A model generated the notes under the pieces. It did not search any database. It was not told the DNA's origin and saw nothing but the letters and a program-made list of their open reading frames with translations. This document shows, one piece after another, positions 1 to 64,000 of a stretch of DNA of 64,000 nt; within the stretch, counting starts at the first letter, position 1, and each line of letters begins with the position of its first letter. This DNA is from Incurvaria masculella (Eukaryota; Arthropoda; Insecta; Lepidoptera; Incurvariidae): NCBI GenBank assembly GCA_946894095.1, contig OX335647.2, forward strand, positions 11,922,001-11,986,000. Direction: 5' to 3'. Position numbers and translations under genes: made by a program.

Positions 1-142
1 GACGGCCGAGTTAATCAATGTTCAAACAGGTCACATTTAGTGATCCGCACGGGGTTGCTTCCATACTGTCCATACAAAGTGACGTGTTTAATCATGCGTT
101 TACGTTGATTTTGTTTTTTTATGCTTTCGTGCACTCGGCCCT
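1..142. mobile_element. MITE with inverted-repeat ends (copy 1)
   Basis: Non-coding element with GAGTTAATCAATGTTCAAAC near one end and the complement of TGAGTGCACGAAA at the other. Related copies are at 51790-51935 and 55646-55806. This one is cut by the window edge. Confidence 0.6.
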
Positions 143-1489
143 CAAACTTCTGTAGACAGGTGTCCCATCGGTAGCTGCATCCTTTGCTGCTCTGGGACCA
201 CATTGAGTCGTTATCAAGGAATACACCGAAATAGCTCGCTTTACGAAGAATAGCATGCTTTAGGGTGTCCAACAAGGCATTACAGCCAGCGTGTGGTTTC
301 TTGACGTGGCCACCAGCAAGTTCACCAAGCGACTAGCACCTTAGTTGCCTTAACTTTGATGGAAATCCACTAGCCAATTTTAAAAACTTGAATGCGAACA
401 AAATCAAAGAAGACAACGCCATTCTAAGATTTTATTGTTGTGTGAGAAGAGTATTGTTGTAAACCTTTTTTTTTCAAATTAGTAGGATTTTTATAGTTAT
501 ACTGTATAGTACTTTTGGGCGCAATAAAATAAATTAAAATCACCTTTGTTCGCTACTATATTTGGTGAAATCCAATGGAGTGTGAGGAGCGGACATGCTA
601 TCTATCATGCTGCACTTGCTGCGATGATCTATCGTGCATTTGAGCACTGCGTTGTGTGTCAGCGACGGCGGCGGCGCGGCTTCGGCGCGTCGTCGCTCGC
701 TCGCAAATATCGTAAACTCAGCTATGGCCGCATAGCATACATACTGGACGATATCTGAGTCTAAGTACATACATACATGCACACCTAATATAATATACGC
801 GCAGTACCTAACTGCGAACTTTATACCGATATCGCAGCACGTCGCATGCTTCGCGCTGCACTAATGATTGTGAGTAAACTCCTCCATCCATTAGTAATTT
901 GCGGTAAATCTAAATCTATTTATGGTATCATTTATGCTTCCTGAACGGTGATCTATTTATAGCACAAATTTGCTGTGTGCTTGTTGTATGTGTGACCGTT
1001 CTCGCGATAACTCCTCTGTAAATAATGTTTTTTTTTTCGTGAGCGCGAAGTTTAACGTTATGCAATGGGGACATTTTGCTCGCAGCTTTGCGACTAATAA
1101 AAAAAGGTGCCAATTATATTTTAATTATGAAAAGGTCTTTTCAAAACATTGGATTACCTATATTTCTTACTGAGAGTTAAGTCGGAAAATTTCAGGAAAA
1201 TATAAAAGGTTGAGATATTATTGGGAGGTTAATAAACTGAGATATTATTGGTAGGTACCTGGGTCACGATATACATTTTGTTATGCTCGAAATAAAAATA
1301 ATAATAATAATAGGAAATGTATTAAAATGATTATCGCACGTGAAATAATATTGACAGCAATAAAAAAAACGTGTATTTTTATATTATTCTGTCATCACTT
1401 CCCGCCTTTTCGTCTCCTACGATGGAGTTCAAGCGAGAACATTTATGTATAATCTACTAATTATAAATTTAAAGTTTTATGTGAAAACT

Positions 1490-1745
1490 AAAACGTGCTT
1501 TGAGCTTTAGGTGAATCGGCTGCTTCTCGGGCAACCATTTTTAGATCGTATTTAAAAAGGGCAGAACTATGCAGCCTTGATAATGACGATAGAAGTGGAC
1601 GCCCGCCAACCGCACTTACTGCAGAAAATTTGTGGACTACTGCAATGCCGGCGCGAGAAGACCCACGAATCACTTGCAATATAGAGTTCATACCATCTTT
1701 ATATGGACATTTCGTCGTGATGAAATTTTGTTGTCGTTGACCTCG
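1490..1745 (+). pseudogene. Mariner-like transposase fragment
   Basis: The stretch around 1585-1640 reads DDRSGRPPTALTAENL, resembling the GRP-containing N-terminal DNA-binding part of mariner transposases, followed by DPRIT. Stops interrupt on both sides, and no catalytic part is present. A relic; identification rests on one short motif. Confidence 0.4.
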
Positions 1746-1770
1746 AGAGCTCTCCGAAACGGGAAAAAAT

Positions 1771-2022
1771 AACCGGCCAAGTGCGAGTCGGACTCGCACT
1801 CAAAGGGTTCCGTATCATCGTACATGATTTAACACAAAAAATTACGTTTTTTGTATGGGAGCCCCCTTAAATTTTTTAATTTTTAATTTTAACTATTTGT
1901 TGCTATAGCGGCAAAATAAAAAATACACACTGAAAATTTCAGCTGCCTACCTATTACGGTTCATGAGATACAGCCCTGTGACGGACGGACGGACGGACGG
2001 ACAGCGGAGGCTGTGGTTGGTA
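1771..2022 (+). mobile_element. GACG-microsatellite element (copy 1)
   Basis: Family common in Lepidoptera: starts AACCGGCCAAGTGCGAGTCG, has TTTGTATGGGAGCCCCC, ATAGCGGCAAAATAA and GAGATACAGCC, then an (ACGG)n run. This copy is truncated after the microsatellite. Non-coding. Confidence 0.75.
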
Positions 2023-2374
2023 ATGTGTTATCCGTATGCGTATGTACAGATAATTAATGAATGCCCCTTTGTTTACATTTCTTCTCCTAAGACCTTTAAA
2101 TGCAAAACGAATTATTGCAGCATATTATAGGAGAGAAGTATTGTTATTCGTTCCTACAATCTTACGACGGATGATTAATGTTGTATATTAGTGGAAAAGT
2201 GTAAACAAATTGCTGACGTATGTTTTCTGAAGTGTATCGATATTTAGAGTGCCTCGCAGCCCAGAACTAATACATCATCATAACAGCATTGGCACCAATA
2301 ATTTTGCAAGAGCTAGTGGTGTATTTTTAGTTTACGGTCGATATCTGAAAAATCGAAACAAAATCAGGCATGTC

Positions 2375-2640
2375 CGAGCTCTCACCTAAATTGGCGTTTA
2401 CGGAACTTCGAAGTTACGTAAAAACGTCAAACCCATGCGAGTTTTACTTGTTCAACCCGTCAAAAACAAACTCTGGCTATCGATTTATATGAAAACGCGG
2501 AGTGGGCGTAAACGGCAACGTCTACGTATTTACGGTGAAGGTGCGTAAGCTGTCAAATCAAACTCGGACTCGCAAATGTCACCACCACCACGCGCTCTTC
2601 AATTCTCCATACAATTGAAAAGGCTAGTTGACGGAAGTTG
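2375..2640 (+). mobile_element. MITE, TCACCTAAATTGGCG family (partial)
   Basis: Begins TCACCTAAATTGGCGTTTAC and continues with AAAACGTCAAA and ATACAATTGAAAA, as in the full copy at 6140-6456, but lacks the far terminal repeat. Confidence 0.7.
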
Positions 2641-3067
2641 GAGTAAGGGCTGTTTTACTCGCAATCGAGTAAAACAGACGAGGGGCCGTTTTGGTGCTGC
2701 CGTTTCTGTCAAATGTGCTAAGTTAGTGAGCACAAACACGAACTTCGAGTCCACTCGAATTTTCAGCTCGTGTTCGTTCTCACTTTTATCTTTCTCTCTC
2801 ACGGCCGCTCGTCCGTTTTACTCCATCTCAACATTGCGAGTACAACAGCCTTGCCTTGCCCAGCTCTTGTGAGAACATACTGCATACGGAAAGATATACT
2901 CAGCCGGGAGAACATTTGGCGACGAAGTGGCCGTAGATGTCAGTCGGCCAATCCCAGAGAATTGGGAATATGCTAAATATGCCTATCCTCCCGCTTCATT
3001 ACCGCGTTTGTCGCCATCTTACATTTAAACTGGATGCAAATGGAGTTGCGTTGGCCGCGCGCCCGCT

Positions 3068-3384
3068 AATAAAAAACCGGCCAAGTGCGAGTCGGACTCG
3101 CACACGAAGGGTTCCGTACCATCGTAGAAAAAAAAACTAAAAAATCACGTTTTTTGTATGGGAGCCCCCTTTAATTTTAATTATTTTTTAATCTTACCTA
3201 TTTGTTGTTATAGCGGCAAAATAAATACACACTCTGTGAAAATTTCAGCTGTCTACCTGTTACGGTTACTGAGATACAGCCCTGTGACAGACGAACAGAC
3301 GGACGGACGGACGGACGGACGGACGGACGGACAGCGGAGGCTTAGTAATAGGGTTCCGTTTTCACCCTTTGGGTACGGAACCCT
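3068..3384 (+). mobile_element. GACG-microsatellite element (copy 2, full length)
   Basis: Complete copy from AAAAAACCGGCCAAGTGCGA to TTGGGTACGGAACCCTAA. The (GACG)n run is at 3294-3334. The ends GGGTTCCGTACC and GGTACGGAACCC can pair. Confidence 0.8.
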
Positions 3385-3429
3385 AATAATGACATGTTAG
3401 ACTAAATTGACGAAATGGCGATCTGTTCT

Positions 3430-3790
3430 ACTAGTCATCGTTCTTGTTGCAAAAAAACGCTTGATTTCTTGGAATCGACACAGCGCCTAGACCCCCACGT
3501 ATCCCAGAATTTAGAGACCCTCCAACTCTCTGTTTTGTATCGTCTCGGCCGTGGAGACTGCTTTTTGGAGCTGCATAACTCCAATCCTCGGTCTCCTTTG
3601 TATCATCGCTTAACGCGAAAAAGGCAGGGAAGCGATCGACAGACGTATTTCCATGGTATTTCCCCCAAAACATAACATTGGGTCCTTCAAACATGGTGTG
3701 AAGAAGCACCTGGCCGGCGCGCATACCTAGCTTTGGCAGCCCTCCTGTAATGGCGTACGGCATAAGCCGCGCTTGAAAAACCAAGTGACC
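3430..3790 (+). pseudogene. Jockey-like LINE 3' relic
   Basis: Plus frame gives TQRLDPHVSQNLETLQLSVL, YRLGRGDCFLEL, resembling the C-terminal end of jockey-clade reverse transcriptase ORFs (better seen in the minus copy at 16978-17244). Degenerate and 5'-truncated. Confidence 0.5.
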
Positions 3791-3949
3791 ATGTAAACTT
3801 CAAGCGATAGGTACTCCTACCATACATACCCTGGAAGTATAATACAAGTGCGCGCTATTGAAGCGAGGGGATGGGATTTCTAGTCTTCCAAATTCTGTGG
3901 TCCACCCCGTGACGACACTTAAACGATTGTTCATTGTGTCCGCTGTCCG

Positions 3950-4460
3950 AACTTCCGCTCGGGCAAAGAATATGTAATAATGCCCGGGTTATCGACGCGG
4001 CGGCCGCCGCCGACGACGCTGCAATACACGCAAGCATTTAGCGCGTCGTGCCGTGCGCGCATACGTCGGCAAACTTCTGCGACTGAACCCAATGTAATCA
4101 TAATCACATTACCTTTTGAAGTTCTAAAAATAGACGGGAGCGTTATCGCGGCGTCGTTATCTCAAGGTAAACTCGCGGGCGTGTATTCTGAGCGTGGCGG
4201 GCGACTAACCAGTTTCCTCGCGGCGACCGCGCAGCCGTCCCGCCGCCGCCTCCGCCGCCGCGTGTCGCCGACCTACCCCCGCGCGAAGACGTCGTCGCCT
4301 GACGAACCTTGTCAAAACTCGCTACACCCAATTTATGTAGTTGACCACCGGTCGGCCTACGCAATTACTTACTTGGCCAATAATTTCCACATTTGAGCAT
4401 ACGCAGGAAGCGCGCCGTGTGTCGCGCCGCCGCCGCCGCCGCCGGTCGGCGGAGCACGTC
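3950..4460. promoter_or_regulatory. GC-rich, CpG-dense island upstream of the plus gene
   Basis: Set in AT-rich DNA, this 0.5 kb has runs of CGCCGCCGC and many CpG. There is no long coding frame of any known family. A GTAAAC after CAAG at 4165 could be a 5' UTR donor. Candidate promoter and non-coding first exon of the cyclase; inference only. Confidence 0.3.
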
Positions 4461-4800
4461 TTGGTTACATCAGAAACGCTAAAATCTCGGATGAATGACT
4501 TCGATTTCCCGCTCGGGTCGTCACAGCTCGATGAGCATGCACCTCTGTTTCCAATAACAAAAACACCCTTCTCACTCAACACAGGTTTGAGGCGGAAGAC
4601 TGTTTTCATCATGCAGCCTGTCTGATTTCTCACATGATGTCCTCGATGTTATTGTTCAAAGGCTTGGCGTTCTGGACATATAACGGGCTTCTTCTAAGTT
4701 CGTCTCAAAGCAGATATCCTGTACTATTTCTAAGAACGGAATTCCAAATTTAAAAGACCTAGCCTGGTTGCCACATGACGTGCCAGAGAATTCTAAGGAC

Positions 4801-5176
4801 TTAAGAACGGCCCGTAAGCTATGTCCCCCATACAAACGTAGTTTACTAATCATTTGGAAACCGCAATTCCAATTAAGATGATATTTAATATCTAATATCA
4901 GGTAACAAATATCTGTGTCTGCATGCTGTTGTTTTTTTTTTAAATCCAAACAGAATGAAATGAAAGCAAAAAGAAAATCTTCATACGAATTTTGTTTTCT
5001 CTGTGGTTGGACCCAGAATAAATTTACCGAAAAAACCAAGACATGCAGATACAGATATTTGTAGCCTAATATTTAATACCAAATATCGAGTAAGTTGGAA
5101 CAGTGGTTTTCAAATTATTAGTAAACTACGTTTGTATGGGAGGTGAAATTTTCTGATGCTTACGGGCCGACCTTAA
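4801..5176. mobile_element. TTAA-flanked inverted-repeat MITE (376 bp)
   Basis: TTAAGAACGGCCCGTAAGC at one end and GCTTACGGGCCGACCTTAA at the other. The two halves are long inverted repeats (GTAGTTTACTAAT, ATTAGTAAACTACG). TTAA at both ends suggests piggyBac-type mobilisation. Same length as the copy at 18672-19047. Confidence 0.75.
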
Positions 5177-5293
5177 GACCTTCCAGTGCCAATAGCCGTA
5201 CGGTTGAAATATTTTATCTTAGGAAGCTTAGCTTTGGCTTAGAAATACTCCTAATCATTGAAGGCTATAAATAATACGATAGTAATAATTACA

Positions 5294-5622
5294 CAGCTCG
5301 AGGTGTAGGTACTACAGGTGTGCCTTTCAAGTGAGATGTTATACATAGGTTCAAATCCTCGCCCCAGTCATCCATCACTTTCTGAGTTGGATAGTTAGGT
5401 ACATTATTAACGAATGCGAGCTGTGTTGGTGCGTAACCCATGTAAAACTTTAGGGCCACCTTCCCCTGCCCGGGTTGGTAACACTGCATTAGATGAAACT
5501 ATGGTTGAAGCAATGAAAAATTGTCATAAAGGAAAGGTCCTGGCAAGGCACCTAATTCCTTTGAGAATGTGTTGTATTAGGATATTATGCCGGTAGTGGC
5601 CATGTCAGGTTCCATAAAAAAA
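5294..5622 (+). mobile_element. tRNA-headed SINE (plus orientation)
   Basis: Head with B-box-like GGTTCAAATCC at 5349, body with CATGTAAAACT, and tail GGCCATGTCAGGTTCCATAA before A-runs. The same family recurs throughout the window. Confidence 0.6.
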
Positions 5623-6137
5623 GTCGGGGCTATCAATCACTATCTATTTTTATGGATTGATCGAATCGTCTATTATGATTGATTAAGACTTAATTGATGT
5701 CTTGCGGGGCAACGCTGTTATTTGATAAAATTGCGTCTCCATAATATTTACCATTACACGACCGTAGCAATTTATTTTTATCCGTATCGCAAAAATTTCA
5801 GCCACTTTCAGAGTTGACAGTAAAAGTTTAACACACGTGGATTATCTCCGGACATACCTTACGCTAAAAACAAACCCGATTTAATCCGAAGATTATCCAA
5901 GTATTAGCACGTAACCTCTGAGGGGACCATTTGATGTTAGGAGTGTTATAGCTCTGGGATGGAAGGCAAGTCCACCCGCCTCTGAACTACAGAGCCCTAA
6001 CGAGTATTATTTACGTACTGATGATGCACCGATGTTCGGTGCGTTGGCTACGAAGATTATGTGAACGGGTGGGTTTCCATAGTAACTTACTCGCCATGTG
6101 AATAGCAGGTGAACAGGCAAAATAGCTCCTAGTCCCA

Positions 6138-6458
6138 GGTGTCACCTAAATTGGCGTTTACGGAACTTCAAAGTTACGTAAAAACGTCAAACTCCATACA
6201 AGTTTTTACTAGATATTCTGTGGTTTTACTTCTTCAAGCTGTCAAAGTCAATCCGGACTTCCGATTTGTATGAGAACGCGGAGTCGGCGTGAACAGCAAC
6301 GTCGACGTATTTACGACAACGGTGAGTAAGCTGTCAGATAAAACTCGGATTCGCAAATGTTAGTTCGCTTAACGCCCACTGCGCGCGCTCTTCAATTTCT
6401 CCATACATTTGAAAACGCCAGTCGATCGGTTTGGCGTAAACGCCGAATTAGGTGATAA
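6138..6458. mobile_element. MITE, TCACCTAAATTGGCG family (full length)
   Basis: TCACCTAAATTGGCGTTTAC at the left and GGCGTAAACGCCGAATTAGGTGA at the right form terminal inverted repeats. Non-coding. Copies also at 2375 and 39892. Confidence 0.8.
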
Positions 6459-7919
6459 GTGGGACTAGGGGCTCTGTTGCTTCATTTTCGCACGCAAACG
6501 GCCGCAAGTAATTGGCTCCACATTTTTCGACCCACGACTACTACCCACACATGCACACACCTAAAGCAGTCGCCACTGCTTCTGGATTTCTTGTGCCAAA
6601 CGCCTCTTGCAAACAATGGTATTAAAACATTTGTGCATACCATTTATTTTATAGCTTTAACGGATGTATAAATCCGTCCAAGAAATAGGAAACATACACA
6701 TTTGTCTTCAATCATTTTCTGGGATTGCGCCACCAGTATCAAATATCATTTCAATGTTTAATAATTTTTAATCTGCTAATTATGCATCTGTACTAAGTGG
6801 GAATAGCATACAAATATATATAAAAAATTTTTTAGGCTATTTTGAAAGTTACAAATTGTAAATTTTCATATTTTTCATTGTTTCTAATTTTTTATTTTAA
6901 ATTATTTTGTAGTTTGGATTATATTCAATGTAATCTGTCGCTTCTACTGCCCAAGATGGCAAAATTATAGCCATATTGAGAACTCTAATGTTCCTTGGAG
7001 ATGTAGCCATTTTTTTTTATTACAGAAAAGCGGCATCTATTAAAATTTTATTTATTAAACAATTTACAAAACCTAACATAACAAATCCCATTTCTTTGGA
7101 CCCCGTCATAATATAGCGTCGTAAAATCTCATTTGGGGTTAGTAAGAAGGTGTACGGACAACATTGACATTGTTTTGTTTGCACGGCTCTCGGCTCAATG
7201 CTACTCAAATATTTGAGACACCTCGCTCACGCTAAGAAGAAAACATTCAGAATTTTCTAACGGCTTTAGTGCATGGTCTTTATTATTCTTTGTTTGTGGA
7301 AGCCTTGATTCACTGGTGAACGTGCAAAAATTCCCAAACAAAATATATAGCTTTGCTAGATATTTACGCCCTAATTCCTCTCTTAATCCCATTTAAATCG
7401 GGAGTTATATTAAATTGAGAAAATTCTACCTTTTTTATAAATTAAAGTTACCCACGGTCAAGCGTCATCACGTCCCGAGGGTCCCGTCACTTGTGGACAT
7501 GGACGTGGGCCACAAAACGTACAATGCTTATTTTTCAATTTAATATAAAATTAGCGCTTCAGAAACTTCAGGCCACGTTGTAGGTCCTCCTCACTGCAGG
7601 TCTTCTTGACGAAATCAGTTGGCCTCCGACGATTCGTCTTCCACAACGAGGTCGCACAGGTACTTCTTCTTACTGTCTTACTTCTTACATCGACGTAGCC
7701 AGAAAGCCGATGAAGTCGGCCAGTGGTTCAATCTTCGCCTTGAGGTCCCTCGCGATCGATGGGTTCCTCACGTAGCGGGGTGCGCCAACGATGCTGCGGA
7801 TCGCTAGGTTGTACTGGGCGCGGACATTCTTACGTCGCGTCTTCGTCTCAAGTTAGTCTTGTAGAGGGCTCGGTGAGCAGGGGACGTACTTAATATAACG
7901 ACAGTTGACTGATGTGCAG
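6459..7919. other. Upstream intergenic DNA without recognisable features
   Basis: AT-rich, with short poly-T and poly-A runs. No coding frame of any known family and no repeat family seen elsewhere in the window. It may hold regulatory elements of the plus gene, but none can be named. Confidence 0.5.
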
Positions 7920-7987
7920 GTCGGGCGCGCAAGGTGAGGCGGCGGCGGGAGGCGGGAGGCGGGGACGGTGGCGGCGGCGACGGCGGC

Positions 7988-8164
7988 ATGGCGCACGTTC
8001 TGGCGTCGCTGTTGTGCCTGCTGGCGGCGGCGGCGGGGCCGGCGGATGCGGGCGCGGGCGCGGCGCGCTACAACCTCACCGTGGGCTACCTCACGTCGGT
8101 GCGCGGCGCGCCCGACCGCCAGGGTCTCGCCATCTCCGGCGCGCTTACTATGGCCTTGGAAGAA
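7988..8164 (+). CDS. Gyc76C: Gyc76C-like exon 1: signal peptide and ectodomain start
   Basis: Residues 1-59. [17 protein letters not shown] is a signal peptide, followed by [13 protein letters not shown], the first strand of the ligand-binding (ANF-receptor type) fold. The donor is GTAAGA at 8165, phase 0. An AG at 7918-7919 could be a 3' splice site for a 5' UTR exon, so transcription may begin well upstream. Very GC-rich. Confidence 0.85.
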
Positions 8165-11100
8165 GTAAGAATCATTTTCATCCGTCAAGGGTCAGGCCAT
8201 CTCCGGCGCGCTCACTATGGCCTTGGAAGAAGTGAAAATCATTTCCATCTGTCAAAGTCGCCCTGCACCAGAAACTTAATAAAAGTAAGGAAAACTTTGT
8301 AAAAGAAAAACTTTACGTTTATGTGGTTGGTACCACAACGTAGGTAATAAGTTTCTAAAATCTGACCGAAAATACAGCAACCTTCCTCATCATACTTAAC
8401 ATTATTCATTCCAGCTTAACTGTATTTCTGGCCGGCATTTAATGTATTTTTTTTTGTATTGGTCAGATCAACAACGACACATCTTTGCTTCCGCAAGTGG
8501 AGCTGCAAATGGTGTGGGAGGACACGCGGGGCGACACGGTGGCGGCTACGCGCGCAATCACCGACATGCTGTGCAGCGGAGTCGTCGCTTTCTTCGGGCC
8601 TGAGGGCAACTGCCTCACTGAGGCCATCATCTCCCAGGCCCGCAACCTGCCTATGATCTCCTATGCAAGTACACGACTGTATTACGTACCGGATGGTACA
8701 TAGCTGCTTTAGCGAGATGAGCTCCATTTGGTGTGGGAGGACACGCGTAGCGTCACAGTTGCGACTACGCGCGCCATCGCGGTCTTGCTATGCAGCAGCG
8801 TCGCCGCCTTCGCTGAGGTCATGATCTCTTAGGCCCGCCATTCGCCTATGTTCTCCTAAGTGACACATAGCTGCTTTAGCGAGAACAGCTGTATTTGGTG
8901 TCAGAGGACACAAGTGACAATTTTATTCTTTGATGAATATGTCCTCGCTTTATGATCAAGGCCATGTATAATTTTCGTTTTTTTTTTGACACTAGAGATG
9001 GACTGTCATCATATTCACCCAACACACCTAATAGGAACAAGATGCCGTGAATAAGCTGTGTGCTGAATTGTATTATTGTTACGTGCCGGAACCCACACAG
9101 CAACATTTTATTTCCTGAATTCTAATTTTATAGTCCTTCTTTTCTCAAGTTAAGTTACTTAGATTATGGGACCCACCTTAGATTTTTTGTATTATATTGT
9201 ATTGTTGTATGTTTATTCATCATCCATAGACAGTAAGTACACTGCACTCCGATTTGTCATATTTTAACATTGGCCAGTTCGGAAAAACAAAACACAGCAA
9301 AAAGAACTGGAACGAAACTCCGCTGTTTTTTTTTTTTCAACATCCACTTAGTCTAAATTTACAAAAGTGTTTGTAATTTTTTTTAACAAAAACATGGGTA
9401 AAACACTAAATTAGCATGAATTTACAAAAAATACAATTCATGCCGTATGCAACAGTTCATGACAAATATCTATTTTATTTGAAAAGACTATCCCCACCAA
9501 GTAACATGTTGCTTGGAGCAGGCCAGTCCCCACAAACAGCACCCGTTCACGAGCATCACGCCTGGCACAGCCATTACCTCTCTCGACCATATTTAACCCG
9601 AATAACTTATAAGTAATATATTTATTACTAAAAGGTAGGTTAGGCCATCTTAGGAATCCTATAAAATTAAAACTTGCCATAATATATTCAAGAATGTATT
9701 GCTTATCTTACGTAGTTATTAGCATTGCTTAAAGTTGATTTTCTTGAAAGTTGAAATTCTTTGGACTCTCAAATCACATCTGGTTCACTATTATTTGTTT
9801 TATTTTCCAGAAATGTTCAGAGTACAAGACATCGGAAATCCCTACGTTTGCTCGCACCGAGCCTACAGACACACAGGTAAATTGGAGCAAACTGTCCATA
9901 TTGAAACAAATACATACGTTAAAGAGTGTTAACCATGAACCCATCGAATAACTGATCATATTGTTCATTAAATAAACAAAAAAGTTTAATTTAAATTCAT
10001 TTATTGAAAGGAGATATGCAACCGGAGCTCCAGTGACTTTTTTGGCGTAACAGAAATGTAATCGATAGTGTTCGAAACCATCAATAATTATTATTAATGA
10101 TTTGAATATTCAAATATTTCAGCTTTCATGAGAACTCCAGCTAATATAATTAGATCTAAACAGACTTTGAACAAATAGTTCCCTTGCAGAAAAAGTAGAG
10201 CCATCTGTTATCCGATATTTAAACAATTTACGATTATAGAAATGTTCGTAATTTATTACTATAATTCTTTTTTTAATTAGGTATATTGTGTCACTACCCG
10301 TACCATTATATTTAATTATAAAATACATTGATACACAATATTTCTTAGCTAAAATAATAATCCGATGTGCAGTGCCATCTATTGCATAATAGTGATAATA
10401 TTTTGTATTTGTTTTTTCGAATTGCACGTTTCTCTCGAATATCCACTTTTTATGCTTTTTAAATAGTTGACCGCATATCTTTTTTTGTAAAAATTCGGAT
10501 TCGTACATTTCGAAATGTAGACACAGCCGTCAATAAAACCAAATGATTATTATGTGCCGAGACACCAAGTTGTTTCCGTAAGTTTTTCCCAACTCTTGAA
10601 TACACACAGCACTGCGGATTCTGGAGGAAAAAAAACCACATTACCATTTTTTTCTCTAATATCAAATAAATATCTCAGTTACTTCGATACGAAGTGCTTG
10701 AATTAGCAATATTCTTATTTTATTCTTCAGAATAACTCTCTATGGTGGTGTGCCCACTAAAATGAGCTAGAAAATCGATGAATAACCTGCAAATGATTAT
10801 AACATTAAAAAAACTTGAAGGCGATGCGGCGCGAACCTTGGACCTCTGGCTCAGGTAGCGACGCCCAGCGCGCTGCACTAAACGCGAAACTCGTTCAAAT
10901 TGCGAAAATAGTAATCACTTCAGTAAATGCATCACTGAGACTTTAGATGCTTCCGCTGACGTTTCTATGAGTTTACAGTGTCTGAAATGTATCAATTCGT
11001 ATTCACATTAGTCAAAAAAATTTAACTGTGGTAGTTTGATCCAAAAACACTTAAATTAGTGGCGATTTTTAGCCGATACAAACTTTGCGATGTCCTTTGT

Positions 11101-14100
11101 GGTAGTCAAACTACACTTGGTTACGTTACAAACTGATTGATTTGGGGATTCGATCAACTCAGTAAAGAAGAATCGGCAAAGAAACTAATTTTTTTTTCTG
11201 ACTACAATATTGATATACACATTTAGATCTAAATGCCTCTGCCAAAAAATTTTTTGGTACAACAGTTTAAGACAAAGAATAAAAGAAACAGCAACCCTCA
11301 GTGTAAATGGATTCAAAAGTGAATAAATATCAAACCTTTCTGCATTATTGCTCTTATTATTCCACAAAATGAGTATGAACTGGTGCAAGGTATTCGATAA
11401 AGATTAAATTTTAAATACATCTATTATGTACATGCAAAGTAAGTTTGTAAGGATAAGCTTCGTAATAGCTTATTTAGAGAGTAATACCAACTGAAAGAAG
11501 GTGTGACAAGGATTGAGGAGGGCACGTTGAGGTGATTCGGACATGTAGTGGTAATGATTGACGAATTTGAATGAATTGCGAATGAATGCGGAATTTAGTG
11601 GAAGTTTTGTGCCCGGGAAACCTAGGAGAACGTACCACGACCAGATTGATGAAATACTTCATAAACTGAGAGATGAAAATAAGTATTTCTAAAGAAGATG
11701 CGAAACAAATATGCGTTATACCATCACTGCATAACCCTCCGGGGAAGTGGCGTGATAGTTTATACATTGTATGTATGTATGTATTTTAAAAATGTCCAAT
11801 GAAAAATTGTCCGTGTTTTCCATCCAGTTCAATGTAGCCGTGCTCATAAAGGGGTCCTGGCATGGCACCAAATTCCTTCGGGAATGTGGTGTATTGGGCT
11901 AATATCATAACGGTAGTTGTGTGGTATTAGCCATCCATGTCGGGTCGCATAAAAAAAAAAAAAAAATCAAACACCCACATCGCTTAAAAACTTATATATA
12001 AGCAAAAGCAACATTATTAGCATTACAAAGAAGTGACTAAGCGAACTATTTACTGGACTAAAAGAAGCTTACAAACATGAGCACTGATTACCAACCTTGA
12101 ACATGATTTAGACACATCAGCCAGGCTGCCTGCATAATAAATAAATCAATCTCAGTATCATTGACTGACTGTTATTCATCGGGTGCAGGTGACAAAATCT
12201 GTAATATCGCTGCTGCGCTACTATCGCTGGCAGAAGTTCTCCATCCTGTACGAGAACCAATTCGAGATGGTGGCCCTCTCGCTCGAGAACCACGCCAAGT
12301 TGTTCAACATGACGGTTAACCACCAGCGCATAGTGCACAACAACTTCAAGTGCTGTGAGGAAAAGATGAGTTGCTGCGCGCCGGGCTTCTGGTACCAGCT
12401 GGTGCAGGATACGAAGAACCGCACGAGGAGTAAGTAGCCCGGGAATAACATTTAACATAGGTAAGAGTGAAAAAAGTTTGGACAGAATTTGGGAATTCTC
12501 TGTTTATCTAGCCATTGCTGGATGGCATTAGCCTTCTTTGCGGTTACTCGGACACACCTACAGGGTTCTTGCTAGATGCAGATATTGACATTCTAGTCGC
12601 CACCAGCTTTGAACCTCTCTCCAAAAGTCACAAAATATTCAGTGAGAAGATTTACTGTTATTATTTTAAATTTAGAACTGAAGAAGGAATATAACTTGCT
12701 ATGTTTATCTTCAACGAGCATTTTAGTCGCCTGTATATGATTGGCTTTGAACTCTGTTGGAACATGTTGTGATGAAAATTTTACTAATCTTTTCATTCAA
12801 TGCTGAACCATGGCTAGCATCTATGGTCGAACGGCTACCCACCCAGAACCTCGAGTTAACGAAGCACATAATATGTGTTACTGGAAATCTAATAAAGTAA
12901 CATGTGGTGTGTGGACAGTTTACGTGCTGCTGGGCACCACGCCCGAGCTGCACGAGCTGATGACGGCAATGGACTCCATGCAGCTGTTCCTGAAGGGCGA
13001 GTACATGGTTCTGTTCGTGGATCGAGACACCTACAGCACCAAGGAGGCTCTCAAGTACCTTTTTAGTGAGTCTATTCAATTTAAAGCTCCGCTGTGGGAC
13101 ATCCTTTAAAATACTTAGACATGCATCGTGTAAAGATTAAACAGTAAAGTTTCTGTGGATATGTGAACGCAATCAATCAAGTCATCATCATAGCTTAAAA
13201 TGGTGGAAAATCTTTCAAATTCTGGTAACAGATTCAAAATAGGGTGTGTTTGCTAGAGTGGAAGGAATTGTTAATGTGTGTGTGTGAGTAGAGACGAAGG
13301 AACAGGGTGTGCTGTCCGCCTCGTCCATGCGTCCACGGCTAGTGGTCACTTTGCGCCCAACCACCGACTCTTACGTGTGTTGCACACACACATGGATCGT
13401 TTTTCTGTATGAGAATGCGACTAATCCAGAGTGTCTGTGCTTGAGTGGGAGGAATTGCTAATATGAGTGTGTTTGCATAGGAGCGGGGGGCACTATCCGC
13501 CTCGTTTAATGTGTTCACCACTGTCTTTGAGTGGGAGGAATTCCTAATATGAGTTTGTGTACATAGAGACGGAGGACGCTATCCGCCTTGTCCTATGTGT
13601 CCGCAGCTATCAAAATCAAAATCAAATCTTTATTGCCGTTTTTTGCTTAGGGATATGTATTGGCTCACTCTTAAGAGGTACGTTAGTCAAGCTAAAACTG
13701 CCTGGGTAGGCGTGCAATATGACATAGCATGTCAAATAAAAGCATACAGTTTTAAATTCACATTAAAAATATAAAATAATCGAACACATTGTAAAATAAT
13801 TGAGTCAATATAAAGTAATAAATTACATTTCCATTAAATTGTTTAGGCAGATAAATTAACTAAACATATATAATAACCGTTGAAAACATTTAAAGATTAT
13901 ATATTCATATTTAAAAATTCGCTCACATTATAAAAACATTTTTCGATTAACCAATTATTTAATTCCTTTTAAATTTTTAATCCTTTTCCTATGCTGGCGT
14001 AGCGCCCACCCGCCGACTCTTACTTTTGGATTGTTATCTTTGAGGGAATGCCAAAACCCCAGAGTGTCTGTGCTTGAGTGGAAGGAATTGCTAATATGAG

Positions 14101-17100
14101 TGTGTGTGCATAGAGACGGAGGAGCGGGGGGCGCTGTCCGCCTCGTGTAACATGTCCGCGGAGTTCGTGCGCCGCTACAAGTCCCTGCTCGTGGTGGCGT
14201 CGCGCCCTCCCTCCGACTCCTACGACAACTTCACGGACAAGGTGCTCGACTACAACGCGCGCGCGCCCTTCAACTGGACCCTGCCGCCTATCTTCGATAA
14301 TAAGAAGAAGGTACGAAGTACGAAGGGCGAGCACACCTAGACAGTAGTACAGTTACCACCACTGAGAGTGAACTAAAATAGATAGTAAATTAAAATATGT
14401 GACAAAAATCATTTATAGAAATAATAAAAATGACTATGTCATCCCCTTCGAGTTTAACTTTCGCCAAAAGGTAGCCTATATCCTTTTCCAAGGTCCAGAC
14501 TGTCTAAATTCCGAAATTCATCAAAATTGGTTCAGCGATTTAGGGGTGACAACGCAACAGACAGATTTATCGCATTTATAATATTAGTATGGGTGTCAAC
14601 CTAGGTTTAGATTTTTTTTTTTCAAAACTATTCAATTGTCTGTTACGTGTTCACGCGTAAATTGCTGAACCAATCTTGATGAAAAAGAGAGTATGGCTAC
14701 CTTTTGTGGCGAAAATTAAACTCAGGGTGTGAAAAGGGGGATGAAAGTTTCTATGGGGAAATCGTATACATAAATTGTTTAAACATTATTCCAAAACGAC
14801 ACTGACCTGCTCCTCAGTTAGTACCGAATAAAACATTAAATATGTACAATATGCAATAAGGTATATTACACATACAATCTAGCAACGACATTTTCAAAAT
14901 AATGATTAGCTAATTCAGGTTTCCTTGGTCCATATTCAAGTTTTTGCCAACAGTTCGTGTCGATCTACGCGGCGTACTTGTACGATGCAGTCAAGCTGTA
15001 CGCGCGCTCGCTGCACACGCTGCTGGGGCCGGGCGCGCTCTCCGAGCGGGAGGTGCTCCGCGTCGCCACCAACGGCACCGGCATCATCGCCGCCATGGTG
15101 CGCAACACGCCCTACAAGAGTGAGCATTCCTACTGTCTAGCGTGTGTCCTTTGTCACCTGTACGGGGCGGTGAATCCGTGCGCGTGATATCTGTATATAT
15201 AAAAAACGGGCCAAATGCGAGTCGGATTCGTATACAAAGGGTTTCCTACCATCGTACAAGATTAAACACCAAAAAAGCAGGTTTAAAATTAAAGGCCCCT
15301 CTTTAATTTTTGAAATTTTTTATTTTACCTGTTTGCTGTTATAGCGGCAAAATCAATACACTCTCTGTGAACATTTCAGCTGCCTACCTATTACGGTTCA
15401 TGGCATACAGCCCAGTGACATACGGAGAGACGGATAGCGAAGGCTTAGTAATAAGGTTCCGTTGGCACCATTCGGGTACGGAAACCTGAAAATAAATTGC
15501 GATGCGTTAATCTTGCTAAAACTCGAGAACGGCTGAACGGATTGCACTAATTTTTATTTTGTTTTTTCACTTCAGTATCGATGTGGTTTGGAAAAAAAAT
15601 CTTCTGTATGTGGACTTGTCACCTAACTGCTTCTAAACAGCTGGACTGATTTGTGTGTGTGTTCGGGTGCGACCCTGAATGGTTTACCCGATGTTAGGTG
15701 GTGCTGTTGTCGAATTATTGACCCGAGCAGAACCGGGCACCTCAACTAGTTTTACAAAGTATTGCGTTCAGTTTGATAAGAACGTAAGCAAAACAACATT
15801 TTATTATATTTAAAAATAACAACTAATTTAGAAAATTCAAACAGTAAATATGCAGATTGATTGTCTAGCTATAATTTAAAGATCAAACTCTCCGTCTCCG
15901 GTGCTTTGTGTTTTCAAATCAGACAAATATTCATAAATTTTCTTAAAAAAGTTTTAACACAAAACCTGAGTGTCAGATATTTACCATTACAGGTTTCAAA
16001 TATAGGTAGACTATCATAGGTAGAATATCAATTCTGAAATTATTTACAAAAAATCTGCGACGGCTCGAACCGAAAAATGTTATGAATGCAATGTGTTTTG
16101 GTGCAGGCATATCGGGCGCCACCATCAAGCTGGACGAGAGCGCCGACTCGGAGGGCAACTTCTCGGTGCTGGCGCTGAAGCCGTTCAGGTTCGACAAGGA
16201 GGACGATGTCACCTGCCAGTACAACATGGTGCCCGTGGGATACTTCGCACAGGCCAACAAGACATTCCCTGTGAGTGAGTTGTCTCTCTTCCTCTCCCTC
16301 ATTTTATGTCCCCTCTCTATATCTGGACATGTAACCTAACCTATGTAAGTTCTTCTTGGGCATCCTGCCATGCCAGTTTCACCCATTTCTTCCTTTTCTT
16401 TCTCACTGTTTTTTTCTGTATCCTGTTCATGCGGCCTTAGAATAAAAACTCTTCTTTTATTTTATTTTTATTTTCTATTTGCCCTTTTCAATATATTAGG
16501 TATTTTACACATCACACACACTACACAATCTCAACTCTTTCATTCACGTACACTGCACTACAGTATACACTGGCAAACATCACCTACATCATACATATAC
16601 ATGCACCCTTTTATATGTGATTTTTACTTATTTAGATAGTATCTCAAACACGCTCATGGATACTTCGTGTAAACCTGTTATTGGCGTTAATCATAGACAT
16701 AAGCGTTTTCTAAATTTATTTGTAAATACGCTGTTTGTTAACCTTATTAAATAAATAAATAAATAAAAACTCAATTATAATTTAATTTTTGTTGCATGTA
16801 CTGAGCTAGTAGTTAGCCAACATTTCCATAACACTCGTCGCCTGCAAGTCACTACCTGTGCTCTCATAACTAGAGTACATATGACACAAACTCACAACAA
16901 AATAAATTTAGTAATGCAACCCTTACAAAAATGTCATGTCTCTCTTATGGCCCTCAATGAATAAGGTTGCGTACCGCTCATCTAGAGGATCGGATGGTTT
17001 TATTTTGTAAATTTCGACAGAGAATGTGTGCAATCCCTGGCTGTTGCCCGTTGAGCGATGGCACAAAAGCGAGAGAAGGTTTCTCTAAAGAGCATTCTCC

Positions 17101-20100
17101 GTGGTAGAGACGATTAAACACCGAAAGAGACCCTATATCCCTTGGGAGTTTAAGGGTCCCTAAATTCTGGGATATCTCAGGATTATCGATTAGACGCACG
17201 GCACGTTGAGTCCTAAGAGTTAAGTTGGTACTTACCTTATCCATTCCAGAAATGCGATAAATACTCCACGCAAGACCTTATATGTAGAGCAGCAATGTTT
17301 TATCCTGCGTGTAATACTGTAGGACCCTGGAGGGTCGGAAGATCATGACCCCGATCACTCAATAGAGGGTGAACGTAAATGTAAAGCTAGGCTTCCGTGA
17401 CGACAGGAGTACCGGCCGAACCCGCGGCTCACGATCGACTGGCCCAGCGGCGTGAAGCCGGAGGACGAGCCGTCGTGCGGCTTCCTGGATGAGAAGTGCC
17501 CCAAGGATGACTCGCAGGTAAGACTAGCAGACGGCACGATTTTTAAGCTCTTGTCCGATCTTTCCAAACATATTTCAGCTTAAAAAGATGACATCTCATG
17601 TATAAAAATACAAACAACATTTGTGAGTTTATCTTTCATTTTAATATTATATTATTTTTTGGGAATGAGATCAATGTTCTTGAGATCAACGAAAATTTAC
17701 AAAACTTGCCGGAGAAAATAAACAGCCTTACTAATAAAAACATTTTAAAACGTGATGTCCTCTGATTTACACCTGCTCTGATTGGTTACCCAGTGTGTCA
17801 CTACTCGAACACTCCAGGTCTGAATGTTTATTAATAAAAAAGCTATAAGATTAGAATTATTTCTGAAACATATCGCAAAATAAGTCAGATATCTAGTTTA
17901 ATATAAAACACATATATCTAAAACACACAAATTGAAAACAAAATCTGTCAAATAAACCAACATTCAATGAACTATCAATAATGATAATGACTTTAAAACC
18001 ACGTGATGATAGATGCCATCTTGTTGTACAAATTTGCGAAACGTGGTTCGTCTGTAGTCTGGCTTATTAATCAGAAATTTCGCTATTCGTATTTGCTTTC
18101 TTTTGGTCAAAAACGCTCTGTTTCCGTAAAATGGAAAATAGCAAACACGGCTTATCCAGTTGTCGGTTTTCGGTCTCAAATCAAAGGATGTAAATACTTC
18201 AAATATTCGCTTAGACCGCTATTTACATGGCCTGCTCAGTTCTGCGTGGTATATTGATGTGTTTGGACGTGTCGCAAAGTAGCACGGTGTTTTATAAATG
18301 CCTTAAATGGTTATGAAGTCAGGACTAGACAATGTGACATTAGTAAGTGTGTGCTGCGCGCAGGTTACGTCGCTGGTGGTGGCGGGCACGCTTGCGCTCA
18401 CGCTGTTCTGCGCGCTCGTCGTCACCGTCAGTATCTACCGCAAGTGGAAGATCGAGCAGGAGATCGAGGGCCTGCTCTGGAAGATCGACCCCAAGGACAT
18501 CATTGGCTACTTCGGAAATGATATTGTCTGCTCTCCCAGTAAGGTGTGCATTCTTTTACAAATTGTATGATAAGAAAGACCATAACTGGACCAAAAGGAA
18601 AACACTTAGCCAAAGACTGGAAGACCAATTCTGGCTAAGAAGCCTTAAACCACAATTCTGAAATACATCACTTAAGGTCGGCCCGTAAGCATCAGAAAAT
18701 TTCGCCTCCCATACAAACGTAGTTTACTAATAATTTGAAAACCAGTATTCCAACATACTTGATATTTGGTATCTAATATTAGGCTACAAATCTCTGTGTC
18801 TGCATGCCTTTGTTTTTTCGGTAAATGTATTCTGGGTCAAACCACAGAGAAAACAAAATTCGTATGAAGATTTTATTTTTGCTTTCATTTCATTGGGTTT
18901 GGATTTTTCAAAAAAACAAAAGCGTGGAGACACAGATATTTGTTACCTGATATTATATATTAAATATCAATTCAATTGGAATAGCGGTTTCCAAATGATT
19001 AGTAAACTACGTTTGTATGGGGAGCATAGCTTACGGGCCGTTCTTAAGGTTAGGAAGCATAGAAATATATTTTTTTTATAGAATACTAGTGAGTGGAACT
19101 AAATGAACTTTATTTTATATTTATTTTATAGCTGTCCCAGTGACCAAGATTAAGTTAAGATAAGGTTAAGATACGGAGACGGTGTTTTTGAGAATGAGAT
19201 CAATGTTACGGAAATTTACAAAACTGGCCACAGAAAATAAACAGCCCTATTAATAAAAACATTTTAAAACCTGATGTCCTCTGATTTACTCCTTGTCTAC
19301 ATGGCTAGTTTGTTTGGCATTTGCACTTATCCGGGATGTCGTACAGTCATATCTCTCTGCTAGATACTGTCCGACTTGAGGGCTACTCACCAGCCCCACT
19401 TCGCATCTACGGCCACAGCCGACGGTGGGCATATCCGAATCCCGCAGTATCCTGGTTCAAACAACTCGACCCGTAGTTCGGTTTGCGAGCCCAATGTGAT
19501 CTGGTTCTTCTGATAGGGATTATATGAGTTCAGTATAGCCCGTCTTAGTGGCGGTCCTAGGGTGTTGCGGTGTGGCCCCCTGGACACTCATAGTGGGACC
19601 AAATAAAGGAAATGAAAAATAAGAATTGAGATTTTCAGGGTGGGGTGGATTCTGGTAGTTATATGTTAGAACATATAACTATAAAACAATGTTTGGCTTT
19701 TTAGTAATATTATAATTGAAATAGATCCAGTATTGACTAAAAATTTATTTTATAAGGCCCAATACGAGGGGTCGTTTTCTGGAACCGCTAATAATGGAAA
19801 AAACCTATTGCAGTAGAGTCTAAATTATGTTATAAAGCAATTAGTCAACAGACGCGTGGATGTCCCGTTGTCGAGATTGCGAACGGCACCCGCCTGGCTA
19901 GTTGTTGTAATGTGAGTGCGTGGCCTTGCAGACGAGCATGACGAGCATGATGTCGAACGAGAGCCGCTTCGGCGCGCAGGTGTTCGCGAGCACGGCGCAG
20001 TACCGCGGGAACGTCGTGCGCGTCAAGGAGCTCAAGTTCAACAAGAAGAAGGTGAGATACATCACTATCTTTATTTATGGACGTTACTCATAAGGCACTC

Positions 20101-23100
20101 AAAAGAGACGCCAAAGTGTAGCTGGGCAAACACCTTGGCAGAAATACCTACTGCAGGTAACCTGCTAGAGTTCAAAAACTTTATGGCCCGAAGAAAAAAT
20201 AGTTGCTTGACGATGTATTGAAGTGAATTCAATCACGAAGTGATTGAATTACTAGCCCTCAATAATGGGAATCAAAAAGTTTTCGATCCAAGGACCTATG
20301 AAATGGAGCCACAAACCAAAAGTAACATTTCTTGACTGTTTAATTAATGAGCTGCATAAATAGTTTTTGAAAAATTACTCATTTTGCCTTTTTTCGTTTT
20401 TTTAATGGAATTTTTACTTTTATAATGCAAGTAAAAACAGCAAATGACCGACACGAATATGAATTGCTACTAGGGTGTGAATGGGCCCCGACATGTGTAT
20501 TAAGCGCGTGAGTGTGTGTCGTTGGCCGCAGGACATCTCTCGCGACGTGATGAAGGAGATGCGGCTGCTGCGCGACCTGCGCCACGACAACATCAACTCG
20601 TTCATCGGCGCGTGCGTGGAGCCCGCGCGCATCCTCCTCGTCACTGACTACTGCTCCAAGGGCAGCCTATACGTCAGTACCAGCACGTGCATGACTAGTA
20701 ACACACGCTAGTATTATACCAACACAGTTCATGGGAGTTAGGTGCCAAACAAGGACCTTCATTATGTTGCACGGTTACATCAAACTGGGTCGAAAATATG
20801 ACCAATTTTCATTGCCGCTTCGGCCATCATTTATTCAGTGAAATCGTTTCAACTTATAATAACCCGGGCGGGATTAATCCTACTCCAACTGGCAACAACA
20901 TGCATTATAAGCTGTACAGAAAACCAACTATGATTATCCGTATCCGACATGTTTCTGCATTTGTCATATTATGTTTGTCATATTTGGATGCTGAAAATAT
21001 TACCAGCTAAGTTTCTTGCTAGTTCTTCTTCATCAATATTATTGAATTGGCTTAATCTATAAATATAACAAATCCGAGTGTAGTGGATGATAAATAACGA
21101 ATAAAGTGAGGTAAGGTAAGACAAACTACAAATCCCTTATTCTTCTCTTACCACATGCACGGGAACATATACAGTGGAATGTAATCTTTGTTGCATTCTT
21201 ACAAGTGCTGGAAACAACACAGCACATATAGTGCTGGGTTTGATATATTTATCCATTTTTTACATTATCGACATACCGATCTACTCACTTTTTGAAATAT
21301 GTGCACATTTGTAGGGTGCAGCGGTGGGTGCTAGGCGAACTAAAATGTGTTAATCCGAGTTTAATTTAATCATTTTGATCAAACATGTATGCCAATCTAG
21401 TCGTGGTATTTCCTATGTTTTTCCGACAATGTTTATTTTGGTGCACTGCTGGTCTGTTAATGCCGGTACTCTTAAACTTTGAAAGTGCTCTAACATTTTT
21501 TTTTATCACTCGGAATCCAAAGAAAACTCTCGCATCGGGGAGCATTGACCTCAGGGTGTCCGGGCTTCGAATCACCACATGTACCTCTGAGCTAATCGGC
21601 TAGACACTACCCACCTCTCTTCCAAATCATATTTCGACTTTCATTCATGTCCAAGCACTGGTTTTTCGTGGAACAGGGGATGCAAAATAGAATAAAAAAA
21701 TAAGGCCAACTGAACATTCTAACATGCTGACAACTTAAATTTAGATCAAGGTAAAAATGTACCACTCTATAGGTATCAATTTGTTTCCGTAAGAATTCAA
21801 TTTAGTGAAGTCTGAAAAATTTCTCTGTAATCTAGAAAAAAAATCTGTTTTAATGTGTGTATCTAAAACAAACTGTTTTTTTGTCTTGTTAATGTGATCA
21901 GTTTTTTAATTTATTTATGTTTTGTTTAAATGTAACTTATCTATTGCAGGATATAATAGAGAATGAGGACATCAAACTGGACAGAATGTTTGTCTCCTCG
22001 TTGGTACACGATCTCATTAAGGTATGTATATTAAAATTTATCCTTGATTACATTACGTTGTGGAAGAATGTTATGATTGATCATACATTTATATATTTCC
22101 AGGGAATGATATTCATTCACAATTCGCTACTGATCTATCACGGAAATCTGAAATCTTCAAATTGCGTAGTTACCTCTAGATGGATGCTACAGGTTAGTTT
22201 TATCGAAATACATTTAATTAATTTAATATTTCTGATCTTTATTAAATTTGTTATTTACTGTAATGTGACGTTTGTGCAGGTATCAGACTTTGGTTTACAT
22301 GAAATCCGGTTGAGTGCAGAGACTGAGTCCATCGGTGAACATCAATACTACAGAAGTAAGTTTCATATTTTCTTTCCAATTTACCTAAAACTACTCTCAA
22401 AATTCTGAATTCATGATTTACTTTTAAAAAGTAGCTCATTTAAGTGTCTGCCTTCAGATGAGTGTGTTTTTTCCGTTATAGTGTGTGTGGTATTAATGTG
22501 AGTGCGGTGTGTTGGTATATGTTGACGTAGTTATGCAACATGATCAGAAGCGTTGATTGTGTGCCATTGTGTGCAGACCTGTTGTGGAAGTCGCCGGAGC
22601 TGCTGCGGGCGGCTAGCGACACGGCGCGCCCCGTCTACGGCACGCAGAAGGGGGACGTGTATGCGTTCGGCATCATCCTCTACGAGATTATCGCCAGGAG
22701 AGGGCCCTTCGGTCTCACTGCGCTCGAACCGAAAGGTATGCACATTACCCTGCTTACTTATTACTAGTGTCATATCTTTCTAACTCTTGGTACTGGTGTT
22801 TATGTTCACTTCTTACTCTCACACTTTTCTTCATGCTAAATCTATGGTTTCAACCTGTTTTAGTTGTAATTCCTAAATTCCCGAAGGAATTAGGCGCCAT
22901 GCCAGGACCTTCCCTTTATGAGCACGGCTACATTGAACTGGATTTTGCCATTGCCGCTTCAACCATAGTTTCATCTAATGCGAAGGTATCAACCCGGGCG
23001 GGCTTCACCCTACCACCTAGCAGAGGAAGAGGTCCTATAGTTTTACATGGGTTCCGAACCATTGAACAGCTCGCATTCGTAACGAAATGCACTTATCCAA

Positions 23101-26100
23101 CTCATAAAGAGAGAGAAAGTAGTGCATGACCGGGCGAGGGTTTGAACCCAGACCTCTCGGATGTAAGGCAAGTCCTCTAGCCCCTAGACCACGAGCTGCA
23201 AATATGCCTAGGAATACCTGGTTAACGTTTGGACCATACCTCCGTTATCACCCGGTATATTGTCCCGATTGTAATGCGGTCAAGTAGTGATGTGGCGTAT
23301 GCGGTGCGGGCCGGTAGAGATAGTGGAGCGCGTGAAGCGGTGCGCGGCGGAGGGCTCGCCGCCGTTCCGACCGGTGCTGGCGGCGCTGGAGGCGTCGCCG
23401 GACGCGGGCGAGTACGTGGGCGCGTGCGTGCCGCTGCTGCGCGACTGCTGGAGCGAGGAGCCCGCCGCGCGGCCCGACTTCCTCGCCGTGCGCGCGCGCC
23501 TCAAGCGGCTCAAGTGCGGCAAGTGAGTGCGCCTCTTGTGCCATCCAACTCTCAAAGATATGTGGTGTCGCTTCTCGAATTAAAAACTGTCAGATATGGC
23601 GATACACTTAGGCTTTTAATGCAAAGACACACAGAGTCAACTGACGGATGAGACCAAAATTGTTTTTATACAAAATGTACTAAATCGACATGTAGCTTCA
23701 AAATCTGTAAATATGTTTTCAGTTTTGCTTTGAATGAATAAGGAAAAGTTTAGAAATTTGATCGACAAAGAATCAGTGAGTCACCCCTTATTTGCCAGTA
23801 AAATTATTATTTAAAAGTTTATTTGTCAAGGTTTATTACAACCTTAACAATGTATAAATGCATAGGTCAAGATGCTTGCTTTAAGGCCCCGCTCAACTCC
23901 CCATACAAACGGGGTAAGAAGATCACGCCCATATTTCTTGTCAGAGATCCAAAATTTTGCTCAAAATAACTTTATTTGATCGAACTAGATGTCTGATGAC
24001 CGTTGGCATTGTACGATTGTGTTTGGTCTGAAAGATCGAATTTTTCGCGTGTTTTAAACAATAACTTTGGAGGTGGATTACTCAAAGATAAAATCTATAT
24101 ATCTTAAAAAGATTAGTCAACAGACATAGCTTGTTTCATGAAAATTTATAATCAATTTAGTTTTTTTAGGTTTTTGACTACAGCGGTCGTGGTTTACTTT
24201 TAGCTAGAAGTCGTTTTGTAATTAAAATTTTTAGTAAATTTTACCAAATCAAACACTATGCGCAATATCTGCTTTGTGGACATGTTGCATCCTACTCATC
24301 ACGGAGCCTGTCTTTTTCTTTGAAACATAGTTTTGAATTATCCTTTGCTACTTCAACTTGCTCAGCAGCATTCACCCAGGCTCGAGAGGTGGACGCAAAA
24401 GTTAAGCAATTTTTGGATGAGCAAATATATATCATACCACGATGTTCCAATTCATGGAAAGACTTTGCAATGTCCAAAAAGAGAGCCTTCTCAAAATAGG
24501 AGTAATTTTATCCCTTGCTTTGGAATGAATCAAAATAAAATGCCTTGTTAGTGATTCAGCCATAGAATACACAGATTGTGATAACTTTATTTCTTTCACA
24601 CATACCTTGGTATATCAGGTTTTGGATGTTTCGACGAGTGTGTGAAGGTCTTGGTATAGCACCTGGTTTCCATGAGGTATGTTGGTCCAATACCATGACA
24701 GTAGGTGTGATATTAGCCATCCATGTTCAGTTACATAAAAAAAATATTAAACCGTGTTAAAGGTGTTACATCCAAAAAAGTCCTTCCTTCGTACTGCCTG
24801 AAAATAAGGATTACATGTTTCGTGGGATGCGAGATTGACCGAATGCTTTTTTAGGCATAGAAACATAATGGACCAAATGATGGATATGATGGAGAAGTAC
24901 GCCAACAATTTGGAAGAACTAGTCAATGAGCGCACGAGCCTACTCATCGAAGAGAAACAAAAAACAGAAGACCTCCTGCACAGGATGCTGCCCAAGTGAG
25001 TACCTTCCATGCACCGCTTACCCCGCACACCCTCAAACAACCCACACACCCCTCGTCAGTACCTTCAGATCCATCGAACATGAACAATCATACCAGGTAA
25101 ACAGCCATAGATAGTAACAAAATATGTGTGTTTCCCCTAAAAGTGGAAATCACGCACATGGGTGTGAATGTTTGTGCTAGTTAATGTGGCAAATAATAAG
25201 TCTAAAACACTAAGAACCAGAATTAATGTTGCACTACATGTAAATCCATCATCAGTGCTCCAAAGCAAAGTCATAATTCATAGATGTGCTCAAAGTAATC
25301 TATCACAGTGCAGTGTATAATGACTAATATGGACTTAATTGATTCTACATATTTGACCTAAACAAAATCCAGTCTTTTATGTTTTAATTTACAACAAACG
25401 CTTTAGTTTGTCATAATGTTCGCTAAGTCATTAGAACGATATTTTGGAAACGAGGAATATATATTTCACTAGCAACCCACATATTCTTTGTTTTATTTTA
25501 AATACCTACAGCTGTATTCAGAGTGGGCGGACTAACTTTAATCCGCCGGACTAAACCGTATTTTGTATGGTTAGTCCGGTGCTAATCTTGTAATAAGTTT
25601 TGACAGGTGCTCTCTTAGTACGACTGCTATATTTTACTACAAATGGAGATGTTGCGCCTAATCTTTTGTTTTTTCTACATTATGTATGGCAGGCTGGTAG
25701 ATAATGACTTACGCATTAAGTTCTGCCTATTGTACAATTTTTATCGTGCAATAAATTTCGTATTATACTGGGGGTTAACAGATGGAAGGAAGTTACATGT
25801 AATTTCAACTGTACAGTAACTGTTTTTTTAGTTTTCAAGATATTCTATGCCCAGAGCACTATCAGACACCAGTGTTCTTTATAACATGATCAGTTTGTAT
25901 AGAAATTCTTTTTGAAACTGCCCATGTCGACAATTTTGTACGCTTGTGTGCAAGTAAACATTCACTTGCTTGATTGTTTATATCTACATCTAATAACATT
26001 ATTGATATTTTACTTATGAGATATACCCGAAAAGTATTTTGTTCTGATCAGGATCTAATACAGGAATTTAATTAATTTAAATTTTTGAGTTGCTCTCTAA

Positions 26101-29100
26101 CAATCTTGCTCTTATTTTTTCTGTAGGCGGTAACATTAAAGGGATAAGGTAATGTTTATTTTCATATTATGACTCCAGGGGAATTTTCTTGTCGGTTCTT
26201 GTTCATCCGTGGTAATGGAACCGTTTTTAAAAAGTGAAGAATCCAAGAGTGTGTGGAGAAAAATAAACGAATAAGGAACGAAAGAAGCTACAGAAATACC
26301 AAAAATACTTTAGCATACAATCTTCAACAGGGCGGAAATTATTATTGGGTTCAATAAAAAACTTTATTATTATTATAGTGACTCTATCTCCAAGTCTTAT
26401 TACATAAGATGACCACATACATATCTTAATTTGAAAACAAAATATCAATGTACTAACTTTATTTCTCCGAAAAACCTGAAGATTGTGCAGTCAAATTAAT
26501 TTAGTGGTCTTTGTGACATTATGTCAAAATTATATTCTCCTACAAGTAAAGCTCAAGTGATCCATTTGAGTGTAAGAAACGTATCAGTGCTTTATGTCCT
26601 GTAGAGATTTCTGCCTTCAAATACATAAATCAAATTAAATGACTTAAATAAATGAGTAATGCCTGGTTATTAAAATTTGTGTAATATTGTTGTTGATATA
26701 AATTAGAAATACTGTTAATGTTATTGATATAGTAATTGAAACGATTGTTCGCATGTATGTACAAAGTATGTCATCTTTTTACAGATTGTTTTAATGTAAA
26801 ATCAAGTTTTTACTTCACTCTTGATTCTACACAATTTCTCGCTCCACACGTTTCTATACATATAATTTCTTTATATTCGCGAAAATATGTTTTTTAATTT
26901 TTAACCTTATTCTCTTCTGGAACTGAACAACCAAACCTGTGTTAGCTAATATGCTTGCTTTTTAACCTTTGCGCATATTTTTATTGTGATTGTCAGCATG
27001 CATTTTAACGCTTTCTCTAGAGCATGCCCATATATGTTGTATAAAGTTACTTGAAAGTTCCGTACAACCACACGCCGGGCCCGCTTCAGTCCTTGTGCGT
27101 GCGTTGTGACGTGGCGCCGAGCGACCTCCCCGGGCGCGGCCGCCTGTGCTTGCTTTGTGGAAGAATTCAAATACAACAGAATGGGACGGACTATGAAGTG
27201 AACACCAAGCGGCGCATTGTGTAGACACTGGTTTTACATTTGGTCCAGTAATTGCCTCATCGTTTTTTTCACTCGAAAGGTACATTTTCGCCTTTAAATT
27301 TTAGAATAAAGTGTGTGCTTCTCTGTAGCAGTAGCTCTTTTATATTTGACGGTTTTTAATAAACTTAGATCAGTTTTAGTTCAGCTTATACTAGAACTTT
27401 TATTAGATCTTGTAGATGAGAAAATTTTGACTACTTTATTACTATTAGCATTTTAACAACAACATTTTTATGTAAGTAGCGCTTACTAAATTTGCACTAA
27501 TTACTTAAAGGTATCCAACATTATCAACCGAGCTGTGTTGCCCACCCGACACCTCTTTGGTACCAACCCATCTGATCAATTTGCACTCATATTGTAAATA
27601 AAACAAATTCTCCACTCTTTCGCTAGGACGCTAAGAAATGACACATCTATTGACTATGCACAGGCTTGGCATATGACATTTTAGGTGGCGGTAGTAGCTA
27701 GAGCTTTTCTTTTCAGGAGTGGTTGGTATGTCGTTGCGAGCGTGGTAACAGGCCGGGAGGACGAGGGACCAGGGAGGGGGGCGGTAGGGTGCGGGGCGGG
27801 TTGGGCAAACCGGACCGGATGTAAAGTGGTGTGGCGCCGCTCACTTTGTACTTGTCACATTTTGTATTGACGACGTTGTATTTGTGTTCTTTTGCAGGTG
27901 TGGTGGTTGATTCCCATATAGAAATGTCGTGAGACACAGAGGTAAATAATGGTGTGATAGTGGTCGAGTGTTGCGTTGGAGGCGGGCGGTAGTTAGTGCT
28001 TGCTTGGGCGCGGGCGGGTGCATGGGGGCGGGTGCGGGGTGGGTGACCGTAGCAGGTGGTGTAAAACGCGGCTGGTTGCAGGTCGGTGGCGCAGCGCCTC
28101 ACCACGGGCCAGGGCGTGGAGCCCGAGTCCTTCGACTCCGTCACTATATATTTCAGTGACATCGTGGGCTTCACGGCGATGTCGGCCGTCTCCACGCCGC
28201 TACAAGTTGTTAACTTTTTGAATGATCTTTACACAATATTTGATAGAATTATAAGAGCCTACGATGTCTATAAAGTGGAAACTATCGGGGACGCCTACAT
28301 GGTGGTAAGTACACTATTTTCATGAACAGCTCTTTATAAGCTAAGCTGTGTGAGAGTTTGCGTGTGTTTGTGTAGATTTTAAATGGTTTTTTTTTTATTA
28401 TATAACTGGGCATGGATGGCTAATACCACTCCCATCGTCATGGTATTAGCCTAACACATCACATTTTCGTCAATTAGGTTCAATGCCAGGACCTTCTAGA
28501 ATTAACTAGATGGAAAACACGGACAATGTTTTATTTCTCTTATCTTATGACCCAGATAGGTCAACCCTCACCATGCAGAGGAAGGGGATCGATCATTTTA
28601 CATGAATTCCGAATCAAGTAACAGCTCGCTTTCATGACGAAATGTACCGGGGATTGAACCCATGACCTCCGGTATGGGTAGCAAGTCCTTGTGCTGCATT
28701 ATCAGCTGTTCATTATGCTCGTTTCATGGAATCATTGTAAACTGTCATACGACAGGAATGAACACATGATAGTATTCAACAACTATGAAAATGTAATGTT
28801 TCCTTCATACTCCTACAAAGAGGGTAACTCCCTATCAGACCCTTTTTTAGAGGGTTCACACTTTTATTAGGGTTCCGTACCCTAATCAAAATGAATGTCT
28901 AGTAGTAGCCACAACAGTATTATTCTTCATTATTGTAGAAGTTACTTCAGTTATTAGTTTTTCTGATCCATATTTATTTGGAAACTGTAACTTAATATGT
29001 ACAATTCAAAATCTTGCCTAATCCATCCTTTTAATAATGGAATAATTATGCTTCTGCCAGTCAAAAAGGTAGTCATGAGGGGGGAGTTAGATAACTGAAG

Positions 29101-32100
29101 TTTTTTATTTGGCATACCTTCAAATGTATATGCATTGTCATGTCACTTTCAGGTTTCCGGTCTACCCATTAGGAATAATGCCAGACATGTCGGTGAAATT
29201 GCATCGATGGCATTAGATTTATTGAATGCTGTGAAAACCCACAAATTATCTCTGCGATCGAATGAGACCCTTAAGTTAAGGATCGGAATACACACAGGTA
29301 TAGCCTCATTGCGCTGCACATTTATTTGTTTCTTAAATTTAAATTTATTTGTAAAATATACACTTTGTAAGATGTTGCCACCTAAACTGGTCTTTCGTCA
29401 TGATAGGTGCCATAGACGTACTATAGGTACAACCTACTAATAGGTACAAATTCACAATAAAAACTAAGTAAAGTTTTTATTCTTCCTTACATCAAAAACA
29501 TTGAAACTAAAAAAGTACCTATCTACTTGATCCATAATTAAATATAATTAATAAGTTTTTATTTATAATATCTTAAAAATCTGTCTGTGTAAATATGTGG
29601 GCAAACTTGCCATTGAAGATGACCCTGGTCTCAATAATCAAAAATGGGTTCCAAGTTGCATAAATTTGGAAGAAAGAATTTCAAAACTTGACTACGTTTT
29701 ATCCATGAGATGTTACACGCGGGCTGCGTTACCGATATGGCTATCTTCTGGTTAAGGGCAAACATGAGATGATGCTATAAAAATTGGCGATAAATATTGC
29801 ACATCGGACATTTGAAAGAGACAATTGGCTAGTTTCGGCTTTGTAGAGCGTCATCACTATCACATGCTGTCACTCAGTACCTGTGTACTAAGTGCAAGAG
29901 ATGCTTGACGGCGCTTTACAAAATCGAAACTAGCTAATCGCCTCGATCCAGCGTCCGATATGCAATATTTTGTGCCGGGTACTGTACATTAAATGGATGC
30001 AGGTGCGGTGGTGGCGGGCGTGGTGGGGCTGACGATGCCACGCTACTGTCTATTCGGCGACACGGTGAACACGGCCTCCCGCATGGAGAGCACGGGCGAG
30101 GCGCTGCGCATACACTGCTCGCCGAGCTGCAAGGCGGCGCTCGACGCGCTCGGCGGCTACGTACTGCAGCCGCGCGGCACCGTCGCCGTCAAGGGCAAGG
30201 GCGACGTGAGTCTCCGCACTTGTTCCTTACGACGATCTGAAGGACCCGATCAGATACGCTCGGGCTTACCGTTAAGTGTGTAATCTTCTCGTGTGTAGCG
30301 TCGCGTCGCTCGGCAAGGCCTCCCCCGCGCGCACCGCCAATCTCAAGCACGTCTCCAGCCCCTTCAGCAGTCTGCTAGGCTCCCCGTAATTACTCGACAT
30401 GAGTTTGTTGTATTCCTTCGGCCCCCGATAATAGAGGTCGGACTCGCAGGGCTTATGAAGTTAGCTGCAGGATTGGGTAAAATGTGTTGTCCGGCAAGCA
30501 CATTGCGTTCAGACTGTCCGCTCCGCGCGCAGCGAGCGTCCTTGGTGTCTAGTCCTAGTGGGCTGATGAGAAAATGGGCTGGCGGGCGGGTGATTTGCCC
30601 TTGGTAAGTCAGAAGGTACCTGGCGGAGTCAGTAACCGAAGACACTTCAGTGTAACTGACTAGAAGTGCATTTAAAAGCGAGTGGAGGCACCGACGATCC
30701 AGCCGTGTGGACATGGAATGAAGGTATGCATTATGTGCATCAGGAAGTGAGTATACCAGTTTAACAAGTCCAGTACCATACCACAGATATGGGAGTCAGC
30801 CTATCTGACCATGAGGATCGAAACGCAGGTTTGTGGCCGGTGACCGTTACAGCTACGGTACCTATCTGAAGCATAAGTCCGCTAATTGATGACTCCTTTT
30901 TTGAGCATTAGCATTATCAGATTACCCTCGAATCACTTAAAATTGTACGAAACCATTTCTACTGCATTACACTCTCATAACGCTAACGCTCGAAAGTGGA
31001 GTTATCTATTAGCGGACTTAGACTTCTGTAAAATTGAGATAGGAGATTGTACACATGACACTCGCCATCAAGAGTACTAAAGCTTTATGCGGAGGCAGCA
31101 AAATGGGCTATGGTCCTCACTAAAGTTCAGTGGGAATAGCATCTGCCTTTGCGTGTAACTTCACAGTTCTTCATTGGAAACGCTATAATAAACAGCGAAG
31201 GGAAACAGGGAAGAGTCTCACAAAATGTCCTGTTCCTTTGCTAGCAACACATACGCGTACCGGTACGATCTGATCAAAGATGTGGAAATTGGTTGCCATT
31301 ATAAATGTTTAAAATATTGCATGTGTGTGTGTGTGGGTACAGCTGCAGACGTACTGGCTGGTGGAGGCGACGGAGCGCGCGGTGCAGCGGCGCGCCGTCG
31401 AGCTGGCGGAGCTGCCGCCGCTGTTCTCGCAGCCGCGCCGCAGTCCGCGCCTCGCCGACTCGCGCCACGCCTCGCTCTCCGGCGCCGGTACGCAACGCGA
31501 CCCTAGCTCCCCCCCATCTGCCCCCCTGCCCACGCCCGCGGCACACTAACCGCAACACGCCACTGACCACTTCCCAGATGATCTTTCGCATTTGCAATGC
31601 CAAATTCATACTAAAAAGGGTTTCGTTTCTTCAACCCACATGTTAATCCAACTATTTCAATGAAAATATTAAAACCGCATAACTTTTTAGGCAAATCACT
31701 TGTTTGTGTTGTTTTTTTTATGTGACTGGACGTGGATGGCTAATACCACACCCACTGTAATGATATTAGCCAAATACTTCATGGGAACTAGGTGCTATGC
31801 CAGGACCTTTCTTTTATTGCTCAGGTGCATTGAACTGGATGGAAAACATAATCAATTTTCATTGCCGACCATCGCTCATTAAATGCGATGGTACTACCTG
31901 GTTGGGATTAATCTTACCTACTAGGTGTAAGTAAGAAAGGTACCTTTAAAATTAAAGCCGAACCATGAAAGACGAATCCCTTATTAGACTCTTACGACAT
32001 GCATGGGAAGAAATACAGTGGGCCCAATTGTATTCTTTTTACGTGCTGGAACAATTGTTATGCCAAAATTGCAAACTTTCGTTATGGTAGTTCCGTTGCT

Positions 32101-33582
32101 TAAAAATATCTGTGTCAGACATTTCGGTTTCATATTGAAGAGGAATGTTAAAATTACACAGGTTCTTGTAAACAATTAATTGAAAACGATCGAATAAACA
32201 AATAGATCTGATTGAAGTGTAAGATCTACACCAAGCATAAAGCATCATCTCGCTCGAACGGCAAGCGGTTTTAAGTAAACATGCCATTATCTTCGAGAAT
32301 GCCACGCGCGCGGTATATTAGTTTAAAACCACTCAACCCGATTCTTTATTTACCAGGTTATGTTTCCAAGCCAATAAAAAGACATTATTATCAAGTCTAA
32401 AATAATTATATTCAATAAATAAATTCCGAGAGATATCTATTACATTCTGGACTAGTTAAAAAGATTTTAAATCTTTTTTTGTTTCTTTATTAAGTTCCAT
32501 TATCAGTTGTTTACACTTTCACATATTGTTGCAATGTTCTCAGATAAACAGTGTTATATTACTTACTTGTTTAAGTCTATGTTTCTTCCAAGTTGACTTC
32601 TGATTGAACGACATAGCTAAAGTCCTCCAGGTTTGTCCGAAATCATTGTTATGACAAATAATTAATAATTATTTCATAGGATCGCGGATTGTGTAGTTTT
32701 GTATAGTGTGGTGCGTGTCCAGGTGGCGCCGGCAGCGGCGCGCGGCACTCGAGCGTGCCCCGCAGCGTGTTCGGCTCGGGCACCCTGCCGGCGGGCGGCG
32801 GCGGCGGAGGGGGTGCGGGCGGCGGAGGGGACGGCAGCGTCGCGTCACTCGGCAAGGCCTCCCCCGCGCGCCCCGCCAAGCTCAAGCACGCCTCCAGCCC
32901 CCTAAGCAGTCTGCTACGCTCCAGGTAATGACTCGACATGAGTTTGTTGTATTCCAACCAAGTTCGTAACGAAGGGGTGTTGCGAATAAACATTTTCTTA
33001 ATTGGCAGGCAACCACTGAGCTCCATAGCGTCGTCGCGCACGGAAGGGGGCGGCGGGCACGGCGGCGGCGGTGGCGGCGGGGGCGCAGGGACGGGCACGT
33101 TGCGCTGCACGCGCTCGCTCGACGTCATTCCTCTGCAGCCACCCTCGCGCCCCATTACAATCTTCAACCAAAGACAAAACCCCCTCCTCGACGGATACAC
33201 GGGGAGCGGCCACTTTATCGGTATTTCCACGGTGTCTGGCAAAATGCCGGGCACCCTCTACAACGGTAACATAATAGGCTGCTCCGAGGACGACCGCACC
33301 GCTTCGAAACAGGAGGAGAACAGTCCGCTCCTCAGCAAGGGCGGGCTCTACAACAAGTGGGAGCAGCCCAAGAAGAAGCCGCAGGACGGAAACAGCGTCG
33401 AGTTCCAGAAGAAATGGCACTCGCTGGAGCACGTCGAGGTTGAAAAGACTGAGGCGCCCAAGGTGAGCGCGCGCTTCGACCTGAAGCAGTGGCTGAAGGG
33501 TGTGTGGAGCGGCAGCCACGAGAACAGTCACACCTCGCTCCGCCGTCCCGACAAACTGCTCGAGCGCGAGTCTGTGGTGTAA
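7988..33582 (+). CDS. Gyc76C: Receptor guanylate cyclase, Gyc76C-like (24 coding exons, complete)
   Basis: Single-pass receptor that converts GTP to cGMP in the cytoplasm. Joined exons give 4143 nt, divisible by three (1380 residues), and every intron phase matches. Seen in order: signal peptide (1-24), ectodomain (25-489) with many N-x-S/T sites and paired cysteines, membrane helix (about 493-513), pseudokinase (550-836; HGNLKSSN replaces the HRD motif, DFG and SPE kept), coiled-coil linker (837-883), cyclase domain (884-1074), and tail (1075-1380) ending ESVV. Catalytic residues are present: Asp in FSDIVGFT, Glu and Asp in VETIGDAY, Cys in RYCLFGD, Asn/Arg in NTASRMES. Ectodomain phrases such as [15 protein letters not shown] and [10 protein letters not shown] match my recollection of fly Gyc76C, which is known to act in semaphorin/plexin axon guidance and epithelial development. 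The start at 7988 is chosen because the leucine/alanine-rich signal peptide follows at once; upstream non-coding exons are likely. Orthology is inference; the family assignment is firm. Confidence 0.9.
8189..8255 (+). repeat. Tandem duplicate of the end of exon 1
   Basis: 67-bp copy directly after exon 1, reproducing its last coding bases (GCCATCTCCGGCGCGCTCAC at 8196) and donor region. The donor has changed from GTAAGA to GTGAAA. It lies in intron 1 and should not be used. Confidence 0.85.
8467..8664 (+). CDS. Gyc76C: Gyc76C-like exon 2: ectodomain
   Basis: Residues 60-125, including [19 protein letters not shown] and FFGPEGNC. The acceptor is GGTCAG. No GT donor fits: the frame runs on to ISY, and the next residues of the family (KCSEYKTSE) start exon 3. 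The junction must therefore be TAT|GCAAGT, a GC-AG intron. Phase 0 on both sides. Confidence 0.88.
8698..8912 (+). pseudogene. Decayed duplicates of exon 2
   Basis: 8719-8862 matches exon 2 from VWEDTRG to MISY with many changes, a deletion of the FFGPEG segment and a TAG in frame (8829-8831). A second partial copy begins at 8865, 167 bp on (CATAGCTGCTTTAGCGAG is shared), and stops in the VWEDT region. Both are in intron 2. Confidence 0.8.
9811..9876 (+). CDS. Gyc76C: Gyc76C-like exon 3: ectodomain
   Basis: A 66-nt exon, residues 126-147, [18 protein letters not shown] then TDTQ. The acceptor is TTTTCCAG and the donor GTAAAT; phase 0 both ends. This is the family's highly conserved 'FARTEP-DTQ' segment. 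Confidence 0.9.
9877..11820. other. Intron 3, mostly unannotated
   Basis: AT-rich. At 10805-10885 there is a short tRNA-like stretch (minus strand GCTGGGCGTCGCTACC and GGTTCGCGCC) that may be a SINE head. A degenerate reverse-transcriptase-like fragment near 11480-11770 is possible but not convincing. Confidence 0.35.
11828..11966 (+). mobile_element. SINE tail fragment
   Basis: TTCAATGTAGCCGTGCTCAT, TCCTGGCATGGCACCAAATT, and TTAGCCATCCATGTCGGGTC followed by A15. This is the 3' part of the tRNA-headed SINE family. Confidence 0.75.
12189..12429 (+). CDS. Gyc76C: Gyc76C-like exon 4: ectodomain
   Basis: Residues 148-227 plus one base. It contains [15 protein letters not shown], the glycosylation site NMTVN, a cysteine cluster ([11 protein letters not shown]) typical of the Gyc76C ectodomain, and [14 protein letters not shown]. 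The acceptor is GTGCAG; the donor GTAAGT follows in phase 1. Confidence 0.88.
12919..13065 (+). CDS. Gyc76C: Gyc76C-like exon 5: ectodomain
   Basis: Residues 228-276: [20 protein letters not shown], then [14 protein letters not shown]. The acceptor is GGACAG; the donor GTGAGT follows phase 1 after LKYLF. The split codon joins to exon 6 as AAG. Confidence 0.87.
13240..14030 (+). pseudogene. Three decayed copies of the intron 5/exon 6 boundary
   Basis: Copies at about 13240-13375, 13425-13520 and 13521-13610 repeat the intron end (GTGGGAGGAATTGCTAATAT), the acceptor and the first bases of exon 6 (GTCCGCCTCGT). The first continues to the PPSDSY codons. The third is split by a LINE 3' end (13610-13990) and resumes at 13993 with the same PPSDSY-like bases. 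All have lost the frame. The true exon follows at 14114. Confidence 0.78.
13610..13990 (-). mobile_element. LINE 3' end (UTR only)
   Basis: Minus-strand 3' end with the repeat tail (ATTTTGAT)n seen as ATCAAAATCAAAATCAAATC, then an AT-rich UTR. It splits the third decayed copy of exon 6. Confidence 0.6.
14114..14310 (+). CDS. Gyc76C: Gyc76C-like exon 6: ectodomain
   Basis: Residues 277-342: [35 protein letters not shown] and [14 protein letters not shown]. The acceptor is TGCATAG and the donor GTACGA, phase 0. Its 5' edge with the preceding intron has been copied at least three times just upstream (13240-14030). The exact acceptor is supported by the phase match to exon 5 and by the same junction in the decayed copies. 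Confidence 0.83.
14954..15119 (+). CDS. Gyc76C: Gyc76C-like exon 7: ectodomain
   Basis: Residues 343-397: [20 protein letters not shown], then [18 protein letters not shown]. This is the helix-rich part of the second lobe of the ligand-binding fold. The acceptor is CCAACAG; the donor GTGAGC is in phase 1. Confidence 0.88.
15207..15489 (+). mobile_element. GACG-microsatellite element (copy 3, diverged)
   Basis: From AAACGGGCCAAATGCGAGTC to TCGGGTACGGAAACCTGAA, in intron 7. The microsatellite is nearly lost. Confidence 0.75.
16107..16270 (+). CDS. Gyc76C: Gyc76C-like exon 8: ectodomain
   Basis: Residues 398-452: [20 protein letters not shown], then [19 protein letters not shown]. The acceptor is GGTGCAG and the donor GTGAGT. 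It enters in phase 1 and leaves in phase 0. Confidence 0.87.
16945..17250 (-). pseudogene. Jockey-like LINE reverse transcriptase C-terminus
   Basis: Minus frame [20 protein letters not shown], then [18 protein letters not shown]. The RRDVxSLxVFYRxYHGEC pattern is a hallmark of the 3' end of jockey-clade ORF2. 5'-truncated, in intron 8. Confidence 0.65.
17407..17517 (+). CDS. Gyc76C: Gyc76C-like exon 9: juxtamembrane ectodomain
   Basis: Residues 453-489: [20 protein letters not shown], then [16 protein letters not shown]. The two cysteines form the juxtamembrane pair usual in natriuretic-peptide-type receptors just before the membrane. The acceptor is CGACAG and the donor GTAAGA; phase 0 both sides. 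Confidence 0.87.
18364..18543 (+). CDS. Gyc76C: Gyc76C-like exon 10: transmembrane segment
   Basis: Residues 490-549. The hydrophobic run [19 protein letters not shown] is the single membrane helix. It is followed by the cytoplasmic stop-transfer [19 protein letters not shown]. Two donors are possible, GTAAGG at 18538 or GTGTGC at 18544; only the second keeps exon 11 in frame, so it was chosen. Confidence 0.84.
18672..19047. mobile_element. TTAA-flanked inverted-repeat MITE (376 bp)
   Basis: TTAAGGTCGGCCCGTAAGC to GCTTACGGGCCGTTCTTAA. Same family and exactly the same length as 4801-5176, opposite arms swapped in sequence. In intron 10. Confidence 0.78.
19300..19610. other. Unidentified moderately GC-rich segment in intron 10
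   Basis: Contains CCGACTTGAGGGCTACTCAC and GTGGCGGTCCTAGGGTGTTG and ends in GGACCAAATAAAGGAAATG. The style is that of a LINE 3' UTR, but no coding part is present and I could not assign a family. Confidence 0.3.
19932..20051 (+). CDS. Gyc76C: Gyc76C-like exon 11: start of pseudokinase domain
   Basis: Residues 550-589: [17 protein letters not shown], then [24 protein letters not shown] stands where protein kinases have the ATP-contacting VAIK lysine. The acceptor is TTGCAG and the donor GTGAGA; phase 0. Confidence 0.87.
20532..20672 (+). CDS. Gyc76C: Gyc76C-like exon 12: pseudokinase N-lobe
   Basis: Residues 590-636: [20 protein letters not shown], then [20 protein letters not shown]. These are the C-helix and hinge of the kinase homology domain. 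The acceptor is GCCGCAG and the donor GTCAGT; phase 0. Confidence 0.9.
20715..20905 (-). mobile_element. SINE body fragment
   Basis: Diverged minus-oriented copy with TTCATTGCCGCTTCGGCCAT and AACCCGGGCGGGATTAATCC, in intron 12. Confidence 0.65.
21950..22021 (+). CDS. Gyc76C: Gyc76C-like exon 13: pseudokinase
   Basis: A 72-nt exon, residues 637-660: [20 protein letters not shown], ending DLIK. The paralogous exon of the minus gene (56142-56213) is also 72 nt with the same phases, so this intron pair predates the duplication. The acceptor is TTGCAG and the donor GTATGT. Confidence 0.9.
22103..22192 (+). CDS. Gyc76C: Gyc76C-like exon 14: pseudokinase catalytic-loop remnant
   Basis: Residues 661-690: [20 protein letters not shown] then [18 protein letters not shown] sits where active kinases have HRDLKxxN. 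The catalytic Asp is replaced, as is normal for guanylate cyclase kinase homology domains. The acceptor is TTTCCAG and the donor GTTAGT. Confidence 0.9.
22280..22355 (+). CDS. Gyc76C: Gyc76C-like exon 15: pseudokinase DFG
   Basis: Residues 691-715: [20 protein letters not shown], then HQYYR. The DFG motif is retained. The acceptor is TGTGCAG and the donor GTAAGT, phase 1. In the minus paralogue the segments matching exons 14 and 15 are a single exon. Confidence 0.9.
22577..22735 (+). CDS. Gyc76C: Gyc76C-like exon 16: pseudokinase C-lobe
   Basis: Residues 716-768: [20 protein letters not shown], then [20 protein letters not shown]. These are the APE-like SPE motif and the conserved GDVYxFGIIxYE helix. 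The acceptor is GTGCAG and the donor GTATGC, phase 1 at both ends. Confidence 0.9.
22868..23202 (-). mobile_element. tRNA-headed SINE (minus orientation)
   Basis: The head at 23130-23202 reads on the minus strand GCAGCTCGTGGTCTAGGGGC and GGTTCAAACCC (A-box and B-box like). The body has GGACCTTCCCTTTATGAGCA. Located in intron 16. Confidence 0.75.
23318..23522 (+). CDS. Gyc76C: Gyc76C-like exon 17: pseudokinase end
   Basis: Residues 769-836: [20 protein letters not shown], then [19 protein letters not shown] and RLKRLKCGK. These are the CWxExPxxRPxF signature and closing helix. The acceptor is GGTAG; the donor GTGAGT is in phase 2. Extremely GC-rich. Confidence 0.88.
23881..24322. mobile_element. 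Truncated TTAA-type MITE
   Basis: TTAAGGCCCCGCTCAACTCC, GAAGATCACGCCCATATTTC and TGATCGAACTAGATGTCTGA match the complete element at 57073-57622; the right terminal repeat is missing. In intron 17. Confidence 0.7.
24605..24742 (+). mobile_element. SINE tail fragment
   Basis: Carries TTGGTATAGCACCTGGTTTC and ATTAGCCATCCATGTTCAGT before an A-run; 5'-truncated. It lies just before exon 18. Confidence 0.6.
24855..24995 (+). CDS. Gyc76C: Gyc76C-like exon 18: dimerisation (signalling) helix
   Basis: Residues 837-883: [40 protein letters not shown] and LHRMLPK. This is the S-helix coiled coil that pairs cyclase domains in the dimer. The acceptor is TTTTTTAG; the donor GTGAGT is in phase 2. Confidence 0.9.
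24996..28081 (+). other. Intron 18 (3.1 kb)
   Basis: Mostly AT-rich. 25505-25645 is a part-copy of the ACAGTCGTATTCAGAGTG element (see 40321). 27050-27225 is GC-rich and open in the plus frame. 27700-28080 is G-rich and holds a possible cassette exon at 27898-27941. The rest shows nothing recognisable. Confidence 0.5.
28082..28304 (+). CDS. Gyc76C: Gyc76C-like exon 19: cyclase catalytic core, first half
   Basis: Residues 884-958: [40 protein letters not shown] and [14 protein letters not shown]. It holds both metal-binding aspartates and the guanine-selecting Glu. The acceptor is GGTTGCAG and the donor GTAAGT. In the minus paralogue an intron interrupts this region right after the STPLQ position. 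Confidence 0.92.
28391..28712 (-). mobile_element. tRNA-headed SINE (minus orientation)
   Basis: The head on the minus strand contains GGTTCAATCCCCGGTAC, with body GGATGGCTAATACCA and AGGACCTTCTAGA. In intron 19. Confidence 0.7.
29153..29297 (+). CDS. Gyc76C: Gyc76C-like exon 20: cyclase domain
   Basis: Residues 959-1006: [20 protein letters not shown], then [10 protein letters not shown]. The length of 145 nt and phases 0/1 are identical to the paralogous minus exon at 39698-39842. The acceptor is TTTCAG and the donor GTATAG. Confidence 0.92.
29298..30002 (+). other. Intron 20
   Basis: AT-rich. 29815-29950 contains two similar phrases in opposite sense (ATTGGCTAGTTTCGGCTTTG and CGAAACTAGCTAATCGC) that could form a hairpin. 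Otherwise nothing recognised. Confidence 0.4.
30003..30205 (+). CDS. Gyc76C: Gyc76C-like exon 21: cyclase domain, second half
   Basis: Residues 1007-1074: [20 protein letters not shown], then [19 protein letters not shown] and VKGKGD. It carries the guanine-specific Cys (RYCLFGD) and the transition-state Asn and Arg. The acceptor is ATGCAG and the donor GTGAGT, phase 0. Confidence 0.92.
30297..30416 (+). pseudogene. Displaced copy of the exon 23 end
   Basis: 120 bp matching 32836-32955: the tail codons from [10 protein letters not shown] to SSLL, the exon end, and about 30 bp of the following intron (ACTCGACATGAGTTTGTTGT). The donor context CCAG|GTAATG has become CCCC|GTAATT. It lies 2.4 kb upstream of the source, before exon 22. 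Confidence 0.88.
31343..31487 (+). CDS. Gyc76C: Gyc76C-like exon 22: end of cyclase domain, start of tail
   Basis: Residues 1075-1122: [20 protein letters not shown], then [20 protein letters not shown] is the usual last strand of the cyclase domain. The acceptor is GTACAG; the donor GTACGC is in phase 1. An alternative AG six bases in (CTGCAG) would drop two residues. Confidence 0.83.
31711..31925 (-). mobile_element. SINE fragment
   Basis: TGGATGGCTAATACCACACC, AGGTGCTATGCCAGGACCTT and GCATTGAACTGGATGGAAAA; head missing. In intron 22. Confidence 0.7.
32723..32924 (+). CDS. Gyc76C: Gyc76C-like exon 23: glycine-rich tail
   Basis: Residues 1123-1189: [20 protein letters not shown], a run of glycines, then [20 protein letters not shown]. 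Low-complexity, serine/proline-rich cytoplasmic tail with no recognised domain. The acceptor is GTCCAG; the donor GTAATG is in phase 2. A decayed copy of its 3' end lies at 30297-30416. Confidence 0.82.
33009..33582 (+). CDS. Gyc76C: Gyc76C-like exon 24: C-terminal tail and PDZ ligand
   Basis: Residues 1190-1380 and stop. After a second glycine run come [46 protein letters not shown] and the terminus [11 protein letters not shown] fits a class I PDZ ligand. Fly Gyc76C is reported to use a C-terminal PDZ ligand, so the fit supports orthology. The acceptor is TTGGCAG. The reverse frame is also open here because of the GC bias, but it is a shadow. Confidence 0.88.
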
Positions 33583-33761
33583 CCTGCTCCAGCTCCTCCC
33601 CCTCCCCCCTATCCCGTTCCCCCATCTCTGCACCGCACCCGACCGCGCTATGCCGCTATTGTAATATACACTTTCTTAATTATTATGTAATCTACAGAAG
33701 AATGTTATACTACATGTACATATTAAAGATAAGTAAAACAATGTTACCGTGAAATTGTGAA

Positions 33762-33767
33762 AATAAA
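33762..33767 (+). terminator. Polyadenylation signal of the Gyc76C-like gene
   Basis: AATAAA lies about 180 nt after the stop codon in an AT-rich 3' UTR; a weaker ATTAAA lies at 33722. No other AATAAA is closer to the stop, so this is the likely main signal. Confidence 0.6.
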
Positions 33768-34033
33768 GAGTCTAATATTATTATACTTAGCACAATGAGT
33801 TTCACATTTGCACTAATAATAATCTATTTTGTTGAATACACTATGTAAATAAGATATAGGCATCTGAAATTGTGAATGAATCGAGAAGACTGCAATACAA
33901 CACTATACACATATATATAATTACTACAGTGCTCGGGAGTCTGAAATGGCACCCGTGCTGTTGTTAATATTTTTACTACTACAGAAGTGATGCTTTGCCA
34001 GAACGGTTTCACCGTCCCATATAAACGACCTAC

Positions 34034-34039
34034 TTTAAT
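34034..34039 (-). terminator. Possible polyadenylation signal of the second cyclase
   Basis: On the minus strand this reads ATTAAA, about 95 nt after the stop codon. No AATAAA was seen between here and the end of the plus gene, so the variant signal is the best candidate. Confidence 0.4.
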
Positions 34040-34133
34040 ATTTAAGTACACATTTAGTAATACTGACTGATTATATTATGCTAGCTATTTACAAAATCAC
34101 ATAAACTGGTAACTACGAATGAAGTAGTATCGC

Positions 34134-34442
34134 CTACACGTCCGCCAACAGGGGTACTGCGGACTCCCCGTGCGGATCCCCGAACGAGTGTCCATTGATG
34201 ACGAGTTTGATGTCGGCGGTGCGGGCGGTGGGGGGCGGCGAGGGCGAGGGCGAGGGCGGCCGGTAGCGCGTGTCGAGGAGGTCGCACGAGAGGCTCGCGG
34301 CGGGCGGCGCCGGCGGCGGCGACAGGTGCTCGTCCGAGTGCTCGATGATAGGACACGAGGTGCTCGTGTGGTCGTAGCACAGCGTCGGCGGCTCGAGGTG
34401 CGTCGCGCCCTGCTTGTTGCTGTACCGGCTGTCCGCGAATAC
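34134..34442 (-). CDS. Second cyclase, last exon
   Basis: [20 protein letters not shown], then a proline-rich run ([14 protein letters not shown]), [13 protein letters not shown] and the terminus VPLLADV. The acceptor is GTCGCCAG, phase 0. The stop is at 34134-34136. This tail bears no resemblance to that of the plus gene. Confidence 0.82.
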   Translation of the reverse strand, partial: VFADSRYSNKQGATHLEPPTLCYDHTSTSCPIIEHSDEHLSPPPAPPAASLSCDLLDTRYRPPSPSPSPPPTARTADIKLVINGHSFGDPHGESAVPLLADV

Positions 34443-37400
34443 CTGGCGACAAACGTGCACCTTAGCGTCGAATCTCTGTTACCTGTCAGTCAATTCAATG
34501 CCACACAATGTGGCGTTTATTTCACAGATAAGTGGTTATGTTAGCAAAATACAAGTTGATAGGTACGCGCGAAACCCTGAGGTTTGTCTGCGCGTGACAC
34601 TTCGCTTTATTCTAGCATAAGAGAACACGACATGAAATTCATATTGAAACAAAAATTAAATAGATAAATTAAACCGAACAGTAGGTAAACACAAGTTGTA
34701 GGCTAAATAAAAATTATATAGGTAAAAAAATAAAAATAAAACTATAAAAAAATCAAACATCACAAAAAAGATAAAATTATTTGCATGCAAAAATTTGACT
34801 TATATAAAGGGATTTTCTAAATTTTCAAGTAAAAGATTTTTATATCTTGTTTTCGTTTAGAAATAGGCAAGTCTCGTCTTGAATCTATTCTTATATTATT
34901 AAATAATTTAGGTACTATATATTTTAGAGTTCTTTTTCCAAAGTAATTTGTTGTTTTGGGTATTTGGTATTGCTGGTCAACATTAAGCCTTGTTGGGTAA
35001 GAATGTGCTATGGGTACCTTATGTGAATCATTACTGTAGTTTGATAAGATTAATTTTTGTGAACACATCCCTCTAGCCGGAAGCACTTTAAAGTACCTGA
35101 ACAGGTGTCCAGGATCTGCACTAGCGATAACCCTTTCGGCTGGTGGAGCCATTATCTTAAGTATTCTGTACTGCAGACCATGAACCCTGTCCAGGTACGA
35201 GTCAAACGTGAGAGCCCACACACCTACCCCGTACATAACAATTGGCTCAACCAGCGCTCTATAAACCACTAAAAGCAAGTCGGACGGGAGCTTATGTTTG
35301 ATGGCGTGCATGTTTTTAAGGCACAGTCTCAGCTTGGCACACACATGATCAACACAGTCAATGCAACGACTCGAGAGATCGGTGGACGCATAGCTTGCAC
35401 AGGTACTTGTCAATACTCGGCGGTTGACGGCTGTAGGGACTATAGAGATTTTATAGAGATATAAAACTTGAAGTAATAGAATCAATTAATCAATCATTAA
35501 GGGAGTGGACTTCATCTACATGCCACTCGCTATTAAGTGTTCTGAGGCAAAACGCCAAGGCGGAAACATCTTTGGGGACCATAGCTTTGTCCCCAATAGC
35601 GTTTGAAGATGTTAGTGAGAATAGCGACTCTGTTTGCTTTAACCTAACGGTTGGTCATTGGGAACGCTATATAATAAATCACCAAAGGGCATCTCCAAAT
35701 GTTTTCCAATTCCTCCATCTGTAATCAAGGAGGGCTTGCGCACTAACACAGTATTTAAGATGTGTTTTAATGCTTTACCTGGGCTGCCAACATTCACAGC
35801 AAAAATGGTACATTCTAAAGTATTGCTGTTGTAACCAAGCGATGAGCTGTCTCAAAGATATATTTTGACATCATTATTGTTGCTAAATTATTTGATGTGA
35901 ACCGATTGGAATTCTGAGAACTCATTTCTTATGTAATGAAAGGTTAATTATATGTCCTCCTACCTCCATCAAGTATTCGTCGCTGCGGTGATGCAGCACG
36001 CTGTCTGTGTGGGACTCCAGTAAGCTGCCCGATGCGAACCGCAGCTTCTTCGGAGACTCCAAGCTGCAGCATCTGCATCACCAGAAAAGGTTTTTTTAAT
36101 GGCATTTGATTGTATGTTTCGAATACTATTTGTTTCAAGAGTGCTAGGTGGAGGGGACACCTAGACCTAGTAGCTCCGCCTAGAACCTTCCACTAGGTTC
36201 TCTTTTAGAGGCCCAGAAACATCGGTCGAGATGCTTCCAGCCAGTTCCAGAAAAATAAAAAAACTGTTGTGTGATAAGAATACTGACGCCATGCCATTAT
36301 AGATGGCACGGCACGCTCGTACAAAAATTTGTATGTATTTTTTAGTGAAACAACATGAAAATATTTAAATGCATGAACTTTTTTTGTTGCATAGTATCTA
36401 TTAACCATTTTTCTTTGGGCAAGTATTTATTGATTACTACGCACATGATTTAAGCCAAGCGAAAAAAAAACCCGCATGCTTCAACACGGGACTCCTAGCG
36501 AAGCATTCGGGACACAACCTTTGCGAATGTAGTCAGGCTGATGCTGGACTACGACTCGCTCCACGGGTATAACATTTTCTACAGATATTATATTATATTA
36601 TCTCCTACATTCTGACCGTCGAATGGGGACAATAACTTAAAGCTTATTGTAGGTGTTGCATGAGTGATCTTACCTTAGAAACTTGTAACTGTCATTCCTG
36701 TCAAGTTTTTAGATGAAAGATGAAGATGTACTCCATGATGCAGTTAGAATAAGGTTTGGAGGCAAAACGGATTTTGTTTGTCTTCAAACACATTGTAATG
36801 TTGTGATATTTTCTTTCCAACGACAAAAGGGGTTGTGTGCGTTCATTTAGATGGTTTTATATATATTATTATTATATTATTATTGATAGGCTAGCAGCTT
36901 TAAGCTGATGCGCCTATATCACAACACTTATTTATTTATTTATTATATATATTTTTTTTATTTTATATGATTGTCCAATTTATTTTTGAAGGAATTTACG
37001 GAGACAGCGTTTACAACTTCACTGGGACGACTGTTCCAAGATTCTACCACTCTGTTGGAAAGAAAGTGTCGTCGAGGGTTCTGCTTCGACCGATTGTGAT
37101 ACAGCTTTTTTGGGTGTCCTCTCAGGTTTTTAGTATTAGCAAGGGTGAATCCCTAAATAAAGGAAGTTACAAACTTTAACTGCATTGGCAAGAACACTAA
37201 AAAGTTGTGTATTTAATGTCATAAAACAATGTATAAAAAAAAAGGGTGGCCTTTGTAAGTCAATTATGAGGTAGAACGAAAAAAGTTGCTAATTGTTAAA
37301 ATGGCAACTTTTTGTACACAACCTCAGAATGATCTCATAAATTCCAGCTTATTTTTTTATTTATTTCATAAGATTTAATACAGAACCGCTTAATTTGCTC

Positions 37401-40400
37401 GCCACAGTTTGTAACTTCATAATTTTAACGTGTTATAGCAGAAATAGCTTCGAACGACCGTTGTGCCATCTTTTTCGACCCTTAATTTGATGAGTAGAAT
37501 TTGGAACAATTTATTTTCGGAATAATATCGAGGACATTCAATTTCAATTACATATATTTTGTGGAGTCTCTTGACAGCTTTGACAGGTATTTTGGGGTAG
37601 GCCGCCCAGACGGTCGTGATAAATAAGCAGTTTTAATTTCCATTGTCACCGTGTACCTGTGGAGGCTGTTGAGCTGATTCCTCCAGTTCTTATTCTTGAG
37701 CGAGCTCCTCGGTCCCTTGGCGTCGCGCTTGTCGGCCAGCACGGGCGTGCCCTTGGCCGAGTTGGCTTTGCGCGCCGCCCGCAGCTTGGCGCGCAGCGAC
37801 GCCGCCGTCGCGTCCTCGCCCTTGAGCCAGTACGTGAGCTGGTCGCGCTTGCCCTTCATGGGCACGATGCCGCGCTCCTCCAGGTGGTACCCACCCAGCT
37901 TGTCGAGGATTCTTTTGCATGCGGCGCTGCAGTGGATTTTCAGTGCTGTAAATTGATTTTATCGATCGATGAGATGGTTCTTGGTTTAACATTTCAGAAC
38001 TCCTTCGAGTTTGTGCTGGATTTTTTTGTGCGCCATTTTTTATTGAGCAGCATTATGACATTATAATATATAGGACCAAACTCTGATTGGATACAAGTCC
38101 CCAATATTCTCTGAAAGGGAATTTTTAAATTATTTAAAACTAGCTGAGGCACCCGGCTCCGGGTGGGTCAATCTCGTGTTGTACTGTTTCCTAGATATTA
38201 TATGAGTTCTCGATACATACTTTAATCCCCTGTTTCACCCCGTTCGAGTTTAATTTTCGCGACAAAAGGTAGCCTATGTCCTCCAAGGTCCAAACTATTT
38301 CTGTATCGAAATTCATAAAAATTGGTTCAGCGGTTCAGGCGTGAAAACGCAACAGCTTTCGCATTTATTTATTTTTAATTTTTTTTATGCGACCCGACAT
38401 GGATGGCTAATACCACACAACTACCGTTATGATATTAGCCCAATACACCACATTCCCGAAGGAATTTGGTGCCATGCCAGGACCTTCCCTTTATGAGCAC
38501 GGCTACATTGAACTGGATGGAAAACACGGACAATTTTTCATTGCCGCTTCGACCATCTTTTCATCCAATGCGATGGTACCAACCCGGGCGGGCTTAAACC
38601 CTACCACCTAGTAGGGGAAGGGGACCTACAGTTTTACATGGATTCCGAACCATGGAGCAGCTCGCATTCGTGATGAAAATGCACTCGCAACTCGGAAAGA
38701 GAAAGAGAGTGGTGCATGTCGGTATTGAACCCAGGTCTCTGGTACGCTAGGCCAGTCCCCGCGCCACTAGGCTACGAGCCGCTTATATTAGTATGGATTT
38801 TCTCAGGGAGGACACCTATCTCAATAAACTTTGAAGGCACAACATTATCCAATTCGATTTTAATTCCAAGTAGAGCAGTTTCCGTGAAAACAATTACATC
38901 AATCAATATAAAAATTGTTAACTTAAAGTTATTTGATTTGACATTATTTGTTAATGAAATCCAAATTGAAAGCAATTTAATCAAAAAGCAATAATAACTC
39001 ACGAGCTCCGGTAGATTCGAAGCGACTGGCTGTGTTGACTGTGTCACCAAAAAGGCAATATCTCGGCATTTTCAGTCCAACCACGCCAGCACAGACTGGT
39101 CCTGCAAAATTAATGTAAATTTTAATTTTAGAACAATGCACACAAAATAGACGTGTCATCGGAATTCGGATACTCTTTAAGGTGGGCCTGTAAGCTCAGA
39201 AAATGATGCTCCCCATACAAAAGTAGTGTACCAATTACACACACATAGTTTATTTCCAGTTCTTCGGTGTGTTGTCCTAAAATATGACAAATCCGAGTGC
39301 AGTGTACTGTCTATGGATGATGAATAAACAATACAATACAATACATACACAAATACAACCACTGTTCCAATTTGCTTGATATTTGGGATTTCATATCTAG
39401 CAACAAATACCTATGAATGTCTGCACGCGTTTGTCTTTTCGAAAAATGTATCCTTTTGTATCTCTTGAATTTTTTATTCTTCTCTTCTGTTTTTGATTTT
39501 TTTTGCCTGTTATTTGACTTGCTTTACATTTTTCAGAAAAACAAAAACGTGCAGACACAGATATTTATTGTTAAATATTAGATTCCAAATATCAAGCAAA
39601 TCGGAACAGTGTTTTTTAAATGATTAGTAAAAAACGTTTGTATGGGGAGCATAGCTTACGGGCCGTTCTTAAGTTAAAATGGTGGATGCGTGTGTACCGG
39701 AGTGGAGGCCGACGCGCAGCATGAGGCGGTGGTCGGGGCGGTGGCGCACGCGGAAGGCGCGCGTCGCCGACAGCAGCGCCAGCGCCATGGACGCCACCTC
39801 GCCCGCGTGCGCCCACCCGTTGCGGAGCGGCAGACCCGACACCTGCAGCGTTCACACGGGACATACGGCATCAGAGTGGTCAGTCCGAGTTCTCACCTAA
39901 ATTCGCGTTTAAGGAACTTCGACGTTAGGTAAAAACGTCGAACTCCGTACAAGTTTTTAGGAGATATTTTGTGGTTTTACTTCTTCATTAACGTATTTGC
40001 GGCGACGGTGAGTAAGCTGTCAAATCAAACGCGTACTCGCAAATATTAGTTTGCTTAACATTTCGTTTCGTTTCCAATGTCTCCATGCATTTGAAAACGC
40101 CTGTCGATCGGTTTGGCGTAAACACCAATTTAGGTGACAACTGGGACAAGAGGCTCAGAATATGATTGGGCCCCCTGCATTTCTTCCTGAGTAGCAGTAA
40201 TGATTCCGTGCATACTCTGTGCAATTTGATCCGCCATTTGTTCTGTGCCTATAACTGTCCACCGCCAAGAGCCGAGACTGAAGGTTTTCTTCAAAAATAT
40301 GTTTAATAATTGAACTATTTACAGTCGTATTCAGAGTGTCCAGACTAACTTTAGTACGTGCATTAAAGTTGGACTTAACCAGTTTTTGTATGTTTAATCC

Positions 40401-43400
40401 GGTGTTAATCCCGTACTAAGTTTTGAGTCCGGCACATTAAAGTTAGTCCGCCCACTCTGTGTACGGCTGTTAGAGTTTAAAAGTACTTACCACCATGTAG
40501 GCGTCTCCGATCGTCTCCACTTTGTACACATCAAAACTTTCCAGGATGGAGTCGAAACATGTGTAAAGATCATTTAGAAAGTCCACCACCTGCAAAGAGA
40601 TAACATATTTAGATTTTCGACATGACGAATTTTCCACTGGATTGGGGATGAAATGGCTGTGGCTCGGAGTGTAGGTTAGGTTAGGTTATGATGGAAGTTG
40701 TGGTAGGTAATGATGGAATTTTGGGAGTCTGTCGAGTTTAAAAGAGTCTTTTCTTTATCTATTCCCCAATACTATGAGCGATAAACTCTCTTTATATGCT
40801 CTTAACTTCTAACTATATTTATGAAATTTTTTTGTATTCTAAAATATATTGTCGAAATCTACGTCTGTATTTTTGAATTTTTCAATATAGATTAGCGATT
40901 GGAAAATATTGGCTAATAGGTAAATATTGGAAAAACCGTTTTATTTTTTTATCCTTTTTTTTACAGAAAAATACAGATATTTACAAAACAATAAAATTAT
41001 ATGAATATATAATGAAGCTTCGGGACGCACCCCACTTATGTTGTTATTGCACTATACTTTCTTTTGTAAATTGTTTTTTTGTGGCATATTAAAGAATTTT
41101 CAATCAATCGAACGTTCGTTGCACTAAATAGCGTCCTGTGAAGTTCTTACGCGTTCTTTCGTACGTGTCGTTGAAACTCGAGGGCAACAGTAGTGAATTA
41201 GTGAGCGAACTCACTGACTGGAGCTACCGACATTCTATGTAAACGTTGATACGCCGCCCCATACCAACTAGTTTTGATTGCGACTCCGGTCCTTGAAAGT
41301 CAATTGGGTTCGTTGTTAATTCCTGCTGGACAAAAAATTACTGATCCGACGAGGCGCAGAAAAAGTCAGTTGGATCTGTAAGACGGTCAGCCCAGTGCCG
41401 TACTCTCGGCGGACATGGCGGTGAATCTGACTATGTCGCTGAAGTAGATGGTGACGCAGCTGAAGCTCTCGGGCAATGCGCTCAGGCTGCGCTTCCGCTG
41501 ATCTGCTACCTGCGCCGGAAGTGCACGCCGCACGACTCTCGCTAGCACCCACCTACAGCGGCGTGCTCTCGGCGGACATGGCGGTGAATCTGACTATGTC
41601 GCTGAAGTAGATGGTGACGCAGCTGAAGCTCTCGGGCAATGCGCTCAGGCTGCGCTTCCGCTGATCTGCTACCTGCGCCGGAAGTGCACGCCGCACGACT
41701 CTCGCTAGCACCCACCTACAGCGGCGTGCTCTCGGCGGACATGGCGGTGAATCCGACTATGTCGCTGAAGTAGATGGTGACGCAGCTGAAGCTCTCGGGC
41801 AATGCGCTCAGGCTGCGCTTCCGCTGATCTGCTACCTGCGCCGGAAGTGCACGCCGCACGACTCTCGCTAGCACCCACCTACAGCGGCGTGCTCTCGGCG
41901 GACATGGCGGTGAATCCGACTATGTCGCTGAAGTAGATGGTGACGCAGCTGAAGCTCTCGGGCAATGCGCTCAGGCTGCGCTTCCGCTGATCTGCTACCT
42001 GCGCCGGAAGTGCACGCCGCACGACTCTCGCTAGCACCCACCTGCAGCGGCGTGCTCTCGGCGGACATGGCGGTGAATCCGACTATGTCGCTGAAGTAGA
42101 TGGTGACGCAGCTGAAGCTCTCGGGCAATGCGCTCAGGCTGCGCTTCCGCTGATCTGCTACCTGCGCCGGAAGTGCACGCCGCACGACTCTCGCTAGCAC
42201 CCACCTGCAGCGGCGTGCTCTCGGCGGACATGGCGGTGAATCCGACTATGTCGCTGAAGTAGATGGTGACGCAGCTGAAGCTCTCGGGCAATGCGCTCAG
42301 GCTGCGCTTCCGCTGATCTGCTACCTGCGCCGGAAGTGCCAGCCGCACGACTCTCGCTAGCACCCACCTGCAGCGGCGTGCTCTCGGCGGACATGGCGGT
42401 GAATCCGACTATGTCGCTGAAGTAGATGGTGACGCAGCTGAAGCTCTCGGGCAATGCGCTCAGGCTGCGCTTCCGCTGATCTGCTACCTGCGCCGGAAGT
42501 GCACGCCGCACGACTCTCGCTAGCACCCACCTGCAGCGGCGTGCTCTCGGCGGACATGGCGGTGAATCCGACTATGTCGCTGAAGTAGATGGTGACGCAG
42601 CTGAAGCTCTCGGGCAATGCGCTCAGGCTGCGCTTCCGCTGATCTGCTACCTGCGCCGGAAGTGCACGCCGCACGACTCTCGCTAGCACCCACCTACAGC
42701 GGCGTGCTCTCGGCGGACATGGCGGTGAATCCGACTATGTCGCTGAAGTAGATGGTGACGCAGCTGAAGCTCTCGGGCAATGCGCTCAGGCTGCGCTTCC
42801 GCTGATCTGCTACCTGCGCCGGAAGTGCACGCCGCACGACTCTCGCTAGCACCCACCTGCAGCGGCGTGCTCTCGGCGGACATGGCGGTGAATCCGACTA
42901 TGTCGCTGAAGTAGATGGTGACGCAGCTGAAGCTCTCGGGCAATGCGCTCAGGCTGCGCTTCCGCTGATCTGCTACCTGCGCCGGAAGTGCACGCCGCAC
43001 GACTCTCGCTAGCACCCACCTACAGCGGCGTGCTCTCGGCGGACATGGCGGTGAATCCGACTATGTCGCTGAAGTAGATGGTGACGCAGCTGAAGCTCTC
43101 GGGCAATGCGCTCAGGCTGCGCTTCCGCTGATCTGCTACCTGCGCCGGAAGTGCACGCCGCACGACTCTCGCTAGCACCCACCTACAGCGGCGTGCTCTC
43201 GGCGGACATGGCGGTGAATCCGACTATGTCGCTGAAGTAGATGGTGACGCAGCTGAAGCTCTCGGGCAATGCGCTCAGGCTGCGCTTCCGCTGATCTGCT
43301 ACCTGCGCCGGAAGTGCACGCCGCACGACTCTCGCTAGCACCCACCTGCAGCGGCGTGCTCTCGGCGGACATGGCGGTGAATCCGACTATGTCGCTGAAG

Positions 43401-46400
43401 TAGATGGTGACGCAGCTGAAGCTCTCGGGCAATGCGCTCAGGCTGCGCTTCCGCTGATCTGCTACCTGCGCCGGAAGTGCCAGCCGCACGACTCTCGCTA
43501 GCACCCACCTGCAGCGGCGTGCTCTCGGCGGACATGGCGGTGAATCCGACTATGTCGCTGAAGTAGATGGTGACGCAGCTGAAGCTCTCGGGCAATGCGC
43601 TCAGGCTGCGCTTCCGCTGATCTGCTACCTGCGCCGGAAGTGCACGCCGCACGACTCTCGCTAGCACCCACCTACAGCGGCGTGCTCTCGGCGGACATGG
43701 CGGTGAATCCGACTATGTCGCTGAAGTAGATGGTGACGCAGCTGAAGCTCTCGGGCAATGCGCTCAGGCTGCGCTTCCGCTGATCTGCTACCTGCGCCGG
43801 AAGTGCCAGCCGCACGACTCTCGCTAGCACCCACCTGCAGCGGCGTGCTCTCGGCGGACATGGCGGTGAATCCGACTATGTCGCTGAAGTAGATGGTGAC
43901 GCAGCTGAAGCTCTCGGGCAATGCGCTCAGGCTGCGCTTCCGCTGATCTGCTACCTGCGCCGGAAGTGCACGCCGCACGACTCTCGCTAGCACCCACCTA
44001 CAGCGGCGTGCTCTCGGCGGACATGGCGGTGAATCCGACTATGTCGCTGAAGTAGATGGTGACGCAGCTGAAGCTCTCGGGCAATGCGCTCAGGCTGCGC
44101 TTCCGCTGATCTGCTACCTGCGCCGGAAGTGCACGCCGCACGACTCTCGCTAGCACCCACCTACAGCGGCGTGCTCTCGGCGGACATGGCGGTGAATCCG
44201 ACTATGTCGCTGAAGTAGATGGTGACGCAGCTGAAGCTCTCGGGCAATGCGCTCAGGCTGCGCTTCCGCTGATCTGCTACCTGCGCCGGAAGTGCACGCC
44301 GCACGACTCTCGCTAGCACCCACCTGCAGCGGCGTGCTCTCGGCGGACATGGCGGTGAATCCGACTATGTCGCTGAAGTAGATGGTGACGCAGCTGAAGC
44401 TCTCGGGCAATGCGCTCAGGCTGCGCTTCCGCTGATCTGCTACCTGCGCCGGAAGTGCACGCCGCACGACTCTCGCTAGCACCCACCTGCAGCGGCGTGC
44501 TCTCGGCGGACATGGCGGTGAATCCGACTATGTCGCTGAAGTAGATGGTGACGCAGCTGAAGCTCTCGGGCAATGCGCTCAGGCTGCGCTTCCGCTGATC
44601 TGCTACCTGCGCCGGAAGTGCCAGCCGCACGACTCTCGCTAGCACCCACCTGCAGCGGCGTGCTCTCGGCGGACATGGCGGTGAATCCGACTATGTCGCT
44701 GAAGTAGATGGTGACGCAGCTGAAGCTCTCGGGCAATGCGCTCAGGCTGCGCTTCCGCTGATCTGCTACCTGCGCCGGAAGTGCACGCCGCACGACTCTC
44801 GCTAGCACCCACCTGCAGCGGCGTGCTCTCGGCGGACATGGCGGTGAATCCGACTATGTCGCTGAAGTAGATGGTGACGCAGCTGAAGCTCTCGGGCAAT
44901 GCGCTCAGGCTGCGCTTCCGCTGATCTGCTACCTGCGCCGGAAGTGCACGCCGCACGACTCTCGCTAGCACCCACCTACAGCGGCGTGCTCTCGGCGGAC
45001 ATGGCGGTGAATCCGACTATGTCGCTGAAGTAGATGGTGACGCAGCTGAAGCTCTCGGGCAATGCGCTCAGGCTGCGCTTCCGCTGATCTGCTACCTGCG
45101 CCGGAAGTGCACGCCGCACGACTCTCGCTAGCACCCACCTGCAGCGGCGTGCTCTCGGCGGACATGGCGGTGAATCCGACTATGTCGCTGAAGTAGATGG
45201 TGACGCAGCTGAAGCTCTCGGGCAATGCGCTCAGGCTGCGCTTCCGCTGATCTGCTACCTGCGCCGGAAGTGCACGCCGCACGACTCTCGCTAGCACCCA
45301 CCTGCAGCGGCGTGCTCTCGGCGGACATGGCGGTGAATCCGACTATGTCGCTGAAGTAGATGGTGACGCAGCTGAAGCTCTCGGGCAATGCGCTCAGGCT
45401 GCGCTTCCGCTGATCTGCTACCTGCGCCGGAAGTGCCAGCCGCACGACTCTCGCTAGCACCCACCTGCAGCGGCGTGCTCTCGGCGGACATGGCGGTGAA
45501 TCCGACTATGTCGCTGAAGTAGATGGTGACGCAGCTGAAGCTCTCGGGCAATGCGCTCAGGCTGCGCTTCCGCTGATCTGCTACCTGCGCCGGAAGTGCA
45601 CGCCGCACGACTCTCGCTAGCACCCACCTGCAGCGGCGTGCTCTCGGCGGACATGGCGGTGAATCCGACTATGTCGCTGAAGTAGATGGTGACGCAGCTG
45701 AAGCTCTCGGGCAATGCGCTCAGGCTGCGCTTCCGCTGATCTGCTACCTGCGCCGGAAGTGCACGCCGCACGACTCTCGCTAGCACCCACCTACAGCGGC
45801 GTGCTCTCGGCGGACATGGCGGTGAATCCGACTATGTCGCTGAAGTAGATGGTGACGCAGCTGAAGCTCTCGGGCAATGCGCTCAGGCTGCGCTTCCGCT
45901 GATCTGCTACCTGCGCCGGAAGTGCACGCCGCACGACTCTCGCTAGCACCCACCTGCAGCGGCGTGCTCTCGGCGGACATGGCGGTGAATCCGACTATGT
46001 CGCTGAAGTAGATGGTGACGCAGCTGAAGCTCTCGGGCAATGCGCTCAGGCTGCGCTTCCGCTGATCTGCTACCTGCGCCGGAAGTGCACGCCGCACGAC
46101 TCTCGCTAGCACCCACCTACAGCGGCGTGCTCTCGGCGGACATGGCGGTGAATCCGACTATGTCGCTGAAGTAGATGGTGACGCAGCTGAAGCTCTCGGG
46201 CAATGCGCTCAGGCTGCGCTTCCGCTGATCTGCTACCTGCGCCGGAAGTGCACGCCGCACGACTCTCGCTAGCACCCACCTACAGCGGCGTGCTCTCGGC
46301 GGACATGGCGGTGAATCCGACTATGTCGCTGAAGTAGATGGTGACGCAGCTGAAGCTCTCGGGCAATGCGCTCAGGCTGCGCTTCCGCTGATCTGCTACC

Positions 46401-49400
46401 TGCGCCGGAAGTGCACGCCGCACGACTCTCGCTAGCACCCACCTGCAGCGGCGTGCTCTCGGCGGACATGGCGGTGAATCCGACTATGTCGCTGAAGTAG
46501 ATGGTGACGCAGCTGAAGCTCTCGGGCAATGCGCTCAGGCTGCGCTTCCGCTGATCTGCTACCTGCGCCGGAAGTGCCAGCCGCACGACTCTCGCTAGCA
46601 CCCACCTGCAGCGGCGTGCTCTCGGCGGACATGGCGGTGAATCCGACTATGTCGCTGAAGTAGATGGTGACGCAGCTGAAGCTCTCGGGCAATGCGCTCA
46701 GGCTGCGCTTCCGCTGATCTGCTACCTGCGCCGGAAGTGCACGCCGCACGACTCTCGCTAGCACCCACCTACAGCGGCGTGCTCTCGGCGGACATGGCGG
46801 TGAATCCGACTATGTCGCTGAAGTAGATGGTGACGCAGCTGAAGCTCTCGGGCAATGCGCTCAGGCTGCGCTTCCGCTGATCTGCTACCTGCGCCGGAAG
46901 TGCCAGCCGCACGACTCTCGCTAGCACCCACCTGCAGCGGCGTGCTCTCGGCGGACATGGCGGTGAATCCGACTATGTCGCTGAAGTAGATGGTGACGCA
47001 GCTGAAGCTCTCGGGCAATGCGCTCAGGCTGCGCTTCCGCTGATCTGCTACCTGCGCCGGAAGTGCACGCCGCACGACTCTCGCTAGCACCCACCTACAG
47101 CGGCGTGCTCTCGGCGGACATGGCGGTGAATCCGACTATGTCGCTGAAGTAGATGGTGACGCAGCTGAAGCTCTCGGGCAATGCGCTCAGGCTGCGCTTC
47201 CGCTGATCTGCTACCTGCGCCGGAAGTGCCAGCCGCACGACTCTCGCTAGCACCCACCTGCAGCGGCGTGCTCTCGGCGGACATGGCGGTGAATCCGACT
47301 ATGTCGCTGAAGTAGATGGTGACGCAGCTGAAGCTCTCGGGCAATGCGCTCAGGCTGCGCTTCCGCTGATCTGCTACCTGCGCCGGAAGTGCCAGCCGCA
47401 CGACTCTCGCTAGCACCTACCTGCAGCGGCGTGCTCTCGGCGGACATGGCGGTGAATCCGACTATGTCGCTGAAGTAGATGGTGACGCAGCTGAAGCTCT
47501 CGGGCAATGCGCTCAGGCTGCGCTTCCGCTGATCTGCTACCTGCGCCGGAAGTGCCAGCCGCACGACTCTCGCTAGCACCTACCTGCAGCGGCGTGCTCT
47601 CGGCGGACATGGCGGTGAATCCGACTATGTCGCTGAAGTAGATGGTGACGCAGCTGAAGCTCTCGGGCAATGCGCTCAGGCTGCGCTTCCGCTGATCTGC
47701 TACCTGCGCCGGAAGTGCCAGCCGCACGACTCTCGCTAGCACCTACCTGCAGCGGCGTGCTCTCGGCGGACATGGCGGTGAATCCGACTATGTCGCTGAA
47801 GTAGATGGTGACGCAGCTGAAGCTCTCGGGCAATGCGCTCAGGCTGCGCTTCCGCTGATCTGCTACCTGCGCCGGAAGTGCACGCCGCACGACTCTCGCT
47901 AGCACCCACCTGCAGCGGCGTGCTCTCGGCGGACATGGCGGTGAATCCGACTATGTCGCTGAAGTAGATGGTGACGCAGCTGAAGCTCTCGGGCAATGCG
48001 CTCAGGCTGCGCTTCCGCTGATCTGCTACCTGCGCCGGAAGTGCACGCCGCACGACTCTCGCTAGCACCCACCTACAGCGGCGTGCTCTCGGCGGACATG
48101 GCGGTGAATCCGACTATGTCGCTGAAGTAGATGGTGACGCAGCTGAAGCTCTCGGGCAATGCGCTCAGGCTGCGCTTCCGCTGATCTGCTACCTGCGCCG
48201 GAAGTGCCAGCCGCACGACTCTCGCTAGCACCCACCTACAGCGGCGTGCTCTCGGCGGACATGGCGGTGAATCCGACTATGTCGCTGAAGTAGATGGTGA
48301 CGCAGCTGAAGCTCTCGGGCAATGCGCTCAGGCTGCGCTTCCGCTGATCTGCTACCTGCGCCGGAAGTGCACGCCGCACGACTCTCGCTAGCACCCACCT
48401 GCAGCGGCGTGCTCTCGGCGGACATGGCGGTGAATCCGACTATGTCGCTGAAGTAGATGGTGACGCAGCTGAAGCTCTCGGGCAATGCGCTCAGGCTGCG
48501 CTTCCGCTGATCTGCTACCTGCGCCGGAAGTGCCAGCCGCACGACTCTCGCTAGCACCTACCTGCAGCGGCGTGCTCTCGGCGGACATGGCGGTGAATCC
48601 GACTATGTCGCTGAAGTAGATGGTGACGCAGCTGAAGCTCTCGGGCAATGCGCTCAGGCTGCGCTTCCGCTGATCTGCTACCTGCGCCGGAAGTGCACGC
48701 CGCACGACTCTCGCTAGCACCCACCTACAGCGGCGTGCTCTCGGCGGACATGGCGGTGAATCCGACTATGTCGCTGAAGTAGATGGTGACGCAGCTGAAG
48801 CTCTCGGGCAATGCGCTCAGGCTGCGCTTCCGCTGATCTGCTACCTGCGCCGGAAGTGCACGCCGCACGACTCTCGCTAGCACCCACCTGCAGCGGCGTG
48901 CTCTCGGCGGACATGGCGGTGAATCCGACTATGTCGCTGAAGTAGATGGTGACGCAGCTGAAGCTCTCGGGCAATGCGCTCAGGCTGCGCTTCCGCTGAT
49001 CTGCTACCTGCGCCGGAAGTGCACGCCGCACGACTCTCGCTAGCACCCACCTGCAGCGGCGTGCTCTCGGCGGACATGGCGGTGAATCCGACTATGTCGC
49101 TGAAGTAGATGGTGACGCAGCTGAAGCTCTCAGGCAGCACGCGCAGCCCGCGCTTCAGTTGCTCCGCCACCGGCGCTGGCAGCATCTCCACCAGCAGCGC
49201 CTCTGCACCACATTCACATTTGAATGCATATGTACAGCCCAGATTAAATTTATCTTTCAAGTCATACAATGTTTGATTATTGTGTTGAAACGAAATGCTT
49301 ATGTTCAAGTTGTGACTCGAGTCAGTCACTAACTGGCGTTAGAACAGAGAAGAAGCTCTTATTCTTATCAAATGGTAGTATGATTATGGCGTGGTTGCAA

Positions 49401-52400
49401 GGGCAGAAGCCTTGTCAGAAGCAGGAGCACCTCAATGCAAGAAGCTGCAAGTAAGTTTGTTAGGTGAAAAACAACGTGTGAATATGTGAATGAATTATGC
49501 CGGCGTGTCCGGCATATTCGAAAGTCTATTAAGACCCGCCTCTTCAACTATCTAGCCAGTCGGCTCTCCACGTCGAAGTAACTTCGACCTTACACCTCCT
49601 GTGCCCTAAGTAAACTTCATGGAGGAGTGAGGTAGAGGGGAGATGGTCTAACCAAACTGGGTCTGTGGCCACCAAGTCAAAGCCCACGTGATAAGAAGGT
49701 GTGGCTTAGCGACATTCGCGACATGGCGCTGGCGGTGTTAGGTTGTGGGACAATATTATGGTCTACAGCGCAATTTTCCGCGAACAGTCGATTACACGAT
49801 GAAATTTTGTGTAAAATGTTGCAAACATTACACAGGACAAAATAATCTAAAGTTTGTAGGTGGAATTTAGTTTTATTTGTCAGTAAAACACCTCAAATTT
49901 TATAATTTGAGTCAATATTCGACCATTGTATCGATGTATCGCTCTTGCTATGTGCCGATAGATGGCGCGCAATGATTTTATTTGTACGGTAAGAAATATT
50001 GATCTCATGATGCAAATTTTTATGACATTTTTAAATTAAAATTATTTATTAAAATATGACATTTTTAAATTAACCATCTAGTTGTAGTCTTGTAAGCACT
50101 AAGAATAGCTCTCGGAATAGCTGCTACCAGAATACTGGTTCTGCCGGTAAATGGATTTAGCACAAAAGGCGGAGCTTGAAGCCCCACCATGAAATGTTTT
50201 TCCCCCCGCTTCCCCGCGCAGTGTCACGCTGTGTTCCTTAGCTATATGAGCTAGCAACACCTCTCTACCTAACTCCTCATAATACATACCTACATAAAAC
50301 TTATAGAGGAACATCTTTGCTTAATCATCCATTGAAAATAGTCAGCATTGTTCTTAGTGGGTAGATTCATTGCCATGCTTACATGTTCTGTTTCTATATT
50401 ATTTTTTCACGATACATTTGATCCACGCTTACCAGTCTTCTTCTTCTCCTCCTGCAGCAGGTCAGTGCGCTCGTCCACCAGCGCCTCCAGGTTGTTGGCG
50501 TACTTCTCCATCATCGCCATCATGTTATCGAAGATGTTTGGCTTCCTGAAACGGGCGCATTTGCACATTGGATATTTTCCCCTAAGCAATCTTTGTACAC
50601 GGCCAAGAACACGTGAACGTAGGGAATGTGTACCGACATGCCCTTCCTGAGCGGGCGCAGGCGCGTGCGCACGGTCTTGAAGTCGGGCCGCGCGCTCGCT
50701 TCCTCCGCCCAGCACTCGCAGCAACACTCGCGCACGAACTCGAAGCAGCTCTCCAGCGGCTCCAGCGGCGGCCTGCGCAGCGCAACTCATTTACTACGAA
50801 CACTCCTTCGTGCCCCTCATTCGGTATGTATTATTAGCGCGTCAGCGAGACCGCTGTGCAGCAAGAAGCAGGGAGGGTGGGAGGATGAATGTTGCTGCCC
50901 AACGCTGATCGAACCTCCATTTACATGTTTTTCCCACCTGACGTATTTTTTGTGCAGAGCGTTCGTTCTCGCGCGTTAGGCTAGTCGCCTTTGTGGTGGT
51001 TGTTCCGCTGTAGATATATACGTATTTACCCATTCATTGATTAACACTTGGTCCGTAAAATGAAACCAGATACAATCTCCAATTGCATACAGAACATAAA
51101 CATCTAAACGTAGGTACTAAAATAGTCAGTCAGCATCCGTTGCAGGGATGACAACCATTGTGGAACAGTTTTTGTTCCTGTCTCCAATTCAGGGCGCGGC
51201 AATGGGATTCGGGCCGGGTGTCATCAATGATGTATGAAGCTTCATGCAAGTAAATTTTTTTAAAGAATATTTTTCTAAAGCCTAATGGCCTTTTTCACCT
51301 GCTGCTGATTAGCTTAATCACCACATATTAAGGGCCTTTCTTAGCAGCTTGCAATCAATATCAGTACAAAGTTATCAGCAATTTAGTATAATAAAGGCCC
51401 TTTAAGTGTCGATTCAAATAAAGTCTACTAATAGATAACTCCATTTTCTAGCGTTAGCTTTATGATGGTTATGAGAGCGTCATTCAGTTGTAGTTATCCG
51501 GTTATAGATTCCGAGGCTAACTTGTCAGCCTTCGGTAGCTCAGTGTGTGACGCCTCGCGATTCGATAAGCTAGGGAAGCACCTCTGAGCGCGCTTAGGTT
51601 CTGGATGGGTGACCATTTTCAACCGTTGAGGCTGGCTATGGTTCGGATTTCACGTAAAACTGTAGGTCCCTTCCTTACTCACTAGGTGCAGGGCTAGCGC
51701 CCTCCAAAATTTTTAGCTTTACCACATCTTAAAAATCACAATCGCAGTAATTGTATAATGTATTTATAGAGGGCTACATGAGTCTAAGGGCTGAGTGCAC
51801 GAAAAGACAAAAAATCAAAATCAACGTCAACGTACAAAATCACGTCACTTTGGGTGGACAGTATGGAAGGAACTCCATGCGGTTTACAAAAGTGACGTGT
51901 TTGAACATTGATTAACTCGGCCGTCTCTTCGTGCAATCGGGGCTAAGCCTTTCGATTTATTACTAAAGTGCTGATTATCTTGTACTGTTATTGATTGCTA
52001 GCTGCTAAGAAAGGCCAGGTAAAGAAGACCCTAACTATTCTTATTAAACACAAATCAGCCATCGCCCTCTCAACAAGTTCAACGCCCTCCAATTTCCTCT
52101 GGGTCCTTTACCGCCCCAGCTGTAGACTTTGAGCGCCCACTAGGGGGCATTATCGCCACTTTGAGAAAGGCTGGTCTAGATCGACACCTACCTACCTGTA
52201 TGGCGTGTGTCCCGGCGCGGCGGAGGCGACGAGCGCCAGCAAGTCCTCGGGCGGCGGCGCGTGCGCACCGAACGCGCCCTGCCGCGTGTGCAGCTCGTAC
52301 AGCACGAGCGCGAACGAGTAGACGTCGCCGGCGGGGGAGCCGCCCGCCGGCGCCGCGCGCGCGCCGCTCGCCGCGCCCCAGCCCGCCGCGCGCAGGTGCT

Positions 52401-55400
52401 CCGGAGCGCAGTACACCAGCCCTGATCGAACCGAACCCTCATTGTGCTGTCCACACGGAATAAGTCATGTCTGCCCGTCCGGTGCTTTCCAAAACCTAGT
52501 TTAAAAGTTCCTAGATCAAAATCGTGAGATGCTTTTATGCGACCTTTATTTCAATCATAGTCTTCTCACAAGGTCTTATCTCTATGAGATTTCATTCATT
52601 ACATTTATCCTTTCGACCCTAGCACCAATTTGGGTTTGCTGGTTATTGGGCGTTGGAAATCCGTTGATCAACGATATTTTTTGTATCGCGGGAATCGATG
52701 GGACTGGATGGGGCCATCCTAGTTGGGTTTTTGTCCGAATGGCCCAACGGTTATCGATTATTTGCCCAACCATATGTATTGTAGGGCCATCGTTGGATAT
52801 TTCTAGGGAAATCTGCTGCCACTTGCCCGACCATATGTATTGTATCTGGCACCTCACGCGTGACGTTGCAGGCAGCGAGAATGAAAGGACGGGAATAACA
52901 ATCGAAATTGTATGGAGGCGGAGGCGAAGGCACTTTACATATACTGGCGGCAGGGCCAGTCAGTGAGTTCGCTTACAAATTAGCTCACTACTGATTTTCT
53001 CGAGTTCTAACGACATGTCAGATAACGTAGGACACAGGGAGCTATTTATTTTATTCAGCGAATACAAAATGCTTGCATAAGATATTGCTATAAGGTTCCC
53101 AGGCGAGCCCATGTTACTGCGGTCTATAACACCAACGGTATTCTTAAGATGAAAGCGCGGCGACAGCTACACTTCCAGTGTTTGGTTTTTAAAGTTATAA
53201 AGAAGCATACTCCTGAATACCTGTATAAAAAACTCACCTGGACACAAAAAACGCACGGGCATAACACCCGGGCACAGTGTTTCCCATTACAGGTCCCTAA
53301 GCATCACTCTGCTGCCTTTAGAGGCAGTTTCAAGTACGCTGCCACTAAATGCTGGAACAATATCCCACCTCCGATCAGGGCAACAACGGGTCTTCCAGCA
53401 TTTCAACATGCGTGCTTGAGACTGCTCCTGGGGCAGCAGAGAGATGCGGCAATCTAAAAAACACTATAGCTTTATGAAAATAAAATTTAAATGATGAAAC
53501 AAAACTTTAACACTAACACTAAAACTAAAAACGAAAATTAATAACAATAATAAGATTCCAGTTCTATGCAAACTCACAATCCTGCATTAATTCCTACCTT
53601 AGCAAAGCTCACACACAAAACCTATGTACATACACATCTACACTCTTAATAGTTACATATTATATGTTAAAAATATTCTAGTGCGCTACCAGTGCAAACT
53701 TAAAGTTTACTTTTGTGTTAGTATTATCGCAGCACTCCTCACCCACGTACGAGGTGAGCAGCGCGACGCCTCACAATTTCACATATAATAAATTTATTGG
53801 CAGGTACTTGCTGAAAATCAGCACCTTGCAGTCAGCTCAACTCAGGTAGTACTGGCCGCTTAGGAATTATGCTGAGCTAGCACCTTTTGGTATACAATTA
53901 CCTCATTAGGATGCATTAAATGTATGATAGGTTATTTTTAAACATTTCTAAATTGTACCTAATTGTTGTTTTTGTTGCCAATAAAGAATTTGAATTTGAA
54001 TTTGAATTTGAATTTAGTTCAACGAAAAATCGATGTTGGGCGTCCCGAATTCTCAAGCGAACTACATAACACAGTAAGACGTGTTCCACTAACTCGACAC
54101 TACGCTGCCGCCATACGAATGAGTTTCTATCGGTCCTTCCATGCTCGCTGGATACGGGTTATCAAAAGGAATTAAGTAAAAACATATTATATTCAACATA
54201 TTATTACTTAGGCGTAACCTAAAAAAACCCACCAGGTGCGAGTCGGACTCGCACACGAAGGGTTCCGCACCATCAACACCAAAAAATCACGTTTCATATT
54301 TTTTCTTATTTTACCTATTTGTTGTTATAGCGGAAAAATAAATACACACTTTTAAAATAAATAAAAAATGTCGGCTGCCTACCTATTATGAGATACAGTC
54401 CTATGACAGACGGACGGACGGACGGATAGACGGACGGACGGACCTTGGAGGCTTAGTAATAGGGATCCGTTTTCACCCTTTGGGTACGGAACCCTAAACA
54501 TGATGTGTTTGTTATCATCACTGCTGGTAGAGCTACTCACCGTCCATGAGCGCGCGGACGGCGTGCGCGTCGGTGGGCGGCAGCTCGCCGCGCCGGAACG
54601 AGCGCAGCCCGAAGTCCGTCAGCTTGAGCACCCAGCGCGAGTCCACGAGGCAGTTGGCGGGCTTCAGGGCGCCGTGGAACTGAATCGGCGACTCGTGCAG
54701 AAATATCATACCCTGCAAATACATTGTTTCTGTGCTAAGCGCGGCATGTGGCGTGCGCCAGGACCTCATTGAGAAGCCCGACGCCGCCCATGGGTTTTTG
54801 AACTTTCAGGGGGACTGCGAAAACCATGTCGGCCGCCAAGGTGCTTCTTTACTGACATTGATGACTAATACCAAACTGAACGTCAGAAATTAGCCTAACA
54901 CACTACATGTAAACCAGGTGTCATGCCAAGACCTTCCTTTTATTGTTCGGCTACATTGAACTGAATGGAAAACACGGACAATTTTTATTGCTGTTTCGAC
55001 CATCGTTCATTCAATGCGATGGTACCAAACCGGTCGGGATTAACCCTACCACCTAGTAAGTAAGGAAGGGGACCTACAGTTTTACGTGGAATACGAACCA
55101 CGCCCAGCCTCAACGGTTGAAAATGGTCACTCATCCAGAACCCAACCGCGCTCAGAGGTGCTTACTCAGATTATCGAATCGTAAGGCGTCGCACCACTGG
55201 GCGGGTACTTGGGGGAAATACCTCGGCGGGGAGTCCATGCCATTGTTTACAGAAGGAAGGAATATTTAAATGATCGGTCGGTTCTTATTTTCGGAATGTC
55301 GACAGTGAATGGGTGCATTCTCTGCCTGTTCCGCATTGAGCGATTGTAAAAAGGGAACGAAAGAATAGGGGGACAAATGTGATGGGCAATTAACTACGTA

Positions 55401-58400
55401 GGAGGTTTTATGGCCATCCCATCCTTGTTCATTATTAGGAAACGGTGAGGGCGCAGCAGCAGTCGTGAACGTATAACGTAACGTGTAGAGCAACAATGAA
55501 ACTTGAAATAACTTGAAAGACATCAAAAAAATTAGAGGGACTGAAATCAATAACATGGACATGTCATGGGCCTTTTTTTCTTATCGTATTTTACGAGTAA
55601 AAGTGCTAGCATGTTTAATTACTAAGTAGGTTTATCTCAATGTTTAGGCCCGATTGCACGAAGAGACGGCTGAGTTAATCAATGTTCAAACACGTCACTT
55701 TTAGTTAAATGCATGGAGCTCCTTCCATACTGTCCATACAAAGTGACGTGTTTAATCATACGTTGACATTGATTTTGACGTATTGTCCTTTCGTGCACTC
55801 AGCCCTTAGCGTTTTCTTATAAATGTGTTTGAGGATATGAACTCTCGTTGGATGAAGGCCACCTCCAACTTCTTCCACGACTCTTTAACTAATCTTCATC
55901 ATAAGATTCTCTTCGTAATAAGACGCTCTTTTTTGCTTTTTTTATTGTACGGTAAATTTGTTGGGAAAGTGATCCGGTCATGTGGAATCAAAGTCCATAG
56001 ACGCGACTTCTGTAATATCGATTTAGCTAGGAACTTCTAGTATGAGACTCTTTCCATCGAAAATCAAGCAGCTTAGAAGCCAAGTTAAATTCGGCTGTTA
56101 CCCTGGACATCGGATGGTCGTCATGCTAGTGCTGTGCTTACCCTGATGATGTCTCCGACGAGCGACGCCACAAACATGTTGTCCAACTTGAAGTCGTCGT
56201 TGTCCAAAATGTCCTGCGGCAAGCGAGTTCGTTTTTAAAGCCATTGCTTATATTGGAGACACGGTAGATATGCAGGCATATGCCTACCTCGTGACGAGCG
56301 ACACATTATGGGCATTACTGCCATTTACATTTTTTCTACAAACGTAACATAATTCTTCGAGAGCTATAACTATAATATATATGAAAATAGCCTTCAGGTA
56401 ACAATGAAATAGCTATAGCTCGTAGTTAAGATGAATGGGGACTTAATTTCCATGCCAGAGGTCCTGGAGGATGCAATTCCTGCCTCGTTCATGCATCAGT
56501 TTCTTTCTTACTGAGTTGGATAAGTGAATTTCGTCATATATTCGAGCTGTTACATGGTTCGGAATCCATGTAAAACTGTAGGTCCCCTTCCCCTACTAGG
56601 TGGTAGGGTTAAGCCAGCCAGGGGTGGCATTGGATGAAAATATGGTCGAAGCGGCCATAAAAATTTAACGTTCTGTTAAGTTCAATGTAACCGTGCTCAT
56701 AAAGGAAGGCTCGTGAGAAATGGACGGCAGTGCATTGGACTAATATCATGGCTATTAGCCATCTATGTCCAGTTACATAAAAAACAGACCTGAGTATAAA
56801 TGGTTACACTTCCACTGTATTATATATTACTGTGTATATATTACTGATACAGTTGTACCTTTTACAAGGAATTAGAGATAAGGTTTGTACATGGTACTCA
56901 CAGTATATTTACCCACCTTGTTTCCAAACACTATGTTTATTTATAGTTCCAAGTCAGCTGAAAGCTCTGATTGTGTCGCTTCTATCCTCGTCTGATGTTC
57001 TTAGCTTTTTATGAATTCACGGCTAGTGTATTTTTGGTGCGGACCCCTTCCATTTGGCTACTACGGGTTTTTTTAAGGTGGCCCAACCCGCTCATCTACC
57101 CATACAAAAGGGGAAAGAAGATCACGCCCATATTTCTTGTCAGAGATCCAATTTTTTTCTCAAAATAGCTTTATTTGATCGAACTAGATGTCTGATGACT
57201 ATTGGAATTGTAAAATTGTGTTTGGTTTCTAAGTTATAAGGTTCGAAAGTTCGAATTTTTCGCGCGTTTTATACAATAACTTTGGAGGTGGATTACGTAA
57301 TGATAAAGTAAGAACATCTTAAAAAGATTAGTCAACAGACATACCTTATTTAATCAAGATTTATGATCTATTTGGTTTTTGTTAGATTTTTTACTACAGC
57401 GGTCGTGGGTTACTCTTAGCTATAAGTCGTTTTGAAATTAAAATTTTCGTAAATCTTACCAAATCATACACTATGCACATTGTCTTTTTTGTGGACATGT
57501 TGCATCTTCCTCATCACGGAGCCTGTCTTATTCTTTGAAACAGAGAAGGTCCCAGAGCGCAATAGCACGGTTTTGTACCGTGCCCGCGAATGAATTAGGC
57601 CCGCCGGGTTGGGCCACCTTAATAACACCAGAGTGCACTATCTCTGGTTAGCGATATCTATCCTTAGTTAATGACATAAGAAGAAAGAAGAGAGATATAT
57701 CTTAACAAGAACATCGATGTCGCCAAATGATGGTGCACTAAAGCCATCAACGACGCACAGATGTGCTATTAGAGGACAACATATTCAATCAGTGCGAGCA
57801 CTATTCGTTATTCTGTGGTGCGAGATTCCGTTGAATGTTGTAGCATTCGGGAATGTTGATGGGGTCTGATGCGAGGCGGGGCGGGGCGGGCACCTTGAGG
57901 CTGCCACGCGTGCAGTAGTCGGAGATGACGCACACGTTGGGCGGCTCCGTGCACGCGCCCACGAACGCGTTCACGTTGTCGTGCTGGATGTCGCGCATCT
58001 GCCATATACACACAACCCACACGTTATTGATCGCAACCACGAAAATGAAACCCCAACATTCATCATTGTACCTATTACCCTCTTTTCATTTTGTCATATT
58101 TCTATTGGAACACGTGTGCAATACATATAACCAATAACGCTAAAAAGGAATGGATGTAAGATGGTGATAGTTCACTCTGATATTTTACGTCACTTAAAGC
58201 GACTCCATAATCGAATTATTGGTTTTACAAAGAAACATTCATTAACACATGATGAGAAAATTTTGGAATGCTTTTTAGTGTTCCATACCCAAAGGGTGAA
58301 AACGGAACCCTATTACTAAGCCTCCGCTGTCCCTCCGTCCGTCCGTCCGTCCGTTCATCTGTCAGAGGGCTGTATCTCATGAACCGTAATAGTTAGGCGG

Positions 58401-61400
58401 CTGAAATTTTCACAGAGTATGTGTTTATTTTGCCGCTATAATAACCAATAGTTTCAGTTTCAGTTTCTTTATTTCCTCCATTAGATGTATATTACACACT
58501 CGGATTCGTCATTTTTTTCCTGTCGGTTCGATTACTTCTGGCGAAGAAGAGCCGACAAGAAACTTCGTCAGGTTGGTCATTGCATTATTATTTTTTTCAG
58601 TGATACTTACAAACTAGTTTACAGTGATCGATTGATTACTACTGCTCACAAAGAACATTATTATAAGAACATTATATACATTGGTGAGGAGCAAACTCTT
58701 GACTACTATAATGACATCTTATTCTAAATTAATAGGAATTATGATCTAAATTATTCAGGTGTAAAAAGCCAAATAGGTAAAATTTCAAAGTAATAGAAAT
58801 TAAAGGGGGCCCCCATACAAAAAACCTGATTTGTTTGTGTTCAATCTTGTACGATGATACGGAACCCGAGTCCGACTCGTACTTGGCCGGTTTTTCAAAG
58901 TTCGGTTCTTAGTTACAAGAAACATCCATTTTACAACAAGACTATATGGCGTTTGCCTGAAAATGCTTTCTTATTACAATTGAATAACATTTATTTTAAA
59001 TGATCTGAATTCGTAATGGTGTTACGAGCGTACTTATATACCAGCAAATATACATACTAAGTATATACAACCAGTATTACAACTATTAGTCTACATCTTT
59101 ATCACATCTACAAGTGACGGCAGCCATCAGTCATTGTCCTTCCACAGCCTCTCCAATCAACCCCCGCGCGCCTCCAAACAAAAAGTCCATTATTCAAATG
59201 AGCTACACCAAGTAAACATGCCTTAGTAGTCGGCACTGGAACGGATTTATTGGAAAATAAATGTTTTCGGGTAAAATAAAGTACACATTTTTCCGCGGAA
59301 TTTATGCATGGATGCCTAATACCAAACCTACAGCCATGATATTAGTCCACCTCACCACGTGTACTAGTGGGACCAGTTGCTATGCCAGGAGCTTATTGCA
59401 CGGCTGCATGTAACTGGATGGAAAACACGGAGAATTTTAATTTCCCCTTTGACAGTGGTACCAAACTCGGCGGCGGGAAGTAAGGAAGGACTACCACTTA
59501 ATAAAAGCAGCCAAGTCCGAGTCGGTCTCGCACACGAAGGATTCCGTACTATCGTACAAGATTTAACACAAAATAATCACGTATTTTTTTGTAAATTAAA
59601 GGCGGGCCCCCTTTTTTAATTTTACATATTAGTTGTTATAGTAGTATATTAGTCGTAACGGCAAAATAAATACACACTCTGTGAAAATTTCAGCTGCCTA
59701 CCTCTTACGGTTCATGAGATACAACCTTGTGACGGACGGACCGACGCGCCGACAGCGGAAGCTTAGTAATAGGTTTCCGTTGGCACACTTTATGTACGGA
59801 ACCCTGAACCACGAACGACAAATCCCTTAGTTGTCTCTTAGGGGAAGAAATACACAGGGACCACTTTTATGTACACTTTTTACACGTATTATTTAACATC
59901 CCACCTTTGACTGTTCCGTTTTTCTATTTCCCTGCATTAACATATCATCATATCAAGTACGCGCCTCACGCGCCTATTTTCCGACATTTCCCACAAATCT
60001 CCGCGCATGTTTAGACTGAGTGAGAGTGATTTATCCGAGTCACGACTCTCATAACTTTTACGGCTTTGTAAGTAAATTGCCTAGTTTATGTAGGTGGGTC
60101 AATCTTCGTGTATTTCTTTGACATCCTGATTTACTGTGCACACAACCAACACGATGAACCGTGTTTGCTGGGTCCAGCCGAAATAATCTTTGGAGATAAC
60201 TTAGAAGTCGTTGCCCGATAATACGCAGTTAATTTAGAAACCATCTGTTCCGGTGGTTTGTACTATTGGATCAAGACAAACATTTGATTCAAGTCTAAAT
60301 ACAAACATTTTAAAACAGTAAGTTTACAGTGAAGAGCAAATGTACGGTGGTTTACTCTGAAACCTATATAACGTCAACCATAGATTAAAAGGGACTAATT
60401 AATTATTTATCTTTCCAGGGTTTACATTTGAAAGTAAACGACCGTACTATTGCTTAGTACTTAGACTCAGACGCTAATGCCGAACCTACACAAATTAAAT
60501 AGATAGGAATGTTTCTAGACACATATTCAGAATATAAAGTCCTGGTAAGTAGAACGTCTTTCGCGAAGGACTCACCGCCTTGAGCTCCTTCTTCATTTCC
60601 CTGGTGATGTCGGCGCTCTGCTTGTGGACGCGCTTGAGCGCGAGCACCCGGCCGCGGTACAGCACCAGCTCGCAGTACACGCCCGATTAGCGGAAGTCCA
60701 GGTCGGGGTTGGAGCTGAGCGACACCTGGCTGATGCGCCCCGGAGGGTGGCTGCCTTGCTGGAAGGACTCACCGCCTTGAGCTCCTTCTTCATTTCCCTG
60801 GTGATGTCGACGCTCTGCTTGTGGACGCGCTTGAGCGCGAGCACCCGGCCGCGGTACAGCACCAACTCGCAGTACACGCCCGAATAGCGGAAGTCCAGGT
60901 CGGGGTTGGAGCTGAGCGACACCTGGCTGGTGCGCACCGGTGGGTGGCTGCCTTGCTGGAAGAAACCACGCTTATACACCGCCCCCTACCGAACCGTGCT
61001 CACTACGAAAATATGAATGTTAACTTCGAAGGAAACCCGATTAGTCTTTGAAATAATAGGGTTATTCTCTAACGTTGCTATTTAACCGACCAGAGAATAA
61101 AAGTCTACAATTTCTTGAATTGTCTGTCTTTTCTAAAAAAAAAAAATATTTTTGGCTTGAGACAATTACATTGTCTATTATGTAAATTAGCTGTAAATTT
61201 TCCATCGAATAATTAAATAATTATATTTTTTATTAAGGATTAAAAGGTCTCTGGACAAACGGACGGAGCGACGGACATGAAGAAATCATAAAGAGTTCCT
61301 CACTAAATCTGAACAGCAAGAGCTAAGAACACGGATATCGACGAGGTTAAGAAGCACTTCTATAGAACACAATTTTATGGACTTTTAGAACAAACGGCCA

Positions 61401-62772
61401 TTATGTGTTGCAGAATCAAGACTTATTTTAAAACAATCTAGACTAGAGTGATACGTAGCAAGTAGGTCGTTGGAAATTAATATAAGCGAATCAAAATCTA
61501 TCTACCTTATTAACACTGACAAGTTATGCTTCACAGCCTGGAACCATGTCAAACTTAACAACGATTAGAAAACTGTTGAAATCAAAACTTAAATCTAGGA
61601 AAGCTGTGGACAAACACTGTACTCAACATTCACCTGATCGTCGTTTTTGAAACAATAATAATATTCTGGGCTTATCGAGTCGAATTCTGTTTACTAACGA
61701 TCTATTATAATTTCATCTCGTTTTTTCCTTTAGTCGCTTGTTTGCCCATGGCAGGAAATCCTTCCAACATGGAATATCTGGATGAAAATGATTTTATTTC
61801 AAGGGCCGTTAGGTTTCATTTACTTTAAACGGTACCATCGATTGCTCTGATACATTTTAATTCGTTTCGTGATGCCAACACTGCACGGCGAGTAGCAGAA
61901 CCGCAACTAACTTTGTCACATTTGAGAAGTTTCGCGCGCTCGTTGAAGTAGAAGAATAAATACACGTATTGTTAGATTTTTTCCCTATATACTATTTTGA
62001 TGTTGATTTTATTCATTCGAAGGGACGACTAGCTTCCTGAAAAACTTATGAGTCCTTCTAAAAGTAACAATTGAGCATTTCTTCGATTATTTACAATTTT
62101 TTATTAAATATTATTTACCTATTACATTTTAGGATATTAAATATTTTCTGGAGTCACCTCTAGATCCCCAATTAATGAGTATATGTTTGTTTAGATTTTG
62201 ACTGTTGTTCGACATATTATTTTACGTTTACGGATGATGATCCTGATGATGTCCACAGCGTGGTGGACGAAACGTCGAGCTAAGTAAGTAAGCTGAACAC
62301 TGTTTATGCGTAAACGTAAAATAATAGAATGAGTATATTTATTAAAAACTATTTAACCCATTAAGATGAACAATATTCATGAAAAAGCTGCATTATTTAG
62401 CGAACGCAAAGCGAAAATCAACCTTTTTATCTATGGCGAAAATCAATGAAAGAATATTAATTTCTGGCAGAATTTACTTTGTAGACTGGTACTTGGTTAG
62501 TTTATATATAAATATGTGACTCTCTCTCAGCAGCCCCATAGTTAGGATACTCACTTGAGAGTTGTTGTTGATGTTGTTGGAATGCTGGGCCGGATGGTCG
62601 CGGTCGGGGCGCGTGGAGCCGCGCGCGAGCCTCACGTCGCGGAAGTCGATCTTCCACAGCAGTGAGTCGAGCTCCTGCTCGTAGCGCCAGCCGCGGTACA
62701 GCGCCAGCGCCGCCAGCACGAGCAGGATCAGCGCACCGCCCGCCACGCCGGCGCCGATCTCGCCCACGTGGT
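34134..62772 (-). CDS. Second receptor guanylate cyclase (15 exons, 5' part outside window)
   Basis: Natriuretic-peptide-receptor-like guanylate cyclase, transcribed toward the first gene. Fifteen joined exons give 2426 nt with all phases matching (about 807 residues). In order: membrane helix ([15 protein letters not shown]), pseudokinase ([17 protein letters not shown] in place of HRD, DFG, APE), dimerisation helix, complete cyclase domain and tail. Metal Asp, Glu/Asp (VETIGDAY), Cys (RYCLFGD) and Asn/Arg are all present, so it should be active. The ectodomain and start codon are not in the window; they should lie beyond 64000. It could be the orthologue of one of the other fly receptor cyclases (Gyc32E, CG10738 or CG31183 types), which I cannot separate by eye. 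Three exons or exon edges are tandemly amplified, described separately. Confidence 0.88.
34817..35485 (-). pseudogene. CR1/Daphne-like LINE reverse transcriptase C-terminus
   Basis: 222-codon open frame: [17 protein letters not shown] is the end of the reverse transcriptase palm/thumb. [17 protein letters not shown] and [20 protein letters not shown] are the usual C-terminal signature of CR1/jockey-type ORF2. There is no endonuclease or YxDD motif, so it is 5'-truncated and dead. It lies in the last intron of the minus gene in the same orientation, and the unbroken frame suggests a recent insertion. Confidence 0.75.
35964..36072 (-). CDS. Second cyclase, tail exon
   Basis: [20 protein letters not shown], then [16 protein letters not shown]. 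The serine-rich [10 protein letters not shown] motif looks like a conserved tail element, possibly a phosphorylation site; the function is inference. The acceptor is GATGCAG and the donor GTAGGA. Confidence 0.82.
37657..37945 (-). CDS. Second cyclase, end of cyclase domain and basic tail
   Basis: [20 protein letters not shown], then [14 protein letters not shown] ends the catalytic fold. A lysine/arginine/alanine-rich segment follows ([15 protein letters not shown]), then [11 protein letters not shown]. The acceptor is ATTTACAG; the donor GTACAC is in phase 2. Confidence 0.88.
38384..38784 (-). mobile_element. tRNA-headed SINE, best full-length copy
   Basis: Minus strand starts GCGGCTCGTAGCCTAGTGG (A-box like), with GGTTCAATACC (B-box like). 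It runs through the shared body (GGCATGGCACCAAATTCCTT) to TTAGCCATCCATGTCGGGTC and A-rich tail. About 400 bp, same orientation as the host gene. Confidence 0.8.
39003..39101 (-). CDS. Second cyclase, catalytic exon with guanine-specific Cys
   Basis: [20 protein letters not shown], then [12 protein letters not shown]. The Cys in RYCLFGD and the Asn/Arg pair are conserved. The acceptor is TTTGCAG; the donor GTGAGT is in phase 1. An intron follows that the plus gene does not have. Confidence 0.91.
39177..39672. mobile_element. TTAA-flanked MITE with internal insertion
   Basis: TTAAGGTGGGCCTGTAAGC to GCTTACGGGCCGTTCTTAA, as in 4801 and 18672. It is lengthened by about 115 bp around 39245-39360 that contains (CAATA)n and GATGATGAATAAACAAT. 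It abuts the donor side of the exon at 39698. Confidence 0.72.
39698..39842 (-). CDS. Second cyclase, catalytic exon
   Basis: [20 protein letters not shown], then [10 protein letters not shown]. 145 nt, phases 0/1, identical in size and phase to exon 20 of the plus gene. The acceptor is GCTGCAG and the donor GTACAC. Confidence 0.9.
39892..40136. mobile_element. MITE, TCACCTAAATTGGCG family
   Basis: TCACCTAAATTCGCGTTTAAGG at the left and GGCGTAAACACCAATTTAGGTGA at the right; internally shortened relative to 6138-6458. In the minus-gene intron after the exon at 40491. Confidence 0.78.
40321..40470. mobile_element. 150-bp inverted-repeat MITE next to a splice donor
   Basis: ACAGTCGTATTCAGAGTG and CACTCTGTGTACGGCTGT are terminal inverted repeats; a related part-copy is at 25505-25645. 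Its edge is 20 bp from the donor of exon 40491-40589. Confidence 0.7.
40491..40589 (-). CDS. Second cyclase, catalytic exon with VETIGDAY
   Basis: 33 codons: [20 protein letters not shown], then [13 protein letters not shown]. It carries the guanine-selecting Glu and second metal Asp. The acceptor is TTTGCAG and the donor GTAAGT, phase 0. A small inverted-repeat element ends 20 bp beyond the donor. Confidence 0.92.
40590..41397 (-). other. Intron between array and next exon
   Basis: AT-rich, with no repeat family seen elsewhere and no coding frame. 41380-41400 is a degenerate edge of the 163-bp array. Confidence 0.5.
41398..49050 (-). repeat. 163-bp tandem array of a cyclase catalytic exon (about 47 units)
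   Basis: Near-identical units follow the functional exon 49051-49202 head to tail through its downstream intron. The motif CTCTCGGCGG falls at 41403 in the first unit and 49064 in the functional exon, 7661 bp apart, exactly 47 times 163. No net indel has accumulated. Each unit encodes, on the minus strand, [20 protein letters not shown] then [20 protein letters not shown] and STPLQ. It also keeps the GTGGGT donor; no good acceptor is visible. Because 163 is not a multiple of three, the frame shifts at every unit, so overlapping 110-aa open frames appear but no long one. The two units furthest from the exon carry a shared T variant. Confidence 0.95.
49051..49202 (-). CDS. Second cyclase, first catalytic exon (source of the 163-bp array)
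   Basis: [20 protein letters not shown], then [20 protein letters not shown] and SAESTPLQ. It holds the first metal-binding Asp. The acceptor is GGTGCAG and the donor GTGGGT. It enters in phase 1 and leaves in phase 0. The next 7.7 kb of intron is a tandem array of near-copies of this exon. Confidence 0.9.
50433..50545 (-). CDS. Second cyclase, dimerisation helix exon
   Basis: [20 protein letters not shown], then [17 protein letters not shown]. This is the coiled coil before the cyclase domain. The acceptor is GTTTCAG; the donor GTAAGC is in phase 1. Splicing to the next exon makes the expected KKKTEALL. Confidence 0.89.
50638..50772 (-). CDS. Second cyclase, pseudokinase end exon
   Basis: [20 protein letters not shown], then [19 protein letters not shown]. 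The acceptor is CTGCGCAG. The donor is read as GTCGGT after GGC AT, the position matching the plus-gene donor, which gives ...LRKGM. A GC donor two bases upstream (GCATGT) would also keep frame and give ...LRKG, so this end is uncertain by two or three bases. Confidence 0.8.
51525..51720 (+). mobile_element. SINE with 5S-like head (5' part)
   Basis: GCCTTCGGTAGCTCAGTGTG could be an A-box. TCTGGATGGGTGACCATTTT resembles the 5S rRNA C-box region. After CACGTAAAACTGTAGGTCCC it matches the body of the tRNA-headed SINE family. Confidence 0.5.
51788..51936. mobile_element. MITE with inverted-repeat ends (copy 2)
   Basis: GGGCTGAGTGCACGAAAAGAC on the left and GTCTCTTCGTGCAATCGGGGC on the right; the internal GTGACGTGTTTGAACATTGA matches copies 1 and 3. 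Confidence 0.7.
52196..52421 (-). CDS. Second cyclase, pseudokinase C-lobe exon
   Basis: [20 protein letters not shown], then [20 protein letters not shown] and [18 protein letters not shown] and GDVYSF motifs are present, with an alanine/glycine-rich insert between them. It enters in phase 1 (acceptor GATCAG) and leaves in phase 2 (donor GTAGGT). Very GC-rich. Confidence 0.86.
52640..52870. repeat. Internally repetitive segment
   Basis: Holds two copies of a CCCAACCATATGTATTGTA-like phrase (52768 and 52832) and two of GGGCCATC. Looks like the body of a small non-autonomous element; family not recognised. Confidence 0.35.
53040..54016 (+). pseudogene. Jockey/RTE-like LINE 3' end with GAATTT tail
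   Basis: Frame 53149-53457 reads [20 protein letters not shown], then [20 protein letters not shown], typical of the last ORF2 residues of non-LTR elements. A 3' UTR follows, with AATAAAG and a (GAATTT)n tail at 53986-54016. 5'-truncated, opposite to the host gene. Confidence 0.72.
54228..54496 (+). mobile_element. GACG-microsatellite element (copy 4)
   Basis: CACCAGGTGCGAGTCGGACTCG to TTTGGGTACGGAACCCTAAA, (GACG)n at 54412-54446. It ends 45 bp from the donor of exon 54541-54712. Confidence 0.78.
54541..54712 (-). CDS. Second cyclase, pseudokinase DFG exon
   Basis: [20 protein letters not shown], then [29 protein letters not shown] replaces HRDLKxxN, and DFG is kept. The acceptor is TTTGCAG; the donor GTGAGT is in phase 1. 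It combines what are exons 14 and 15 in the plus gene. Confidence 0.9.
54850..55215 (-). mobile_element. SINE with 5S-like head (complete)
   Basis: The minus-strand head contains GAGCGCGGTTGGGTTCTGG and ATGAGTGACC. It then has the shared body (CGTAAAACTGTAGGTCCCC, GGATGGAAAACACGG region) and tail. It shows the 5S-like head joined to the common SINE body. Confidence 0.6.
55255..55480 (-). pseudogene. Short jockey-like LINE relic
   Basis: TTCGGAATGTCGACAGTGAA, TGAGCGATTGTAAAAAGGGA matches the region 16990-17070 of the LINE copy in the plus gene. Too decayed to translate. Confidence 0.45.
55646..55806. mobile_element. MITE with inverted-repeat ends (copy 3)
   Basis: GCCCGATTGCACGAAGAGACG and TCCTTTCGTGCACTCAGCCC are inverted ends; the interior matches window positions 1-142. 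Confidence 0.72.
56142..56213 (-). CDS. Second cyclase, pseudokinase exon
   Basis: 72 nt, [20 protein letters not shown] then DIIR. Same length and phase as exon 13 of the plus gene. The acceptor is GCCGCAG and the donor GTAAGC. Confidence 0.88.
56520..56785 (+). mobile_element. SINE (plus orientation, partial head)
   Basis: CATGTAAAACTGTAGGTCCC, CCTACTAGGTGGTAGGGTTA, TTCAATGTAACCGTGCTCAT and tail TTAGCCATCTATGTCCAGTT before A-run. Confidence 0.72.
57073..57622. mobile_element. TTAA-type MITE, complete (550 bp)
   Basis: TTAAGGTGGCCCAACCCG at 57073 and CGGGTTGGGCCACCTTAA at 57605 are perfect inverted repeats including TTAA, as expected of piggyBac-type elements. Interior non-coding. A truncated relative is at 23881. 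Confidence 0.82.
57894..57998 (-). CDS. Second cyclase, pseudokinase exon
   Basis: 35 codons: [20 protein letters not shown], then [12 protein letters not shown]. It is homologous to the second part of exon 12 of the plus gene. The acceptor is TATGGCAG and the donor GTGCCC; the donor is weak, but it is the one that keeps phase and homology. Confidence 0.86.
58283..58900 (-). mobile_element. GACG-microsatellite element (copy 5), split by a LINE tail
   Basis: CATACCCAAAGGGTGAAAAC to ATAGCGGCAAAA complement (58440), then resumes at about 58765 with AAATAGGTAAAATTTC and ends GTACTTGGCCGGTTTTT. The gap is filled by the insertion listed next. Confidence 0.78.
58448..58762 (-). mobile_element. LINE 3' end with GAAACT tail, nested
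   Basis: Minus strand ends in (GAAACT)n (AGTTTCAGTTTCAGTTTC on plus). It contains the GCCGACAAGAAACTTCGTC phrase in a 3' UTR-like context. Inserted into the preceding element, so it is younger. Confidence 0.65.
59300..59490 (-). mobile_element. SINE body fragment
   Basis: CATGGATGCCTAATACCAAA, GTTGCTATGCCAGGAGCTTA and CTGGATGGAAAACACGGAGA; head absent. Confidence 0.6.
59505..59807 (+). mobile_element. GACG-microsatellite element (copy 6)
   Basis: AAAGCAGCCAAGTCCGAGTCG to TTATGTACGGAACCCTGAA, with a short degenerate GACGG run. Confidence 0.75.
60576..60758 (-). pseudogene. Duplicate pseudokinase exon with nonsense codon
   Basis: Same 183-nt exon as 60773-60955, offset by 197 bp, with intact GTGAGT donor and CTTCCAG acceptor. 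TAT in FRYSGVY has become TAA (bases 60687-60689). Other differences are few (PGR-I for PVR-T, A for V after KQS). The 14 bp between the copies start GTGAGT and end CCAG, too short to be an intron. Inclusion would truncate the receptor just after the membrane. Confidence 0.85.
60773..60955 (-). CDS. Second cyclase, pseudokinase N-lobe exon (intact copy)
   Basis: A 61-codon exon: [20 protein letters not shown], then [20 protein letters not shown] and [18 protein letters not shown] matches the kinase VAIK strand. The acceptor is TCTTCCAG and the donor GTGAGT, phase 0. It is followed after only 14 bp by a duplicate with a stop codon (60576-60758), so this copy should be the one used. Confidence 0.86.
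60956..62554 (-). other. Intron between membrane exon and pseudokinase exon
   Basis: 1.6 kb, AT-rich. It holds one clear structure: an 18-bp inverted repeat (TATTATTTTACGTTTACG at 62216 and its complement ending 62329) enclosing CGTGGTGGACGAAACGTCG, a small hairpin element. Nothing else recognised. Confidence 0.5.
62555..62772 (-). CDS. Second cyclase, membrane-spanning exon
   Basis: [20 protein letters not shown] begins the membrane helix, followed by [20 protein letters not shown] and an asparagine-rich end (NNINNNSQ). The acceptor is CCCGCAG and the donor GTGAGT; it enters in phase 1 and leaves in phase 0. Four upstream copies or part-copies with a 162-bp period stay open in the same frame, so an upstream acceptor could be used instead. 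Confidence 0.85.
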
Positions 62773-63345
62773 CTGCGGGCACGACCGCATTGGTGACTAA
62801 GTAATAGGTAGACTTCCACAGAAGCGAGTCGAGCTCCTGCTCGTAGCGCCAGCCGCGGTACAGTGCCAGCGCCGCCATCACGAGCAGGATCAACGCACCG
62901 CCCGCCACGCCGGCGCCGATCTCGCCCAAGTGGTCTGCCGTCACGACCACATTGGTGACTAAGTAATAGGTAGACTTCCACAGAAGCGAGTCGAGCTCCT
63001 GCTCGTAGCGCCAGACGCGGTACAGTGCCAGCGCCGCCAGCACGAGCAGGATCAAAGCACCGCCCGCCACGCCGGCGCCGATCTCGCCCACGTGGTCTGC
63101 CGGCACGAACACATTGGTGACTAAGTAATAGGTAGACTTCCACAGAAGCGAGTCGAGCTCCTGCTCGTAGCGCCAGACGCGGTACAGTGCCAGCACCGCC
63201 AGCACGAGCAGGATCAACGCACCGCCCGCCACGCCGGCGCCGATCTCGCCCACGTGGTCTGCCGGCACGAACACATTGGTGACTAAGTAATAGGTAGACT
63301 TCCACAGAAGCGAGTCGAGCTCCTGCTCGTAGCGCCAGCGCAGCT
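62773..63345 (-). repeat. Tandem copies of the membrane-spanning exon, 162-bp period
   Basis: Three full copies and a truncated fourth of the membrane exon lie upstream of the one at 62555-62772. The landmark GACTAAGTAATAGG recurs at 62795, 62957, 63119 and 63281. Each unit has about 40 bp of the upstream intron end (reading STYYLVTN), the acceptor CGGCAG, the helix and LDSLLWK, but not the exon's donor. 162 is a multiple of three, and the minus frame is open from 63274 to the real exon. Copies differ by a few bases (VW/GW, DHV/DHL). The outermost copy lacks its 5' part and joins unrelated DNA at about 63340. Confidence 0.92.
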
Positions 63346-64000
63346 TTTACAGCGGTTGTCAAAGCGATGTTTTCAACAGAAAATCTTCTGCTCGTCCCTG
63401 GCTGCGGTAATCTCTCATCCAATGCGGTGTGCAATACAGTAGAGTACACAGATTTTGCGTAATATTTCCAATTATGTGGCAACCTGCCTTTCGGGGGTGA
63501 CAAAAAGTCGAATACAGAGGTCGTCGAAAATGTGCATCTCTTTGTCTTATTTGAACCCACTGCTTCCATTAAACATCGGCCAACGACATGAATAGTGTTT
63601 TTCCATCTTCTGCAAATAAAAAACCAAAACATTTCCTCTTCACACAAAGGCGCAACGGAACGTACAAATGGAATACAACTTGCCTTATTGCCTTGGCGAT
63701 AAATTGCTTCGAAGCTCTTTGAAGCGATCACTTTGTTGCCTTTTCCGATGGAAAATAGAGTTTTAATAAACGTCACTTTCGTGCAGAGTGGAAGCGACTA
63801 GAAGTCCTTTGAATACGAATAAAGCTTCTCGGGGGGTCGTTAGAGAGCGCGGTGGGTCGGTTAGAGAGCGGTGGGCGGGGGGTGAGGGGAGGCGTGCAGG
63901 CGATGGGCTCGTTACTGAGTTCTGCTGTACATGGCCTTGTTGAGTGGGCTTTAGGTTTCGCGCTGTTTTATGATCGCAGCAGGCGGGCGGGCGGCGGCGG
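63346..64000. other. Right edge: presumed intron of the second cyclase
   Basis: 63346-63776 is open on the minus strand but resembles no family I know. 63820-64000 is G-rich simple sequence (AGAGAGCGGTGGGCGGGGGG, GGCGGGCGGGCGGCGGCGG). Ectodomain exons are not present. Confidence 0.45.

Follow-up and report, generated by a model that had tools for sequence, protein, structure and literature searches.

In a 64,000-nucleotide stretch of the Incurvaria masculella genome (contig OX335647.2, positions 11,922,001 to 11,986,000; hereafter the window), we find that about 90% of one intron of a receptor guanylate cyclase gene, RGC-A, consists of a 163-bp array whose units copy the end of the preceding exon. 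Judging from the sequence, this array is very probably a mirage-type minisatellite, which would have arisen by local, DNA-level tandem duplication followed by unequal crossing-over to about 47 copies. Mirages, as the relevant passages of the amphioxus literature describe them, are minisatellite-like tandem duplications of exon-intron boundaries in the globin genes BflGb6 and BflGb9 and in Adh3 (PMC3087553), with TnC and PGBD5 named as further mirage genes (PMC3902484). This reading is backed by the anatomy of the unit, the identity of the array with the 3' part of the exon, the duplication of a multi-unit block, and duplications in the same gene, in paralogues and in unrelated genes. Chance is excluded as the source of the array.

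The first-pass annotation had named the host a receptor guanylate cyclase, an assignment borne out by several matches. RGC-A, on the minus strand, is Gyc32E-like: it has a Pfam Guanylate_cyc match (1.3e-54), its homologues carry the name guanylate cyclase 32E and its structure matches ANP receptor 1 (2.3e-79). When joined, eleven exons of the gene give a single open frame that has cyclase and kinase matches, placing an authentic in-frame exon at the edge of the array. The expected architecture (extracellular, transmembrane, kinase-homology and cyclase parts) is seen, with the kinase and cyclase parts identified via Pfam and the transmembrane segment assigned by eye; an ANF_receptor match in the exon after a 228-bp array is weak (E 0.0056, under Pfam's cut-off). 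The functional first catalytic exon (49051-49202, minus strand, 152 nt, donor CAG|GTGGGT) is followed by the host intron, phase 0 after STPLQ (40590-49050, minus strand, 8,461 bp), the next catalytic exon (40491-40589, minus strand) and the one after that (39698-39842, minus strand).

Tandem Repeats Finder (TRF) places the array at 41399-49136 on the minus strand, with 47.5 copies, 99% match and 0% indels, and identity at a lag of 163 is 0.975-1.0 when measured in 163-bp steps; copy number and unit identity come from one assembly, whose polishing could flatter the near-perfect identity of 47 units. These values agree with the earlier claim of 47 exact 163-bp periods and no net indel. The units lie head to tail, and the span takes in the functional exon's own 3' part. 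Each unit crosses the exon-intron boundary, comprising the last ~133 nt of the exon and the 30 nt of intron that follow, with the 5' splice site, which supports the earlier view that the unit derives from a catalytic exon and that the array is intronic. The units carry AG and GT splice signals. Of the decoys, 46 are complete (28 end in CAG and 18 in TAG) and one is truncated. By a very crude measure, the pyrimidine content of the pseudo-acceptor in the unit (0.56) is not separated from that of real RGC-A acceptors (0.39-0.67). Among the best candidates scored in the 552-Mb assembly, this locus (C7) is the single matching array, and the two weak matches to the unit elsewhere fall in cyclase exons of paralogues (C15 and C1).

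Variation among units is confined to few positions. Across 48 register windows, counted from 49136 downwards, 7 of 163 columns vary and three variants recur, in keeping with the few recurring substitutions noted at first pass: a C/T change that turns the last exon codon from CAG into TAG, in 18 of the 47 windows of scorable length; G/A at +3 of the donor, in 4 of 47; and GT/TG, in 13 of 47. Among the remaining variants, one is limited to the exon's own window and the others to two distal units; interior units carry no private substitutions. AGGT is unchanged in all 47 windows that reach it, while its neighbours vary, namely the position just before AG (C/T) and +3 of the donor. Consistent with concerted evolution from which edge units are excluded, the variation in two columns is limited to the pair of distal units, although at C7 the effect is slight; in the C15 array the last two units are degenerate. 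The order of the units, which fall into four types and one recombinant, is largely non-periodic over the 47 units, and a 14-unit word is repeated at a lag of 19, a length reached in 0 of 2000 shuffles (mean longest repeated word 5.05). In this one assembly the 19-unit block duplication is an indirect sign bearing on copy-number instability.

It is improbable that the array is an assembly artefact, in which the assembler or polisher would have inflated or homogenised what were really one or a few copies. The low number of variable columns (7/163) would fit such an origin, an assembler loop could yield the 19-unit block duplication, and the draft assembly of an amphioxus mirage is reported as aberrant (PMC3087553). 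However, the 47 units comprise four types and a recombinant, arranged for the most part without periodicity, and collapse or polishing would not leave such a pattern. The same assembly also holds similar, more diverged arrays at other exons, and a 7.7-kb array is short beside typical long reads.

Comparison of the functional exon with the array suggests that the two have exchanged sequence. Exon and adjacent unit agree perfectly over the last 81 nt of the exon and 30 nt of the intron, and the 41 sites upstream hold 13 differences. Over the whole exon, 152 sites are aligned; all 13 mismatches fall within the first 49 of them and none in the other 103 (P = 1.2e-7 under random placement). The first-pass annotation had reported, from a 15-residue peptide comparison, that units differ from the exon in its first half, which holds, and had concluded that the units are homogenised with one another but not with the exon. 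The latter does not fit this distribution: since the differences are all in the first 49 sites, the 3' part of the exon appears to join in the exchange. Decoys 1-5 of the C15 array show the same pattern against their exon, with 21-24 of the upstream 45 sites mismatched and 1-5 of the next 73. In contrast, mismatches in a P450 exon array (281 bp x 3.8) are spread evenly along the exon (14 + 13 per half in copy 1, 13 + 11 in copy 2), with 2 mismatches in the 36 nt of intronic part in each of these copies, and this array speaks against exon-array exchange as a general rule.

Amino-acid changes may possibly have passed from array to exon. A motif of the exon reads PESYDSVTIYF in six close homologues (four from Lepidoptera) and differs in RGC-A, where the exon equals the array. 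Among 120 listed homologues, 103 were scorable for the motif (17 unscored); F occurs in 91 and C in 31, and S in place of D is rare (1 of 103). Because only S for D is rare, we regard such a transfer as possible only. That the array altered the enzyme is a weakened idea: the array-bearing cyclase exon deviates at 4 of 49 residues invariant in the six homologues, and exons without arrays deviate at 1/39 to 6/32, a comparison that leaves out the transmembrane and K1 array exons, which have too few homologue columns.

The first-pass annotation knew of no receptor cyclase with such an array, but this one is the largest of several exon-edge repeats seen in the genome. In the paralogue on C15, the intron at the corresponding position likewise holds an array derived from this exon (152 bp x 13.7); 13 of its spacings are exactly 152, its units recur in threes and its distal edge is degenerate. 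Within RGC-A itself, the kinase-homology exon is duplicated whole with minimal splice sites (60565-60962, minus strand, 197 bp x 2, 97%), its 5' copy (60773-60955) being open and its 3' copy carrying a stop. An acceptor-spanning array of the transmembrane exon (62651-63339, minus strand, 162 bp or 54 codons x 4.3, 96%) is open throughout in one frame, and its last unit together with a unique 3' part forms the functional transmembrane exon (62555-62772, minus strand). Another upstream exon has an array of 228 bp x 4.9. In RGC-B, a second receptor cyclase gene on the plus strand with exon limits drawn by eye, the first coding exon has a donor-spanning duplication (8121-8255, 67 bp x 2, 89%), the next exon a degenerate donor-spanning copy (8486-8911, offset 219 bp, 65-80%), and three degenerate acceptor-region copies (13241-14150) lie upstream of the exon at ~14128-14311. 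Exon-edge copies are found at 6 of the 30 exons of the window. Exons cover 8.4% of the window, and all six of its local direct duplications overlap them (circular-shift p = 0.0008); part of this enrichment reflects detection bias, as constraint keeps exons alignable for longer. Unrelated genes with comparable arrays include the P450, an ABC transporter and an HMG-box gene. In a random sample of 200 kb (20 pieces of 10 kb), 6 of 17 local tandem duplication clusters look exon-derived by eye, three with a Pfam match behind them and three without. Exon-edge tandem duplication might be genome-wide here, with something like ten thousand events if the sampled sequence is typical, lengthening introns, supplying decoy exon ends that can exchange with functional exons and perhaps creating introns, a proposal we put forward tentatively and consider rather doubtful. 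If true, coding sequence would be partly written by its own intronic array.

As to origin, another paralogue is rejected as the source, the diverged part of the unit resembling RGC-A's own exon; an RNA intermediate is rejected on account of the intron sequence inside the units; and a transposable element is rejected, with no other copies among the best candidates scored in the assembly. For the mirage-type array we propose that a local tandem duplication first copied a segment running from the exon's 3' end across the 5' splice site into the beginning of the intron, and that unequal crossing-over then expanded the copies to about 47. The gene would still work, splicing presumably taking the true acceptor and the first donor, with no decoy offering a convincing exon of its own; the array would be tolerated because that first donor still works. 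Exon-decoy exchange would keep re-copying the 3' part of the exon, and selection would remove exchanges that import the decayed upstream part. The array itself probably has no function of its own. A regulatory role kept by selection, as an enhancer, small-RNA source or splicing buffer, is very unlikely: the large size and the conservation of AGGT in every complete decoy are indirect points in its favour, but recent expansion accounts for the homogeneity, comparable arrays lie at unrelated exons (P450, ABC transporter, HMG-box gene) and the unit folded as DNA is unremarkable (z -0.98). Scarcely credible is a bank of alternative exons, in which the unit would serve as a 120-nt in-frame exon (VADQ...STPLQ, from AG|GTAGCA to CAG|GTGGGT), selectable or poison: the 43-nt AG/GT spacing, the frame-keeping 120 nt and a pseudo-acceptor pyrimidine content (0.56) resembling real acceptors favour it, but TAG ends 18 of the 46 complete decoys, including a unit would duplicate a piece of the catalytic core, units that hardly vary leave no repertoire to choose among, and a 43-nt inter-unit intron is too short for splicing, so at best one unit would be usable at once.

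If mirages are pervasive in a moth or butterfly, arrays of 2 to ~47 copies, from nearly identical to badly decayed, would form a natural series. Such a series would allow tests of how local duplication lengthens or creates introns, of how the splicing machinery passes over dozens of identical decoy donors, and of how a catalytic exon withstands exchange with dozens of non-coding copies, 18 with a stop codon. For annotation there is a warning, as exon-edge arrays invite false exons and mis-assembly.

Among known systems, satellite DNA shares the head-to-tail order, nucleosome-like unit length, high homogeneity and higher-order block. Unlike satellites, which form long arrays at several or heterochromatic loci, the array is one 7.7-kb locus within a gene, with no second array among the best candidates scored in the genome searched, so the earlier term satellite was overstated and a mirage-type minisatellite fits better. 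Intron gain by tandem duplication containing AGGT, reportedly the case in the potato RdRp gene (PMC4974935), likewise involves local duplication with AG|GT, and the host intron occupies a site of this kind; the intron at STPLQ|VV is found in the two array-bearing paralogues and missing from two paralogues without arrays. A point of difference is that the 3' end of the host intron is not exon-like. A mirage-based model of intron gain has been proposed in the amphioxus work (PMC3087553). Tandem exon duplication and mutually exclusive exons, as outlined in PMC9013439, also set copies of an exon next to one another within a gene; mutually exclusive exons would each be complete, with their own spliceable introns, whereas the copies here are partial, spaced by 43 nt without such introns, and 18 of the 46 complete ones end in a stop. 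The closest known phenomenon appears to be the amphioxus mirage. According to the passages of PMC3087553 that describe them, amphioxus units also span a 5' or 3' exon boundary, many with AG/GT, overlap in length (150-160 bp in BflGb6 and 157 bp in BflGb9, 163 bp here) and undergo concerted evolution with boundary units excluded; splicing is regular, and unequal crossing-over was proposed. Among the matches listed in our literature search, we recognised no insect mirage. The present case differs in its copy number (~47 against 3 and 6 in two BflGb6 haplotypes; PMC3087553), its arthropod host, the identity of the functional exon's 3' part with the array, and the involvement of two paralogues at the same exon and of several unrelated genes of one genome.

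Tandem Repeats Finder returned a period of 163 bp at 41399-49136, with 47.5 copies, a match of 99% and 0% indels, in agreement with the period, the roughly 47 copies and the lack of a net indel reported in the first-pass annotation. Identity at a lag of 163 bp was 0.975-1.0 across the array and at background level outside it. The host gene is RGC-A, a Gyc32E-like receptor guanylate cyclase on the minus strand, of which we joined 11 exons (62772-62555, 60955-60773, 57998-57894, 56213-56142, 54712-54541, 52421-52196, 50772-50638, 50545-50433, 49202-49051, 40589-40491 and 39842-39698) into a single open frame of 539 residues; a further exon follows at ~39.06 kb. With this exon included, the protein matched Guanylate_cyc (1.3e-54) and kinase families (best 3.5e-28), and among solved structures its cyclase part matched ANP receptor 1 (2.3e-79). 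Among the best 120 of 3060 protein matches, a butterfly protein (Iphiclides podalirius) ranked first, with 74% identity along the entire query; three moths (Diatraea, Eumeta and Loxostege) showed 74-79% identity over 77%, and the best matches named guanylate cyclase 32E were those of Tribolium (65%) and Temnothorax (63%), most others of that name falling below these values. The ranking points to a probably lepidopteran genome. RGC-A (39-63 kb, minus) stands tail to tail with a second receptor cyclase, RGC-B (7989-33580, plus), near whose 3' end two copies of a coding-like stretch (30297-30416 and 32836-32955; 91.7%) lie 2.5 kb apart.

The exon at 49051-49202 ends in CTGCAG and is followed directly by GTGGGT; each 163-bp unit combines the last ~133 nt of this exon with the initial 30 nt of the intron. 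Ungapped comparison of the exon with the adjacent unit gave 13 mismatches, all within the first 49 of 152 aligned sites and the final one at exon position 71, a clustering that random scatter would produce with a probability of 1.2e-7. This clustering indicates that the upstream part of the unit has decayed and that the downstream part, intron included, is held in common with the functional exon. Homogenisation of the units without the exon, as originally proposed, is not supported by the 81 exon and 30 intron nucleotides that match the adjacent unit exactly. The simplest reading of the sequence is that exon and array exchange sequence, by crossing-over or conversion; selection would discard exchanges extending into the upstream part.

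A cyclase paralogue on C15 shows the same pattern, with 21-24 mismatches in the upstream 45 sites versus 1-5 in the next 73 in all five decoys (array units) compared. An array at a P450 exon had no upstream clustering, the exon halves carrying 14 and 13 mismatches in copy 1 and 13 and 11 in copy 2; its intronic part had 2 mismatches in 36 nt in each of these copies. In the C15 gene, the homologous exon is followed by an intronic array of 152 bp x 13.7 copies at 95% (2701-4775 of L009, the piece G000:C15:3298000-3307500), so the RGC-A array is not unique among receptor cyclases, contrary to what had been implied. A spacing of exactly 152 holds thirteen times in succession; the array degenerates at its distal end, and its unit types repeat in threes. 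The C15 exon keeps FSDIVGF, and FSNIVGY was present in 6 of 11 decoys found by motif scan. The next C15 exon (VVEVLNDLYTCCDS...) places the host intron at the same position as in RGC-A. Both array-bearing paralogues (window 49051-49202; C15 pieces L009 and L033) have an intron immediately behind STPLQ/STPMQ, a site without an intron in RGC-B and the C1 paralogue. The window corresponds to C7:11922001-11986000 of the 552-Mb assembly (31 contigs). Searching this assembly with the exon gave, as best-scoring candidates, the C7 array and two weak matches, to the cyclase exons of the C15 and C1 paralogues.

Aligned as 48 successive windows counted down from 49136 in minus orientation, the 163-bp array varied at 7 of the 163 columns. 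Interior units carried no private substitutions, indicating that the present array is young. At a mutation rate of ~3e-9 per site and generation, as in Heliconius, the array would be no older than about 1e5 generations in order of magnitude. Coded by their recurring variants, the units read AABCAEBACCCDBDBDABBABADAABADAABBDBDABBABADAABBB plus a truncated last unit, and a 14-unit word is repeated at a lag of 19 units (3,097 bp). Across 2,000 shuffled orders the mean length of the longest repeated word was 5.05, and 14 was never reached; units matched at lag 19 at 0.643, against 0.283 expected. Such a repeat is the trace expected of unequal crossing-over with multi-unit offsets, and assembly collapse or polishing would not easily have produced it.

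Three additional arrays occur in RGC-A. One, of 228 bp x 4.9, lies at an exon further upstream (piece L011); the other two involve the transmembrane exon, with 162 bp x 4.3, and a kinase exon, with 197 bp x 2. The first of these exons is probably ligand-binding, since the exon after it has a weak ANF_receptor match. RGC-B has three weaker cases of exon-edge duplication. Comparing the window with itself gave six local direct duplications (offset 40-700, minimum length 40), all of them overlapping exons; they hit 6 of the 30 exons that together occupy 8.4% of the window. Circular shifting gave a mean of 2.38 expected overlaps (p = 0.0008), with RGC-B exon limits drawn by eye and the 163-bp array itself among the six.

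Judged by eye across all cases, 11 arrays span a donor, four an acceptor (two, in pieces L010 and L011, uncertain) and one a whole exon. Donor-spanning copies create decoy donors downstream of the true donor; acceptor-spanning copies create decoy acceptors upstream, which we suggest are tolerated less readily. The sole large acceptor array, that of the transmembrane exon, repeats every 54 codons, and its frame is open from end to end. At 62477-63346 (minus), the 5' part of this exon occurs in four in-frame, stop-free copies with acceptors, and splicing to an earlier acceptor would give the protein two or more transmembrane segments.

By the same criteria, twenty random 10-kb pieces from C1, C7 and C15 contained 17 local duplication clusters, 6 of them exon-derived by eye. 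Pfam identified a P450 exon (PF00067, 1.7e-13), an ABC-transporter exon (PF00005, 8.5e-10) and an HMG-box exon (PF00505, 2.9e-15), the last, in piece L031, presumably capicua-like. Three of the six (one in piece L030, two in L031) were assigned from their open frame, GC content and splice-like surroundings and had no Pfam match. The remaining 11 clusters had a GC content of 0.28-0.47. In L031 (G000:C1:5768231-5778230), three exon-like stretches (2005-2225, 5590-5879 and 8845-9217), one being the HMG-box exon, each have a degenerate copy behind them (offsets 162, 167 and 179 bp). Scaling from 6 per 200 kb gives a rough figure of ~16,000 exon-derived clusters genome-wide (Poisson range ~6,000-36,000), drawn from three contigs and by-eye judgement, with three of the six cases in one piece.

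Overall, the array was rightly observed at first pass and its anatomy is striking; most likely it has no function, and its interest lies in the process behind it. A report on amphioxus (PMC3087553) describes mirages, minisatellite-like tandem duplications of exon-intron boundaries that may involve either exon boundary. There, the units of the BflGb6 mirage measure 150-160 bp, and two haplotypes carry 3 and 6 of them; splicing was judged regular on RT-PCR evidence, the cluster edge lies outside concerted evolution, and an intron gain model was put forward. A second report adds a further lancelet case (PMC3902484). We recognised no insect mirage among the literature matches listed, which does not prove absence. 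The 163-bp array is the most extreme case of a class that recurs here, and it stands close to a known kind. It shares the structural features of amphioxus mirages; it differs from them in its size and host group, in the participation of the exon and in its apparent pervasiveness.
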